Part shown: piece by piece, positions 1 to 64,000 of the stretch
Layout of the letters: each line of letters starts with the position of its first letter
Numbering within the stretch: position 1 is the first letter of the stretch
DNA from: Thioalkalivibrio sp. AKL19
Lineage (GTDB): Bacteria > Pseudomonadota > Gammaproteobacteria > Ectothiorhodospirales > Ectothiorhodospiraceae
Length of the DNA stretch: 64,000 nt
Assembly: GCF_000420165.1 (NCBI RefSeq)
Contig: NZ_ATUK01000013.1
Coordinates: 62,001-126,000 of the forward strand
Reading direction: 5' to 3'
Position numbers and translations under genes: made by a program
Notes under the pieces: model-generated
Databases searched by the model: none
The model's input: the letters and a program-made list of their open reading frames with translations, nothing else
Told to the model about the DNA's origin: nothing

Positions 1-784
1 CACCAGCCATCAGGGAATGGGTCTCCGCGTCACCTCCTACAAACTGCACTGGAAGGTCGTCGCAGGCTGCGAGTTCGGCCAGGCGGCTGGCGGTCACGCC
101 GGGAGCCAGCGACACCGCGAACCGCAGGTCCGGATGTGTTGCATGGAGGCGCCGGGCGGTATCCACGAGCATGGGCCAGTGGCGTTTCAGCTCGCCACTG
201 CGGCTTCCGGGCAGGAGGCCGACCAGGCGCGTGGCGGGCGCCAGGCCCAGCGTTTCCCGAATCGGTGCTTGGGGCGGTTGAACCCGGTCGACGAGCGGGT
301 TGCCTACATAGCGCACGGGGACGCCGGCGGTCTCGTAGACCTCGGTTTCGAACGGGAACAGGACCGCCATCGCGTCGATCGACTGGCGAATCCGCTTGAT
401 GCGTCCCGCACGCCAGGCCCACAGCTGCGGACTGACATAAAACAGTACCCGAATGCCCAGACGTCGGGCATGGGCCGCCAGACGCAGGTTGAATTCGACG
501 TAGTCGACCAGCACCAGCAAGTCCGGGCGCGTGGTCTCCAGATGCCGGGTCATGCGTCGGTAAAGCCCGCGCAGGCGTGGATAGTTGACCAGCACGTCGA
601 CCAGGCCCACCACGGCCAGTTCGGATACATCGATCAACGTGTCGACACCGGCGGCGCGCATCTGGGTCCCGCCCATACCCGAGTAGCGCAGTCCGGGTTC
701 CAGCGCGGAGAGCTCGTGGACCAGCCCGGCCCCAAGGGCGTCCCCGGAGCTTTCGCCGGCGCAGACCACCACATGCTGCGTCAT
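1..784 (-). CDS. lpxB: lipid-A-disaccharide synthase LpxB (C-terminal part outside window)
   Basis: This is the N-terminal 261 codons of LpxB; the gene runs off the left edge. LpxB is a peripheral inner-membrane glycosyltransferase (GT19) that joins UDP-diacylglucosamine to lipid X to form the lipid A disaccharide. Translating the minus strand from ATG 784 gives MTQHVVVCAGESSGDALGAG, which carries the family GE-SSGD motif. Further on are YVSPQLWAWR (about residue 120) and the LLPGSRSGELKRHWP segment (about residue 200), both LpxB hallmarks. The gene lies 40 bp downstream of gnnB in the same direction. E. coli LpxB has about 380 residues, so roughly a third is missing here because of the window boundary; no damage is visible in the part present. 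Confidence 0.95.
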   Translation of the reverse strand, partial: MTQHVVVCAGESSGDALGAGLVHELSALEPGLRYSGMGGTQMRAAGVDTLIDVSELAVVGLVDVLVNYPRLRGLYRRMTRHLETTRPDLLVLVDYVEFNLRLAAHARRLGIRVLFYVSPQLWAWRAGRIKRIRQSIDAMAVLFPFETEVYETAGVPVRYVGNPLVDRVQPPQAPIRETLGLAPATRLVGLLPGSRSGELKRHWPMLVDTARRLHATHPDLRFAVSLAPGVTASRLAELAACDDLPVQFVGGDAETHSLMAG

Positions 785-824
785 TGCCGGCGCCGGGCTC
801 CGGTAGGCGCGTGGCGGGGTGGGG

Positions 825-1922
825 TCATGCGAGCGCTTCGCGGATCTTCCCGCAGATCATGTCGACGGTGGCGTCCTCGAGTTCCGGGAACACCGGCAGG
901 GACAGACAGCGCGCGGCGACGTCTTCGGTCACGGGCAGTGAGTCCGGCCGGTTGGCAAGGTCGGCGAAGGCCTTCTGTTGGTGCAGGGGTACCGGGTAGT
1001 AGATCGCGCAGGCCACGTCAGCGGCCTTGAGGGCCTCCATGATCGCGTCGCGGTGATCGGTCAGCAGCGTGTACTGGTGATACACGTGGGTCCCGATGCC
1101 ATCCTCGAACGGCACCTCCACCGGCAGCCCGGCCAGGCCATCGCGGTAGCGCGCCGCCACCCGGCGGCGCTCGGCGTTATAGGTATCGATGTGCGGCAGC
1201 TTCACCCGCAGGATCGCGGCCTGCATCTCGTCCAGCCGGCTGTTGTAGCCGATCTCGTCGTGGTAGTAGCGCTCGCTGGAGCCGTGGTTGCGCAGACGGC
1301 GCAGGGCCTCGGCGGAGGACGGGCAGCTGGTGGTAACCAGACCGCCGTCGCCGAAGGCCCCGAGGTTCTTGCTGGGGAAGAACGAGAAGCAGCCAAATGC
1401 GTGGGCGGCGCCGGTCTGCACGCCATCGACCGTCGCGCCGAAGGATTGCGCGCAGTCCTCGACAATCATCACCTTGTGCTTTTCCGCGATGGCCTGGAGC
1501 CGCGGCATATCCGCCGGCTGGCCGAACAGGTGGACCGGCAGGATCGCGCGGGTGCGCTCGGTGATCGCGGCCTCGACCTGGTCCGGGTCGATGTTGAAGG
1601 TCCGCGGGTCGATGTCCACGAATACCGGGTCGGCCCCGACATAGCGGATGGCCTCGGCGGTGGCGATGAAGGTGAACGGGGTGGTGATAACCTCGTCACC
1701 CGGGCCGATTCCGGCCGCGGCCAGGGCCAGGTGCAGGGCATCGGTGCCGGAGGCGCAGGTGATCGCGTGCTCGACGCCCAGATACTTGGCCAGCTCCTGT
1801 TCCAGGGCCTGCACGTTGGGGCCCAGGATGAAGCGGGCGCCCGTCAGCACCTCCTGTAGGGCGGCATCGATTTCGGGGCGCAGGCTCTGGTACTGGCGCT
1901 GCAGGTCGACCATCGGGATCAC
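825..1922 (-). CDS. gnnB: PLP-dependent sugar aminotransferase, GnnB-like (DegT/DnrJ/EryC1/StrS family)
   Basis: A 365-residue aminotransferase of the DegT/DnrJ/EryC1/StrS family. In Acidithiobacillus ferrooxidans the adjacent genes gnnA and gnnB convert UDP-GlcNAc to UDP-GlcNAc3N: GnnA oxidises C3 and GnnB transaminates it using glutamate. Visible motifs are the ASGTDALHLAL cofactor-phosphate region (residues 58-68), VEDCAQSFGA (about 154-163, Asp for the pyridine nitrogen) and FFPSKNLGAFGDGG with the expected PLP lysine at K185. The start overlaps the end of the upstream oxidoreductase by 4 bp (ATGA), so the two are translationally linked. The gene lies immediately upstream of lpxB, which points to lipid A rather than O-antigen sugar synthesis. 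Related enzymes such as WbpE/DegT act on other sugars, so the substrate assignment rests on context. Confidence 0.85.
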   Translation of the reverse strand: MIPMVDLQRQYQSLRPEIDAALQEVLTGARFILGPNVQALEQELAKYLGVEHAITCASGTDALHLALAAAGIGPGDEVITTPFTFIATAEAIRYVGADPVFVDIDPRTFNIDPDQVEAAITERTRAILPVHLFGQPADMPRLQAIAEKHKVMIVEDCAQSFGATVDGVQTGAAHAFGCFSFFPSKNLGAFGDGGLVTTSCPSSAEALRRLRNHGSSERYYHDEIGYNSRLDEMQAAILRVKLPHIDTYNAERRRVAARYRDGLAGLPVEVPFEDGIGTHVYHQYTLLTDHRDAIMEALKAADVACAIYYPVPLHQQKAFADLANRPDSLPVTEDVAARCLSLPVFPELEDATVDMICGKIREALA

Positions 1923-2920
1923 GGCTTGACTCCTTCGAGGTGGCTGTGCGGGCCGTCGGCCCGGCTCATGATGTTCAGGTTCTCGTAGACCAGGTCGGTG
2001 ATGCGGCTGGCCGTTTCCAGGGCCCGCTGGCCGTCGCGGCCGCTGACCACCACCGGGCCCTGACCGCGCACGGCGGCCACGAAGGCCTGGATCTCGGCCA
2101 GCAGGGCGTCGGCTTCGTCGAACACGCTCTCTTCGCGGTGGATGGCCGGGGCGCCGGTCTCGGGGTCCGGCTCGCCGATGTGGTTCAGCGACAGGATGCG
2201 GTTCTGAAAGTCCACCGAGGCATAGGCATGCGACTGGAAGATGCGCATGCGGCGCTCGGACTTGGTGCTGATGCGGCTGGAGGTCACGTTGGCCACACAG
2301 CCGTTCGCGAACTCGAGGCGGGCGTTGGCGATGTCGATGTCGCCGGTCAGCACGCGGGCGCCGGAGGCACGGATCTCGGTCAGAGGCGCGTCCACCAGCG
2401 ACAGGATGATGTCGATGTCGTGGATCATCAGGTCGAGGACGACCGACACATCGGTGGCGCGCGGCTTGTAGGGCGCCAGGCGGTGCGATTCGATGAATCG
2501 CGGGTGCAGCGGGCTCTCGGTGAGCCGGCGCAGCGCCGCGTTAAAGCGTTCCAGGTGCCCGACCTGCAGGACCACGCCCTGTTGCTCGGCGATCTGGTTG
2601 AGGGCCTCGGCCTGGTCCAGGGTCGCGGTGATCGGCTTTTCCACCAGCACGTGGCAGCCGGCCTCGAGGAAGTCCCGGGCGATGTCGTAGTGCAGGGTGG
2701 TGGGGGCGGCGATGGAGACCGCATCGACCTGCCCGATCAGGGCGCGATGATCGGTCTCCGCCCGGCAGCCGTGTTCGGCGGCGATGCGGTTGGCGGTTTC
2801 GGAATCGGCATCGACCACGGCGACCAGCTCGGTGTCCGGCAGGGCGGCGTATTTGGCGGCATGCCATTTGCCAAGGTGGCCCACGCCGATGGCGGCGCAG
2901 CGTAACGGGGTTTGGGACAT
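1919..2920 (-). CDS. gnnA: Gfo/Idh/MocA-family oxidoreductase, GnnA-like UDP-GlcNAc 3-dehydrogenase
   Basis: A 333-residue NAD-dependent dehydrogenase. The N-terminal Rossmann fold shows AAIGVGHLGKWHAAKYAAL (about residues 9-27), and the EKPITATLDQAEAL stretch (about 94-107) contains the conserved EKP lysine of the Gfo/Idh/MocA family. VLDLMIHDIDIILSL (about 160-175) holds the conserved His-Asp region. In A. ferrooxidans GnnA makes UDP-3-keto-GlcNAc for GnnB, allowing LpxA to attach an amide-linked acyl chain at position 3 of lipid A. Here gnnA is the first gene of a minus-strand gnnA-gnnB-lpxB unit and is divergent from rnhB, unlike the usual collinear lpxA-lpxB-rnhB-dnaE order. Family membership is firm; the exact sugar substrate follows from context. 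Confidence 0.85.
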   Translation of the reverse strand: MSQTPLRCAAIGVGHLGKWHAAKYAALPDTELVAVVDADSETANRIAAEHGCRAETDHRALIGQVDAVSIAAPTTLHYDIARDFLEAGCHVLVEKPITATLDQAEALNQIAEQQGVVLQVGHLERFNAALRRLTESPLHPRFIESHRLAPYKPRATDVSVVLDLMIHDIDIILSLVDAPLTEIRASGARVLTGDIDIANARLEFANGCVANVTSSRISTKSERRMRIFQSHAYASVDFQNRILSLNHIGEPDPETGAPAIHREESVFDEADALLAEIQAFVAAVRGQGPVVVSGRDGQRALETASRITDLVYENLNIMSRADGPHSHLEGVKP

Positions 2921-2965
2921 GGGTAGGCTCGGATCCGGAGGGGGTGTGCTAGGATTTTCGGCGCT

Positions 2966-2971
2966 ATTGTA
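2966..2971 (-). promoter_or_regulatory. possible -10 element for gnnA-gnnB-lpxB
   Basis: On the minus strand this hexamer reads TACAAT, one base from the sigma70 consensus, and sits 46 bases upstream of the gnnA ATG in the short divergent region shared with rnhB. I could not see a convincing -35 box at 16-18 bp, so this is only a candidate. Confidence 0.3.
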
Positions 2972-3039
2972 ACGGATCCCCGGCGCGGCGCATGGTTGCG
3001 TCCGGGCGATTTCCCGCAGTTCACCGTGGTGGAGACTCC

Positions 3040-3638
3040 ATGACAGAGGCAGCGCAGCGCCATGTCGCCGGCGTGGACGAGGTGGGGCGCGGGCCGCTGG
3101 CCGGGCCGGTGGTCGCCGCAGCCGTCATCCTGCCGGAGGGCTACGCCTGCCCCGGGCTGACCGATTCCAAGAAGCTCGGGGCGAAACGCCGGGAGGCGCT
3201 GGACGCGCAGATCCGCGCGGAGGCCCTGGCGTGGTCGCTGGGTCGGGCCGAGGCATCGGAGATCGACGCGCTCAACATCCATCATGCGACGCTGCTGGCC
3301 ATGCAACGCGCGGTCGCGGGCCTGTCCATCGCGCCGGCGCACCTCGTGGTCGACGGTCGCTTTACCCCCGACGGGCCCTGGACGGCCGAGGCCATCGTGG
3401 GCGGGGATGGCTCGGTCCCGGCCATCAGCGCGGCCTCGATCATCGCGAAGGTCGCCCGCGATGGCTGGTTGGACGACCTGCACGCGGAGTACCCCGATTA
3501 CGGCTTTGACCGTCACGCCGGTTATCCCACCGCGGCCCACCGGGCGGCGCTGGAAACACTGGGGCCGTGTCCGCAGCACCGGCGCAGCTTCGGGCCCGTC
3601 GCCCGCGCCCTGGCGGCGCGGGAACAGGGGGATGGGAC

Positions 3639-3642
<4 letters not shown>
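3040..3642 (+). CDS. rnhB: ribonuclease HII
   Basis: RNase HII removes RNA from RNA/DNA hybrids and cuts at ribonucleotides misincorporated in DNA. The 200-residue product has the signature [19 protein letters not shown] near the N terminus (catalytic Asp-Glu), TDSKKL at about residue 45, and the later DGR and SIIAKVARD segments that supply the other metal-binding acids. I chose ATG 3040 because it follows a purine-rich GGTGGAGA ribosome site and begins close to the conserved motif; an in-frame codon at 2992 would add 16 unconserved residues. The stop overlaps the dnaE start (ATGA at 3639), the classic rnhB-dnaE coupling. Confidence 0.95.
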
Positions 3643-7112
<3,470 letters not shown>

Positions 7113-7164
7113 GGAGGCCGGGAGATTCCGTCCGCGAACGGGAGCGGGGATTGCCGCGATTGGT

Positions 7165-7170
7165 TACAAT
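7165..7170 (+). promoter_or_regulatory. possible -10 element for accA
   Basis: TACAAT lies 12 bp upstream of the inverted-repeat element that fills most of the dnaE-accA gap. A start site about 7 bp downstream would put the whole element in the accA 5' leader. No clear -35 box is visible, so this is a candidate only. Confidence 0.25.
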
Positions 7171-7182
7171 TCGCGTCTCTTG

Positions 7183-7403
7183 GGAAACACTGATCCATGT
7201 GCACGTTCGCGTTGGTGTGCCCTATGTTCCGAGACAAGGCGCGGTGCGCCGCCGGTAGTGGTTCTACCGGCAAGTGCGGCAACGCAGGATCGAGAGCACG
7301 GGACACCAACCCCCGCAAGTCATTGAAAGCCGGGGGTCGGCCGCAAGGCAGCCCGCGGGCAAGAGCGACTCGAGCGCGAACGTGCACATGGATCAGTGTT
7401 TCC
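7183..7403. mobile_element. multi-stem inverted-repeat element (MITE-like), copy 1
   Basis: A 221-bp non-coding element with perfect 29-bp terminal inverted repeats that begin GGAAACACTGATCCATGTGC and end with the exact complement at 7375-7403. Inside it are a nested stem (7212-7222 pairing with 7300-7309, with one bulge), a shared core containing CCGGTAGTGGTTCTACCGG that can fold as a hairpin, and another 7-bp stem (ACCCCCG/CGGGGGT, about 7309-7348). A second copy lies at 49049-49328. I saw no transposase and no clear target duplication. It occupies the dnaE-accA gap and ends 37 bp before the accA start. Short open frames inside it are not gene-like. Confidence 0.8.
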
Positions 7404-7440
7404 CTGGCCGGCCTCCACCAACAAGCCTTCGGGACTCTGC

Positions 7441-8406
7441 ATGAATCCGGACTTTCTCGACTTCGAACAGCCCATCGCCGAACTGGAAGCGAAGATCCGC
7501 GATCTGCGCTATGTCGGCGACGACGCCGAGGTCAACATCCAGGAAGAGATCCAGCGCCTGGAAGACAAGTGCCGCTCATTGACCGAGAGCATCTTTGCCA
7601 AGCTCACCCCCTGGCAGGTCGCCCAGATGTCGCGGCATCCCCGGCGTCCCTACACACTCGACTACATCCCCGACCTGTTCGACGAGTTCGAGGAATTGCA
7701 CGGGGATCGGGCCTATGGCGACGACCCGGCAATCGTCGGAGGCGTGGCCCGTCTCGACGGCCGGCCGGTGATGCTCATCGGGCATCAGAAAGGGCGCCAG
7801 ACACGCGACAAGGTCTACCGCAACTTCGGCATGCCGCGACCGGAGGGCTATCGCAAGGCCCTGCGCCTGATGGAAATGGCCGAGCGCTTCCGCATGCCCG
7901 TGCTGACCTTCATCGACACCCCGGGGGCGTATCCCGGTGTAGGGGCCGAGGAGCGTGGCCAGAGCGAGGCCATCGCGCGCAACCTGCGGGTGATGGCGCG
8001 CCTGGACACGCCGATCATCGCCACGGTGATCGGCGAGGGCGGCTCTGGTGGGGCGCTGGCCATCGGGGTCGGTGATGCCACCTTGATGCTGCAGTATTCG
8101 ACCTACTCGGTGATCTCGCCGGAAGGCTGCGCCTCCATCCTCTGGAAGAGCGCCGAGAAGGCCTCGGAGGCCGCCGAGGCGCTGGGAATCACCTCGGAGC
8201 GTCTGAACGAACTGGGGCTGGTGGACCGCATCGTGCCGGAACCGCTGGGGGGTGCCCATCGTGACCCCGAGGCGATGTCCACGAGCCTGCGTGCGGCGCT
8301 TCTGGAGACCCTGGACGGGCTCGAGGGCCTGGATCCGGGCAAGCGGCTCGAGCGGCGCTACCGCCGCCTGATGGACTACGGTGCCTTCCAGGAAGCCACT
8401 TCCTGA
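7441..8406 (+). CDS. accA: acetyl-CoA carboxylase carboxyltransferase subunit alpha
   Basis: AccA, with AccD, transfers the carboxyl group from carboxybiotin to acetyl-CoA, the first committed step of fatty acid synthesis. The 321-residue product starts [19 protein letters not shown], typical for the family, and contains [20 protein letters not shown] and the glycine-rich [15 protein letters not shown] oxyanion-hole/CoA region. I chose ATG 7441 because it matches the family N terminus; the frame stays open upstream into the repeat element. Its 3' end overlaps the likely tilS start. Confidence 0.97.
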
Positions 8407-9691
8407 TCCGGACGCGGGCGCGGCCGCGTCCGATCCCGTGGTTGCGGCGCTGCGGGCGTTTCTTCAGATCCACCCCGGTTACCAGCGCGTGCGCATCGCC
8501 TTCAGTGGCGGGCTCGATTCCACGGTCCTTCTGCATGCGGCCGCGCGCCTGGGCATCCCCGGCCTTGAAGCCATGCACGTCGACCACCGCCTGCGCCCGG
8601 ATGCCGCACAGCAGGCCGCGCACTGCCGACGGACGGCGCAGGGCATCGGCTGTTCGTTGCAGGTGCGCGAGCTCGAGCCGCTCGTCCCCCAGGCGAACGG
8701 GCTCGAGGCGGCGGCGCGCGAGGCTCGCTATGCGCGGCTGCGCGAGGGCCTGGGGGCGGCCGATCTGATCCTCAGCGGCCAGCACGCCGACGACCAGGCC
8801 GAGACCTTCCTGCTGGCCGCCCTGCGCGGCAGCGGACCCGAGGGGCTGCAGGCCATGCGGCCCCTGCGGCGAGAGGAGGCCACCTGGCTGGGACGGCCGT
8901 TGCTGGGCCTGCCACGGGCGACGCTGGCTGACTACGCGGAGCGCGAGGGCCTTGCCTGGTACGACGACCCCAGCAACCGTGATACCCGGTTTGATCGCAA
9001 CTTCCTGCGCCAGTCCGTGCTTCCGTTGCTGCGCGAGCGCTTTGGTGGCGTGGGTGGGCTGGCGCGCGCCGCCGGCTGGCAGCGCGAGGCAGCCGACCAA
9101 CTGCGGACGTACTTCGCCGGTCAAATGCAACAGGCGCAGGGCCCGGTATCCGGTGCCCTGGATCTTGGCACCCTGCGGTCCCTGGATCCCGCGACGGCCC
9201 GCGGGCTGGTGCGGCACTGGTTGCGGGAACAGGACCTCCGGCCGCCCGGGCACGAGCGGCTGGGCGAATTCCTGCGCCAGGTGGCGGCGGGCAACCCGGG
9301 GGCCGCGCCGCAGGTGGAGTGGGCCGATGGCTGGATGCGGTGCTATCGGGACCAGTTGCATGCCGGGGCGAAGCGGCAGGAGACGGACATCGAGATACCG
9401 CCGGATCAGGCCTGGCCGGCGGACCAGCCGGAGCTGGTCCTGGCGGACGGACGCCGACTGGACCGAGAGAGGCTGGGGGAGCTGGGCGTCGACCCGAACG
9501 CCCACCTGACCGTTAGCTATCGCCGTGGGGGTGAGCGCGTCGCGACGCCGGCCGGGCGCCGGCCCCTCAAGAAACTGATGCAGGAACGCGGGATCGCGCC
9601 CTGGGAACGCCACCGGATTCCCTTGTTGCGTCAGGCGGATGGCGCGATTGTGGCGGTCCTGTGGCCGAAGTTGGATAATGCCGGCAGTTGA
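8381..9691 (+). CDS. tilS: tRNA(Ile)-lysidine synthase
   Basis: TilS uses ATP to attach lysine to C34 of the CAU anticodon of a minor tRNA-Ile, so that it reads AUA. The N-type ATP pyrophosphatase P-loop [14 protein letters not shown] is at about residues 42-55, followed by [25 protein letters not shown] and [17 protein letters not shown], all TilS hallmarks. The C-terminal substrate-binding domain includes [18 protein letters not shown]. At 436 residues it matches the usual length. The start is uncertain: GTG 8381 overlaps accA by 26 bp, while GTG 8438 would begin just before the conserved part. The order accA-tilS is conserved in gammaproteobacteria. Confidence 0.95.
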
Positions 9692-9751
9692 CGGGACCGC
9701 CCGAATCGGACAATTCTTGGGCCGTCTCCATGGGTCTTGGGTGAGCGGCAC

Positions 9752-10516
9752 GTGACAGGTCTCGCGGCACAGTGCGGACGACGTACGGGCATGGCATTGC
9801 TGGCGGCCGGGATGCTGCTCGCGGCACCCCTGAGCGCGGACTCCCTGACGCTCACCACCGAAAGCTACCCGCCATTCAATTTCGAGACCGAATCCGGCGA
9901 GCTGGACGGGATCTCCGTCCGGGTCATGGACCGCCTGCTGGAAGCCGCCGGGGTGGACGCGGAGATCCGTCTGCTGCCCTGGAGTCGCGCCTATGCCGAG
10001 GCCCAGTCGGAGCCCGGCACCTGCGTCTTCTCCACCACGCGCACCGCGGAACGCGAGGACCTGTTCACCTGGGTGGGACCGCTGGTCGAGAACCAGTGGC
10101 ACGCGTTCGTCCTGGAGGGGGCCGATATAGAGGCGTCCTCCCTCGAGGAACTCGGCAAGTACCGGGTTGGGGGGTATCGCGACGATGCCGTGGCGCTGTA
10201 TGTCGAACGGCAGGGGATTCCCGTCGATACCGCCCCGAATGACCGCCTGAACGCCCGCAAGCTTGCCGCCAATCGCATTGACGTCTGGGTGAGCGGGGAA
10301 CACCTGGCGCCCTGGTATGCCCGGCAGGAGGGCATCGGGGAACTGCAATCCCTTTTCGCGTTCAACGATACAGTGATGTCGCTGGCCTGCCATCCGGAAA
10401 CCGAGCGGGCGCCCCTGGAGCGCATGCAGGAAGAGCTGGATGCCATGCGGGCCGACGGGCGCTATGCGGCGATTGTAGAGGCGGTCCTGAACCGCAATGG
10501 AGAGCGGAATGAGTGA
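9752..10516 (+). CDS. periplasmic solute-binding protein, family 3 type
   Basis: A secreted binding protein of about 254 residues in the transporter substrate-binding family 3 (SBP_bac_3). From GTG 9752 the N terminus has basic residues (CGRRTG), a hydrophobic run and a likely signal peptidase site before ADSLTL. The mature part starts TLTTESYPPFNFETESGEL, the standard opening of the fold, and has LLPWSRAYAEAQSEPGTCVF near residue 80. No permease or ATPase gene is adjacent. It lies directly upstream of, and overlaps, the siaB-like gene (stop within the next start region), so it may be a periplasmic ligand sensor for that module rather than a transporter part; this is inference. GTG 9752 was chosen for its upstream GGGTGAG; TTG 9737 and ATG 9791 are alternatives. 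Confidence 0.8.
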   Translation: MTGLAAQCGRRTGMALLAAGMLLAAPLSADSLTLTTESYPPFNFETESGELDGISVRVMDRLLEAAGVDAEIRLLPWSRAYAEAQSEPGTCVFSTTRTAEREDLFTWVGPLVENQWHAFVLEGADIEASSLEELGKYRVGGYRDDAVALYVERQGIPVDTAPNDRLNARKLAANRIDVWVSGEHLAPWYARQEGIGELQSLFAFNDTVMSLACHPETERAPLERMQEELDAMRADGRYAAIVEAVLNRNGERNE

Positions 10517-11099
10517 GACAGCCGAGGCCCGGGCCGACGCGTCAGCCCTGATCGCCGAAGAAGTGCTGGGTTTCCAGCGCAACATGACCCGGCGCGGCAT
10601 TATCTTTTCGTTCACCGGGTATATCTCCGAGGGCATCCTGAAGGCCCTGGGGGACGCGCTGCGCCAGAAGATCCGGCTCGAATCGACCGACACGAAGACT
10701 GTGAACCGGGTGTTTTCGGTCTTCGTGGAACAGGTGCAGAACATCATTCGCTATTCGGCCGAGCGTATCGAGCACGATGCCGAGCCACCCGTCGAACTGA
10801 GCTCGGGGATGATCACGGTCGGATCGGAGAATGGCCAGTTCTTCGTGATCTGCGGCAACGTGATCGGGCGCAAGGATGCCGACACGCTGGCCGCGCGGCT
10901 GCGCGAGCTGGCGGGGATGGACAGCGACGAACTGCGCCGCTTCTACAAGGAAAAGCTGCGCGAGCCGCCGGACGAGGGCAGCAAGGGTGGCAGCATCGGC
11001 CTCATCGAGATCGCACGGAGGGCGAGCGAGCCCATCCAGTTCGACTTCCAGCACATTTCCGACGCCCATTCCTACTTTGTCCTGAAGGCCTACATCTGA
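10509..11099 (+). CDS. siaB: SiaB-family protein kinase (DUF6272)
   Basis: A 196-residue protein resembling SiaB of Pseudomonas aeruginosa, the histidine-kinase-like serine/threonine kinase that phosphorylates SiaC. Recognisable family features are RRGIIFSFTGYISEGILKAL near the N terminus, VFSVFVEQVQNIIRYS (the helix corresponding to the ATPase N-box) and SKGGSIGLIEIARRAS near the C terminus, the glycine-rich nucleotide-binding lid. The ATG at 10509 follows GGAGAGCGG and overlaps the end of the binding-protein gene. It is followed directly by siaC (ATG overlapping its stop). In Pseudomonas the order is siaA-siaB-siaC-siaD; here it is B-C-D-A. Confidence 0.85.
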   Translation: MSETAEARADASALIAEEVLGFQRNMTRRGIIFSFTGYISEGILKALGDALRQKIRLESTDTKTVNRVFSVFVEQVQNIIRYSAERIEHDAEPPVELSSGMITVGSENGQFFVICGNVIGRKDADTLAARLRELAGMDSDELRRFYKEKLREPPDEGSKGGSIGLIEIARRASEPIQFDFQHISDAHSYFVLKAYI

Positions 11100-11491
11100 T
11101 GGCAGTCGTCGAAACCATTGAGCACGAGGCAACCGACCGGACCCCTGCGGTGGAGTTCGATTTCTCCGCCGGGAAATACCGGCTGTCGGGCGAGTCCTAC
11201 CCCGAGGATGCGGCCAACTTTTATGGCCCACTGACCCAGGGACTGCGGCAGGCGATCGAGGATCGGGCCAGCGACGAGGTGGAATTCACGGTGGAAATGA
11301 TCTACTTCAACTCGTCGACCGCGAAGGCCCTGATGAACATGTTCCAGATCCTGGAAGACGGGGCCGAGGCCGGGCTGAAGGTCCGGATCAACTGGTGCTA
11401 CCACGAGGATGACGAGACCATGGAGGAGTTCGGCGAGGATTTCTCCGAGGACTTCGAACACGCCGACTACCGCATGTGTCCGCTGACATGA
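11099..11491 (+). CDS. siaC: SiaC-family regulatory phosphoprotein (DUF1987)
   Basis: A 130-residue protein of the SiaC/DUF1987 family. In P. aeruginosa unphosphorylated SiaC binds and activates the diguanylate cyclase SiaD; SiaB phosphorylates and SiaA dephosphorylates it. The family's conserved strand-turn appears as VEMIYFNSSTAKALMNMF, with candidate phosphosites S72, S73 and T74. The C terminus is very acidic. The start and stop overlap those of siaB and the GGDEF gene, so stoichiometric coupled translation is likely. Which residue is modified cannot be told from sequence alone. Confidence 0.88.
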   Translation: MAVVETIEHEATDRTPAVEFDFSAGKYRLSGESYPEDAANFYGPLTQGLRQAIEDRASDEVEFTVEMIYFNSSTAKALMNMFQILEDGAEAGLKVRINWCYHEDDETMEEFGEDFSEDFEHADYRMCPLT

Positions 11492-12357
11492 CCGCCCCCT
11501 CTCGCGACGACCCCACGGATCCCTCGAACCGGCCCCGCGACGGGCAGGACGTGGACGGACTCGCGGACTTCTCCCTGTTCGAGCAGGAAAAGGCGATCAT
11601 GCAGCGCTCCGAACAGATGCTCGAGGCGCTGGATGCCGTGGCGGATGGCGTGAAGGTGCTGGCCAAGGCCTACTCCGAGAGCTACCGCGCGCAGCGGCGC
11701 ATGATGCGCATGAGCGATCGCATGCAGGCCGATCTTCAGGAAGCCAACCGCCAGCTGCGCGAGCAGGCCGAGCACCTCGCCCAGCTCAACAACGCCCTCT
11801 CCAACGAGGTCCACGAGCGTGAGCGCCTGACCGCGGAACTGGAGCGCCTGGCCCTGGAAGACGCGCTGACCGGCCTGTTCTCGCGCCGGCGGGTGATCGA
11901 CTGCGTGGAGGGGATGGCCGAGAGTGTCGGCGAGGAGGCGCGCTCGCTCGCCGTGATGATGCTCGACCTGGACGACTTCAAGGCCCTGAACGACACCCAC
12001 GGCCATGCCGCCGGCGATTTCGCGCTGGAAAGCTTTGCCGAGATCCTGCGCGGCGAGCTGAGCGCCGAGCAGTACGCCGGACGGATGGGCGGCGAGGAAT
12101 TCCTCGTGGTGGCGGCGGACCTGGAGCTCGAAGCGGCAGTGGATCTGGCCGAACGTATCCGCCGCGCGGTGGAGAATGCCTCGCTCCACTGGAAGGGCGA
12201 GCCGCTCTCGCTGGCGGTCTCGATCGGCCTGGTGGTGACCACCAGCCCCTGGCCGGATGCCGGGGAACTGGTCGCGCGGGCGGACGATCTGCTCTATCGC
12301 GCCAAGAACGAAGGGCGCAACCGTGTCATCGTGCAAACGCACGGCGATCACGGATGA
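11488..12357 (+). CDS. siaD: diguanylate cyclase, SiaD-like
   Basis: A 289-residue cytoplasmic GGDEF protein without membrane segments. An N-terminal region of about 120 residues is largely helical, with a heptad-like stretch (MQADLQEANRQLREQAEHLA) matching the SiaC-controlled coiled-coil stalk of SiaD. The GGDEF domain follows from ALEDALTGLFSRRRV, with the active-site signature MGGEEF at about residues 199-204, so it is predicted to make c-di-GMP. I see no RxxD inhibitory site five residues before the signature. ATG 11488 overlaps the siaC stop; a GTG at 11476 would add four residues. The stop overlaps the siaA start. Confidence 0.9.
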   Translation: MTAPSRDDPTDPSNRPRDGQDVDGLADFSLFEQEKAIMQRSEQMLEALDAVADGVKVLAKAYSESYRAQRRMMRMSDRMQADLQEANRQLREQAEHLAQLNNALSNEVHERERLTAELERLALEDALTGLFSRRRVIDCVEGMAESVGEEARSLAVMMLDLDDFKALNDTHGHAAGDFALESFAEILRGELSAEQYAGRMGGEEFLVVAADLELEAAVDLAERIRRAVENASLHWKGEPLSLAVSIGLVVTTSPWPDAGELVARADDLLYRAKNEGRNRVIVQTHGDHG

Positions 12358-14033
12358 TGCCGGAGGCCCGGCGGCGCAATCGAAGTCTCGTTGCCAAGCT
12401 GGCCGTCGCCACGCTTCTGGCGGCGCTTGCCCTCAGTCTCCTCAGTAGCGCCTATGTGATCGCCTCCGACTGGAATGCCTTCCGGGCGGAGACCCAGTCC
12501 CAGATCGATCGCCTGCAACGCCTGGTCGAGCCGCCGGCCGCGGAGGCCGCGTTCCAGTTGAGCGCCGATCAGGCCGATTCACTGGTCCAGGGATTGCTGG
12601 TGTTCGACGAGATCCGGCGGGTCGAGATCCTGGACGATTTCGGCAACACCCTGGCCGAGGACCAGCGGGAGGTGGAGTCGCAGGTCGGGGAATGGTCGCG
12701 ATGGCTGTTCGGCGACCTGCGGGAACACGAGCGCGAACTGCGCTATCCGGACACCCGTGGCAACGTCCAGGGCGTGGGGCGGCTGCGCATTGAACTCGAC
12801 CCCGGCGTGCTGGGGATGGCCTTCGTCAACCGGCTCAAGACCGGGGTCCTGACCAGCGTCACGCAGGCAGTCATCGTGTCGCTGGTGGTCGTGGTGCTGT
12901 TCTATGTGCTGATGTTGCGGCCCATGCTCAAGATCTCGCGTGCGGTGGCGGATACCGACCCCGATCAGCCCGCCCAGTGGCCCATGCCACGCCTGGGGCA
13001 TCACGAAAACGACGAGCTGGGCGCGCTGGGGCGTTCCCTGGATCGCCTGCTGCGTGCCTTTCAGGCCGGTCTGGATGCCCGCGATGGCGCCCGCGGGGAG
13101 CTCAAGGCCCTGAACGCGGACCTGGAACGCCGGGTCGAGGAACGCACTCGGCAGCTGGAAGACGAGAAGGCCGAGACGGAACGGGCCCTGGCCAAGGTCG
13201 ACGAGGCCAACCGGGAGCTGGAACGCAGCAATCGCCTTGTGGTGGAGAGTATCCGCTATGCGCGGCGCATCCAGACCGCGATGCTGCCGGACAAGCACGC
13301 CCTCGATGGGCACATGGACGAGGTGCAGATCTACTGGGAGCCCCTGCACCTGGTGGGGGGCGATTATTTCTGGGTCGAGGCCATCGACGGTCACAGCATC
13401 CTGGTGGTCGCGGACTGCACCGGGCATGGCGTGCCGGGTGCCTTCATCACCCTGGTGGTGGCCTCGGCGCTGGACCGTATCCTCCACGAACATCGCCTGA
13501 TGGAGCCCTCTGCCATCCTGCGCGAGATGGACCGGCTGGTCCGTTCGCGCCTGCGCCAGGATGGCCACGATTCCGATTCGGACGACGGCCTGGAGGCGGC
13601 GGTCTGCGTCTACCGCCCGGAGGACCGTGTGCTGTCCTTCTCCGGCGTCGGGCTGCCGCTGATGATCGACCGGGGAGGCGCGGTGGAGGAGATTCGCGGC
13701 GTGCGCGGGGGACTCGGCTACCGCAGTCTGGAACCCGCCCAGCCGGTGGACCACGAGGTGCCGGTGGAGCCGGGTGTCGAATTCTTCCTGATCACCGACG
13801 GGGCGCACGATCACGTGGGCGGGGAGCCGCCGCGCCTGTTCGGACGTCGGCGCCTGCGCCAGGTCCTGGCCGAGAAGAGCGGGCGCGACCTGTCCGCCAA
13901 GATCGACGCGGTGGTGCGGGTGCTGGAGGACTACCGCGACGGCGAACCGCGCCGCGACGACATGACGCTGGTGGCATTCCGGCCGCTGTCACCGGCGGCC
14001 GGAAACGAGGAGTTGCCCGCGCCTTCCGATTGA
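12354..14033 (+). CDS. siaA: SiaA-like membrane PP2C phosphatase with HAMP domain
   Basis: A 559-residue inner-membrane protein. Residues about 12-37 form a first membrane helix and 165-188 a second (VTQAVIVSLVVVVLFYVLML), enclosing a periplasmic sensor of roughly 130 residues. A HAMP domain (about 188-245), a coiled coil (about 245-300) and a SpoIIE/PP2C phosphatase domain (about 310-545) follow. The metal-binding acids appear in HLVGGDYFWVEAIDG, VADCTGHGVPGAF and RRDDMTLVAF. In P. aeruginosa SiaA dephosphorylates SiaC and so turns the SiaD cyclase on, promoting aggregation. It is the last gene of the operon here, its ATG overlapping the cyclase stop. Confidence 0.88.
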   Translation: MMPEARRRNRSLVAKLAVATLLAALALSLLSSAYVIASDWNAFRAETQSQIDRLQRLVEPPAAEAAFQLSADQADSLVQGLLVFDEIRRVEILDDFGNTLAEDQREVESQVGEWSRWLFGDLREHERELRYPDTRGNVQGVGRLRIELDPGVLGMAFVNRLKTGVLTSVTQAVIVSLVVVVLFYVLMLRPMLKISRAVADTDPDQPAQWPMPRLGHHENDELGALGRSLDRLLRAFQAGLDARDGARGELKALNADLERRVEERTRQLEDEKAETERALAKVDEANRELERSNRLVVESIRYARRIQTAMLPDKHALDGHMDEVQIYWEPLHLVGGDYFWVEAIDGHSILVVADCTGHGVPGAFITLVVASALDRILHEHRLMEPSAILREMDRLVRSRLRQDGHDSDSDDGLEAAVCVYRPEDRVLSFSGVGLPLMIDRGGAVEEIRGVRGGLGYRSLEPAQPVDHEVPVEPGVEFFLITDGAHDHVGGEPPRLFGRRRLRQVLAEKSGRDLSAKIDAVVRVLEDYRDGEPRRDDMTLVAFRPLSPAAGNEELPAPSD

Positions 14034-15806
<1,773 letters not shown>

Positions 15807-15871
15807 GGCGCCGATACACGATTCTTTAGCAGCCGCGCCCGGAGGGTGGCGGCTGGCGGACAGGACAGAGC

Positions 15872-16714
15872 ATGCAGCTTTGCGGTTTTGAAGTCGGCCT
15901 TGACCGGCCCTTTTTTCTGATAGCAGGCCCCTGTGTCATCGAATCCGAGGCGATGGCCCTGGAGACGGCTGGCGCGCTGAAGGCGATGGCCGACGACCTG
16001 GGCATCCCCTTCATCTACAAGTCGTCGTTCGACAAGGCCAACCGCTCGTCGACCCGGAGTTTCCGGGGCCTGGGCATGGCCGAGGGCCTGCGCATCCTGG
16101 ACAGGGTGAAGTCGGAGATCGGCGTGCCGGTCCTCACCGACGTGCACGAGGATACGGCGCTGGACGAGGTCGCCAGTGTGGTGGATGTTCTGCAGACGCC
16201 GGCCTTCCTCTGCCGCCAGACCAACTTCATTCAGAATGTTGCGCGCCAGGGCCGCCCGGTGAACATCAAGAAGGGCCAGTTCCTCGCACCCTGGGACATG
16301 GGCAACGTGGTCGACAAGGCGCGCGAGGCGGGCAATGACCAGATCATGGTCTGCGAGCGCGGGGTTTCGTTCGGCTACAACACTCTGATCTCCGACATGC
16401 GCGGCCTGGCCCAGATGCGCCAGACCGGCTGCCCCGTGGTGTTCGATGCGACCCACTCGGTCCAGCAGCCGGGCGGACAGGGTGCCTGTTCCGGTGGGCA
16501 ACGCGAGTTCGTGCCGGTACTCGCGCGATCCGCGGTGGCGGCCGGTGTCTCCGGACTGTTCATGGAGACCCACCCGGACCCGGAGAAGGCCCTGTCCGAT
16601 GGCCCCAACGCGTGGCCACTGCCAAAGATGGCCGAGCTGCTGAAGACGCTGAAGGCGCTGGACGCCGCGACCAAGGCGCAGCCGTTCGCCGAGGCGGAGT
16701 ACGGCCTCGGCTAA
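15872..16714 (+). CDS. kdsA: 3-deoxy-D-manno-octulosonate 8-phosphate synthase
   Basis: KdsA condenses phosphoenolpyruvate with arabinose 5-phosphate to Kdo-8-phosphate, the precursor of the Kdo sugars of lipopolysaccharide. The 280-residue product shows [19 protein letters not shown] near the N terminus, [14 protein letters not shown] (substrate-binding KANRSS motif), and [14 protein letters not shown] with the conserved DATHSVQ. Family length and N terminus support ATG 15872. It sits between pyrG and eno, a common gammaproteobacterial arrangement. Confidence 0.97.
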
Positions 16715-16733
16715 CGACCCATTGATTCGATAA

Positions 16734-18059
<1,326 letters not shown>

Positions 18060-18166
18060 TCCAGACGCTGGTCCGCCGTGTCGATCACGCCGTCTGCAGC
18101 CTGCGGTGCGGTTCCTGTCCCCGGCCGTGCGGGGCTCGTAGAATGCCGGGCATGCTGGCCACTCGC

Positions 18167-18223
18167 AAAAGCCCTCGTCCTGTCGCTCCCGCGTTTGTCG
18201 CGGCGCACGGGCGAGGGCTTTTT
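18167..18223 (+). terminator. intrinsic terminator downstream of eno
   Basis: AAAAGCCCTCG (18167-18177) pairs with CGAGGGCTTTTT (18212-18223), giving a long stem-loop ending in a T tract. It lies 108 bp after the eno stop and 27 bp before ftsB. The A-rich left edge means it can also work on the minus strand. Confidence 0.8.
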
Positions 18224-18249
18224 CTGTCCCTGCATTCGGAGTTCGGCTG

Positions 18250-18657
18250 ATGCGCGGCCTGCTGATCGGTCTGGCGCTGGTGCTGCTGGCGCTGCAATGG
18301 CCCCTGTGGCTGGGCGAGGGGAGCTGGCGCGACGTGCGCGACCTGCGCGAGCAGGTAGAGCGCCAGCAGGCCGCGAATGCCGAGCTGGAGCAGCGCAACC
18401 AGGCCCTGGAGGCCGAGGTTCGCGACCTGCGCGGGGGTACGGCCGCGGTCGAGGAGCGTGCCCGCCGCGACCTGGGCATGATCCGCGAGGACGAGATCTT
18501 CTTCTTCGTGGTGGGCGACGACGAGCCCGCGACGCTGGACGTCGAGCCGCTGCCAGGATCGGCCGGCGAGACCGACCCGGGTCCGGATTCGCGCGTACCC
18601 GAGGATGCGGAACCGGCGACCGACACCCTGCCACCGGAGGATCCCTTTGATGGCTGA
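18250..18657 (+). CDS. ftsB: cell division protein FtsB
   Basis: A 135-residue bitopic division protein. Residues 1-20 (MRGLLIGLALVLLALQWPLW) form the membrane anchor, and a coiled coil of about 45 residues follows (REQVERQQAANAELEQRNQA). The conserved RDLGMIREDEIFF segment, equivalent to the E. coli FtsB end, is at about residues 76-88. FtsB, FtsL and FtsQ form the complex that activates septal peptidoglycan synthesis. Beyond residue 95 there is an acidic Pro/Glu/Asp-rich tail of about 40 residues that E. coli FtsB (103 aa) largely lacks. The ispD ATG lies inside its last codons. Confidence 0.92.
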   Translation: MRGLLIGLALVLLALQWPLWLGEGSWRDVRDLREQVERQQAANAELEQRNQALEAEVRDLRGGTAAVEERARRDLGMIREDEIFFFVVGDDEPATLDVEPLPGSAGETDPGPDSRVPEDAEPATDTLPPEDPFDG

Positions 18658-19396
18658 CGCTGGTAGTGGATCCGGGCGGGAGCCGGCCTTCTGGGCATTG
18701 ATCCCGGCGGCGGGTGTGGGGCGGCGCATGGGCTCGGACCGCCCCAAGCAGTACCTCACGCTGGGGTCGCGCACGATCCTGTCGCATACCCTTTCCGTCT
18801 TCCTCGAACATCCGCGGATCCGCGGCGTGGTGCTGGTCATGGGCCCGGATGTCGATCCGGATGCCCTGGATCTGCCGCTGGCCGGGGGGCGGCTGTTCCG
18901 CGCGGCCGGCGGCGCGGAGCGCGCGGACTCGGTGCAGAACGGGCTGGAGTTTCTCGCCGAGCGGGCGCACGAGGATGACTGGGTCCTGGTCCATGACGCG
19001 GCTCGTCCCTGTCTTCCGGTGGCGGACCTCGACCGGTTGCTGCGCGAGCTGCGCGACGATCCGGTGGGCGGGCTGCTGGCAAGCCCCAGCACCGACACCA
19101 TCAAGTGGAGCGACGGGACCGGGCACGTCGAGCGGACCCTGGACCGGGCACGCGTCTGGCGGGCCCTGACGCCGCAGATGTTCCGGCTGGGTGTGCTGCG
19201 CGAGGCCAATGCGCGGGCCCGCGAGGCAGCGCATCCGGTGACCGACGAGGCCAGTGCCATCGAGTTTCTGGGGCAAGCCCCGCGACTGATCGAGGGCTCC
19301 GCGATGAACATCAAGATCACCCGTGCCGAGGATCTCGAGCTGGCGCGCCTCTACCTGATGCAGCAAGGGCGGCTGGAAGGGCGGTTCAGCGCATGA
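18650..19396 (+). CDS. ispD: 2-C-methyl-D-erythritol 4-phosphate cytidylyltransferase
   Basis: IspD couples CTP and MEP in the non-mevalonate isoprenoid pathway. The 248-residue product has [20 protein letters not shown] (CTP-binding loop with the conserved Arg/Lys) near the N terminus, [15 protein letters not shown] in the middle and the TDEASAIE segment near the C terminus. ATG 18650 overlaps the ftsB end by 8 bp. The last codons overlap the ispF start (ATGA at 19393), the usual ftsB-ispD-ispF arrangement. Confidence 0.96.
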
Positions 19397-19889
19397 GCGG
19401 GTTTCGCATTGGTCAGGGGTTCGATGTCCATGCCTTCGGGGACGGCGATCACCTTGTGCTCGGCGGGGTGCGGATCCCGTTCGAGCGCGGATTCGTCGCG
19501 CACTCGGATGGCGACGTGTTGATCCACGCGGTCTGCGATGCCCTGCTGGGCGGCGCGGCGCTGGGGGATATCGGCCAGCACTTTCCGGATACCGACCCGG
19601 CGTTTCGCGGTGCGGACAGCCGCGCCCTCCTGCGCGAGACCATCCAGCGCGTGGCCGCGGCCGGGTGGCGCCCGGTCAATATCGACTCGACCGTGATCGC
19701 GCAGGCACCGAAGCTGGCTCCGCATGTGCGCGGCATGCGCGAGCATGTCGCGGCGGATACCGGGCTTGATGTCGGGGCGGTCAGCGTGAAGGCCACGACC
19801 ACCGAGCACCTGGGCTTTACCGGGCGCAAGGAGGGCGTGGCGGCGCAGGCGATTGTGTTGCTCGAGCCTTCTTCGGGGATGATGCGGGT

Positions 19890-19893
<4 letters not shown>
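19393..19893 (+). CDS. ispF: 2-C-methyl-D-erythritol 2,4-cyclodiphosphate synthase
   Basis: IspF closes the cyclic diphosphate of the MEP isoprenoid pathway. The 166-residue product starts [20 protein letters not shown], with the zinc ligands Asp and His in GFDVHAF, and continues [19 protein letters not shown] and [10 protein letters not shown], the family signature. Near the C terminus are [19 protein letters not shown] residues that bind the cytidine end. It is coupled to ispD by an ATGA overlap and to the downstream VOC gene in the same way. Confidence 0.97.
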
Positions 19894-21828
<1,935 letters not shown>

Positions 21829-21859
21829 CGGGGTGGGACCGTGTGGGTGCTCCGGCGCG

Positions 21860-22074
21860 GGCAGGGGCTTCGCCGCCGAGGCGGCTCCTACATGGACGGA
21901 CCCGATTCGCGACGATGTTCAGGGTCATCCAGGCCGCTAGATGGGATTCGCTGCGCTCATCCCATCCTGCACGGAGGTCTGAAGGTCATTGCCCATCAGG
22001 CAGGCGCATGGCGAACGGGTGGCAGACGGGTCCCTGTCACCCGTAGGAGCCGCCTCGGCGGCGAAGCCCCTGCC
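21860..22074. repeat. REP-type inverted pair between glpK and pirin
   Basis: Two perfectly complementary 32-bp arms (21860-21891 and 22043-22074) bound a 215-bp block; the left arm contains GGCTTCGCCGCCGAGGCGG. Within it, shorter nested pairs can form, such as GATGGGA/TCCCATC (21940-21946 with 21960-21966) and GGACCCG/CGGGTCC. It fills the gap between convergent glpK and pirin genes and could serve as a bidirectional terminator or a REPIN-like mobile unit. Confidence 0.75.
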
Positions 22075-22096
22075 AGACCCGGCTTGGCCCCGGGCG

Positions 22097-22945
22097 TCAG
22101 TCCATGCTGGCCGGTTCGGCGGCGAGCTGGCCGGACTGGTAGTCGCTGATGGCCTGTTCGATCTCTTCGGAGGTGTTCATCACGAACGGGCCGTAGTGGG
22201 CGATCGGCTCGCCCAGCGGACGGCCCTTGAACAACAGTACCCGCGCGTCCTGTTGCGCGATCAGGTGGATCTGCGTGTGGCCGCGCCAGATGCCCATCTG
22301 GCCGGTCGCCAGGCCGGTCAGCTCGCCGTCGAACACGTAGGCCAGCACGCGATCCTCAAGCTGGACCGCGAGCGACAGGCGATAGCCGGCGGGCAGCATG
22401 AGGTCGGCCATGGCGGCGCCTTCGCCGATCTGCGGCAGCGCGCCTTCGGTGTCCCCGGCGCTGGTCTGCCAGGAGCCGGCAATGGCCTTGAAGCGCAACG
22501 AATCGTCGTCTTCCGGCAGGTGACGCATCGCGTCCGCGCGCACGTCGCGGTAGCGCGGCGGGTCCATCTTGCGCGCGGCGGGCAGGTTCACCCACAGCTG
22601 GAAGCCGTGCAGGCCGTCGGCATCCAGCAGCGGCATCTCGGAGTGGATCACGCCGCGGCCGGCGCTCATCCACTGCGCCTCGCCGGCCTCGACGCGGCCC
22701 TGGTTGCCCATGGAGTCCTCGTGGGTCAGGCCGCCATGGACCAGGTAGGTCAGTGTCTCGAAACCGCGATGCGGATGGGAGGGGAAGCCGCCGATGTAGT
22801 CCTCGCGCGCGCTGGCCTTCAGTTCGTCCAGCATCAGGAAGGGATCCAGCCCGCCACTAAAATCATGGATGCGCCGAATCTTCACCCCGGCCCCGTCCTG
22901 GGTGGGATGAGAGTTCTTCACGCTGTCCGGCGGTGTCGGGTTCAT
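22097..22945 (-). CDS. pirin family protein
   Basis: A 282-residue bicupin of the pirin family. MLDELKASAREDYIGGFPSH and PHRGFETLTYLVHGGLTHED (about residues 50-80) carry the metal-binding histidines of the N-terminal cupin, and MSAGRGVIHSEMPLLDADGL (about 93-112) supplies the remaining His and Glu ligands. LQLWVNLPAARKMDPPRYRD follows, and the second cupin is degenerate, as usual. Pirins are iron-binding proteins, some with quercetinase activity and others acting as redox-responsive regulators. A strong AAGGAGA precedes the start. The role here is unknown. Confidence 0.92.
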   Translation of the reverse strand: MNPTPPDSVKNSHPTQDGAGVKIRRIHDFSGGLDPFLMLDELKASAREDYIGGFPSHPHRGFETLTYLVHGGLTHEDSMGNQGRVEAGEAQWMSAGRGVIHSEMPLLDADGLHGFQLWVNLPAARKMDPPRYRDVRADAMRHLPEDDDSLRFKAIAGSWQTSAGDTEGALPQIGEGAAMADLMLPAGYRLSLAVQLEDRVLAYVFDGELTGLATGQMGIWRGHTQIHLIAQQDARVLLFKGRPLGEPIAHYGPFVMNTSEEIEQAISDYQSGQLAAEPASMD

Positions 22946-23030
22946 GGCGTTCTCCTTCGCAACAGATCTGCACCATACCGACCATGAAACGAAAAGAAAA
23001 TTGCATCGTTTCCCGTCATGGGGCGTTCTG

Positions 23031-23396
23031 TCAGGTGGCCGAAAGCGCCCAGGAATCGGCGAACATCTCCAGGCTTTCGATGAAATCGGGATCGTGTTCC
23101 TGACGATTGATGGTCAGGTGCAGGGTGACGGCCCGCGGTTCCGGCGGGTGACCGGTGGTCAGCGTCCAGGCGAGGCCATTGGGGCATTCCGGAAGGGAAA
23201 AGCGCACGCCGCCGTTGATCAGCTCCCGATGGACCCGGAATTCGCCCCACAGGCAGTAGACAACGCCGGCATCCGGGCCTTCGTCCTGGACGAGTGTGTC
23301 GATGGCATCGCTGAGGCCGGGCAGGGCGGGGACATTCAGCCTCTGCTGCAGGCCAGTGGCGTCCAGCGTGGCGGGCAGGGTGCGGAAGAACTCCAT
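23031..23396 (-). CDS. uncharacterised 121-residue protein downstream of the B12 importer genes
   Basis: I do not recognise this family. The product has 121 residues with no signal peptide or membrane helix. It begins MEFFRTLPATLDATGLQQRL and has a middle with alternating strands (VVYCLWGEFRVHRELINGG, then VTLHLTINRQEHDPDF). The composition is that of a real folded protein, and the ATG lies 4 bp after the ATP-binding gene's stop, so it is almost certainly the last gene of the btuF-btuC-btuD transcription unit. Its position suggests a cytoplasmic role tied to cobalamin or metal uptake, but this is only context. Confidence 0.7.
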   Translation of the reverse strand: MEFFRTLPATLDATGLQQRLNVPALPGLSDAIDTLVQDEGPDAGVVYCLWGEFRVHRELINGGVRFSLPECPNGLAWTLTTGHPPEPRAVTLHLTINRQEHDPDFIESLEMFADSWALSAT

Positions 23397-23400
23397 CGGG

Positions 23401-24267
23401 TCACTCGCTGCGCGGCAGGAAAACGGGCAGGCCGTCCACCTCGCCGACGCTCAGGGGTTGGTTGTACAGGCGTTCCAGCGCGCTGGGCACCAGCATGGTG
23501 GCTGTCGGGCCCCAGCAGGCCTGCCCGTCCGGGAACAGCAGGAGCAGGTGGTCGCAGTATCGCGCGGCCAGATTCACGTCATGCAGGACCAGGACCGCGG
23601 CACGGTGTTCCTGCGCGACGATCGCCTGCACGCGATTGAGAACGGCCACCTGATGGTGGAGGTCCAGCTGGCTGGTGGGCTCGTCCAGCAGCAGCAGACT
23701 GGGGTCCTGGGTCAGGACCGTCGCGATCGCCAGGCGCTGGCGTTCGCCCCCGGACAGGGTGTCGACCATGCGGTCCTCCAGGTCGGCGAGATCCATCTCC
23801 GCGAGCGCGGCCCGGGCGCGGGCGTAGTCCTCGGCGGTCTCGATATCCCAGGGGCGCAGGTACGGGTGGCGACCGATCAGGGCGGTTTCCAGAACCGTCG
23901 CGGGAAAGCCGTCGTGGTGCGTCTGGAAGACGAGCCCCAGGCGGCGCGCGAGTTCCGCCCGGGGCAGGGTGGAAATGCCCTGCCCCTTGATATCGATGCG
24001 TCCGGCGCGCGCGGCACGCAGGCCGGCGAGGGTTTGCAGCAGCGTGCTCTTGCCGGCGCCATTGGGGCCGAGGATGCCCCAGCATTGCCCGGGGTCGACG
24101 GTCAGTTCCAGGGGCGCGCCGGGGGGGCGTCCGGGGATGTCGATCACCAGGTCGTCCGTGGCCAGCAGGGTATCGGGGCCCGGCTTCTGATGGACGCTGC
24201 GCGCGCCCGGGCCCGGGTCGTCGTGGGGCTGGCGGGTCGCGGGGGCGGAATGGGGCGTGCGCGGCAT
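23401..24267 (-). CDS. btuD: ABC transporter ATP-binding protein, BtuD/FecE type
   Basis: The ATPase of an ABC importer for vitamin B12 or a similar chelate; 288 residues. Walker A is GILGPNGAGKSTLLQTLAGL (about residues 64-83), the signature is LSGGERQRLAIA, Walker B is LLLLDEPTSQLDL and the switch His is in VLVLHDVNLAARYCDH. An extra N-terminal segment of about 35 residues rich in Pro, His and Gly precedes the first strand. Its start overlaps the permease stop by one base. The neighbouring genes make cobalamin the best substrate guess; iron-siderophore systems have the same family architecture. Confidence 0.9.
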   Translation of the reverse strand: MPRTPHSAPATRQPHDDPGPGARSVHQKPGPDTLLATDDLVIDIPGRPPGAPLELTVDPGQCWGILGPNGAGKSTLLQTLAGLRAARAGRIDIKGQGISTLPRAELARRLGLVFQTHHDGFPATVLETALIGRHPYLRPWDIETAEDYARARAALAEMDLADLEDRMVDTLSGGERQRLAIATVLTQDPSLLLLDEPTSQLDLHHQVAVLNRVQAIVAQEHRAAVLVLHDVNLAARYCDHLLLLFPDGQACWGPTATMLVPSALERLYNQPLSVGEVDGLPVFLPRSE

Positions 24268-25238
24268 CAGCGGCTCCGGTACAGCAGGAACAGGAACACG
24301 GGTACCCCCAGCATTGCGGTGATCACGCCCACGGGCAATTGTTCGGGCGCGATCATGGTCCGCGCCAGGGTGTCGGCCAGGGTGAGCAGGATGCCGCCGC
24401 CCAGCGCCGATGCCGGCAGGATCACGCGCTGGTCGTTACCGAAGATCAGGCGCAGCATGTGCGGCACGATCAGTCCGACAAAGCCCACCGCGCCAACCTG
24501 CATCACCGCGGTCGCGGTAATCAGCGCCGCCGCGATATAGATGCTCCACTCCACCGGCCGCACGGCCACGCCCAGCGCGGCCGCCTGCATCGGGCCGCGC
24601 GCGAGGACGTTCAAGGTCCGGCCCAGTGGCAGCGCCAGCAGCACGACCAGTACCAGCACGATCCAGGCAGGGTAGGGGTTGCGGGCATGGGAGACATCGC
24701 CCATCAGCCAGTAGAGCATGCCCGGCAACTCGGCCGTGGGGCTGACCGCCAGCAGGAAGCTGATCATGGCGCCCCAGCCCGCGGCCACCACCACTCCGGT
24801 CAGGAGCAGGCGCGTCGGGGTCCAGCTACCGGTGCCGTGCGCCAGGCCGAATACGATCACCGTGGACAACAGCGCCCCGGCGAATGCGGCCAGGGAAACG
24901 GAGAACATCGACAGGCCGGCCAGCATGGCCAGGAGGGCCCCGACGGACGCACCACCGGAGAGGCCCAGTACATAGGGGTCGGCCAGCGGGTTGCGCAGCA
25001 GCACCTGCATCAGGGCCCCCGCCAGCCCCAGCAGCCCGCCGGCCGCGAAGGCCGCCAGCGCGCGCGGAAGGCGCAGCTCCAGGACCAGCGTGTCGTGCAG
25101 CCGGCTCCCGTCTCCCGCCACGACGGCGAGCAGATCGGCCGGCGCGATGGCGACACTGCCGAAGGCCAGCGCGATCAGGATCGCCAGCAGCGACGCGGGC
25201 AGCAGCACCGCAGTGGCAAGGAGAAAGGAGCGGGTCAC
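24267..25238 (-). CDS. btuC: FecCD-family ABC permease, BtuC type
   Basis: A 323-residue inner-membrane permease with about ten hydrophobic helices. Family signatures are LRLPRALAAFAAGGLLGLAG (about residues 56-75), LLRNPLADPYVLGLSGGASV (about 84-103) and the C-terminal VGFVGLIVPHMLRLIFG. It forms the channel through which the periplasmic binding protein delivers substrate to the BtuD-like ATPase. The start is GTG, 7 bp after the binding-protein stop, without a strong ribosome site, consistent with coupled translation. Confidence 0.92.
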   Translation of the reverse strand: MTRSFLLATAVLLPASLLAILIALAFGSVAIAPADLLAVVAGDGSRLHDTLVLELRLPRALAAFAAGGLLGLAGALMQVLLRNPLADPYVLGLSGGASVGALLAMLAGLSMFSVSLAAFAGALLSTVIVFGLAHGTGSWTPTRLLLTGVVVAAGWGAMISFLLAVSPTAELPGMLYWLMGDVSHARNPYPAWIVLVLVVLLALPLGRTLNVLARGPMQAAALGVAVRPVEWSIYIAAALITATAVMQVGAVGFVGLIVPHMLRLIFGNDQRVILPASALGGGILLTLADTLARTMIAPEQLPVGVITAMLGVPVFLFLLYRSR

Positions 25239-25244
25239 GGGGGA

Positions 25245-26153
25245 TCAGTCGGTCCGGCGCGAGCGGGCGCGTTCCAGCTCTTCGCACATCAGCCGCGTGC
25301 CTTCCGCGATGCGCGGGGTATGACGCTGAAGCAGCGACGGCGGAATGAAGTACAGATTGTCGCGTTGCACGGCCGTCATGTCCTCCCACTGCTCCCAGGC
25401 GAGGACCCAGTCGGGGCGATCCTCGCCCATGCCGCCGCCGATGATCACCTCCGGGTCGGCCTCGATCACCGCCTCGCGATCCATGCGCGGCACCAGCCGA
25501 TCCAGGTGCCCGAACACGTTCACGCCGCCACACAGCCGGATCGCCTCGCTGATCAGATGCTCGTCGTTGACGGTCATCAGCGGCTGTTCCCAGACCTGGT
25601 AGAACAGGCGTACCGGAGCGCGGTCCTCGTAGTCCAGACGCAGGGTTTCGATCTCGTCGAGAAAGGCCTGTACGGCCACCTGGCCCTGATCCTCGGTACC
25701 GGCAAGCCGGGCCATGCGGCGCATGCTGGAGGCGACGCCCTCGAAGCTGCGGGGCTCGGAGACGTAGACGTTCAGTCCGAGTTCGCGCATGCGCTCGATC
25801 TGCGAGGCGGAGTTGCCGCTGCGCCAGGCGACTACCAGGTCCGGGTCGAGCTGTACGACGCGTTCCAGGTCGATGCGGCTGTAGCCCCCGATGCGCGGGA
25901 TCCTCTCCGCTTCCGGCGGGAAGTCGCTGTGCTGGGTCACCCCGACCAGCTTGTCCCCGGCGCCGACGGCGAACAGCACCTCCGTGATGTGCGGGGCCAG
26001 GCTGACGATGCGGGTGGCCGGGGCTTCCAGGCGTACCTGCCGATCCGTGTCATCCGTCACCGAGACGGCATCGGTATCGGCATGGCTGGCCGGGCTCACC
26101 AGGAGGGCGCAAGTGGCGAGCAGTGCCAGCACCAGTCTCGAACGGTATAACAT
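25245..26153 (-). CDS. btuF: periplasmic cobalamin-binding protein, BtuF-like
   Basis: A 302-residue exported binding protein of the helical-backbone metal/cobalamin receptor class (type III). ATG 26153 gives a signal peptide, MLYRSRLVLALLATCALLVS, with a site near SHA-DTDAV. The mature protein shows RIVSLAPHITEVLFAVGAGD, typical for BtuF, and IPRIGGYSRIDLERVVQLDP. The frame remains open 55 codons upstream, but that sequence is not protein-like. It is the first gene of the btuF-btuC-btuD unit. I found no convincing cobalamin riboswitch in the 255 bp upstream. Confidence 0.88.
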   Translation of the reverse strand: MLYRSRLVLALLATCALLVSPASHADTDAVSVTDDTDRQVRLEAPATRIVSLAPHITEVLFAVGAGDKLVGVTQHSDFPPEAERIPRIGGYSRIDLERVVQLDPDLVVAWRSGNSASQIERMRELGLNVYVSEPRSFEGVASSMRRMARLAGTEDQGQVAVQAFLDEIETLRLDYEDRAPVRLFYQVWEQPLMTVNDEHLISEAIRLCGGVNVFGHLDRLVPRMDREAVIEADPEVIIGGGMGEDRPDWVLAWEQWEDMTAVQRDNLYFIPPSLLQRHTPRIAEGTRLMCEELERARSRRTD

Positions 26154-26408
26154 ACGAAAGGTTCCTTGGTTCCGTAGGGTCGGGCAACGGTGCGGGCGGG
26201 GCTGGCGCGGGTGTTCGCCGGCGATATTCGGCGGTGGCATGCCCAGCCGGAGGATCCAGCCTCTCCGGCGGCCCGTCCCGACAGCGCGCGTCATGATAAC
26301 AGCTGCCCCGGCGGGCACGCCGCTTCCCCGTTGGGACTGGTGACAAGCGGCTGAGCGAGCCGTTGACCCGCGGTGCCCCGGATGCGCCGCGGCCTTGCCG
26401 TGTGCGCT

Positions 26409-28355
26409 TTACGATTTCATCGGGAGGGTCAGGGAAGCGCTCGCACCACCGTCAGGACCGGCCATGAGGCTCGCATCCCCCCCATGGAGCCTCGCGATGC
26501 GTCGCACAAGGTAGAGCCCCATTCCTACCCCCGCGATCTGCGACATGTTGTCGCCCCGGGTGAATTTTTCGAAGAGCTTTTCCGGGGCAGCGTTTTGCAG
26601 GCCCGGTCCCGCGTCGACCACCTTAAGATTCACGCGATCGGAGCCACCGGGCTCTGCGATGACAGTGATCTGCGTGCCCTCGGGGGCGACCTTGGCTGCG
26701 TTGTCGATGAGATTCAGGAGCGCCACGCGGACCAGGGCGGGGTCGAAGGTCATCTCACTGGGTATGGCCCCGACGTCCAGTAACAGTTCGTGGCGGGTTA
26801 CGGATTGGCGAGCGTGTTCAACCACCTCTTCCAGAAAGGCCCGCGAGGCAACACTCTCCGCCCGTACCCTCCAGGCGTCGGATTCGAAGCGGTCTTCCGT
26901 CAGCAGGTTGTCCATGAAGCCGGTCATACGGTTGACCGCGCGACGGATTCGCTGCAGGACTTTGGCGGGCGGAATGGTGCCCTGTTCGCGCTGGGCATCC
27001 AGCACCGTGCAGGCCGAAGCGATGGAGGCAATGGGTGAGCGCAGCTCGTGGGAGATCATGGCGAGAAACTGGCGATGATCACTCAGGGCGGTCTCCGCCG
27101 TCCGGCGGGCCGTGTCGAGCTCGGTGGTGCGTTCGTCTACTAGCCGTTCCAGTTCAGCCCGCTTCTCTTCCTTGCTGCGCATGCGCTCGCGCCGCTCGAG
27201 GACCACGCGTGCCCCCAGCCCGGCGAGGACGATGACCGAGGCCAGTAACACCGAAATCGCCATGGCCGGTTCGGAGAACGCAGCGGGTACCCGGGGCAGC
27301 CAGCCGATGCTGGAAAAGTAAAGCAGCTTGGTGACCTGCCAGGGCAGGACGTAGCCGGCGAAGGCGTAGCCCCACAGCACCACCCCCTTGCGCCACGCCA
27401 TGTACCCGAGAACGGGGCTGAACAGGGCGATGCTCAGCCCCCACAGCGCGAGGAAATGCATCATCGGCCGATGGGGGAGGAACAGGAACAGTACGCCGAT
27501 CAGGCCGAAACTGAAGATCAGGCCGATCAACACCCGGTCAATGCGCGGAAACAGCTCGCGGGTCCGCAGCAAGATGCGGTGCAGGATCAGCAGCAGCATC
27601 CCCACCAGCGACAGCGAGAGGCCGATGGCCGGCCGGGTCCAGTCGGGGGATTCGGGCCAGAATTCGCGAAAGGCCATCCCCTTGATGCTCCAGCGGAACA
27701 GGAGGAAGGCAAGGCTCAGCAAGCCGAAGACCAGAAAGCCCGGCTCGCGCAGCATCAGCCACATCACCACCCCGAACAGCAGCATCAGGATGACCGCGCC
27801 GGCCATGAAATACTCCAGCCGCGTGGCGCTGCGTTCCCTTTCGAGTAGCTCCGCGGTGGCATGGAGTTGTGGGTGGATCACGATGGGCGTGTCGCTGGCG
27901 ACGCGGACCAGCAGCTCCTTTGATGCATGCGCGGGGATGTCCACGGAAAACACCTGCGTCAGGGTCGGCAGTTCCCGTTCCGATAAGGGGACGGCCCGGC
28001 CTCCGGGGCGGGTGACCCAGCGGCCATCAATGCGTTCGTGATAGGTCACCTCCCGCAGCCGCGCCTGACCGACCTCCAGCCAGCGCAACACCGCTTCGGG
28101 GCGATCGTTGGTCACTTCCAGCTTCAGCCAGAAGGCGGAATCACTGGCGCCAAGCCGGTGGCGATCCTTCGCCAGCGGCAAGGGGCTGAGCGGGATGGCG
28201 CCGGCCGCCACCTCCGCTGGACCCAGTTGTCCACTGGGGTCTTCGCCCATTACCAGACCCTTGACGCGAACGTCGTCGGCGGCTGCGAGGAGCGACGGGG
28301 CCGGTAAAAGCGCGAGCAGCAGGGTCAGCAGCAGGGCCGGGCGGATGCGGGGCAC
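26409..28355 (-). CDS. 7TMR-DISM membrane histidine kinase
   Basis: A sensor kinase of about 648 residues. After a signal peptide (RPALLLTLLLALLPAPSLLA) comes a periplasmic domain of about 160 residues of the 7TMR-DISM extracellular type 2, a carbohydrate-binding-like fold, with FWLKLEVTNDRPEAVLRWLE. Seven membrane helices follow (about residues 180-385). The HisKA box is FLAMISHELRSPIASIASA (His about residue 434), and the ATPase has NLIDNAAKVAPEG (N box), VVDAGPGLQ (G1) and GVGMGLYLVRRIARLHGG (G2). GTG 28355, 6 bp after the response-regulator stop, was chosen over an in-frame upstream ATG inside that gene. It probably phosphorylates the adjacent regulator. Confidence 0.85.
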   Translation of the reverse strand: MPRIRPALLLTLLLALLPAPSLLAAADDVRVKGLVMGEDPSGQLGPAEVAAGAIPLSPLPLAKDRHRLGASDSAFWLKLEVTNDRPEAVLRWLEVGQARLREVTYHERIDGRWVTRPGGRAVPLSERELPTLTQVFSVDIPAHASKELLVRVASDTPIVIHPQLHATAELLERERSATRLEYFMAGAVILMLLFGVVMWLMLREPGFLVFGLLSLAFLLFRWSIKGMAFREFWPESPDWTRPAIGLSLSLVGMLLLILHRILLRTRELFPRIDRVLIGLIFSFGLIGVLFLFLPHRPMMHFLALWGLSIALFSPVLGYMAWRKGVVLWGYAFAGYVLPWQVTKLLYFSSIGWLPRVPAAFSEPAMAISVLLASVIVLAGLGARVVLERRERMRSKEEKRAELERLVDERTTELDTARRTAETALSDHRQFLAMISHELRSPIASIASACTVLDAQREQGTIPPAKVLQRIRRAVNRMTGFMDNLLTEDRFESDAWRVRAESVASRAFLEEVVEHARQSVTRHELLLDVGAIPSEMTFDPALVRVALLNLIDNAAKVAPEGTQITVIAEPGGSDRVNLKVVDAGPGLQNAAPEKLFEKFTRGDNMSQIAGVGMGLYLVRRIARLHGGDASLMAGPDGGASASLTLPMKS

Positions 28356-28360
28356 CGGGC

Positions 28361-29140
28361 TCAATCCATCGTGAACGGCCGGGTCAACTCCAGCCGTTGC
28401 CGTGGGGCGGTGGCCAGGGGCAGGGCATCGCCCGTGCACGACTCGACCTTCTTGCGCAGGCGACTCATCAATACATCGATGCGGTGGAAGCGGAACTGGG
28501 ATGGGTTATCGCTCAGTACGGTGGCGAGATCGAGCCGCGAGACCTTGCCGCCACCGTGGACGAGACACTCCAGGAAGGCGAATTCGTTGGGGGTCAGATC
28601 CACACACTGGCCATTCGGTGAGTACAAGCAACGTCCTTCCCGGAGTATGCGCCAGGTGGGTTCGGGCCCACGGAGGCCGGCGTCCGACTGGCCGCTGCTG
28701 GCCGCCAGCCGTCTGGACAAGGCTTCGACGTGGGCGGCCAGTTCCCGCAGGTCGACGGGTTTGGTCAGGTAGACATCGGCGCCCGCCTCAAGCCCTGCCA
28801 GGCGGTCATTCAGCTGTGAGCGCGCACTCACGATGATGATGCCGATACCGGTTTCCATGACGTGGCGCGCCACACTCAAGCCGTCTTCCTCGGGCAGACC
28901 GATGTCCAGCACCACCACATCCACCGGTTGGGCGACCAACTGGCGGTAGAAGCCCGCCGCGCTTTCTTCCGTCCATACGGTGCAGCCCTGCATGGCCAGG
29001 TACTCCGCCATGCTGGCGCTCTGATCCACGTCGTCTTCGACAATGGCGATACGGATGGCGCTGGGTTCGCTGGGATTGAGGGCGTCTTGCATGATCCGAC
29101 TGAACGCCTGGTCGGTTACAGATGGGAGGCCTGCGGTCAT
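28361..29140 (-). CDS. OmpR-type response regulator
   Basis: A 259-residue regulator. The receiver domain has the acidic pocket IAIVEDDVDQ (E35-D37), the phosphoacceptor D79 in VVVLDIGLPEEDGL, the switch Ser in IIIVSARSQ and the conserved Lys in VYLTKPVDLRELAAH. The C-terminal winged helix (about residues 165-259) contains DLTPNEFAFLECLVHGGGKV and IDVLMSRLRKKVE, as in OmpR/PhoB transcription factors. An ATG at 29092 is a possible alternative start. It is the first gene of the two-component unit and is divergent from the giant surface protein, with 192 bp between them that could hold its binding sites. Confidence 0.9.
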   Translation of the reverse strand: MTAGLPSVTDQAFSRIMQDALNPSEPSAIRIAIVEDDVDQSASMAEYLAMQGCTVWTEESAAGFYRQLVAQPVDVVVLDIGLPEEDGLSVARHVMETGIGIIIVSARSQLNDRLAGLEAGADVYLTKPVDLRELAAHVEALSRRLAASSGQSDAGLRGPEPTWRILREGRCLYSPNGQCVDLTPNEFAFLECLVHGGGKVSRLDLATVLSDNPSQFRFHRIDVLMSRLRKKVESCTGDALPLATAPRQRLELTRPFTMD

Positions 29141-29332
29141 GAGACACCACAGTGTGGCCGTTTAGCTGGAGGCCAAAGAGTACACCTTTCTGCCGCTTGG
29201 CCAAATGTTCAGGCGTTGCTTCCGGATCCGTGATGAGAGGAATGGTGAGAGTCCGTGAGTGGACGGGCAGGGCCGCGACGGTTCCAATGTGACGAAGTTC
29301 AAAAAAACCGTGACAGCACGGGAGAATTTGCC

Positions 29333-32300
29333 ATGTCCGCCAGTCCCCGCCGTTCCCTGAATGCCCTGCCGCAGGTTCTGGGCCTTGGGCTGAAGCATTC
29401 GCCCCTGGTCCTTGGCGCCGTCATGGCGTTGGTGGCGGGAGCGGTGCAGGCGGACGGGACCTGTGACCAGGACGGCAATACCTACACCTGCGAATTCACG
29501 GACACGGGCGCGCATGCGCTCAATCTCTCCGAGTATCTGGAAGACGATGAGCACACCATCAGCGAGATCGAGTATCTCGCTGTTGGTGGCGGTGGTGGTG
29601 GTGGCGGTGGCAACGGCAATGCCGGTGGTGGTGGCGGTGCCGGCGGCTTCGTCGAAGGCACCATGGCGGTCGGACCGACCGACACCTTGAACCTTTACGT
29701 GGGCAGCGGCGGCAGCCGCGGCAGCGGCAGCCCGGATAACCAAACCGACTCCTCGGCCGGGGGCGATGGCAGTGCAAGCTGGATCGAATCCAGTGTCGAA
29801 AGGATCGAGGCCGTCGGCGGCGGTGGTGGCGCACGAGGCTTTCCCAGAAGCAGCTATACCGGCCGTTATGGTGGCTCCGGTGGGGGTGGCACCCGCTATG
29901 GCTCGGGAGGTTCCAGCGCCGGTGAGCAGGGCCACAGCGGTGGCCGTGGTGGGCGCACTACGGGCGGTGCCGGCGCTGGTGGTGGCGGTGGTGCCGGTGG
30001 TGCCGGTAGTTCCGGCAGCAACCAGCACGGCGGCAATGGTGGCGCAGGCAGGGAGTCCGAGATTTTTGAAGGTACCTACGCCGGTGGTGGCGGTGGCGGT
30101 AACTACAACAAGGCCCGTCGCGGCAGCGGTGGCCGATGGGGTACTTGGCCGAGTACCGAAGGCGGAGGCACTGGCGGCCACGGCGATAACGATTGGTCAG
30201 GACAGAACGCCACCACCAATACCGGAAGTGGCGGTGGCGGCGGTGGTGGCCGCACCAGTTTCTGGGGCGTCAGCCAAGGTACCGACGGTGGTGACGGCGG
30301 CTCCGGCGTGGTGAAGGTCCGCTTCGAGGTCGTTGATACGGCGGATACCCGGACCACCACCATCGAGGAGAATGGCCAGACTTTCGTGGTCCACCAGTTC
30401 CTCAATCCGGAGATGGCGCACGAGTTCGTGGTGCCCGAGGGCGTCACCGAGGTCGAGTACCTGGTGCTTGGCGGCGGTGGTGCGGCAGGTAGCGCTCCGG
30501 CTGGCGACGCGAACTCCAAAGGCACCGGTGGTGGCGGTGCCGGTGGTTTCCTTACGGGGAGCAAGGCCGTACAGCCTGGTGAGAGCTACACGATTGCCGT
30601 TGGTGCCGGTGGCTCGGTGGATGATTCAGTGCTTGCAGAAAGAAGCGACCTGGTGGGCCAGTCCGGGCAGGCGTCCGTCTTTGGTGTGATCGAGGCCATG
30701 GGCGGTGGCGGTGGTGCCGATTGGAGCGCCAATAATGGTCAAACAGGTGGCTCTGGCGGCGGTGGTGCCGGGCGTGATGGTACCAGCCAGGGCGGTTCTG
30801 GTGAGCCGGGGCAGGGCTTTGGTGGCGGTGATGTAACCACTGCCACAGGTGGAGGTGAGGCCGCCGGTGGTGGTGGCGGCGGTGCCGGTGGGCCTGGTAT
30901 CCGTGGCTCTATCAATGACAGTGGTGGTGGTGATGGTGGCCAGGGCCTGCTCTCCACTATCACTGGCGAGGCTCGCTGGTACGCTGGTGGCGGCGGTGGC
31001 GGTGCTACCGCACGACTCACCGATGGAAAGGCCCCGGACGGCGGGCTTGGTGGCCTGGGCGGCGGTGGTGCCGGCCGTGGTGACGCGGAGCACGGCCAGG
31101 ATGGTGAGCCGGGCGTACCCAATACCGGCGGCGGTGGCGGTGGTATCGGGCGTGAGGCAAGCAGCGGCGACTACACCAAAGGCGGTGCAGGCGGCTCCGG
31201 CATCGTGGTGGTGCGCTATGCACTGCCGGAGACGGTCCCCGAACGTCCCAACCAGGGCACGGTGAGCCTGCCCGAGTTGCCGCGCATCGAGGGCGGCGAG
31301 ACCGTCCATGTGCCGGTCACCCTCGAAGGCTTCGATGAGATGGCAGGCGACAAACTGCTCGCCTACGTCCGCGTTCCCGAGGGGGGCGGTACGGTGAGCA
31401 TCACCGGCACGACCGGGCTGACGCGGGAGCACGGTTACGACAGCTTCACCGGCGAGCGCACCATCGGCTTCAAAGGCAGCCGTGAGGCGGTGACCACGGC
31501 GCTGAAAGAGCACCTGGAGTGGACCGCGCCGCTCAACCGCCAGGACGTGGTGCTGGAGGTGAGCGTCACCGAGGCGTCCGACGGCGTCTTCTTCAACCCG
31601 GACAACGGCCACTACTACAAACCGGTGGAGTCCAGTGACAAGAACTGGACCGATGCTCGGGATGCAGCCGCCGGACAGGAGTTGTTCGGCATGACCGGCT
31701 ACCTGGCCACCATTACCAGCCAGGAAGAGAATGACTTCATCGCCGAGCGCGTGGACGCCGAGGATCTCTGGATCGGTGCCAGCGACCACCGAGCCGCCAT
31801 CGAGCAGGCCTGTGGCTCAAACGTCTATACCACGCAGGGGGATGATTTTGACCCCGAGGCCGGTGATCAGGCCGAGGGTCGCTGGTACTGGGTCACCGGG
31901 CCCGAGGCGTGCACCCAGTTCTGGGCGGGGGATGAGGAAACCGGCCACACCGTGGCGGGGCGCTTCGCCAATTGGCCGGACACGGAGCCCAATAACGATC
32001 ATGGCGGCGAGCACTACGCCGCGACCAAGTGGACGCATTCTGAACATAGCCAGGGCCCTGAGTACTGGTACGATTTCGTACTTGGACGAGAAGACGTTAA
32101 CAACTACCTGATCGAGTTCGGCGGCCTGCCGGGTGAGGCCAGCGAGGCCCACTTCGGCAACGGCAGCACCACCCTGCGCTCCACCAACGGCGTGACGGTG
32201 GATTCGCTCACCGCTGCGGCTGGTGGTGCTGAGCAGTCTGTCGGCATCGGCTTGCCGACAGCGGTTGAAGAGGCAACGGCGGATCTCAAGGTCGGCATTA

Positions 32301-35300
32301 GTATTGCGGCGGATGGCGGCACCCTTACGGTTACTACGACTGCTGGTCTGACACAAACCGAGGGAGGCAGCTTTACTGCGCAGCAGGAGATCGCCTTCCA
32401 CGGCACGGCGGATGCCGTACGCACGGCGCTTGAAAATGTCGAATGGACCCCCGGCGGCGATGTCGGTCGCTACGACTTCGAGCTCACCATTGAGGAACAC
32501 GATGAGCCCAGCGCCTTCCTTGCCCAAGGGATCGCGACGCTGGCCGTCGCTGCCGTGCCGGGCGTACCGCAGGAGGTAACGGCGGAGCCGGGCAACGCCC
32601 AGGCCACGGTGCGCTGGACGGCGGCCGATGATGGCGCCAGCCCCATCAGCCACTACAGCGTTACGGCCACCAACGGTGGCGATACGCATACCTGTCAGAC
32701 CGCGAACGGCCAGGAGACCAGCTGCACTGTCACCGGGCTGAGCAACGGTACCGAATACACCGTGACAGTGACGGCCACCAATGCCAGTGGCACCGGGGCC
32801 GAATCCCATTCGGTGACGATCACGCCTGTCTCTAACGTCACCGTGAGCGCCCCGTCGGGTGCCACCGAAGTGGTCAATGACGACGGTAGCGTCACCACCA
32901 GCTACACCAACCTGAACGGCGACACCGTGCGGGTGACCCAGGGCGCCGACAACAGCGCCTCCGGGGCCATCACCCTGGATGGCAGCAATGGCCAGACCAG
33001 CACGGTGCAGTTCGACGGTGGCGAGACCGATAGCACCATCAACCCCGATGGCAGTATCTCCAGCGTCAACACCACCAATGGGGTCACCACCCGTACACGG
33101 GTCCATCCCGACGGGCGCATCAGTTACTGCCAGGGCGTCGATTGCAGCCTGGACGACGAACTGCCCCCCGGCTCCACCCTGCGCGTGGACGAGGGCAGTG
33201 CGCTGATCGTGGTCGAGGAGGGGCAGTACCCCGACGCCTCGGCCGATGCCGACGGCAGCCTGAACGTCTGCTACGCCCACGACGACTTCAACAGCGGCGT
33301 GCTCACTGGTTGGAAGATCCTCGCCAGCCAGAACTACACCCCGCAGGTCGTGCGCATCGGCGGTGATCCGAACAACCACCGCCTGCGCCTCACCGATGTC
33401 GGCGGCAACCGCGCCACCGGCATCACCAAGGACGTGCCGATCCCCTCCACCGGCCGGGTGGAGCTGGACTTCGTCGCCCATATCTACGGCGGCAGCGGTG
33501 CCGATGGCCTGGCCGTGGTGCTCTCCGACTGGAATGAAGCACACCCCTCCGTGGGGGCACCGGGCGGCTCCCTGGGCTATGCCCAGCGCTCCGGTGGCAA
33601 CGGTTTTGAGGACGGCTGGTTGGGGATCGGTATCGATTCCTGGGGCAACTTCGCCAACAGTAACGAAGGGCGCATTGGCGGCCCCGGCTTCCGCCGCAAC
33701 GCCGTCTCCCTGCGCGGGTCCGCGCCGGACTACCGCTACCTGACCGGCACCCCGGCCAACCTGCAGCCCAAGCTCGACGGCAGCTACAACGGCCACCGCT
33801 ATCGGGTGCTCATCGACGCCACCGATTCGGTGGAGGGCGTGATCCGCGTCACCGTGCAGCGCGCCACCAAGCCGGATAGCGACGAGTACGAGACCCTGGT
33901 CGACGAGGTCAACGTGCTCGCCGATGAGTTCAATCAGGGGACACTGCCCGAGCAGTTCCGGCTGTCGTTGACCGCCTCCACCGGCGGAGCGCACAACTAC
34001 CACGAGCTGAGTTCACTGCGCGTGGCCGCCAGCACCTGTGAGGCCGTGGACCCCCCGAGCATCACCACCGAGGCCGGTGCCGAGCCCTTCGAATGGACCC
34101 AAGGGGATGACAGCCTGGTAGCAACCATCGATTACGACGGCGAGGGTGAACTCTTCGTCTCCGGCCCCGATGCGGAGCGCTTCGAGCTGCGCAACGACAA
34201 CGAGCTGCACTTCCGCGAGGGCGAGCCCGAAGAGTCGGGGACCTACGAGGTGGAGGTCGGCATCCAGGACGATCGCGGCAACCGCGACTCGGAGACCTAT
34301 CAGGTCGATGTGGACCTTCAGGAGGCCAACGAGACCCCGAATGCGCCACGGAATCTGGAGGGCTTTGCCGGTGTCGAGCGTGCGGCCCTGCGTTGGGACC
34401 TCCCCGACAATGCGGACGATGTCGACCTGGCCGATTTCACTGTCTACGGCAAGAAGGGTTCTGACGCCGAGGTCGAGTACCCGGTGATCCGCTCCTGGCA
34501 GCAATTCCTTACCGACGAAGACGACGAACGGACCCGGGCAACGGTTCTGGAGGAAGACGGGCCGTGGTGTCGGCTCGATGACGTCTACGAACCCCTCGGC
34601 TGCGTGGTCGAGGTTGACGGAGGCATGGCGGCCGAGGAGTACACCTTCCAGGTCACCGCCTCCAACGCCAATGGTATGGAGGGAGAACACTCCGAGTCCG
34701 TCACGGTGACCCCGGTTGTATTGGACGGCAATGGCACCAAGGCCGACCCGTGGCAGGTCACCGATGCGGAGGAATTCGGGCTCATTGGTACTGCGCTGGG
34801 TGGCGGCAGCGATGCCCACTACGCGCTGACCGGCGATATTGGCCTGAAAGATGTCGACTGGCAGCCCATCGGCAGTGCCGAGGAGCCGTTCACTGGCTCA
34901 TTGAAGAGCGCCGATGGCGAACAGGTGAATGTCAGCGACCTTGACGGTCAGCCGCTGTTCGATGTGATCGGCCCCGGCGCCGAGGTCTCGGACGTGAACA
35001 TCCAGAAAAGTGTCAACAGCGACGCCGGTGACTACGCCGGTCTGCTGGCCAACGCCATCGAGGGCAGCGAGGACGAGAAGGCCGTCATCCGCAATGTCAC
35101 CATCGACAACGACAGCTCCATCAGCGGTGGCAGCTTCGTCGGCGGCCTGGCGGGCACCATCGAGCACGCCACGATCGATGGCGTGACCATCGACGCCAAT
35201 GTCACCGGCAGCGGCAACTATGTCGGCGGCGTCGGCGGCACCATTGCCGACAGCGACATCAGCGGTGTCGGCGGCACCCCTGCCGACAACGGCATCGAGT

Positions 35301-38300
35301 ACTCCACCGTCAATGGCGATGTCGCGGGCCACGACTACGTGGGTGGTGTCGGTGGCCAGATCGACGGCAGCACTCTGACGAATGTCAAGGTCAATGGCGG
35401 GGTGCAGGGCGAAGGCAGCAACGTCGGCGGTGTCGGCGGCCAGATCAATCGCTCCGACAACGCCAACTGCGTGCTGGATACCATCCGCGTTGACGGCAAC
35501 GTCTCCGGTGGCAACAAGACTGGTGGTGTCGGTGGCGGCATTGACGGTTGTAAGGTCAGCGATGTCGAGGTCAATGGTGATGTCACCGGTGGCGACGAGA
35601 CCGGCGGCGTCGGTGGCGACATCAATGACAGTGAAATCGATAACGCCACCGTCAAGGGCAAGGTCAAGGGCAACAAGAAGACCGGCGGTATCGGTGGCAG
35701 CATCGACGAGAGCACCGTCAAGAACAGCGAGCTGACGGAAGAGGGCAGTGTCGAGGGTACCGAGGAGGTCGGCGGCATCGGTGGCGCCATCACCGACAGC
35801 ACCATCGAAGACAACACCGTCAATGGTGAGGTGACCGGTGACCAGCAGGTCGATGGTATCGGCGGCAGCGAGAGCGGCAGCACCACGCTGACGGGCAACA
35901 CCGACGGCGCCACGGTGGATGAAACCAACCTGGGTAGCGAGGCCAATCCTTACCTGATCACCGAATGGGGGCACCTGCACGCCATCCGCAACAACCCGGA
36001 TGCCCACTACCAGCTGGATGCCGATCTGGGTACAGCCTCTGCCGGCTACGGAGACTATGCCTCCGATGCCGCCCACGACGGCAAGGGCTGGCAGCCCATC
36101 CCCAACTTCACCGGACAGCTGGACGGCAATGACAAAACCATCACCGGTCTGCACATCGATCGGGCAGGCGAGTCCAATATCGGCCTCTTCGCCGAGCTGG
36201 GCACCGACGCCGTGGTCAAGGATCTGACCCTGGCCGATGTCGACATCGTCGGCGGCGACCAGACCGGCTCCCTGGCGGCCCGTTCCTGGGGCACCATCGA
36301 GGGTGTCCGCGCGACGGGTCGTGTGGAAGGTGATCTGCGCAATACAGGTGGGCTCATCGGTCTGGTTACCGGTGGATCCGTGGTCGATGCCTCTACCAAT
36401 GTGGCGGTGGTCAAGGAGAGCACCGCCCTTGGCAACAGCGGCGGCCTGTTCGGTGACCTCGTCCAGTCGGGTGATGCCATCATCGTAGAGAACGTCCACG
36501 CCCAAGGCGATGTCACCACCCAGAACGGCAACGCCGGCGGTCTCATCGGCCTGATCGAGGGCGAGGTCACCGTGCGCAATGCCTCCGCCTCCGGCACCGT
36601 CTCCGGTGTCAGCCACCAGGGCGGCCTGGTCGGCTACATCTGGAAGGGCGGGGTCGAGGCCTCCCTGGCCACCGGCAACGTCAGTGGTACCAGCCACCTG
36701 GGCGGCCTGGTCGGCGAGGTCTGGGACGGCAGCGTGGTGGATAGCTATGCCACCGGCGCGATCGGCGACGGCGGCAGCCAGACCGTCGGCGGCCTGATCG
36801 GCAGCCTCGGTGGCAGCAGCACGCTGAGCCGCAGCTACGCCAGCGGCTCGGTGCAGGGCAGCGCCCCTATCGGCGGCCTGCTGGGCAGCGAGGGCGGCAG
36901 CGTTACCGTTGAACACGCCTACTTCGACAGCACCGTCAACAGCAACGGCATGGGGGATGCGGGCTATGGCCGGACCTCGACCGAGCTGGCGACCCTGGCC
37001 ACCTTCAAGGACGATTGGGACATCGGGGTGTCGGGTGAGGTCGAACCGGGCTACCCGCGCCTGAGCTGGCAGGAGGCCGGCGCCGGTGGTCAGACCTGGG
37101 TGATCTACCCCTTTGCGGGCGGTGACGGTACGCCGGAGAGCCCCTATGAGATCGCCACCCCCGAACAATTGGCGTTGATCGGCGACGATCCGACCGCCCA
37201 CTACGTCCTGATGGGTGACATCGATCTGGACGGCGTCGACTGGCAGCCCATCGGCAGCGAGGCCGAGCCGTTCACCGGCTCACTGACCAGCAGCGACGAC
37301 GGGGTTGTCCGCAGCATCAAAGGTCTTGACGGCAAGCCGCTGTTCGACGCAATCGGACCCGGTGCCGAGGTGGCGGACCTGACTATCGAAGGCAGCGTCA
37401 ATGACGATGCCGATGGGGGCTCCGGCCTGCTCGCCAATCGTATCGCCGGCGAGGAGGGCAACCCGGCCCGTATCGACAACGTCACCATCGACGATGCAAG
37501 CCGCATCGATAGAGGTGATAACGACATCATCGGCGGCCTGGCTGGCACCATCGACCATGCCGAGCTGAACCACATCACCATGGATGGTGAGGTGAAGGGC
37601 CGTGACTACGTTGGTGGTATCGGTGGGCAGGTCAGCAACAGCACCATCAGCGATACCACCGTCACCGGCCACGTGGAGGGTCGGGATTACGTCGGCGGTA
37701 TCGGTGGTGAGCTTGACGGCAGCACCGTTACCGACACGACTGTTACGGGTGATGTCACCGGTAGCGGCGACCATGTCGGTGGCGTCGGCGGCGAGGTGAA
37801 CGACAGCAGCGTCGACAACGTCGCCATTGAAGGTAATGTCGAGGGCCAGGACTACGTCGGCGGTATCGGCGGTGAGGTCAACGACAGCAGCATCAGTGGC
37901 TCCACGGTGAGCGGCGATGTCGATGGGAATGACCACGTGGGCGGCGTAGGCGGCGTTATTGCTAACAGCGAGTTGGACGGCACTCACGTCGAGGGCGGCG
38001 TGACCGGGACGGGAGAAAACGTTGGCGATATTGCCGGTCAAATCGAAGGTGAGGTGCGTATCGACGATGAGGCGCCCGGCATCTACGACGAAGCGGGCAA
38101 TCTGCTGGACGATCAGAGCATCGCTACCGGTGAGCCGGTACGTTTCCGTGTGCCGTTTGGCGACGTCACGCCTTCCGGGACCGTGTCACGGGGTGAAGAT
38201 ACGCACGACCTCGGAACGGCCACCGGGCCGGTTCTGCTGACCGACCCCGATGGCGGTGCCACGATCCTGCGCGTGGATGACGAGAGCTACTACGTCTTCC

Positions 38301-40474
38301 AGGCAAGCCGTGGCGGACACTACACGCTTCAGTTCGAAGATGGGGCGTACACCTTTTCCATCGAGTTCGAGGTGCGCCCGCAGGTGGCCTTCAGCAGTAC
38401 GCGCCAGTTCGGCACCGACGGCGAGGAGGTCGAAATCCGGGCCGTGCTGGAAGGCACGCCAGGGCAGTATCCGGTGGTGGTTCCGTACACCCTCTCCGGG
38501 GTTTATCTCATCGGCGAGTCGGAGGGCCTGGAAACCGAAAATGGTGGGGCGGGGCTACTGACAGAGGGTGAGTTCAAGTTCGAAGACGGAGAGCACGAGC
38601 GGATTCGTCCCCTGAAGGTGACGCCGGATGCGACTACCGGGATCATCGGCATCACCCTCACTCAGGGCGACGGGCCCGAGCACGCCGTCCTGGGCGATCC
38701 GGCGGAGCACGTCATCGAGTTGCGCTCTGCACAGGAGATCCCGCTGTCGGTGCGGGTGACCATCGAGCAGGGCACTGGAGGCGCAGCCGAGGAAATCGCG
38801 GATGGCGTGGTTCAGGTCGGGGAGGGTGATGTCACCCTGTCGGTGACCCCGGGGGATGCCGGCACTTATTCCTACGACTGGAACGGGAGCGATCCGAATC
38901 TCGGTTTCAGTGGCAATGGTGGTCACACGATCATCATCACGGATGACGCTAATGGGCTGGAACAGTTGGCCGGGGACGGCCATGGCTTCCAGGTCACGGT
39001 CACCGATGGCGCGCGGCGTGGGGCGGCGCTGGGTCGCCTGCGCGTGGTCGAAACCATTCCGGATGAGTATCAGGAGGCCATTCGCGACCGGGACGAAGCC
39101 CATCGCCTGCCCATCTGTCCGGAGGGTACGTTCCGCCGGGTCGGCGCTGGCCACTGCGTGAGCAGTGATCGCGAGGTGATGCTCGCTACGCCGGAAGGCT
39201 ATAGCGTTCGCATGGGTCAGACCTCGGAGCGGGTTTCCTGGGACGCGGGTCGTTTCGGCACCGGCATTAACTCGGATGATCTGCACGACGGTGGCGGCAA
39301 TCTGGCCCTGAACCGCGATGATCCGGATTTCGAGCACCTGGGGTACCTGGTCGATTTCGAGGTCTTCGATCTGCAGCATCCGGGGCAATCGGTGCCCGTG
39401 GTGATCCCGTTGGCGGACGACGAGTCCATTCCGGCGGATGCCACGTGGCGCAAGTGGCACGGTGCTGATGGCTGGAAGGATTTTGTCCAGGACGACGCCA
39501 ATCGTCTGCATTCGGCGGCACGCAGCGGAGACGCGTGCCCCTGGCCAGGTTCCGACCGCTGGGAGGCGGGCCTGAACGAGGGCTACCACTGTGTACGGTT
39601 GATTCTCGAGGATGGGGGTCCCAATGACCTGAGCGGCAATGACCCGAACGGGGTGATTGCCGACCCGGGTACGTTGGCGGTGCCTGCGGGCGCCGGAGGC
39701 GATGAGGATGCCAAGCTGACCAGTGGGGGTGGCGGCGCCTTCGGTGGCTGGCTGATCGTGGGTCTCGCAGGCTTGCTACTGGCCGCTCGCGTGGGTCGTG
39801 GCCGGGGTGTCCGGCGGCGCCTGTCCCCGGGAGCGATCGGTGGAGCCGCACTGTTGGTCCCGGGTCTGCTACTGGTACCCATGACCGTCCAGGCCGGCGG
39901 TGGCTCGGACGACGAGGTCCACCCCTGGTACGTTGGGGGTCAACTCGGGTATGCGCGCACCGGCGGGGTCAGTTCAGCGAGCGTGACCGACGACATGGAA
40001 CGTGCGGGGATTGCGGGTAGCGCCCGGGTCAGTGACCGTACGCGTGGGGCGTGGCGGTTGTTCGGTGGGTACCACTTTACCGAGCATTTCGGACTGGAGG
40101 GTGGTTATACGGATCTGGGCGAGATCACCACGAGATTCCGGGACGTGGATGCCGGGCTCGAGGTGGATGACCTGGAGGGTATCCGGCCGACTTCGGGGCG
40201 GGGCCTGGAGCTGGTGGGAACGGCGCGCTGGGCGGTCCACGAGCGCATCGATGTGTTTGCCCGTGCGGGTGTCTGGCACTGGCAGGCCCGCTACAACCTG
40301 CGCGTAGGCAGCGAGCGGGAACGCCATACGGTGTACGGCACGTCGGGCGTGATCGGTGCCGGCGCGTCCTGGCACTGGAACGAGCGCTGGTCCTCCCGAC
40401 TGTCGGTGGATCGCTATCGCAGTGACGGATCGGATCACGACTTCTTCGGCATTGGTCTGGTCCGGCGCTACTGA
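29333..40474 (+). CDS. giant multidomain lectin/GLUG-repeat surface protein with GlyGly-CTERM fused to an OmpA-like barrel
   Basis: A 3713-residue exported protein. The order seen is: signal peptide 1-40 (ending AVQA); two glycine-rich domains (about 75-335 and 370-630); a C-type lectin domain (about 751-931, with NWPDTEPNN near 880) between two similar beta modules; Fn3 (about 1075-1170); an L-type lectin-like domain (about 1314-1571, GSGADGLAVVLSD); a second Fn3 (about 1667-1800); three GLUG-like blocks (about 1800-2903); and a choice-of-anchor-like domain ending NGVIADPGTLAVP (about 3435). Then come a GlyGly-CTERM (3464-3497), an internal signal-like segment and a beta-barrel ending in Tyr3713. 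ATG 29333 follows GGGAGA. The rhombosortase gene is 265 bp downstream. A surface adhesin role is inferred from domains; the barrel after a sorting tail is highly unusual. Confidence 0.9.
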   Translation: MSASPRRSLNALPQVLGLGLKHSPLVLGAVMALVAGAVQADGTCDQDGNTYTCEFTDTGAHALNLSEYLEDDEHTISEIEYLAVGGGGGGGGGNGNAGGGGGAGGFVEGTMAVGPTDTLNLYVGSGGSRGSGSPDNQTDSSAGGDGSASWIESSVERIEAVGGGGGARGFPRSSYTGRYGGSGGGGTRYGSGGSSAGEQGHSGGRGGRTTGGAGAGGGGGAGGAGSSGSNQHGGNGGAGRESEIFEGTYAGGGGGGNYNKARRGSGGRWGTWPSTEGGGTGGHGDNDWSGQNATTNTGSGGGGGGGRTSFWGVSQGTDGGDGGSGVVKVRFEVVDTADTRTTTIEENGQTFVVHQFLNPEMAHEFVVPEGVTEVEYLVLGGGGAAGSAPAGDANSKGTGGGGAGGFLTGSKAVQPGESYTIAVGAGGSVDDSVLAERSDLVGQSGQASVFGVIEAMGGGGGADWSANNGQTGGSGGGGAGRDGTSQGGSGEPGQGFGGGDVTTATGGGEAAGGGGGGAGGPGIRGSINDSGGGDGGQGLLSTITGEARWYAGGGGGGATARLTDGKAPDGGLGGLGGGGAGRGDAEHGQDGEPGVPNTGGGGGGIGREASSGDYTKGGAGGSGIVVVRYALPETVPERPNQGTVSLPELPRIEGGETVHVPVTLEGFDEMAGDKLLAYVRVPEGGGTVSITGTTGLTREHGYDSFTGERTIGFKGSREAVTTALKEHLEWTAPLNRQDVVLEVSVTEASDGVFFNPDNGHYYKPVESSDKNWTDARDAAAGQELFGMTGYLATITSQEENDFIAERVDAEDLWIGASDHRAAIEQACGSNVYTTQGDDFDPEAGDQAEGRWYWVTGPEACTQFWAGDEETGHTVAGRFANWPDTEPNNDHGGEHYAATKWTHSEHSQGPEYWYDFVLGREDVNNYLIEFGGLPGEASEAHFGNGSTTLRSTNGVTVDSLTAAAGGAEQSVGIGLPTAVEEATADLKVGISIAADGGTLTVTTTAGLTQTEGGSFTAQQEIAFHGTADAVRTALENVEWTPGGDVGRYDFELTIEEHDEPSAFLAQGIATLAVAAVPGVPQEVTAEPGNAQATVRWTAADDGASPISHYSVTATNGGDTHTCQTANGQETSCTVTGLSNGTEYTVTVTATNASGTGAESHSVTITPVSNVTVSAPSGATEVVNDDGSVTTSYTNLNGDTVRVTQGADNSASGAITLDGSNGQTSTVQFDGGETDSTINPDGSISSVNTTNGVTTRTRVHPDGRISYCQGVDCSLDDELPPGSTLRVDEGSALIVVEEGQYPDASADADGSLNVCYAHDDFNSGVLTGWKILASQNYTPQVVRIGGDPNNHRLRLTDVGGNRATGITKDVPIPSTGRVELDFVAHIYGGSGADGLAVVLSDWNEAHPSVGAPGGSLGYAQRSGGNGFEDGWLGIGIDSWGNFANSNEGRIGGPGFRRNAVSLRGSAPDYRYLTGTPANLQPKLDGSYNGHRYRVLIDATDSVEGVIRVTVQRATKPDSDEYETLVDEVNVLADEFNQGTLPEQFRLSLTASTGGAHNYHELSSLRVAASTCEAVDPPSITTEAGAEPFEWTQGDDSLVATIDYDGEGELFVSGPDAERFELRNDNELHFREGEPEESGTYEVEVGIQDDRGNRDSETYQVDVDLQEANETPNAPRNLEGFAGVERAALRWDLPDNADDVDLADFTVYGKKGSDAEVEYPVIRSWQQFLTDEDDERTRATVLEEDGPWCRLDDVYEPLGCVVEVDGGMAAEEYTFQVTASNANGMEGEHSESVTVTPVVLDGNGTKADPWQVTDAEEFGLIGTALGGGSDAHYALTGDIGLKDVDWQPIGSAEEPFTGSLKSADGEQVNVSDLDGQPLFDVIGPGAEVSDVNIQKSVNSDAGDYAGLLANAIEGSEDEKAVIRNVTIDNDSSISGGSFVGGLAGTIEHATIDGVTIDANVTGSGNYVGGVGGTIADSDISGVGGTPADNGIEYSTVNGDVAGHDYVGGVGGQIDGSTLTNVKVNGGVQGEGSNVGGVGGQINRSDNANCVLDTIRVDGNVSGGNKTGGVGGGIDGCKVSDVEVNGDVTGGDETGGVGGDINDSEIDNATVKGKVKGNKKTGGIGGSIDESTVKNSELTEEGSVEGTEEVGGIGGAITDSTIEDNTVNGEVTGDQQVDGIGGSESGSTTLTGNTDGATVDETNLGSEANPYLITEWGHLHAIRNNPDAHYQLDADLGTASAGYGDYASDAAHDGKGWQPIPNFTGQLDGNDKTITGLHIDRAGESNIGLFAELGTDAVVKDLTLADVDIVGGDQTGSLAARSWGTIEGVRATGRVEGDLRNTGGLIGLVTGGSVVDASTNVAVVKESTALGNSGGLFGDLVQSGDAIIVENVHAQGDVTTQNGNAGGLIGLIEGEVTVRNASASGTVSGVSHQGGLVGYIWKGGVEASLATGNVSGTSHLGGLVGEVWDGSVVDSYATGAIGDGGSQTVGGLIGSLGGSSTLSRSYASGSVQGSAPIGGLLGSEGGSVTVEHAYFDSTVNSNGMGDAGYGRTSTELATLATFKDDWDIGVSGEVEPGYPRLSWQEAGAGGQTWVIYPFAGGDGTPESPYEIATPEQLALIGDDPTAHYVLMGDIDLDGVDWQPIGSEAEPFTGSLTSSDDGVVRSIKGLDGKPLFDAIGPGAEVADLTIEGSVNDDADGGSGLLANRIAGEEGNPARIDNVTIDDASRIDRGDNDIIGGLAGTIDHAELNHITMDGEVKGRDYVGGIGGQVSNSTISDTTVTGHVEGRDYVGGIGGELDGSTVTDTTVTGDVTGSGDHVGGVGGEVNDSSVDNVAIEGNVEGQDYVGGIGGEVNDSSISGSTVSGDVDGNDHVGGVGGVIANSELDGTHVEGGVTGTGENVGDIAGQIEGEVRIDDEAPGIYDEAGNLLDDQSIATGEPVRFRVPFGDVTPSGTVSRGEDTHDLGTATGPVLLTDPDGGATILRVDDESYYVFQASRGGHYTLQFEDGAYTFSIEFEVRPQVAFSSTRQFGTDGEEVEIRAVLEGTPGQYPVVVPYTLSGVYLIGESEGLETENGGAGLLTEGEFKFEDGEHERIRPLKVTPDATTGIIGITLTQGDGPEHAVLGDPAEHVIELRSAQEIPLSVRVTIEQGTGGAAEEIADGVVQVGEGDVTLSVTPGDAGTYSYDWNGSDPNLGFSGNGGHTIIITDDANGLEQLAGDGHGFQVTVTDGARRGAALGRLRVVETIPDEYQEAIRDRDEAHRLPICPEGTFRRVGAGHCVSSDREVMLATPEGYSVRMGQTSERVSWDAGRFGTGINSDDLHDGGGNLALNRDDPDFEHLGYLVDFEVFDLQHPGQSVPVVIPLADDESIPADATWRKWHGADGWKDFVQDDANRLHSAARSGDACPWPGSDRWEAGLNEGYHCVRLILEDGGPNDLSGNDPNGVIADPGTLAVPAGAGGDEDAKLTSGGGGAFGGWLIVGLAGLLLAARVGRGRGVRRRLSPGAIGGAALLVPGLLLVPMTVQAGGGSDDEVHPWYVGGQLGYARTGGVSSASVTDDMERAGIAGSARVSDRTRGAWRLFGGYHFTEHFGLEGGYTDLGEITTRFRDVDAGLEVDDLEGIRPTSGRGLELVGTARWAVHERIDVFARAGVWHWQARYNLRVGSERERHTVYGTSGVIGAGASWHWNERWSSRLSVDRYRSDGSDHDFFGIGLVRRY
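29575..31215 (+). repeat. two glycine-rich coding domains with GGY-codon runs
   Basis: Within the giant gene two stretches (about 29575-30325 and 30450-31215) each start with an IEYL/VEYL-V-GGGG motif and end with a V-V-R-hydrophobic strand (KVRFEVV and VVVRYAL), so they are duplicated modules. They consist largely of GGT/GGC codons with polyglycine runs of up to nine. Such triplet runs can expand or contract without breaking the frame. They also create long spurious open frames on the other strand. Confidence 0.8.
35134..38045 (+). repeat. GLUG-like 20-25 residue repeats in the giant gene
   Basis: Tandem units with the pattern V-x-G-x(3-5)-VGG(V/I)GG-x-I-x-x-S-x(4)-V occur about eight times at 35134-35900 and about six times at 37590-38045. 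A more divergent block lies between them (about 36240-36910). The first and third blocks are preceded by the same leader (DVDWQPIGS and GPGAEV-containing segments), showing duplication of a larger module. GLUG repeats usually build an elongated beta-helix. Confidence 0.75.
39722..39823 (+). other. GlyGly-CTERM sorting signal inside the giant gene
   Basis: Residues 3464-3497: a small-residue start SGGGGAFGGW, a hydrophobic helix LIVGLAGLLLAA and a basic cluster RVGRGRGVRRR. This is the tripartite GlyGly-CTERM pattern, normally the extreme C terminus of substrates cut by rhombosortase. Here 216 more residues follow in frame. Confidence 0.8.
39791..40474 (+). other. internal signal-peptide-like segment and OmpA-like beta-barrel
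   Basis: After the basic cluster comes a second hydrophobic segment (AIGGAALLVPGLLLVPMTVQA, split by prolines) with an AxA-like site TVQA at residue 3521. About 190 residues of alternating amphipathic strands follow: WYVGGQLGYARTGG, AWRLFGGYHFTEHFGLEGGY, and a C terminus FFGIGLVRRY whose last residue is aromatic, as outer-membrane barrels require. GTG 39791 could be an internal start giving a normal precursor (basic start, hydrophobic core, AxA). Whether the barrel is made as part of the giant protein, by cleavage or by internal initiation is not decided by the sequence. Confidence 0.7.
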
Positions 40475-40507
40475 CACCTTGTGGCGCCGGCGTTCGATTC
40501 CAGCAAA

Positions 40508-40544
40508 ACGCCGATCCAGTTGAGACACGCTGATTGATCGGCGT
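40508..40544. other. hairpin after the giant gene
   Basis: ACGCCGATC (40508-40516) and GATCGGCGT (40536-40544) form a perfect 9-bp stem 34 bp after the giant gene's stop. There is no T tract, so termination is uncertain. It is the only clear structure in the 265-bp gap before the rhombosortase gene. Confidence 0.4.
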
Positions 40545-40739
40545 CCGCGTGGGGCTCCATGTCTTTCGAGACCGGCGTGGGGTGTGGCGTCCAGACCGAT
40601 CGTCATGCTGCTCGCCCCTTACTGAACGCTTCGGGGTGCAACGCGGGACCGGGATGCATTGGGCGCCGTTGCCGTCCCGCCGCGACCCCGGGGCGGTCGT
40701 AACCGGTCCGGGCGGAACGGGTTCAGAGGGTTCGAGTTT

Positions 40740-41351
40740 GTGACGCTGAAACGGTCTCTCCGCTGGCAGTTGTTCCCCTTCCTGGTTGCGCTACCGGCCC
40801 TGCTGATTGCTCTGTCGGGCGAGATGGTCGGCGCCGTGATGCAGTACGAGCGGCCGGCGGTGATCAACGGTGAGGTGTGGCGGTTGGTCACGGGGCACTG
40901 GGTGCATCTGGGTTGGCGACACCTGGCCCTGAATCTGGCGGGGCTGTTTCTCGTGTGGCATCTCTTCGGACGGATGCTGCCCTTGGCCGGGTGGCTTGCC
41001 GTGCTGTTGGTGATCGCCTTGAGCCAGTCCGCGGCCCTGATGGTCTTCCATCCCGAAGTTCTCTGGTATGTCGGGCTTTCCGGACTGCTGCACGGATTGC
41101 TGGCGGCCGGGGCACTCGCGGCGCTTCGCCACAGCCCCCTGATCGGCGCGGGTGCATTGCTGCTGTTACTGGCCAAGTTGGCGCTGGAGGCCCTGCAACC
41201 AGGTGTCGGGGTCGCGGGGGCGAGCGACTGGCTGGGAGGCCCGGTTGTCGTGGAATCCCACCGCTATGGAGCGCTTGCCGGGCTGCTGATCGGCGCACCG
41301 GCCGTCTGGTGCACGGCGCGTCAGGCGGCCCGCCGTGCCGGAGAAGCCTGA
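40740..41351 (+). CDS. rrtA: rhombosortase (rhomboid-family intramembrane protease)
   Basis: A 203-residue polytopic membrane protein of the rhomboid superfamily. It has the rhombosortase pattern GEVWRLVTGHWVHLGWRHL (residues 44-62), the nucleophile S114 in YVGLSGLLHG and the catalytic His174 in VESHRYGALAG. Rhombosortases co-occur with, and process, GlyGly-CTERM proteins, and this gene directly follows one. GTG 40740 was chosen because AGAGGG lies just upstream and the product then starts shortly before the first helix; the frame is open 27 codons further, but that part is low-complexity Arg/Pro-rich. It is the only rhomboid gene in the window. Confidence 0.9.
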   Translation: MTLKRSLRWQLFPFLVALPALLIALSGEMVGAVMQYERPAVINGEVWRLVTGHWVHLGWRHLALNLAGLFLVWHLFGRMLPLAGWLAVLLVIALSQSAALMVFHPEVLWYVGLSGLLHGLLAAGALAALRHSPLIGAGALLLLLAKLALEALQPGVGVAGASDWLGGPVVVESHRYGALAGLLIGAPAVWCTARQAARRAGEA

Positions 41352-41614
41352 GGAGGCGCGTGCTGGTTCGGGTGGTTGCGCCGGTACATGGCGCCGCGCT
41401 GGTTCGTTCGCCCGTCCCAATCGTATGCCAGGTGCCTGGGCGCAGCCAGAGTTCTGCGGTTCCCGGTCCACGTGGCGGGGTCACTGGAGAGGGGGGAGGG
41501 GAACGCGTATCATCCCGCTTTCCCGTCCGGGCACGCGTGGGTACGGCTGAGCGGTGTCCGGGCCCCCGCTGAACCCTTGCGCCCATCTTGCCCGCAGCCG
41601 GGAGCCGCCTTCGC

Positions 41615-42376
41615 ATGTCCTGCAATACCCGTCCATCCGCCGATCCCGGTGCCGCGTCCCGGACAGACTTCTCGCCGGACGAGGTCGCCGCGGTTTATCG
41701 CGCGATCAACGAGCGCCGGGACATGCGGCATTTTCGCCCGGATCCGGTGGACGCCGAGATCCTGCGGCGGCTGCTCGAGGCGGCGCATCGCGCGCCGAGC
41801 GTGGGCTATATGCAGCCCTGGCGTTTCCTGCGCATTACCGACCCGGCGGTGCGCGAGGCGCTCCACGCCCATGCGGCGGACGAACAGACCCGCACCGCGG
41901 AGGCCTGTGGCGAGCGCGCGGCGGAGGTGCATCGCCTGAAGCTGGAGGGCATCCGCGAGGCGGGCGAGCTGCTGGTCGTGGCCCTGACCGATGGCCGCGA
42001 GCGCTACGTGCTCGGCCGGCGGACGCTCCCCGAGATGGACCTCTGTTCCGCCGCCTGTGCGATCCAGAACCTGTGGCTGGCCGCCCGCGCCGAGGGCCTG
42101 GGCATGGGCTGGGTCTCCCTGTTCGATCCGGACTGGCTGGCCGATCGGCTGGACATGCCCGAAGGCGGGTACCCGATCGCGGTGCTGTGCCTGGGGCATG
42201 TGGAGCGCTTCTATGACCGGCCGATGCTGGAGACGGCGGGCTGGGATACCCGGCGCCCCCTGGAAGACCTGGTCTTCCAGGATCGCTGGGGCGCGCCGTG
42301 CGAGCTGGCCGAGTCCCCGGATGCGCGGGAATCCGTCACGGGTCCGGATGGGGCATCCGGGCGCGGCCCGGCATGA
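41615..42376 (+). CDS. bluB: 5,6-dimethylbenzimidazole synthase BluB
   Basis: BluB is a flavin-destroying nitroreductase-fold enzyme that converts reduced FMN with oxygen into 5,6-dimethylbenzimidazole, the lower ligand of cobalamin. The 253-residue product has INERRDMRHFRPDPV near the N terminus (FMN phosphate binding), AAHRAPSVGYMQPWRFL and the late EGLGMGWVSLFDP, as in the family. A ~25-residue Gly/Pro-rich C-terminal tail looks unconserved. ATG 41615 is preferred over a TTG at 41588. It begins the late cobalamin operon, its stop overlapping the cbiB start; aerobic ligand synthesis is implied. Confidence 0.93.
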   Translation: MSCNTRPSADPGAASRTDFSPDEVAAVYRAINERRDMRHFRPDPVDAEILRRLLEAAHRAPSVGYMQPWRFLRITDPAVREALHAHAADEQTRTAEACGERAAEVHRLKLEGIREAGELLVVALTDGRERYVLGRRTLPEMDLCSAACAIQNLWLAARAEGLGMGWVSLFDPDWLADRLDMPEGGYPIAVLCLGHVERFYDRPMLETAGWDTRRPLEDLVFQDRWGAPCELAESPDARESVTGPDGASGRGPA

Positions 42377-43275
42377 GCACCTTTCTGATCCTGATCGGCG
42401 CCCTGATCCTGGACCGACTGTTTGGCGACCCACGGCGGTTCCATCCGCTGGCCGGATTCGGCCGCCTGGCCGCCTGGGCCGAATCCCGCTGGCATGCGCC
42501 CAGTCGTGTACGCGGAGCGCTCCTTCTCGCGGCGCTGGTCCTGCCCTGGGTGGTGCTGGCCGCACTGGGCACCTCGCTGGCCTGGGGCTGGCTTCTGACG
42601 CTGGCGATCCTGACGCTGGCGATTGGCTGGCGCAGCCTGGGCGAGCATGCGGAGGTGGTGGCCGAGGCCCTGGAAAAGGATGACCTGTCTGGCGCGCGCA
42701 CCGGTGTCGGCATGCTGGTCAGCCGCGACACGGCGGCCCTGGACGAACGCGGGGTGAGTGGCGCGACCATCGAGTCGGTGCTGGAGAACGGCAACGACGC
42801 GCTGTTCGCCACGATCTTCTGGTTCCTGGTGGCCGGTGCGCCGGGCGTGGTGGCCTATCGCATGGTGAACACGCTGGACGCGATGTGGGGCTACCGCAAT
42901 GACCGGTTTCGCTCGTTTGGCTGGGCCGCCGCGCGCCTGGACGATGCCATGAACCTGATCCCGGCCCGCCTGACGGCACTGGGCTATGCCCTGGCCGGGC
43001 GCGGCCGGGACGCGCTGCAGTGCTGGCGCGAGCAGGCCGCCGGCTGGAAGAGCCCGAATGCGGGGCCGGTGATGGCCGCGGGGGCGGGTGCGCTGGGCGT
43101 GGTCCTGGGGGGGGCGGCACCCTATGGCGGGCAGCGCGAGTGGCGACCCCGCCTGGGGATGGGCCGCATGCCCGACGCGGCAGGCATTCGCCAGGCGGTT
43201 GCGCTGCTGGATCGTGCGCTGGCCATCTGGATGGCCTTCATTGTGGCCGGGGTGATTGTCGTTGTCCTGTTCTGA
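42373..43275 (+). CDS. cbiB: adenosylcobinamide-phosphate synthase CbiB
   Basis: CbiB (CobD in the Pseudomonas naming) is an inner-membrane enzyme that attaches aminopropanol phosphate to adenosylcobyric acid. The 300-residue product starts with a hydrophobic helix followed by LDRLFGDPRRFHPLAGFGRL, the family signature. It also contains VSRDTAALDERGVSGATIES, NGNDALFATIFWFLVAG and RMVNTLDAMWGYRNDRF. Overlap with bluB is ATGA. Its aminopropanol-phosphate substrate would come from the product of the next gene. Confidence 0.94.
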   Translation: MSTFLILIGALILDRLFGDPRRFHPLAGFGRLAAWAESRWHAPSRVRGALLLAALVLPWVVLAALGTSLAWGWLLTLAILTLAIGWRSLGEHAEVVAEALEKDDLSGARTGVGMLVSRDTAALDERGVSGATIESVLENGNDALFATIFWFLVAGAPGVVAYRMVNTLDAMWGYRNDRFRSFGWAAARLDDAMNLIPARLTALGYALAGRGRDALQCWREQAAGWKSPNAGPVMAAGAGALGVVLGGAAPYGGQREWRPRLGMGRMPDAAGIRQAVALLDRALAIWMAFIVAGVIVVVLF

Positions 43276-43285
43276 GGCCCAATCG

Positions 43286-44293
43286 ATGCAGACGCCGGAG
43301 CCGAAGGCGTTGATCCAGGTGCACGGGGGTGGTATCCGCCAGGCGGCCGTGCGCTACGGGATCCCCGAGGCCGACTGGCTGGATCTCTCCACGGGCATCA
43401 ACCCGCATGGCTACCCCGCGGGCGAGCTGCCGCCAGGGGCCTGGGCGCGCCTGCCGGAACCGGACGACGGCCTGGAGGCCGCAGCCGCCGCCTATTACGG
43501 GACCGGGGCGCTGTTGCCGGTGCCCGGTTCCCAGGCCGCGATCCAGCTGCTGCCCGCGCTACGGGAGGGCCCTTCGCGCGTGGGCATCCTCGAGCCCAGC
43601 TACAACGAACACGCCCGGGCCTGGCACGGGGCCGGGCATGACGTCGTCCCGCTGGATGGGGACTCGATCGAGGCCGCATTGCCCGGCCTGGACGTGCTGG
43701 TCCTGGTCAACCCGAACAATCCGACCGGGCAACGGTTCGACCGCGCGGACCTGCGGGCGTGGCATGCGGCCCTGGCCGTGCGTGGCGGCTGGCTGATCGT
43801 GGACGAGGCCTTCATGGACGTTACACCGGAGGAGAGCCTGGCGAAGGACGCGCCGCGCGAGGGGCTGGTGGTGCTGCGCTCGCTGGGCAAGTTCTTTGGC
43901 CTGGCCGGGGCGCGCGTGGGATTTGTCATCGCGGAGGACACGCTGCGCACGCGACTGGCCGCCCGGATGGGCCCGTGGGGTCTTGCCGGACCGTCCCGCT
44001 GGATCGCCACCCAGGCGCTGTCGGACCGGGCCTGGCAGGCCGAGACACGCACCATGCTCCAGGCACGTGGCCAGCGCCTGGCGGACTTGCTGCGCGACCA
44101 GGGGCTGGAACCCGCCGGCGGCACCGCGCTGTTTCAGTGGTGCCGCGAGGACGATCCCGCAGGCTGGCAGGATCACCTGGGCGCGCAGGGCATCCTCGTG
44201 CGGCGGTTTGATGAGCCGGGTAGCCTTCGCTTTGGCCTGCCGGGGCAGGAACACGAATGGAAGCGCCTGGAACAGGCACTGGGGGCGTCCTGA
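43286..44293 (+). CDS. cobD: L-threonine-O-3-phosphate decarboxylase CobD
   Basis: A PLP enzyme of the class I/II aminotransferase fold (335 residues) that decarboxylates threonine phosphate to (R)-1-amino-2-propanol phosphate for the cobalamin side arm. The N terminus [20 protein letters not shown] and [12 protein letters not shown] are typical of CobD/Cob[31 protein letters not shown] and the PLP lysine in [18 protein letters not shown] are visible. ATG 43286 lies 10 bp after the cbiB stop. Histidinol-phosphate aminotransferase is a homologous alternative, but the operon and the start motif favour CobD. Confidence 0.92.
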
Positions 44294-45777
44294 TGGGAAC
44301 GACGCTGATGGTGCAGGGCACGACCTCGGATGCCGGCAAGAGCGTGCTGGTGGCGGGGCTGGCGCGCGTGCTGCACCGGCGCGGGCTGTCGGTGGTGCCG
44401 TTCAAGCCGCAGAACATGGCGCTGAACAGCGCGGTCACTATGGATGGTGGCGAGATCGGACGCGCCCAGGCCCTGCAGGCGGCGGCCTGTGGCCTGGCCC
44501 CGCATACGGACATGAACCCGGTACTGCTCAAGCCCAGCTCGGACCAGGGGGCGCAGGTCATCATCCACGGCCGGCCGGCGGCGGAGCTGGATGCCCGGGC
44601 CTATCACGACTACAAGCCGGTGGCACGCGAGGCGGTGCTGGCCTCGCATGGCCGCCTGACCGCACAGTACGACCACGTCCTCGTGGAGGGCGCGGGATCG
44701 CCGGCGGAGATCAACCTGCGTGCCGGCGACATTGCCAACATGGGCTTTGCCGAGGCCGTGGACTGCCCGGTGATCCTGGTCGCGGACATCGACCGGGGCG
44801 GAGTTTTCGCGCATCTGGTGGGCACGCTGGCGCTTTTGAGCGAAACGGAGCGCGCGCGGGTGCGGGGCTTCGTGATCAACCGCTTTCGCGGCGATATCGG
44901 CCTGCTGCAATCCGGCCTGGACTGGCTGGAACAGGAAACCGGCAAGCCGGTGCTCGGCGTGATTCCGTACCTGCACGGGCTTTATCTGGATGCCGAGGAC
45001 GCCCTGCCGCGCGAGGCGATGCCCGAGAAGACTGCGGACGCGCTGAAGGTGGTCGTGCCGGCACTGCCGCGCATCTCCAACCATACGGATTTCGATCCGC
45101 TGCGGCTGCACCCGGCGGTGGATCTGCGCTTTGTCGGGCCGGGCGAGTCGTTGCAGCCCGCGGACCTGGTCATCCTGCCGGGCTCGAAGTCCGTGCGCGC
45201 CGATCTCGCCTGGCTGCGCGAGCAGGGCTGGGAAGAAGCGCTGCGGCAGCACGTGCGCTATGGCGGCAAGGTCCTGGGGATCTGCGGCGGATTCCAGATG
45301 CTGGGCCACGCCGTGCACGATCCCGATGGGGTGGAGGGCCAGCCGGGCTCCACCCCGGCGCTGGGCTGGCTGGATCTCGAGACCCGGCTCGCCCCGGAGA
45401 AGCACCTGGAGCGAGTGCGCGGAGACCGCGTGCTGGATCGAGAAGCCGGCGTAGAAGGTTACGAGATCCATGCGGGTGTGACGTCCGGGCCCGGCCTGGA
45501 GCGGCCGCTACTGCAGCTGGAACACGGCCCGGATGGCGCGCGTAGTACGGATGACGCGGTGGCCGGCACCTATGTCCACGGCGTGTTCGATACATCGGAC
45601 GCCGCCGAGGCCTTGCTGCAATGGGCGGGAATGCGTAGCGGGATGGAGAAAGGGGAAGACCTGGCAACGGCGCGGGAGCGCGGCCTGGAGCGCCTGGCCG
45701 ATTCTCTGGAAGAACACCTGGATATGAATTGCATACTGACCCTTCTGCAAGTCGAATCGACGGAGCCAGTCGCATGA
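44293..45777 (+). CDS. cobQ: cobyric acid synthase
   Basis: CobQ (CbiP) amidates four carboxylates of adenosylcobyrinic acid a,c-diamide using glutamine and ATP. The 494-residue product begins [20 protein letters not shown], a dethiobiotin-synthetase-like P-loop, and continues [20 protein letters not shown]. The C-terminal type I glutaminase has [18 protein letters not shown] with the Cys nucleophile, and [15 protein letters not shown] with the catalytic His. Its start overlaps the cobD stop and its stop overlaps cobU. It acts before CbiB in the pathway. Confidence 0.96.
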
Positions 45778-46295
45778 AGACCCTGGTACTGGGTGGCGTG
45801 CGCTCGGGCAAGAGCCGGCTGGCAGAACAACTGGCGGCGGCCAGCGGCCTGCCCGTGACCTACGTGGCGACGGCGCGCGCGGACGATGCCGAAATGGCGC
45901 GCCGGATCGAACGCCATCGCGCCGACCGGCCCGGAGACTGGGGCCTCGTCGAGGCGGGCACGGGCCTGGCCCGGGCGCTGGAGGAGGCCGCAGGACCGGA
46001 GCAGTGCCTGCTGGTGGACTGCCTGACCCTGTGGCTGACCCAGCTCCTGTGCACCGATGACGAGTGCCGGATCGAGCGTGAGCGCGAAGCCCTGATCGAA
46101 ACGGTTCCGCGCCTGCCGGGCACGCTGGTGTTCGTCTCCAACGAAACGGGCATGGGGATCACGCCCATGGACGCACTGTCACGTCGCTTCGCCGACGAGG
46201 CCGGCTGGCTCCACCAGCGCCTGGCCCCCGCGATGGACCGCGTCGTCCTCACCGTCGCCGGCCTCCCGCATGTGCTCAAGGGTGACCTTCTGTGA
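45774..46295 (+). CDS. cobU: adenosylcobinamide kinase / adenosylcobinamide-phosphate guanylyltransferase
   Basis: CobU phosphorylates adenosylcobinamide and transfers GMP to make AdoCbi-GDP, the activated partner for CobS. The 173-residue product shows the P-loop [20 protein letters not shown] at the N terminus, [20 protein letters not shown], then [15 protein letters not shown] with the guanylylated-His region. [13 protein letters not shown] and [20 protein letters not shown] complete the family pattern. ATG 45774 overlaps the cobQ stop. A REP pair separates it from cobT. Confidence 0.95.
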
Positions 46296-46332
46296 TCCAG
46301 GGTGGGCTTTGCTGCGACCAGGGTGACGAGGG

Positions 46333-46399
46333 TTCGCGGGCAAGCCCGCTCCCACAAATGCATGTGCGGCAGCCTTGTGGGAGCGGGCTTGCCCGCGAA
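46333..46399. repeat. REP inverted pair between cobU and cobT
   Basis: A 25-bp arm (46333-46357, containing CGCGGGCAAGCCCGCTCCCA) and its perfect complement (46375-46399) surround a 17-base spacer. The sequence type closely resembles Pseudomonas-style REP units. It lies in the 127-bp gap inside an otherwise tightly packed operon, so it may modulate transcript stability between cobU and cobT. Confidence 0.8.
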
Positions 46400-46422
46400 G
46401 ACGGATCGAATAGGGAGAACAT

Positions 46423-47484
46423 GTGACCGAAGACTGTGACTGGCTGCAGGTGCCGCCGGCGGCCCTGGACGCCGCCGCCCGGCAGGCCGCGGCTGAACGG
46501 CAGGCCCAGCTGACCAAGCCGCCCGGGTCGCTCGGGCAACTGGAGGCGATCGCCGAACGCCTGGCCGGGATGCAGGGCCAGGAAAAGCCCGCGCTGGAGA
46601 ACGTCCACATCGCGGTGTTTGCCGGCGATCACGGCGTGGTGGCCGAAGGCATTTCGCGCTTTCCGCAGGCCGTGACGGCACAAATGGTCGCGAACTTCGC
46701 CACTGGCGGGGCGGCAATCTCCGTGCTCGCGCGGCACCTGGGCGCCTCTATCGAGGTGATCAACCTGGGCACGGTTGCGGAGCCGCCCGCCGTCAGCGGT
46801 GTGCAGCAACTGAACCTGGGCCCCGGCACCGCGAACCTCGCACGCGAGCCGGCCATGACGTCGGCGCAACTGGAACGCGCCCTGAACGCCGGCCGCCAGT
46901 GCGCGGAGCGCGCGCGGCGCAGCGGGGCCCAACTGTTCGTCGGCGGCGAGATGGGGATCGGAAACACGACCTCCGCCGCCGCGTTGGCCTGTTCCCTGCT
47001 GGATCTGCCGCCCGCCGATCTGGCCGGGCCCGGCACGGGCCTGGATGAGAATGGGGTCCGGCACAAGGCCGAGGTCATCGAACAGGCGCTACAGACCCAT
47101 GCGGACGTGCGGGGCGACGCCCTTGGCAGCCTGCGCTGCCTGGGTGGCTTCGAGATTGCGGGGCTGGCCGGGGCGTATATCGCTGCGGGGCAGATCGGCC
47201 TGCCGGTGCTGGTGGACGGCTTCATCAGCACCTCGGCGGCGCTGGTGGCCGAGCGCCTGTGCCCGGGTACGGCGGACTGGTTCTTCTATGCTCATACCTC
47301 GGCGGAGCCGGGTCACCAGCGCCTGCTGGCGGCGCTGGAGGCCGAGCCGCTGCTTGATCTCGGCATGCGCCTGGGCGAGGGGAGCGGGGCGGCCACGGCC
47401 GTGCCCCTGCTGCGCCTGGCCTGCGAACTGCACTCCGGCATGGCCACCTTCGCCGAGGCGGGTGTCAGTGGAGAGGCCGGTTGA
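46423..47484 (+). CDS. cobT: nicotinate-nucleotide--dimethylbenzimidazole phosphoribosyltransferase
   Basis: CobT makes alpha-ribazole phosphate from the BluB product and nicotinate mononucleotide. The 353-residue product has [20 protein letters not shown] near the N terminus, [20 protein letters not shown], and [20 protein letters not shown]. Near the C terminus [20 protein letters not shown] carries the catalytic Glu. The start is GTG 46423 with AGGGAGAAC just upstream; an overlapping ATG at 46421 is out of frame and stops at once. The stop overlaps the cobC start. Confidence 0.96.
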
Positions 47485-48047
47485 GCACGGATTCCGCACG
47501 CATCGGCCTGCTGCGCCACGGCGAGACCACCGGCCAGGGGTTTTGTGGTCGCGGCAGCGATGTCCCGCTAACGGAAGCCGGCTGGGGCGCGATGCGCGAC
47601 ACACTCGCGCGTGACGCCGGCTGGGATCGCGTCGTCTGCTCGCCGTTGATGCGCTGCCTGGGGCCTGCCGAGGCGTTTGCCGAGGAGGCGGGTGTGCCAC
47701 TCGCCGTGGACGAACGCCTGGCCGAACTCGATTTCGGCGACTGGGAAGGCCGTACGGCGGCGGCGCTGATGGAGACGCATGCCGACGCTCTGGGCCGTTT
47801 CTGGCAGGATCCGCTGAATCACCCGCCGCCCAATGGTGAGTCGCTTTCGGATTTTCGCGAGCGTGTCGTCGCCGGCTGGAATGACCTGGCGCCGAACGAA
47901 GGCGAGCGCGTGCTCGTGATCGCGCACGGCGGGGTCATCCGCCTGATCCGTGCCCTGCAGGAGGGTTGGCCGCTGGAAAAACTCTTGAGCATCGACGTCC
48001 CGCTCGCTTCCCTGCATATTGTCGAGCCATGGGAGCCCTATCCATGA
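47481..48047 (+). CDS. cobC: histidine phosphatase, probable alpha-ribazole-5'-phosphate phosphatase
   Basis: A 188-residue phosphoglycerate-mutase-like phosphatase. [20 protein letters not shown] has the catalytic RHG motif near the N terminus; the second His is in [31 protein letters not shown] with its Glu is also typical. In the cobalamin pathway CobC removes the 5' phosphate from alpha-ribazole phosphate or from the final cobalamin phosphate. The start is TTG 47481, overlapping the cobT stop as TTGA, a rare start but supported by the RHG motif spacing and coupling. General phosphatase function is firm; the substrate is from context. Confidence 0.88.
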
Positions 48048-48100
48048 ATCTCCTGCCCTTGGTGCGGAAAGCCCCTGTGGGTGATCTTGTGAGGGCTCTT

Positions 48101-48177
48101 GTGGGAGCGTGCTTGCACGCGAAGCCCCTGCCCGCGCGGGACTCTGGCAGGGGCTTCGCGTGCAAGCACGCTCCTAC
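48101..48177. repeat. REP inverted pair between cobC and cobS
   Basis: Two 32-bp arms (48101-48132 and 48146-48177) are complementary with one mismatch and share the core GCGTGCTTGCACGCGAAGCC, which is itself palindromic in part. They lie in the 220-bp gap between cobC and cobS. The outer ends GTGGGAGC/GCTCCTAC match those of the other REP pairs in this window, while the core differs. Confidence 0.8.
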
Positions 48178-48267
48178 GGCAGGGCCGGGGCTCCGGGGGA
48201 GCAACCGCCCCTGTGGACCCGGCCCGGGCCTCGAACCCATGACGCCAGAGACCGAACGGGCACTGAC

Positions 48268-49041
48268 ATGAACCCCGTGATAACACCCCTCTGGCTGGCC
48301 ATCCAGTTCCTCACACGCCTGCCGACCCCCGCGCTGGAGCCGCGCCCCGAGGATCTGGGGCGTTCCGTGCTGACCTATCCGCTGGTCGGGCTCATCCTGG
48401 GTCTGATCGTGGTGATTGTCGGAATCGCGCTGTCCGCCATTCCCGGGGCGCCGGCGCTTCTTGTCGCGGCCCTGGTGCTGACGTTCTGGGTGGCCCTGAC
48501 TGGCGCGCTGCACCTGGACGGGCTGGCGGATACGGTGGATGCCTGGGTCGGCGGTCAGCGGCACCCGGAGCGTGCCCGCGGGATCATGAAGGATCCTGCC
48601 TGTGGCCCGATGGCGGTCGCCGCCCTGATCCTGGTGCTGTTGCTGAAAGGCACGGCACTGGTGGCCGTGATGGAGACGGGGGCGTGGATGGCCCTGCTGC
48701 TCGCGATCGTGCTGGGGCGGATGGTGCCTCCGGTACTGTTCCTGACCACGCCCTACGTGAACCCGGTGGGGCTGGGGGCCGAGATGGCGCAGCACCTGCC
48801 GCGCAGGGCCGCGATCGGCGTGGTCGGCGCCACGGCCCTGCTGAGCCTGATACTGGGGATGGTCTCCGGTCTCTGGGGGGTGATACCAGCGCTTGTCGCC
48901 GTCGGCCTGTTGCTGTGGGGTGCGACCCACCTCCTCAAGGGCTGGCTCGGCGGCTTCACCGGCGACACCGTCGGAGCCACGCTGGAGCTGGTGGAGACAT
49001 CGGTGCTGGTCATCCTGGTGCTAACGCTTGGGCTCCATTAG
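48268..49041 (+). CDS. cobS: adenosylcobinamide-GDP ribazoletransferase (cobalamin synthase)
   Basis: CobS is the inner-membrane enzyme that joins AdoCbi-GDP with alpha-ribazole to finish cobalamin. The 257-residue product begins with LAIQFLTRLPTPALEPRPED, a family hallmark, and has ALTGALHLDGLADTVDAWVG and RHPERARGIMKDPACGPM, which contain the conserved acidic and basic residues. Five to six hydrophobic helices are visible. It closes the bluB-cbiB-cobD-cobQ-cobU-cobT-cobC-cobS series. The stop lies 7 bp before the second structured repeat element. Confidence 0.95.
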   Translation: MNPVITPLWLAIQFLTRLPTPALEPRPEDLGRSVLTYPLVGLILGLIVVIVGIALSAIPGAPALLVAALVLTFWVALTGALHLDGLADTVDAWVGGQRHPERARGIMKDPACGPMAVAALILVLLLKGTALVAVMETGAWMALLLAIVLGRMVPPVLFLTTPYVNPVGLGAEMAQHLPRRAAIGVVGATALLSLILGMVSGLWGVIPALVAVGLLLWGATHLLKGWLGGFTGDTVGATLELVETSVLVILVLTLGLH

Positions 49042-49048
49042 CCCTGAA

Positions 49049-49328
49049 GGAAACACTGATCCATGTACACACTCGCGTTGGCACCCCAGGTATTCCGAGA
49101 CAAGGCGCGGTGCGCAGCGGGTAGTGGTTCTACCGGCAAAGACGCAACGCAGGATCGGCGAACCTGGGGTGCCAACCCCGAATGGGCTCGGCCGCCCGTT
49201 GTTATCAAAAACGGGCGCGCGCTCGGCGTTGCGATTCCCTTGTGCAGAATGACTGCACGGCAGTCATCGCGCCTTGCTTGCACGCAAAAGCGACTCGAGC
49301 GCGAGCGTGTACATGGATCAGTGTTTCC
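49049..49328. mobile_element. multi-stem inverted-repeat element (MITE-like), copy 2
   Basis: A 280-bp element with 29-bp terminal inverted repeats (one mismatch) beginning GGAAACACTGATCCATGTAC. It shares the terminal bases and the core TTCCGAGACAAGGCGCGGTG with copy 1 at 7183-7403 but is 59 bp longer. Internal stems include a perfect 14-bp pair (49078-49091 with 49162-49175), CGCCCGTT/AACGGGCG and GTGCAG/CTGCAC. It lies between the convergent cobS and ribbon-helix-helix genes, and its right end touches the latter's stop codon. No transposase is present. Confidence 0.8.
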
Positions 49329-49559
49329 TTAATGCGGCGAGGCCCTTCCCATCGCCTTGTCCAGCAGCTCAAGCCCTTCTTGCTCCTGGCCCTGACCGCG
49401 CTCGGCGCGCATCCGGACACGGGTTTCCGCGTCGTGCTCGGCAATCATCAGCATGGCCATCTCGTCCACGAGCTGATTTACGCTAGTGCCGCGTTCGCGT
49501 GCCAACGCCTTCAGGCGTTTGTACTTCCCGTCAGGCAAACGAATCGTCAAGCGAGCCAA
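49329..49559 (-). CDS. small ribbon-helix-helix protein
   Basis: A 76-residue protein beginning MARLTIRLPDGKYKRLKALA, then RERGTSVNQLVDEMAMLMI, the beta-strand/helix/helix pattern of CopG/Arc or HicB-type antitoxin DNA-binding domains. TTG 49559 is chosen because GGGAGA lies 7-12 bases upstream; an in-frame TTG at 49610 would add 17 residues unlike the family. No toxin gene is adjacent. The stop codon abuts the end of the inverted-repeat element, so the original C terminus could have been altered by that insertion. It may be a stand-alone repressor or an orphan antitoxin. Confidence 0.65.
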   Translation of the reverse strand: MARLTIRLPDGKYKRLKALARERGTSVNQLVDEMAMLMIAEHDAETRVRMRAERGQGQEQEGLELLDKAMGRASPH

Positions 49560-49686
49560 TGATGTGTCTCCCGTTGCAGGATCCGGATGAGGTATGTCGG
49601 AAGTTAGCAAAACCTGTCATCGAATGGTCACGTCATTGCCGCATACTTTCGCAATGACCTCGACTGCGAGACTTAACCCCGCCCGC

Positions 49687-50280
49687 ATGACCCTGCGCTC
49701 GCTCGTAAACCCGCTTGGGGCGGTGCGTGATGCGCGGGCAATCGAACCCGCCCCGCCGTGGTGGCAGACATTCCTTCGGCTGGCGTTGCCGGTGCTGCTG
49801 GTGAGTGTGGTCGCGAGCCAATGGCTTTACCAGGTGATCCCGCCCGGCCTGCCGCCGGAGGCAATGCCGGGCGCCTGGGGCTTTGGCGTCTACAGCGTGC
49901 TGGCGATGAGCATCGGGGTCCTGGGGATGGCCGGGTCCGCGCACTACCTGACCGATCTGTTCCAGGGCTACTCGCACCCGGACCGGGCGATGCTCGCCGT
50001 CACGGTCGGGCTGTTGCCCGCCTGGGTCGGCAAGGTGGTCGCGGCGTTCCCGTGGCCCTGGGGCAACGGCATCGCGTTGTTGCTGATCCTGTATTCCCTC
50101 TGGCTGATCTACTGGTCGCTGCGCGAGATCATCGGCCTGCGCCGCGGCAACCGGATCGGCCTGTTCGTGGCCACCATCTTCTGCGGTGCCTTCATCACCC
50201 TGATCTTCGGCTGGCTCCTGATGGACCTGATCCCCGGTGCCACACCCGATCATCGCATCGGCACCACCTGGCTGATCTGA
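49687..50280 (+). CDS. Yip1-family-like multi-pass membrane protein
   Basis: A 197-residue membrane protein with about five hydrophobic helices. The opening MTLRSLVNPLGAVRDARAIE, followed by PPWWQTFLRLALPVLLVSVV and a small polar loop, resembles the bacterial Yip1 domain family. Near the C terminus are AFITLIFGWLLMDLIPG and a short soluble end. Function is unknown; such proteins are widespread in gammaproteobacteria. The start is uncertain: the frame is open to 49594, and ATGs at 49654 and 49687 are candidates, the latter preferred for its family-like N terminus. A REP pair follows the stop. Confidence 0.7.
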   Translation: MTLRSLVNPLGAVRDARAIEPAPPWWQTFLRLALPVLLVSVVASQWLYQVIPPGLPPEAMPGAWGFGVYSVLAMSIGVLGMAGSAHYLTDLFQGYSHPDRAMLAVTVGLLPAWVGKVVAAFPWPWGNGIALLLILYSLWLIYWSLREIIGLRRGNRIGLFVATIFCGAFITLIFGWLLMDLIPGATPDHRIGTTWLI

Positions 50281-50306
50281 GCCCCCTCGTTGGCGGGGTA
50301 ACACTT

Positions 50307-50387
50307 GTAGGAGCCCAGCCCTCTGGGCGATTTACCTTCATCAATGCCAGATGCCCGGCCCGATCGCCCAGAGGGCTGGGCTCCTAC
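50307..50387. repeat. REP inverted pair after the Yip1-like gene
   Basis: Perfectly complementary 25-bp arms (50307-50331 and 50363-50387), containing GGAGCCCAGCCCTCTGGGCG, flank a 31-base spacer. It lies between the convergent Yip1-like gene and the truncated MNT partner, 22 bp beyond the latter's stop. Confidence 0.8.
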
Positions 50388-50408
50388 AGTAGCGGGACCG
50401 GCGGTGGA

Positions 50409-50555
50409 CTATCGCGTTGCGTGGGTGGTGTGGAGCCAAGGTTGAATTCCGGGTCCTGTGTACAAAGCCTCTGAAACGCCGAGCAGATGTTCGTCTTCGC
50501 GATCGACCCGCTCGGCAAGGCGAACGGGCCGTTGCTGTGGCGTTGCGGCGGTCAC
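50409..50555 (-). pseudogene. truncated partner of the minimal nucleotidyltransferase
   Basis: A 48-codon frame starting GTG 50555, overlapping the nucleotidyltransferase stop as GTGA. It reads RLAERVDREDEHLLGVSEAL and then loses sense (YTGPGIQPWLHTTHATR, stop). The first ~32 residues look like the N-terminal helix of the short helical partners commonly encoded right after MNT genes, which are usually around 100 residues or more. The rest seems deleted up to the REP pair that begins 22 bp further on. The assignment rests on pattern and position only. Confidence 0.5.
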
Positions 50556-50851
50556 AGGGCCACACCCGTGCGGTCGGCATGCGTATCAATGGGGCGGGGC
50601 GGCGCGCCGCGCGGATGCACGACGATATCCACACGGCGTTCGCCCAGTTGGCGTTGCAGTGCCACGTACAGGCGCAGTTCCTGGTCCAGCAGTTCATTCG
50701 GTGTGCCGTCCGCCTCGATGTAGAGGTCGATGTCGCCGCCACGCGCGGCATCGTCCACGCGCGAGCCGAACAGCTTCACGCGAGCATCCGGCCCGAATGC
50801 ACGGCGCACTTCCTCGCGGATGATCGTCTGTTGTTCGTCCGTCAGGCGCAT
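50552..50851 (-). CDS. minimal nucleotidyltransferase (MNT) domain protein
   Basis: A 99-residue protein with the polymerase-beta-like nucleotidyltransferase signature VKLFGSRVDDAARGGDIDLY (residues 25-44): GSR, then the paired acids DID. A third acid may be in RRVDIVVHPRG. Such MNT proteins act with HEPN-type partners, as antitoxins that adenylylate a HEPN RNase in the best-known case. Here the partner frame that follows is very short, so the pair is probably broken. It lies among repeats in an accessory stretch. Confidence 0.8.
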   Translation of the reverse strand: MRLTDEQQTIIREEVRRAFGPDARVKLFGSRVDDAARGGDIDLYIEADGTPNELLDQELRLYVALQRQLGERRVDIVVHPRGAPPRPIDTHADRTGVAL

Positions 50852-50951
50852 CGCTCAAGTATATCAAGGCCCTGGGGCATATACCCGAACCGTCTCACCT
50901 CCGACCTCCACCACCGTCAGCCCGCGAACCAGCCGCGAATCCACCACCTCT

Positions 50952-51067
50952 GTCATTGCGAGGAGCACAGCGACGAAGCAAGCGCTCGGGACAAGCAGAG
51001 TGCTGGATTAAAACGCCTTGCGCCCTGCCAGCCGATTGCCACGTCGCCTGCGGCTCCTCGCAATGAC
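50952..51067. repeat. inverted-repeat element with ends GTCATTGCGAGGAGC/GCTCCTCGCAATGAC
   Basis: Perfect 15-bp ends at 50952-50966 and 51053-51067 enclose a 116-bp block. This is a distinct family from the GTCATCCCGG elements that begin 68 bp further on. Similar ends are common in dispersed repeats of many proteobacteria. No coding potential. Confidence 0.7.
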
Positions 51068-51134
51068 GGGATGTAATCGCCACCCTTGAGCGGCCGGGTC
51101 GCGGCCCTCGTTTCCGTGCGGTCCCGCCACCCGA

Positions 51135-51253
51135 GTCATCCCGGAAACCGCGCAGCGGTTATCCGGGATCTCCGCCGCTGAATGTGGCGCAGACGTCGGG
51201 GTGTTCGCGCGTGGGGAGATCCCGGCTCTCCGCTTTGCTCCGGCCGGGATGAC
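51135..51253 (+). repeat. GTCATCCCGG double-hairpin element, copy 1
   Basis: Left arm GTCATCCCGGAAACCGCGCA folds on itself (GGAAACCGC/GCGGTTATCC). The right arm ends CGGCCGGGATGAC. GGGATCTC and GAGATCCC near the loop can pair. This is the forward orientation of a ~118-bp family with ten copies between here and 58200. Downstream, weaker right-arm-like pieces (GCGGCCAGGATGATG) continue to about 51290. Confidence 0.8.
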
Positions 51254-51366
51254 GGGAAGGGGTGCGTTGCGGCCAGGATGATGGCGAAGGAGGGGCTCGT
51301 CGGGATAACGGCCGGGGGATGCGCACTGGCTGGAGGCACGCACGTTGGGAATGACCACCCACCCCC

Positions 51367-51485
51367 GTCATCCCGGAAACCGCGCAGCGGTTATCCGGGA
51401 TCTCCGTCGTTGGGGGTGGCGCAGACGTCGGAGTGTTCCCCCATGAGGAGATCCCGGCTCTTCGCTTCGCTCCGGCCGGTGATGA
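51367..51485 (+). repeat. GTCATCCCGG double-hairpin element, copy 2
   Basis: Forward orientation. The left arm is intact; the right arm is imperfect (ends CCGGCCGGTGATGAAG), followed at 51496-51511 by another right-arm-like end CTGCGGCCGGGATGAC. The loop keeps the GCGCAGACGTCGGAGTGTTC core seen in copy 1. Confidence 0.7.
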
Positions 51486-51600
51486 AGGACAGGGGCTGCG
51501 GCCGGGATGACCGAGAAGGCCCTGGTGGGCGGAGTGCGGTCCGGATGATGGCTGGGCATCGGTGCGTGGCGTTACGGTTTCGCGGCCGGAGGAACTGGGG

Positions 51601-51618
51601 GCGGCAAGGAATTGCCGC
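51601..51618. other. palindrome upstream of the flagellin promoter
   Basis: GCGGCAA GGAA TTGCCGC is a perfect 7-bp inverted repeat 28 bp before the putative sigma28 -35 element. It could be a regulator site or a small hairpin; nothing more can be said. Confidence 0.3.
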
Positions 51619-51645
51619 GGGTCGAAAAAAATTTCGATGCAGGGC

Positions 51646-51672
51646 TAAAGGTTCCTGGGCAAGGGTCGTTAA
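51646..51672 (+). promoter_or_regulatory. sigma28 (FliA) promoter for flagellin
   Basis: TAAAGGTT, an 11-base spacer and GTCGTTAA closely follow the FliA consensus TAAAGTTT-N11-GCCGATAA. It lies 77 bp upstream of the flagellin ATG, as expected for a class III flagellar gene. Confidence 0.7.
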
Positions 51673-51749
51673 GGCTTCTGAGAGCGGGGATCAACCCGTT
51701 CACCAGAACCGCCCGAGGCGGTGACGAACGACTCTACAGGAGAGCGATC

Positions 51750-53210
51750 ATGTCCCAAGTAATTAACACCAACGTTCTTTCCCTGAACGCCCAGCGCAAC
51801 CTGAGCAACTCTCAGGGCGCGCTGGCCCAGAGCCTGGAACGTCTGTCCTCGGGCCTGCGTATCAACAGCGCCAAGGATGACGCGGCCGGTCTGGCGATTT
51901 CCGAGCGCTTCACCACCCAGATCCGCGGTCTGAACCAGGCCGTGCGCAACTCGAACGACGGCATCTCCCTGGCGCAGACCGGCGAAGGCGCCCTGCAGGA
52001 AGTGCAGAACAACCTGCAGCGGATCCGCGAGCTGGCCGTACAGTCGGCGAACGCGACCAACTCAGAGTCTGACCGTGAAGCCCTGAACCGGGAAGTTCAG
52101 CAACGCCTGGAGGAAATCGATCGCGTATCATCGCAAACGTCGTTCAATGGCCAGAAGATTCTGGATGGCTCGTTTGGCGACGCCAAATTTCAAGTGGGCG
52201 CGAACGTTGGTGAAACGATCGATCTCAATCTGGAATCCAGCACGCGACTTGACGCGCTGGGTTCGCTGGCCGTAGCTGAAGGCGATTTGGCGAGCGTCTT
52301 CACGGATGCTATTGCGACCACTTCCGGAGCTGACACTGGTTTCACCGATGGAACATCGGATGCCGCTGGTGAAGAATTCACTCTATCGATTGATAACGAG
52401 ACGGTGTTTTCGAAGACTTCTGGGGCTGCCAGCGAGTCCTTGACCGGTGCAGAAGTGCAGGAGGCCATTGATGCATTCGTCGAGAATTCCGATGGGGCCT
52501 ACACTAAGACGGGTAGCCTCGGTGACGGCGATCTGGTGATCTCGAGGACCGATGGGTCGGACATGGAGATCGCGCTCGTGAATGAATGGGACTCGGGCGA
52601 TTTCAATAATTCCACGTTTGTAGCCACGCATACTGATGGGGAAGAAGCGGGGACACTGGAGGTATCTGACGATTTCAACATCACGGTCGGGGACCTTGAT
52701 CCGGTAGCGGTGGCGGACGGCGAATACGCGAATGCGGATGAGTTGCTCGCTGCAGTGTCCGAAGCGCTTGGGGATTCTGCATTCGCTGCGATCGATGCGG
52801 ACGGAAATCTGCGGATTAGTTCGGATCAAGCCATTTCGTTTGACGGCGCCGCAGCCACGGAGCTGGGCTTTGCCGAAGAATACGAGGCGGATTCCGGCAA
52901 CCTTGGCAACGCGGATGTTCTGACGGTTTTTGGTGCGAACGACGTGATTCAGCGTGTTGATGTCGCATTGACTGAAGTCAGCGACATCCGCAGTGATTTC
53001 GGGGCAATCCAGAACCGCTTCGAGTCGACTATCTCCAACCTGACCCAGACGACGGAGAACCTCGAGGCCTCCCGGTCGCGTATCCGCGACGCGGATTTCG
53101 CTTCCGAGACCGCCGAGCTGACCCGGGCGCAGATCCTGCAGCAGGCGGGTACCTCGGTGCTCTCCCAGGCCAACGCGGTTCCGCAGAACGCCCTGGCGCT
53201 GCTGCAGTAA
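51750..53210 (+). CDS. fliC: flagellin
   Basis: The flagellar filament protein, 486 residues. The N-terminal D0/D1 part SQVINTNVLSLNAQRNLSNS continues with LSSGLRINSAKDDAAGLAIS. The C-terminal D1/D0 part has RSRIRDADFASETAELTRAQ and ends QNALALLQ; both are strongly conserved in bacterial flagellins. The centre (about residues 165-400) is the variable surface domain, very acidic and visibly less GC-rich than the ends. ATG 51750 follows ACAGGAGAG. It is probably driven by the sigma28 promoter upstream. It is the first of a fliC-flaG-fliD-fliS-fliT series. Confidence 0.97.
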   Translation: MSQVINTNVLSLNAQRNLSNSQGALAQSLERLSSGLRINSAKDDAAGLAISERFTTQIRGLNQAVRNSNDGISLAQTGEGALQEVQNNLQRIRELAVQSANATNSESDREALNREVQQRLEEIDRVSSQTSFNGQKILDGSFGDAKFQVGANVGETIDLNLESSTRLDALGSLAVAEGDLASVFTDAIATTSGADTGFTDGTSDAAGEEFTLSIDNETVFSKTSGAASESLTGAEVQEAIDAFVENSDGAYTKTGSLGDGDLVISRTDGSDMEIALVNEWDSGDFNNSTFVATHTDGEEAGTLEVSDDFNITVGDLDPVAVADGEYANADELLAAVSEALGDSAFAAIDADGNLRISSDQAISFDGAAATELGFAEEYEADSGNLGNADVLTVFGANDVIQRVDVALTEVSDIRSDFGAIQNRFESTISNLTQTTENLEASRSRIRDADFASETAELTRAQILQQAGTSVLSQANAVPQNALALLQ

Positions 53211-53238
53211 GTAAGAGCCGTACGCAGGGTAGGTTAAG

Positions 53239-53276
53239 GACGGAGGCGCCGGGGTTCCCTCGGCCCTCCTTCCGTC
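53239..53276 (+). terminator. imperfect hairpin after fliC
   Basis: GACGGAGG-GCCG and CGGC-CCTCCTTCCGTC can form an interrupted stem in the 82-bp fliC-flaG gap. There is little T tract, so it may be a partial terminator or an RNA-stabilising 3' structure for the abundant flagellin message. Confidence 0.4.
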
Positions 53277-53292
53277 TGAAGAGGACAGTGCC

Positions 53293-53712
53293 ATGAGTGA
53301 TCAGGTGGGTAATGTCACTTCACCGCCAGTCTTGATGACGCCGCGGGGTCCGGCATCGGACAATCGTCCGGGGATGGACGCCGCGGATTCTCGTGTTTCC
53401 GGTCCGGATCAAGGCCCGCGGAGTGGGGAAGAAACCCGCACCCGGTCACCGGAGACGCCTCGATCGGCGCCGCCGGTGGAGGCGTCGGATCTCGAGAAAG
53501 TGGTGGAATCGATCAATAACTATCTGCAATCGAGCAAGCGTTCGCTGGAGTTCGCGGTGGACGACGTGAGTGGCCGGACGGTCATCACGGTGATGGACGG
53601 TGACCGCGAGAACGTGATCCGGCAGATACCACCGGAGGCGGTGCTGGCCCTGGTTGAGCAGTTCAAGGAAGATCAGGGGCTGGACGGGACTGGACTGGTG
53701 GACAAGGCCTGA
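53293..53712 (+). CDS. flaG: flagellar protein FlaG
   Basis: A 139-residue protein with a disordered Pro/Ser/Arg-rich first half and a C-terminal FlaG domain: EKVVESINNYLQSSKRSLEF, VDDVSGRTVITVMDGD and VIRQIPPEAVLALVEQFKED. FlaG proteins influence filament length in Pseudomonas and other bacteria. The gene lies between fliC and fliD as usual and is followed by an intrinsic terminator. Confidence 0.9.
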   Translation: MSDQVGNVTSPPVLMTPRGPASDNRPGMDAADSRVSGPDQGPRSGEETRTRSPETPRSAPPVEASDLEKVVESINNYLQSSKRSLEFAVDDVSGRTVITVMDGDRENVIRQIPPEAVLALVEQFKEDQGLDGTGLVDKA

Positions 53713-53749
53713 CGGCTTCGCTTCTACCGCCAACGTGTTTGATTGATTG

Positions 53750-53780
53750 AGCCGGATCCGGCATGGGTCCGGCTTTTTTT
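53750..53780 (+). terminator. intrinsic terminator after flaG
   Basis: AGCCGGATCC (53750-53759) pairs with GGGTCCGGCT (53765-53774), with one G-T pair, and is followed by a seven-T run to 53780. It ends the fliC-flaG unit. Confidence 0.85.
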
Positions 53781-53828
53781 GTTGTGGCATCGTCATCGGA
53801 GCCGCAGACCATGCCGGCCACCATTAAC

Positions 53829-53946
53829 GTCATCCCGGCCGTAGCGCAGCGGAGAGCCGGGATCTCTTGCGCCGGGATGCCCCGACGTTTGTGCCACCTT
53901 CAGTGGCGGAGATCCCGGATAACCGCTGCGCGGTTTCCGGGATGAC
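53829..53946 (-). repeat. GTCATCCCGG double-hairpin element, copy 3 (reverse)
   Basis: Opposite orientation to copies 1 and 2: it starts GTCATCCCGGCCGTAGCGCA and ends GCGGTTTCCGGGATGAC. The loop contains a CCCCGACGTTTGTGCCACCT segment, the complement of the loop core in forward copies. It follows the flaG terminator. Confidence 0.8.
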
Positions 53947-54061
53947 GGATTTTGGGCGGCAATTTCGAATGTTCGAGTAGGCATCGGGCCCTGGGGGCAT
54001 TCTTGCCATCCTCCAGGCCGGGCTCCCTTGATCGTCATTCCGGGCGTAGCGCCCCCATCGC

Positions 54062-54181
54062 GTCATCCCGGCCGTAGCGGAGCGGAGAGCCGGGATCTCT
54101 CCATGCTGGGGGATGCCCCGACGTTTGTGCCACTTTCATGGCGGAGATCCCGGATAACCGCTTCGCGGTTTCCGGGATGAC
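54062..54181 (-). repeat. GTCATCCCGG double-hairpin element, copy 4 (reverse)
   Basis: Reverse orientation, nearly the same as copy 3 (loop GGGGATGCCCCGACGTTTGT). About 115 bp separate copies 3 and 4, with an isolated GTCATTCCGGGCGTAGCG arm fragment between them (about 54034-54051). Confidence 0.8.
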
Positions 54182-54299
54182 GGGGTTGGGGGTTGGGATG
54201 CGTTTCCAGTGTTTGCGCCATCGTATTGGCTGGTGCTTCCGGGGCCGTGATTGCGGTTACGCCTGCTCCACCCATCTCCACGACGAAAGTCCTACTATC

Positions 54300-54417
54300 G
54301 TCATCCCGGCCGTAGCGCAGCGAAGAGCCGGGATCTCCATCGTTGGAAGGTCCACACGGATGGGGCATCCGTTGCTCTGGAGATCCCCGATAACTGCTGG
54401 GCAGTTTCCGGGATGAC
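54300..54417 (-). repeat. GTCATCCCGG double-hairpin element, copy 5 (reverse, diverged loop)
   Basis: Reverse orientation. Arms are intact, with compensating changes on both sides of the inner hairpin (GATAACTGCTGGGCAGTTTC). The loop (TCGTTGGAAGGTCCACACGG) differs from other copies. Confidence 0.75.
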
Positions 54418-54516
54418 GGGAAGCTGCGGGATGATGGAGGCAGGGGCGGTTGGCGATTGGTGTCAGGTTTTGGAGATTGCTTCGCCATGATGGCCTGAGC
54501 CTGGAGCGGGGCGGGT

Positions 54517-54558
54517 AAACCCGATTGGGACTGAAGTGCGGCTTTGAGCGGGTTTTTT
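54517..54558. terminator. weak stem with T tract upstream of fliD
   Basis: AAACCCG (54517-54523) and CGGGTTT (54549-54555), followed by more T to 54558, could form a long-loop terminator just before the fliD promoter region. The loop of 25 bases makes it weak. Confidence 0.35.
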
Positions 54559-54569
54559 CTGTGGTGGGC

Positions 54570-54596
54570 TCAAGATTTGGGATAGTCTGTCGTTGT
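54570..54596 (+). promoter_or_regulatory. possible sigma28 promoter for fliD
   Basis: TCAAGATT, an 11-base spacer and GTCGTTGT resemble the FliA consensus more weakly than the fliC promoter does but share its GTCGTT -10 core. It lies 56 bp upstream of the fliD ATG. Confidence 0.4.
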
Positions 54597-54651
54597 AGAG
54601 GGTATAGCGATTGCAATGGCTTCGAGACGTCGAATGCCGAGGAGCAAGAAG

Positions 54652-56016
54652 ATGGCGATCAGTTCGTTGGGTGTCGGTTCCGGGCTGGATCTGAATCAGC
54701 TGGTAGGTGAGCTGGTTCAGGCTGAAAGGGCCCCGAAGGAAAACCGTTTGAACCAGCGCGAGGAGCGGCTGGAGGCCCAGGTTTCGGCGTTTGGCGCCCT
54801 TCGCAGCGGCATTGATCAGGCGCAGCAGTCCATGTCTGATCTGTCGCGCTTTCGCCCGGAACAGACCGTGGAGATGTCGAACGAGGATGCGGCCTCGATC
54901 ACCACAGACGGTACGGCGGACAACGGCCGCCTGTCGCTGGAGGTCCAGCAGCTCGCGCAGTCTCAGGCGGTCGCCAGCCAGGCGGGTGCCTTCGAGAGTC
55001 GTGACGACGAGGTGGGTGCCGGGCGACTGAATATTCAGGTCGGGGCGGGTCAAGCGTTCCAGATTGACGTGGGCGAGGGCGATACGCTGCGCGATGTTCG
55101 CGATGCGGTGAACGCGGCTGATGGTGGTGTCACCGCGTCCATCGTGAACGACGGCCAGGGTTCGCGCCTGGTGTTCAGTGCGAACGAGACGGGGGAGAAC
55201 AACACCATCTCGGTGTCGGTGGATGGCGATCCGGACCCGGCCAATGAAGGTATTGGCCGCCTCGCATCCAGCAACCTGGAGCAGACCCAGGAGGCGCGCG
55301 ACGCCATCGCAACAATCAATGGCATGACCGTGACCAGCAGTTCCAACACGCTGGACGATGCGATCGAAGGCATGGAGATCGAGTTGCGTCAGGTCACCAC
55401 GGGCCCGGTCAACGTTACCGTATCGGAAGACCGCGATGGGTTGCGTGAACAGGTTGCGGGATTTGTCGAGAACTACAACGCGATTGTTTCGCAGATGCGC
55501 GACCTGACGGCTTACGATGCCGACGAGCGCCAGGCCTCGATCCTGACGGGCGACGGGACAGTGCGAAACATCCAGGGCCAGCTTTCTTCGGCACTGATGC
55601 AACGAGCCGACGTGCCCGGAGCGAGCAACACCATGTTCGTCGAGCTGGGGATTACCACGAACTCGGACGGCACGCTGCGTTTCGATTCCGACCGCTTCCG
55701 TGAGGCGGTCGAGGAGGACGGGTTCGAAAACATCTCGCAGACGGTGCGCCAGGTCGCCGGCGGGATGAATGACGTGTTGAGCTCGTTCCTGGGCTCCCAG
55801 GGCATCCTGCAGATGCGCACTGATGGCCTGCAAAACGATCTGAGCCGGATCGGGGAAGATCGAGAACGCCTTGATACTCGGATCGAACAGCTGGAACAGC
55901 GTCTGGTGCGGCAGTTTTCGCGCATGGACCAGACTGTCGCCCAACTGCAAAGCAGTGGCGACTACCTGATGGGGCAACTAGCCAATATGCCGCTGGCGCA
56001 GAACCGCAGCAGGTGA
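54652..56016 (+). CDS. fliD: flagellar hook-associated protein 2 (filament cap)
   Basis: FliD forms the cap at the filament tip that folds incoming flagellin. The 454-residue product begins MAISSLGVGSGLDLNQLVGE, the conserved start, followed by a coiled coil. Middle segments include LSLEVQQLAQSQAVASQ and INGMTVTSSSNTLDDAIEGM. The C terminus RLDTRIEQLEQRLVRQFSRM and DQTVAQLQSSGDYLMGQLAN is the second coiled coil. ATG 54652 has GAGGAGCAAGAAG just upstream; an in-frame ATG at 54616 is less likely. fliS and a fliT-like gene follow. Confidence 0.95.
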   Translation: MAISSLGVGSGLDLNQLVGELVQAERAPKENRLNQREERLEAQVSAFGALRSGIDQAQQSMSDLSRFRPEQTVEMSNEDAASITTDGTADNGRLSLEVQQLAQSQAVASQAGAFESRDDEVGAGRLNIQVGAGQAFQIDVGEGDTLRDVRDAVNAADGGVTASIVNDGQGSRLVFSANETGENNTISVSVDGDPDPANEGIGRLASSNLEQTQEARDAIATINGMTVTSSSNTLDDAIEGMEIELRQVTTGPVNVTVSEDRDGLREQVAGFVENYNAIVSQMRDLTAYDADERQASILTGDGTVRNIQGQLSSALMQRADVPGASNTMFVELGITTNSDGTLRFDSDRFREAVEEDGFENISQTVRQVAGGMNDVLSSFLGSQGILQMRTDGLQNDLSRIGEDRERLDTRIEQLEQRLVRQFSRMDQTVAQLQSSGDYLMGQLANMPLAQNRSR

Positions 56017-56074
56017 TTGGCGGGTCATTAAGGCGTGCCGGCGGGGACGGCGAACGGATAACGGAGAAGAGCGG

Positions 56075-56485
56075 ATGTACGGACCAGGCATGAATCGGGG
56101 CGTGAACCAGTATCGTCAGTCGGGCGCTTTGGCGGAGGCACAGGTGGCCGAGCCGTATCGCCTGATCCAGATGCTCTTCGAGGGCGCACTGGAGCGGATT
56201 GCGGTCGCGAAAGGGGCGATGCAGCAGGGTAATGTGGCTCTCAAGGGCGAGAAGATCGGCAAGGCGATCGACATTGTGGAAGCACTGCGCGCGGTGCTGG
56301 ACCACAAGCACAGCCCGGAGCTATCCGGAAACCTGGATGCGCTTTACGAGTACATGAGCCGTCGCCTTTTGGAGGCGAATGTGCAGAATGATCCGGCGGT
56401 GTTGGATGAGGTGTCCTCGCTGATCCGGGAGATCAAGGCAGGCTGGGACGACATTCCTCCCCAGGAACGCCGCAAGGCTGGCTGA
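56075..56485 (+). CDS. fliS: flagellin export chaperone FliS
   Basis: A 136-residue helical chaperone that holds flagellin unfolded for export. VAEPYRLIQMLFEGALERIA (about residues 25-44) and KIGKAIDIVEALRAVLDHKH are typical of FliS, as are the Tyr-rich start and LDALYEYMSRRLLEANVQND. A GGAGAAGAGCGG site precedes ATG 56075. The stop is immediately followed by the fliT-like ATG. Confidence 0.95.
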   Translation: MYGPGMNRGVNQYRQSGALAEAQVAEPYRLIQMLFEGALERIAVAKGAMQQGNVALKGEKIGKAIDIVEALRAVLDHKHSPELSGNLDALYEYMSRRLLEANVQNDPAVLDEVSSLIREIKAGWDDIPPQERRKAG

Positions 56486-56878
56486 ATGTCCTCGCATACC
56501 GCCTCCCAGTCGGGAGCACCGGACGCCAGCGTCACGCTGGAAGACGGGATCGAGGGCGTTCGGGGGGCCATGGATGCCGCCTTGGCCGACGAAGATTGGG
56601 ACCGTTTACAGGAGCTGGACGGGATTGCCCGTGCGTTGGTAGAGCGCGCCTTTGGCGTTGAACCCGCCCCGCAGCGGGATGACGACGGTACCTCACTGCG
56701 GGCTGCCTTGCAGTCCCTGGCGCGCTTCTATGAGCAGCACCTCCCGGAGCTCCAGGCGCGGCAGGCCGATGTAAGCCGGCAACTCCGAGACCTGCGCAGC
56801 GGTCGCCGGGGTATCTCCGCGTACGAAACGACCCGCCGGCATACCATGCGGGCGAACCCGGGCAAGCCGAGCGACTAA
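56486..56878 (+). CDS. fliT: FliT-like flagellar chaperone
   Basis: A 130-residue mostly helical protein starting at the base after the fliS stop. Helices such as ALADEDWDRLQELDGIARAL and LARFYEQHLPELQARQADV, and the LRDLRSGRRGISAYE ending, fit the short FliT-type chaperone/regulator that binds FliD. FliT sequences are poorly conserved, so identification rests mainly on the fliD-fliS-fliT order, size and helical pattern. Confidence 0.7.
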   Translation: MSSHTASQSGAPDASVTLEDGIEGVRGAMDAALADEDWDRLQELDGIARALVERAFGVEPAPQRDDDGTSLRAALQSLARFYEQHLPELQARQADVSRQLRDLRSGRRGISAYETTRRHTMRANPGKPSD

Positions 56879-56939
56879 CGCGGTCCCGCAACGGGTCGAA
56901 ACTTCTCCGTTACTCCCAAAAGCCCGATTATCCCCTCCC

Positions 56940-57057
56940 GTCATCCCGGAAACCGCAACGCGGTTGTCCGGGATCTCCACGGCCAGGGTCGCCCGAGCTC
57001 TGGGCGATATCCGACGTGATAGATCCCGGCTCTTCGCTGCGCTGCGGCCGGGATGAC
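56940..57057 (+). repeat. GTCATCCCGG double-hairpin element, copy 6
   Basis: Forward orientation, 61 bp after the fliT-like stop. The inner hairpin of the left arm reads GGAAACCGCAACGCGGTTGTCC. The right arm ends CTGCGGCCGGGATGAC. Confidence 0.75.
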
Positions 57058-57122
57058 GATGAGGGGGAGCGTCTAGCCGTACAGGCGTTGCGAAAAGCAC
57101 TCGGAATCGCTACGAACCTTTT

Positions 57123-57240
57123 GTCATCCCGGAAACTGCGGAGCAGTTATCCGGGATCTTCGTGGTGTGGGCTGCCCGTGCGTTGGGGTGAATCCGGCGT
57201 GCGAGATCCCGGCTCTTCGCTTCGCTGCGGCCGGGATGAC
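57123..57240 (+). repeat. GTCATCCCGG double-hairpin element, copy 7
   Basis: Forward orientation. Left arm GTCATCCCGGAAACTGCGGA with the compensating GCAGTTATCCGGGATC. The loop carries GGCTGCCCGTGCGTTGGGGT, shared with copies 8-10. Confidence 0.8.
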
Positions 57241-57306
57241 GATGAGGGGGGGGCGTCTAGCCGGACAGGCGTCGCGAAAAGTACTCGGAATCACCACAAA
57301 CCTGTT

Positions 57307-57425
57307 GTCATCCCGGAAACTGCGGAGCAGTTATCCGGGATCTTCGCGGTGTGGGCTGCCCGTACGTTGGGGTGAATCTGGCGTGGGGAGATCCCGGCTC
57401 TCCGCTGCGCTGCGGCCGGGATGAC
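57307..57425 (+). repeat. GTCATCCCGG double-hairpin element, copy 8
   Basis: Forward orientation, the second member of the 184-bp tandem duplication. It ends about 50 bp before the stop of the minus-strand GIY-YIG gene. Confidence 0.8.
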
Positions 57426-57475
57426 GGGTTGAGCGGGTGCCCTGCCAACTTCGAGTCTGCCACTAAGCGAATCGG

Positions 57476-57766
57476 CTAGAAGAGGTTGTCGTAGAGGTCT
57501 CTCCAGGTGGGGTTTTCTGTTTCGACAAGGTCGATCTTCCAGGGGCGTCGCCAGCGTTTGATCTGCTTTTCTCGGCGGATGGCTTCGTCCATGGACTCGT
57601 GTTGTTCGAACCAGACGAGGCGGTAGAGCTTGTAGCGGCGGGTGAAGCCGGGTACGAAGTCGTCGCGGTGTTGGGCGATGCGGCTGGGGAGGTTGCTGGT
57701 GACCCCGGTGTACAGGGTGCCTTCTCGCCGGTTGGTCAGGATGTAGACCGCCGGGTGCTTTTCCAT
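57476..57766 (-). CDS. GIY-YIG domain protein (predicted endonuclease, UPF0213-like)
   Basis: A 96-residue single GIY-YIG domain. The two signature strands appear as AVYILTNRREGTLYTGVTSN at the N terminus, followed by LPSRIAQHRD (catalytic Arg), and WFEQHESMDEAIRREKQIKR with the conserved Glu. The C terminus is WRRPWKIDLVETENPTWRDL. ATG 57766 begins directly before the first strand; the frame is open 13 codons further. These small proteins are widespread, and their biological role is mostly unknown. It is flanked on both sides by the double-hairpin repeats. Confidence 0.88.
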   Translation of the reverse strand: MEKHPAVYILTNRREGTLYTGVTSNLPSRIAQHRDDFVPGFTRRYKLYRLVWFEQHESMDEAIRREKQIKRWRRPWKIDLVETENPTWRDLYDNLF

Positions 57767-57888
57767 GGTTCGCGTCCTTGCGAGGCCAGGTGTTGAGTTT
57801 GCCATGGATGTTGCGGTCGTCGCGCGTTCACCGCGTTTCGGGTGCCCTGGTCCGTGGGAGGCACAAGGGATTCCTCTGACTCCTACTT

Positions 57889-58006
57889 GTCATCCCGGAA
57901 ACCGCGGAGCGGTTATCCGGGATCTCTGCGGTGTAGGCTGCCCGTACGTTGGGGTGTGTCCGGCGTGGGAGATCCCGGCTCTCCGCTTCGCTACGGCCGG
58001 GATGAC
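57889..58006 (+). repeat. GTCATCCCGG double-hairpin element, copy 9
   Basis: Forward orientation, intact arms with the original GGAAACCGCGGAGCGGTTATCC hairpin split at its loop. The loop core GGCTGCCCGTACGTTGGGGT matches copies 7, 8 and 10. Confidence 0.8.
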
Positions 58007-58082
58007 GGGGGGCTCGCTTGTGGTCAGGAGGGTGAGCCTGGCGCTGGTGTGAAGGGCCAAGAAGCAGGTCGTAGCTACCGAC

Positions 58083-58200
58083 GTCATCCCGGAAACTGCG
58101 GAGCAGTTATCCGGGATCTCTGCGGTGTAGGCTGCCCGTACGTTGGGGTAAATCCGGCGTGGGAGATCCCGGCTCTCCGCTTTGCTACGGCCGGGATGAC
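58083..58200 (+). repeat. GTCATCCCGG double-hairpin element, copy 10
   Basis: Forward orientation, 194 bp after copy 9 and nearly identical to it in loop and right arm. Left arm has the CTGCGGAGCAG variant of the inner hairpin, as in copies 7 and 8. Confidence 0.8.
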
Positions 58201-58380
58201 GGGACAAGGGGGCGCTACGGCCGGGATGACGGGAAAAGTGGGCGCTGGGGCCGGGCGGGATGACGGGCCGGGTGGGGCGCGGCCGGCGCTACAGGGTGGG
58301 AAGGCGTGCGGCCGGGGGACGGGAAGGAGGGCGTTGCGGCCAGGATGACAGGCTGGGTAGGCAAGGGCCGGGATGACGTG
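58201..58380 (+). repeat. run of degenerate right-arm fragments
   Basis: After copy 10, short pieces resembling GCTACGGCCGGGATGACGGG recur about every 25-40 bp with increasing decay (at about 58213, 58242, 58310, 58333 and 58365). They fill the space up to the relA stop; no gene is apparent. Confidence 0.6.
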
Positions 58381-58386
58381 GCGGGG

Positions 58387-60579
58387 TCAGGGGTTTGGGG
58401 GGAGGCGGCGGACGGTTTGGACGCTGCTGAGGGATTGGAGGCGGTCGAAGAGGTGGCTGAGTTCGCCGAGGTCGCTGAATTCGGCTTCCAGTTCCATGCG
58501 GACGCTGCGGTCTTCGCGGTTGGTTTCGGTGTTTACGCGCAGGAGGTTGATGCCGCATTCGGAGAAGGCGTTGCCGACTTCGCCCAGCAGGCCGGGGCGG
58601 TCGTGGGCATCGACCTCCAGGGTGATGGCCTCGCGTTCGGGCTCTTCGCCCCAGGAGACCGGGATCAGGCGGCCGCGCTTTTCCTCCGGCATGTGCAGGA
58701 TGTTTACGCAGTCGCTGCGGTGCACGGAGACGCCGGCGCCGCGGGTAATGAAGCCGATGATCGGGTCCCCGGGCTGCGGGTTGCAGCAGCGCGCCCGGGT
58801 GGTCAGCAGGCCGCCGACGCCCCGGATCTTGATATCGTCTTCTTTCGCTTCGCCATCGTGGCGGCGCGGTCGCTGGGGCGCGGGCTGCACAGCGGTCTTG
58901 TCGCGACCACGGGTCTCGCGCATCTGCTGGGCGATGCGCCCGGCGATCTGGGTGGTGGTGATGTCGCCGGCACCCAGCGCGACCAGCAGCTCGTCGAAGG
59001 TCTGGTATTTCATGGCCTCGGCGAGGGCGCTGCGGTCGAGATCCTGTCCGCAGCCCAGGCGCTGGCATTCGCGATCGAACAGGTGCTTGCCGGTGGCCAG
59101 GTGTTCGTCCTGGTGCTGCTGGCGGAACCAGGTACGGACCTTGGAGCGGGCGCGGGCGGTGTTGAGATATCCCAGGTTGGGGTTGAGCCAGTCGCGGCTG
59201 GGGCCGCCCTCCCGGGTGGTCAGGACCTCGACGCGTTCGCCGGACTTCAGCTTGTAGGTGAGCGGGACGATGTGACCGTCGACCTTGGCCCCGCGGCAGC
59301 GGTGGCCGACCTCGGTGTGCACCGCGTAGGCAAAGTCCAGCGGGGTGGCGCCCTGGGACAGGTCCAGCACCTCGCCCTGGGGCGTGAGCACGAACACGCG
59401 CTGGTGCAGCGGCTCGCTCTGGATCTCGTCGAGCAGGTTCTGGTCGTTGTTGTCGGCGGCCTCCAGCAGTTGGCGCAGGTTGTTGATGGCACGGTTGAGT
59501 GCCTGATCCTCGCGCCCGCCTTCCTTGTAGCGCCAGTGCGCGGCCACCCCGAGCTCGGCGAAGTCGTCCATCTCGCGGGTGCGGATCTGCACCTCCACGA
59601 CCTTGCCCTCCGGTCCGACCACGGCGGTATGCAGGGACTGGTAGCCGTTGTCCTTGGGATTGGCGATGTAGTCGTCGAATTCGCTGGGGAGGTGGCGCCA
59701 GTCGTTGTGCACGATGCCAAGCACGGTGTAGCAGGTGGCCAGCTGGTCGACGATCACCCGGGTGGCGCGCAGGTCGTACAACTCGGACAGCGAGGTACGC
59801 TTGCGCTGCATCTTCTTCCAGATGCTGTAGATGTGCTTCGGGCGGCCGAAGACCCGAGCCTGGATGCCCTCGGACTGCAGCCGGCTCTTCAGAGTCTTTG
59901 CGAAGTCCTCCACGTAGGTTTCGCGTTCTGTTCGATTTTCTTCCAGCCCGCGTGCGATCTCGCGGTAGGTTTCCGGTTCCAGGATGCGCAGGGCGAGGTC
60001 TTCCATCTCCCACTTGAGCTGGCCGACGCCCAGGCGGTTGGCCAGCGGCGCGATGACGTCCAGGGTTTCCTGGGCGAGGGCGCGCGCGCTGTCATCCGCT
60101 TCCCGCACCAGCAGGCGCAGGTGCTGCACGCGGAACGCCAGCTTGATCAGCACGGCACGCACGTCGTCGACCATGGCCATCAGCATGCGGCGCAGGCGTT
60201 CGGCCTGTTCCGGCCGGCCCGCCGGCGCCTCGAATCGGCGGCGAACCAGGGCCGCGACGTTGGTTGTGAGCCGGGCGATGGCCGCACCAAAACGCTGCTC
60301 GAGCTGGGCCGGCTTGAGCAGGTCCGCCAGATACACGGGCACGAGCAGGGTCGCGATCAGCGTCTGCCGATCCACGTTGAGGTGGCGCAGGATCTCCGCC
60401 ACATCCATCGGGTGGGACTCGAGACCGGCGGCATCGACGGCTTCCAGGGCGCGATCCAGCGCCTCGGCCAGCTGCTGGCCGGTGGCGTCGTCCAGGGGTT
60501 GGTTGCCCGCGAAATGGCGCAGCAGCGCGTCACGGTCGAGACCCTGCAGGTCGGTGTTGGTGAGCAGCGAATGGCGCAT
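58387..60579 (-). CDS. relA: RelA-type (p)ppGpp synthetase
   Basis: A 730-residue long RelA/SpoT homologue. The N-terminal hydrolase-like domain lacks the HD pair (LLVPVYLADLLKP where bifunctional enzymes have a His-Asp motif), so it should be synthesis-only like RelA. The synthetase domain has GRPKHIYSIWKKMQRK, LYDLRATRVIVD, DYIANPKDNGYQSLHTAV and VEVQIRTREMDDFAELGV. TGS (LTPQGEVLDLSQGATPLDFA), zinc-finger (ARCCNPQPGDPIIGFITRG) and C-terminal ACT domains follow. ATG 60579 is preferred because a TACAAT hexamer overlaps the in-frame ATG at 60615. The gene responds to amino acid starvation at the ribosome. Confidence 0.94.
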   Translation of the reverse strand: MRHSLLTNTDLQGLDRDALLRHFAGNQPLDDATGQQLAEALDRALEAVDAAGLESHPMDVAEILRHLNVDRQTLIATLLVPVYLADLLKPAQLEQRFGAAIARLTTNVAALVRRRFEAPAGRPEQAERLRRMLMAMVDDVRAVLIKLAFRVQHLRLLVREADDSARALAQETLDVIAPLANRLGVGQLKWEMEDLALRILEPETYREIARGLEENRTERETYVEDFAKTLKSRLQSEGIQARVFGRPKHIYSIWKKMQRKRTSLSELYDLRATRVIVDQLATCYTVLGIVHNDWRHLPSEFDDYIANPKDNGYQSLHTAVVGPEGKVVEVQIRTREMDDFAELGVAAHWRYKEGGREDQALNRAINNLRQLLEAADNNDQNLLDEIQSEPLHQRVFVLTPQGEVLDLSQGATPLDFAYAVHTEVGHRCRGAKVDGHIVPLTYKLKSGERVEVLTTREGGPSRDWLNPNLGYLNTARARSKVRTWFRQQHQDEHLATGKHLFDRECQRLGCGQDLDRSALAEAMKYQTFDELLVALGAGDITTTQIAGRIAQQMRETRGRDKTAVQPAPQRPRRHDGEAKEDDIKIRGVGGLLTTRARCCNPQPGDPIIGFITRGAGVSVHRSDCVNILHMPEEKRGRLIPVSWGEEPEREAITLEVDAHDRPGLLGEVGNAFSECGINLLRVNTETNREDRSVRMELEAEFSDLGELSHLFDRLQSLSSVQTVRRLPPNP

Positions 60580-60680
60580 GGGGCGGGGATGTTCCAGCGA
60601 AACCGTTCGGGGCATTGTACCGGTCCGCGCGGGCCGGCGAGAGGCTTGCGTGAGACGAGATCGGGGGTCAGGATCGGGGC

Positions 60681-61511
60681 ATGGTCAACGTGTTCAAGAT
60701 CCTGGGTCTCGCGGGGTTGGGTTATGTCCTGTTTACGGGGCTGATCTTCCTCACCCAGGACCGCTTGATCTACATGCCCTCCAGCAACGTGACCAGCACG
60801 CCGGAGCGCATCGGGCTGGATTACGAGGATGTCGAGCTGGTGGCTGGGGACGGCGTGCGTCTGCATGGCTGGTTTATGCCAGGGCCAGACGGCGATACCC
60901 CCGTGCTGCTGTTCCTGCATGGCAATGCCGGCAATATCGGCCACCGCCTGCATTCGCTGCAGCAATTCCACGAGCTGGGCCTGGCGGTCCTGATCATCGA
61001 CTACCGGGGATATGGCCGGAGCGCCGGGCGACCCGACGAGGCGGGGACCTACTTGGATGCCCGCGCCGCGTGGCAGTACCTGACGGAGGAGCGCTCGATC
61101 CCGCCGGAGGCGATCGTGGTGTTTGGTCGTTCGCTGGGTGCGGCGGTGGCGGCGGAGCTGGCCACCGGCGTGGAGCCGGCAGCGGTGATCCTGGAGTCCG
61201 CCTTCACCTCGGCCGCGGATCTCGGGGTGCGCCACTACCCCTGGCTGCCGGTGCGGGCGCTGCTGCGCCACGAATACGACACACTGGGTCGCGTCGAGGC
61301 GATCACGGCACCGATTCTGTTTGCCCACAGCCCGCAGGACGAAATCGTGCCGTTCGAGCATGCCGAACGCCTGCATGCGGCAGCCGGAGACGGCCGCCTG
61401 CTGGAGATGCAAGGGGGCCACAACGACGCCTTTCTGGCCACCGGGGAGGCCTACAGCGACGGCCTGCGCGCCTTTCTGCTTGATGCGGGCCTGTCGCTCC
61501 CCGAGCCGTGA
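60681..61511 (+). CDS. membrane-anchored alpha/beta hydrolase (YfhR/ABHD13-like)
   Basis: A 276-residue hydrolase. Residues about 5-25 form an N-terminal membrane anchor (FKILGLAGLGYVLFTGLIFL). The alpha/beta fold shows VLLFLHGNAGNIGHRL (oxyanion region), IDYRGYGRSAGRPDEAG and the nucleophile in VFGRSLGAAVAAELA. The acid is likely in FAHSPQDEIVPFEHAERLH and the catalytic His in MQGGHNDAFLATGE. The substrate is unknown; related proteins are serine esterases or peptidase-like. It is divergent from relA. Confidence 0.88.
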   Translation: MVNVFKILGLAGLGYVLFTGLIFLTQDRLIYMPSSNVTSTPERIGLDYEDVELVAGDGVRLHGWFMPGPDGDTPVLLFLHGNAGNIGHRLHSLQQFHELGLAVLIIDYRGYGRSAGRPDEAGTYLDARAAWQYLTEERSIPPEAIVVFGRSLGAAVAAELATGVEPAAVILESAFTSAADLGVRHYPWLPVRALLRHEYDTLGRVEAITAPILFAHSPQDEIVPFEHAERLHAAAGDGRLLEMQGGHNDAFLATGEAYSDGLRAFLLDAGLSLPEP

Positions 61512-61647
61512 GATGGAGCCTCGCAGCATCCCGGAATCCCGGACTGCGCACGGATGCCGTGTCTCCATCGTGGGAGATTGGTAGACTGCGCCGCTGTCCC
61601 GGCCGGAATGGATGCCCATGGGGAGCGCTGGCTCCCGGTGCCACCGA

Positions 61648-62676
61648 ATGATCGAACCTCCCGCAAAAAGTCCGCTGACGGTTACCTACCGTCGTGAAGA
61701 GGACCCCGACTGTGCGGTGGCACCCGTGGTGATCCGGTTTGGCGGATCCAGTGGCGTCGAACACCGGGCCGGGCAACTGGAGATCCGCGTGGGCCTGGAA
61801 CCGCTCGGTGGTGGTTCGGGCTGGGTGGAGTGCTGGTCCCTGCCGGGTGGAGCCGCCGGGGAGACTGGCGCGGAAGGGGCGTTGACGTACCTGCGCAGCG
61901 AGGAGTGTCTGGTGGGATGCTGGACCGCGCCGCTGGACGCGATCGAAGACCCGGATCCGGTGACGCAACGCGCCTATCGGGAGATCCTGGCGGGTTGCCG
62001 GGCGCTGGGCTTCGAGTACCTCGTGCGGGTGTGGAACTATCTCCCCGCCATCAATGACCCGGTGGACGGCCAGGAACGCTATCGCGGCTTCTGCAGCGGG
62101 CGCGCGCGGGTCTTCGAGGCATTGCCGGCGTACGAACGCATCCTGCCGGCGGCCACTGCGATCGGTACGCATTCCGACGGGCTGCTGATCTACTTCATTG
62201 CCACGCGCGAGGCCGCGGCCCGGATCGAGAATCCGCGCCAGGTCAGTGCCTACCGCTACCCGCGCCAGTACGGCCCGCGCAGCCCCTCGTTTGCGCGCGC
62301 CAGCCTGTGGCAGTCGGGGCCGCGGGCCGCCGAACTGTTCATCTCCGGAACGGCGAGTATCGTGGGCCATGAAAGCCGGCATGTCGGGGACCTGGGGGCG
62401 CAGATCGACGAGAGCCTGCGTAACATCGGGGTGTTGCTGGAACAGGCCGCCACGCACCACCCGGTCCACGCCGATGCCCCGCGGGAGCTGTCGGCACTGA
62501 AGGTCTACCTGCGCCGAGCCGCCGACGCGCCGGCCGCCGAGGCGCATCTGCGGGAACGCCTGGGCCACGATGTACCCTGGCTGTTGCTGCACGGCGATAT
62601 CTGCCGTGAGGAATTGCTGGTGGAGATCGAGGGACTGTACTCGGAGCGTCTGACGGAGACGCTCGCGATACCATGA
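61648..62676 (+). CDS. chorismatase of the FkbO/Hyg5/XanB2 family
   Basis: A 342-residue protein of the chorismatase family, often labelled pteridine-dependent deoxygenase in databases. Characteristic segments are YLVRVWNYLPAINDPVDGQE, RYRGFCSGRARVFEAL and LFISGTASIVGHESRHVGD, and the C terminus LLLHGDICREELLVEIEGLY carries the conserved Cys-Arg and Glu region. Members cleave chorismate to 3- or 4-hydroxybenzoate (XanB2, Hyg5) or a dihydroxycyclohexadiene acid (FkbO). The next gene is a UbiE-like methyltransferase, so a role in supplying 4-hydroxybenzoate for ubiquinone or an aryl pigment is plausible. The start could also be ATG 61612. Confidence 0.85.
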   Translation: MIEPPAKSPLTVTYRREEDPDCAVAPVVIRFGGSSGVEHRAGQLEIRVGLEPLGGGSGWVECWSLPGGAAGETGAEGALTYLRSEECLVGCWTAPLDAIEDPDPVTQRAYREILAGCRALGFEYLVRVWNYLPAINDPVDGQERYRGFCSGRARVFEALPAYERILPAATAIGTHSDGLLIYFIATREAAARIENPRQVSAYRYPRQYGPRSPSFARASLWQSGPRAAELFISGTASIVGHESRHVGDLGAQIDESLRNIGVLLEQAATHHPVHADAPRELSALKVYLRRAADAPAAEAHLRERLGHDVPWLLLHGDICREELLVEIEGLYSERLTETLAIP

Positions 62677-62747
62677 CGGATTGATGCCGGGCCGGACGGA
62701 CTGCCGCGAGAGGGTGGTCACCGGTCCCTAGCCAGGGAGAACACGCA

Positions 62748-63494
62748 ATGCAGCCGACCACCAAGAAGCCGCACCCGGTCCTGAAGGACTACTACGGCGA
62801 CGAGGCCAGCCGCCGCGCCTACGTCGACGACCTGTTTGACCGGACCGCCCCGTATTACGACCGCATCCTGCGGGTGGGCTTCTTCGGCACCGGCCAGTCG
62901 TATCGCCGGTTTGTCCTGAAACAATCCGGTCTGGAGGCCGGTATGGAGGTGCTGGACGTGGCCACCGGCACCGGCCCGGTTGCGGAGGAGATCCGCAAGG
63001 TGGTGGGGGACGATCACCTGACCTGCGTCGACCCGAGCCGCGGCATGATGGATATCGCCCGCACCAAGATGGATGCCACCTTCATCCAGAGCCTGGGCGA
63101 GCAGATGCCGCTGCCGGACCAGCAGTACGACCGTCTGTACATGGGGTATGGGCTTCGCCATGTGCGCGACCTGCACGAGTTGTTCAGCGAGTACTTCCGC
63201 GTGCTGAAGCCGGGCGGGCGCTGCACTATCCTCGAGGTCTCGCGGCCACGTACGAAGTTCCAGTTTGGCCTGGCACGCTTCTATTTCCGCGATTTCGTGC
63301 CGTTTGTGGGCAAGGTGCTCACCCGCGACCCGGACGGGCAACTGCTGATGCGCTATTTCTGGGACACCATCGATCAGTGCGTCCCCCCGGACGACATCAT
63401 GGAAACCCTGCGATCCGTCGGTTTCGAAGACGTGCAGCGCAATGTCCAGCTCGGCGTCTTCAGCGCCTACATGGCGACGCGCCCGGCCGGGTAG
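62748..63494 (+). CDS. UbiE/COQ5-like class I methyltransferase
   Basis: A 248-residue SAM-dependent methyltransferase. Motif I is MEVLDVATGTGPVAEEIRKV (about residues 66-85), the motif II acid is in LTCVDPSRGMMDIAR, and YDRLYMGYGLRHVRDLHELF and VLKPGGRCTILEVSRP resemble the UbiE/COQ5 quinone C-methylases. Several UbiE signature residues differ, so it may methylate another aromatic compound. It lies 71 bp after the chorismatase gene in the same direction, with AGCCAGGGAGAA upstream of its ATG. It may be part of a quinone or aryl-compound pathway. Confidence 0.85.
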   Translation: MQPTTKKPHPVLKDYYGDEASRRAYVDDLFDRTAPYYDRILRVGFFGTGQSYRRFVLKQSGLEAGMEVLDVATGTGPVAEEIRKVVGDDHLTCVDPSRGMMDIARTKMDATFIQSLGEQMPLPDQQYDRLYMGYGLRHVRDLHELFSEYFRVLKPGGRCTILEVSRPRTKFQFGLARFYFRDFVPFVGKVLTRDPDGQLLMRYFWDTIDQCVPPDDIMETLRSVGFEDVQRNVQLGVFSAYMATRPAG

Positions 63495-63502
63495 ATCGCC
63501 CC

Positions 63503-63760
63503 GTGGCCCGGCTGAAGGTGAAGGTGGCGCCGGGCAGCAAGCGCAACGCCTTGGCCGGGTGGATGGGCGACACCCTCAAGCTGCAAGTGCGGGCGCCGCC
63601 GGAGAAGGGCCGCGCCAACGAGGCCGTGATTGCGCTGCTGGCGGCCGAACTGGGTTGCCCGAAGTCGGCCGTGGAGGTGGTAGCTGGCGCGACCTCGCGC
63701 AGCAAGACGGTGACGGTGGAGGGCTGGACCGAGTCCGACTTGCGCCACGCGTTATCCTGA
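63503..63760 (+). CDS. DUF167 (YggU) family protein
   Basis: An 85-residue protein of the DUF167/YggU family: RLKVKVAPGSKRNALAGWMG, LKLQVRAPPEKGRANEAVIA and the later GATSRSKTVTVEG are the family signature strands. GTG 63503 lies 8 bp after the methyltransferase stop. The function of this small conserved family is unknown. Confidence 0.9.
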   Translation: MARLKVKVAPGSKRNALAGWMGDTLKLQVRAPPEKGRANEAVIALLAAELGCPKSAVEVVAGATSRSKTVTVEGWTESDLRHALS

Positions 63761-63817
63761 TGACTCATGACTGTGACGCGGCTCGTGCCTGACGAGCCCC
63801 TGTGAAGGGAACTACGG

Positions 63818-64000
63818 ATGAACCGCCTGACCCTGACCCGACCGGATGACTGGCACCTGCACCTGCGCGACGGCGACGTCCTCGCTTCGGTGCTGCCGGA
63901 TACCGCGCGCCGCTTCCGCCGCGCGATCATCATGCCCAACCTGAAGCCACCGGTGACCACGGTCGAGGCCGCGGGCGACTACCGTGACCGCATCCTGGCG
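63818..64000 (+). CDS. pyrC: dihydroorotase (N-terminal part; cut by window end)
   Basis: The first 61 codons of PyrC, the zinc amidohydrolase that closes dihydroorotate in pyrimidine synthesis. [20 protein letters not shown] contains the HLHLRDG metal-binding motif, and [20 protein letters not shown] follows, typical of the E. coli-like class. GAAGGGA precedes ATG 63818. The gene runs off the right edge of the window. Confidence 0.95.

Follow-up and report, generated by a model that had tools for sequence, protein, structure and literature searches.

The closest described relative of the locus studied here is the GlyGly-CTERM/rhombosortase system. GlyGly-CTERM is defined as a C-terminal signal, and the proteins carrying it are without any other transmembrane segment (Haft and Varghese 2011, PMC3237569; PMC6219818). 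In genomes with a single target, the GlyGly-CTERM gene and the rhombosortase gene rrtA tend to adjoin (Haft and Varghese 2011, PMC3237569). In Vibrio cholerae VesB, rhombosortase cleavage exposes a glycine that becomes linked to a glycerophosphoethanolamine moiety; the processed protein leaves by the type II secretion system (PMC6219818). The gene described here shares with this system the N-terminal signal peptide, the GG motif, the hydrophobic helix, the basic cluster and a cognate rrtA. However, while the tail is terminal in the known system, in the present gene it lies inside the protein, with a further signal peptide and a barrel behind it. A passenger and an outer-membrane barrel from one translation product are also found in autotransporters (type V secretion), where the passenger crosses through its own barrel, which is larger than the eight-stranded one found here. 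In the present gene, by contrast, a predicted inner-membrane hairpin separates the surface protein from the barrel. Fold and sequence profile of the latter are those of OmpA-type barrels (OmpA_membrane, PF01389; OmpA, OmpX, Ail), which are encoded by independent genes, whereas this barrel is part of a longer gene and would be exported via an internal signal peptide. A sorted surface protein seems likewise to be tied to an OmpA-like protein, PdsO (TIGR03789), in the proteobacterial dedicated sortase system, a presumed likeness which we draw from the NCBIfam name; that system uses LPXTG, a sortase and separate genes, in contrast to GlyGly and rhombosortase here.

The window, i.e. the whole analysed stretch of 64,000 nt from Thioalkalivibrio sp. 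AKL19, contains on its forward (+) strand a single open reading frame (29255..40474) composed of a giant Gly-rich/GLUG-like repeat surface protein, an internal GlyGly-CTERM, an internal signal peptide and an OmpA-type barrel. As read from the sequence, the likely start is ATG 29333, preceded by GGGAGAA and opening a probable N-terminal Sec signal peptide (29333..29452, MSASPRRSLN...VAGAVQA followed by DG, judged by eye). The C-terminal region ahead of the GG motif (38459..39721) is homologous to the orthologue L013 in genome G032 and shows distant kinship to choice-of-anchor U proteins. The Gly/Ser-rich motif, hydrophobic helix and basic cluster of a GlyGly-CTERM are all present at 39722-39823: the motif SGGGGA (39722..39739) is the expected rhombosortase site, helix 1 (39740..39790) is the hydrophobic transmembrane segment, expected to run from periplasm to cytoplasm, and the adjoining basic loop RVGRGRGVRRRLSPG (39788..39832), with six Arg and neither Asp nor Glu, is placed in the cytoplasm. 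The segment does not lie at the extreme C-terminus, since 216 residues follow it, and this internal position is a new feature. The second hydrophobic segment, helix 2 (39833..39895), combines a positive n-region (RRR), a hydrophobic core and a final T-V-Q-A, and signal peptidase I is expected to cut after 39895, behind the AxA motif V-Q-A. The eight-stranded barrel then extends over 39896..40471, with Tyr as its last residue. The initial annotation had described this region as an open frame continuing for 216 residues past the GlyGly-CTERM tail, through a second signal-like segment and into an OmpA-like barrel with terminal Tyr; we find no stop anywhere up to the barrel end, count 216 codons beyond the basic cluster and recover the barrel in Pfam.

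Assignment of the barrel is based on profile matches to OmpA_membrane (E 1.3e-15) and OMP_b-brl (E 1.6e-10), on the eight strands and on the aromatic C-terminus. An AlphaFold2 model (mean pLDDT 82.8) shows a pair of helices and, after them, a beta barrel of the OmpA type, whose best matches among solved structures are OmpA entries such as 9fzc (E 6.4e-11, TM-score on target 0.77). In sequence the AKL19 barrel shares at most about 44% identity with its nearest relatives. The AKL19 tail used as a direct query against the genome contigs gave no match, and a profile of nine fused tails contained no stretch conserved well enough to be searched in that way. TIGR04219 (OMP_w_GlyGly), likewise an outer-membrane barrel family in NCBIfam, with a short name that hints at genomes containing GlyGly-CTERM, was considered and rejected as the family of this barrel, being matched by only 2 of 30 barrels (best E 0.009).

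Directly downstream of the fused gene, on the same strand, lies the rhombosortase gene rrtA (40659..41351, probable start GTG 40740), which matches Pfam Rhomboid and TIGR03902 (E 8.5e-41; score 139.5 bits, cut-off 84) and carries the motifs GLSGLLHG with the Ser and ESHRYGA with the His. This neighbour had gone unmentioned in the initial annotation. A profile built from 19 GG tails, AKL19's own among them, finds the internal segment as its only match in the AKL19 genome (E 7.5e-5, next best 5.0), so that rrtA adjoins a single target in a genome with no other credible GG tail by this search. The curated model TIGR03501 gave no match to the AKL19 segment, which stays below its cut-off; the internal segments of the relatives G173 and G353 exceed it, and 13 of 30 hairpin-barrel sequences match at E<=10. 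In the class sample, rrtA over cut-off was found in 10/10 genomes carrying the hairpin form, compared to 126/369 overall (p 1.7e-5), and each of the 21 genomes examined for GspD had a match above its cut-off. One further hairpin genome, the MAG G794, has no rrtA over cut-off. In G353 two rrtA genes are present, one by an ordinary GlyGly-CTERM gene and the other by the fused gene.

At least 60 loci of other species show these parts in one frame and in the same order, which is more than a chance arrangement. They are spread over many families of Gammaproteobacteria; 16 named genera are represented, among them Vibrio, Photobacterium, Shewanella, Pseudoalteromonas, Cellvibrio and Hahella. On a finished circular replicon, the public record gives a single CDS of 8.6 kb running through the barrel. 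A count of 50/80 from one search is not a frequency, since the query itself contained the barrel. Across 61 hairpins, the loop holds on average 3.9 Lys/Arg and 0.13 Asp/Glu, and [AVSTGIL]xA directly follows helix 2 in every case, compared to 57% of random windows from the same proteins. Values of dN/dS across the hairpin were about 0.0-0.39, below 1 wherever computable, with comparable flanks. In other relatives the barrel has a gene of its own, next to that of the surface protein, or is lacking altogether, and the closest orthologue, L013, ends after its GlyGly-CTERM without a barrel. Relatives with two separate genes had been named beforehand as evidence that would speak against the fusion; some do exist, but because many others keep the fusion, they do not refute it.

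We propose, with a probability of roughly 0.8, that the gene encodes a polyprotein with two cleavage sites: rhombosortase would cut at GlyGly, signal peptidase I at AxA, and the products would arise at about 1:1. The N-terminal signal peptide would route the giant repeat protein through Sec, until the internal GlyGly-CTERM helix halts in the inner membrane, its Arg cluster facing the cytoplasm; helix 2 would re-insert as an internal signal peptide initiating export of the barrel. The rhombosortase encoded next door would cleave the GG motif, upon which the surface protein may gain a lipid tail and be exported by the type II secretion system, as VesB is in Vibrio cholerae, while signal peptidase I would cleave after AxA and free the barrel for outer-membrane assembly. 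Each round of translation would thereby supply the surface protein and the barrel in one copy each, the two-helix hairpin being the discarded piece. This reading, already put forward in the initial annotation, is favoured by the comparative evidence, because the GG motif, the basic loop and the AxA site are conserved, the internal segment is the only target detected for the adjacent rrtA, selection across the junction is purifying and the layout recurs in many families. Against internal cleavage counts that in the published rhombosortase tests we found, GlyGly-CTERM was located at the C-terminus. Further points against the proposal are the barrel-less L013, the few loci fused without a hairpin, the MAG G794, the score of the AKL19 segment below the TIGR03501 cut-off and the inclusion of AKL19's own tail in the GG profile.

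Alternatively, one mRNA could give two proteins, the barrel being translated from a start inside the hairpin, and the open frame would then be incidental or serve coupling only. In AKL19 the in-frame GTG 39791..39793, already named as an alternative start, would yield a usable signal peptide (MGRGRGVRRRLSPGA...VQA), and some relatives, e.g. L149 and L081, do have two overlapping genes. L081 had been classed as a direct fusion on account of a long frame that runs over the barrel out of phase; on reading, it proved to be a two-gene arrangement. However, no SD-like sequence precedes the GTG at normal spacing, nor do the 61 hairpins share a conserved start with a ribosome-binding site: the loop contains an ATG in only 21 of them, any start with an SD-like site occurs in seven and an ATG with such a site in three. 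An incidental frame would moreover be expected to pick up stops often, whereas this one is kept open over many families with purifying selection across the hairpin. We consequently regard a separate start as unlikely. Somewhat less probable still is an uncleaved fusion, in which the covalently attached barrel anchors the large protein in the outer membrane. In favour of such an anchor, the repeats of three loci (L171, L222, L082) run straight into the barrel without a GG hairpin, so that the hairpin is not always kept, and one of these loci belongs to G147, in which no rrtA exceeds the cut-off. In the hairpin form, however, the two inner-membrane helices would keep an uncleaved barrel away from its proper membrane; the GG motif, the loop and the AxA site have been preserved while the rest diverged, and rrtA is nearly always present. 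A sequencing or assembly error that erased a stop or shifted the frame between two genes, as the early end of L013 and the two-gene relatives might suggest, is highly improbable, since dozens of independent genomes, some of them complete, show the same open frame.

If the polyprotein is indeed cut twice, nature would provide an example of a single bacterial chain reaching two outer-membrane fates via two different membrane proteases, and the role of rhombosortase would widen from trimming C-terminal tails to internal processing. Searches restricted to the C-terminus would miss a class of rhombosortase targets in Vibrio, Shewanella, Pseudoalteromonas and others. That the arrangement is without precedent, as had been supposed, holds for the literature searchable for this analysis, in which no description was found, but not for genomes, where it is common. 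More tentatively, and with the odds rather against it, the released barrel may be a dedicated outer-membrane partner of its co-translated surface protein, acting on the lipid-tailed product for example as receptor, retention site or docking factor. Barrel and surface protein occur fused, as neighbours or joined without hairpin, a pattern expected from a lasting partnership. The gene fusion would also suggest that surface display by rhombosortase may involve an outer-membrane barrel as a missing partner.

In the barrel tree the fused form is clustered (11 changes compared to 34.8 in shuffles) and the adjacent form is scattered; as most deep branches are weak, we derive from it neither the direction of the fusions nor their number. 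PdsO (TIGR03789) was rejected as the family, the match of the fused relative L143 reaching 41 bits against a cut-off of 152. Some fused relatives, among them L143, additionally carry an OmpA-like peptidoglycan-binding domain.

The open reading frame at 29255–40474 on the forward strand, whose translation probably starts with a signal peptide at ATG 29333, encodes a giant glycine-rich repeat protein with stretches matching fn3 and GLUG-like (Peptidase_M26_N) domains. After the repeats, the same frame runs on through SGGGGA and a hydrophobic helix into the loop RVGRGRGVRRRLSPG, then through another hydrophobic segment, which ends in TVQA, to an OmpA-type barrel with a C-terminal Tyr; every element the initial annotation had described for this GlyGly-CTERM (GG) junction could be read. 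AlphaFold2, supplied with an alignment of 30 fused relatives, predicted two helices and then a beta barrel with a mean pLDDT of 82.8 (barrel mostly >90, linkers <50), and OmpA was identified both as the closest solved structures to this barrel model and by sequence profile. The rhombosortase gene rrtA (TIGR03902, E 8.5e-41) directly follows. Just upstream, a divergent 7TMR-DISM histidine kinase and response regulator (26409–29140, reverse strand) are a candidate regulator of the giant frame, while the cobalamin genes downstream of rrtA on the same strand (41588–46295; BluB-like nitroreductase, CobD/CbiB, aminotransferase, CobQ, CobU) have no obvious link to the adhesin.

Only one of 47 genomes of the order (G032) carries an orthologue of the C-terminal part, L013, which is 55% identical. 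It ends in ...SRGGGGASGPLLLLGLLGLGLLARTRRRLPVAR-stop, with rrtA as the next gene and without a barrel. The GlyGly-CTERM reading of the window segment is therefore right, and the barrel must have been gained relative to L013 or lost in L013. With a GG-tail profile, the internal segment is the sole match in the window genome (E 7.5e-5), the next one lying at E 5.0 in a 128-residue frame. This side-by-side placement of target and rrtA resembles the single-target systems of Haft and Varghese, in which the two are usually neighbours (PMC3237569).

Fused frames were found in nine other genomes in a search of 369 gammaproteobacterial genomes (G173, G118, G353, G123, G176, G214, G212, G321, G208) and, by a phylum-wide profile search, in G633, G587, G609, G722, G760 and G636. 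A scan of GTDB genome contigs yielded 80 loci: 50 fused, 48 of them carrying the GG hairpin (both helices and their loop), 7 with the barrel encoded by the following gene and 23 lacking it. Since the query was an alignment built from choice-of-anchor U/GG/barrel proteins, these counts are skewed toward the fused state. Genera with fused loci include Moritella, Hahella, Cellvibrio, Oceanobacter, Parathalassolituus, Alteromonas, Teredinibacter, Marinibactrum, Shewanella, Vibrio, Pseudoalteromonas, Motilimonas, Marinimicrobium, Photobacterium, Colwellia and Rheinheimera; on a finished Pseudoalteromonas replicon, public annotation gives a single CDS through the barrel, labelled only 'Ig-like domain-containing protein'. 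Reading one fused gene rather than two holds for many relatives and fails for others, such as L149, L151, L081, L089 and L208, where the barrel gene directly follows a GlyGly-CTERM gene. Many of the compared relatives are MAGs, and the barrel tree is poorly resolved. In L171, L222 and L082 a repeat protein is joined straight to the same barrel type without a GG hairpin. L085 (G332) combines these parts in a third way: a GlyGly-CTERM gene is followed by rrtA and a convergent OmpA-like gene, whose barrel is ~43% identical to that of the window.

In the class sample, rrtA exceeds its cut-off (84 bits) in each of the 10 genomes with a hairpin, compared with 126 of all 369 (hypergeometric 1.7e-5), and it does so in 44 of the 49 genomes behind named loci. 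It is not above cut-off in G794 (a MAG with a hairpin fusion), G832 (two-gene form; 79.6 bits, just under), G834 and G836 (anchor proteins without GG tail) and G837 (atypical tail); among direct barrel fusions it is not above cut-off in G147 (L082) and above it in the genomes of L171 and L222. G173 and G353 have internal segments that pass the cut-off of the curated GlyGly-CTERM model, and G353 has two rrtA genes, one adjoining an ordinary GlyGly-CTERM gene and the other the fused gene. GspD of type II secretion was found in all 21 genomes tested, the window genome among them.

At the junction, the loops of 61 hairpins hold on average 3.9 Lys/Arg and 0.13 Asp/Glu, with a net charge of at least +2 in 60. 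[AVSTGIL]xA directly follows helix 2 in all 61 versus 57% of random windows of the same proteins, a descriptive comparison among related sequences, and an ATG with an SD-like site lies within the loop in only three. These numbers are descriptive only, since the hairpin finder is a simple hydropathy rule, which set the hairpin of L191 one helix too early, and the set sometimes includes two loci from one genome or from near-identical species. Between close pairs, dN/dS across the hairpin is 0.0–0.39 where computable, well below 1 and similar to flanking domains.

In VesB, the rhombosortase cut leaves the second Gly of the motif exposed; a glycerophosphoethanolamine-containing moiety is then attached to it, ahead of export by type II secretion (PMC6219818). 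GlyGly-CTERM is reported to function as an independent motif (PMC13393428). We propose that helix 1 would run outward-to-inward with the basic loop inside, so that signal-peptide-like helix 2 must go inward-to-outward, a topology that follows from the positive-inside rule. The AxA site would then face the periplasm directly before the barrel, and cuts at GG and AxA, both inferred, would yield two mature proteins and a small leftover hairpin. That the barrel is a partner of the surface protein translated with it is an attractive, unproven idea.

The 2011 definition places GlyGly-CTERM at C-termini only, its authors noting no further transmembrane segment between signal peptide and tail (PMC3237569), whereas the window segment is internal and followed by a second hydrophobic segment and a barrel; the terms OmpA, barrel and fusion are absent from that paper. 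In agreement with the initial annotation, which knew of no described precedent, combining rhombosortase with OmpA or beta-barrel returned no paper on such fusions in the open-access literature searched. Given this and the C-terminal definition, we take the arrangement as a new variant of the GlyGly-CTERM system. In the fused proteins L143 (G633) and L083 (G208), an OmpA-like peptidoglycan-binding domain, called by profile matches and by eye, respectively, follows the barrel, with which a released barrel would presumably bind the cell wall too.
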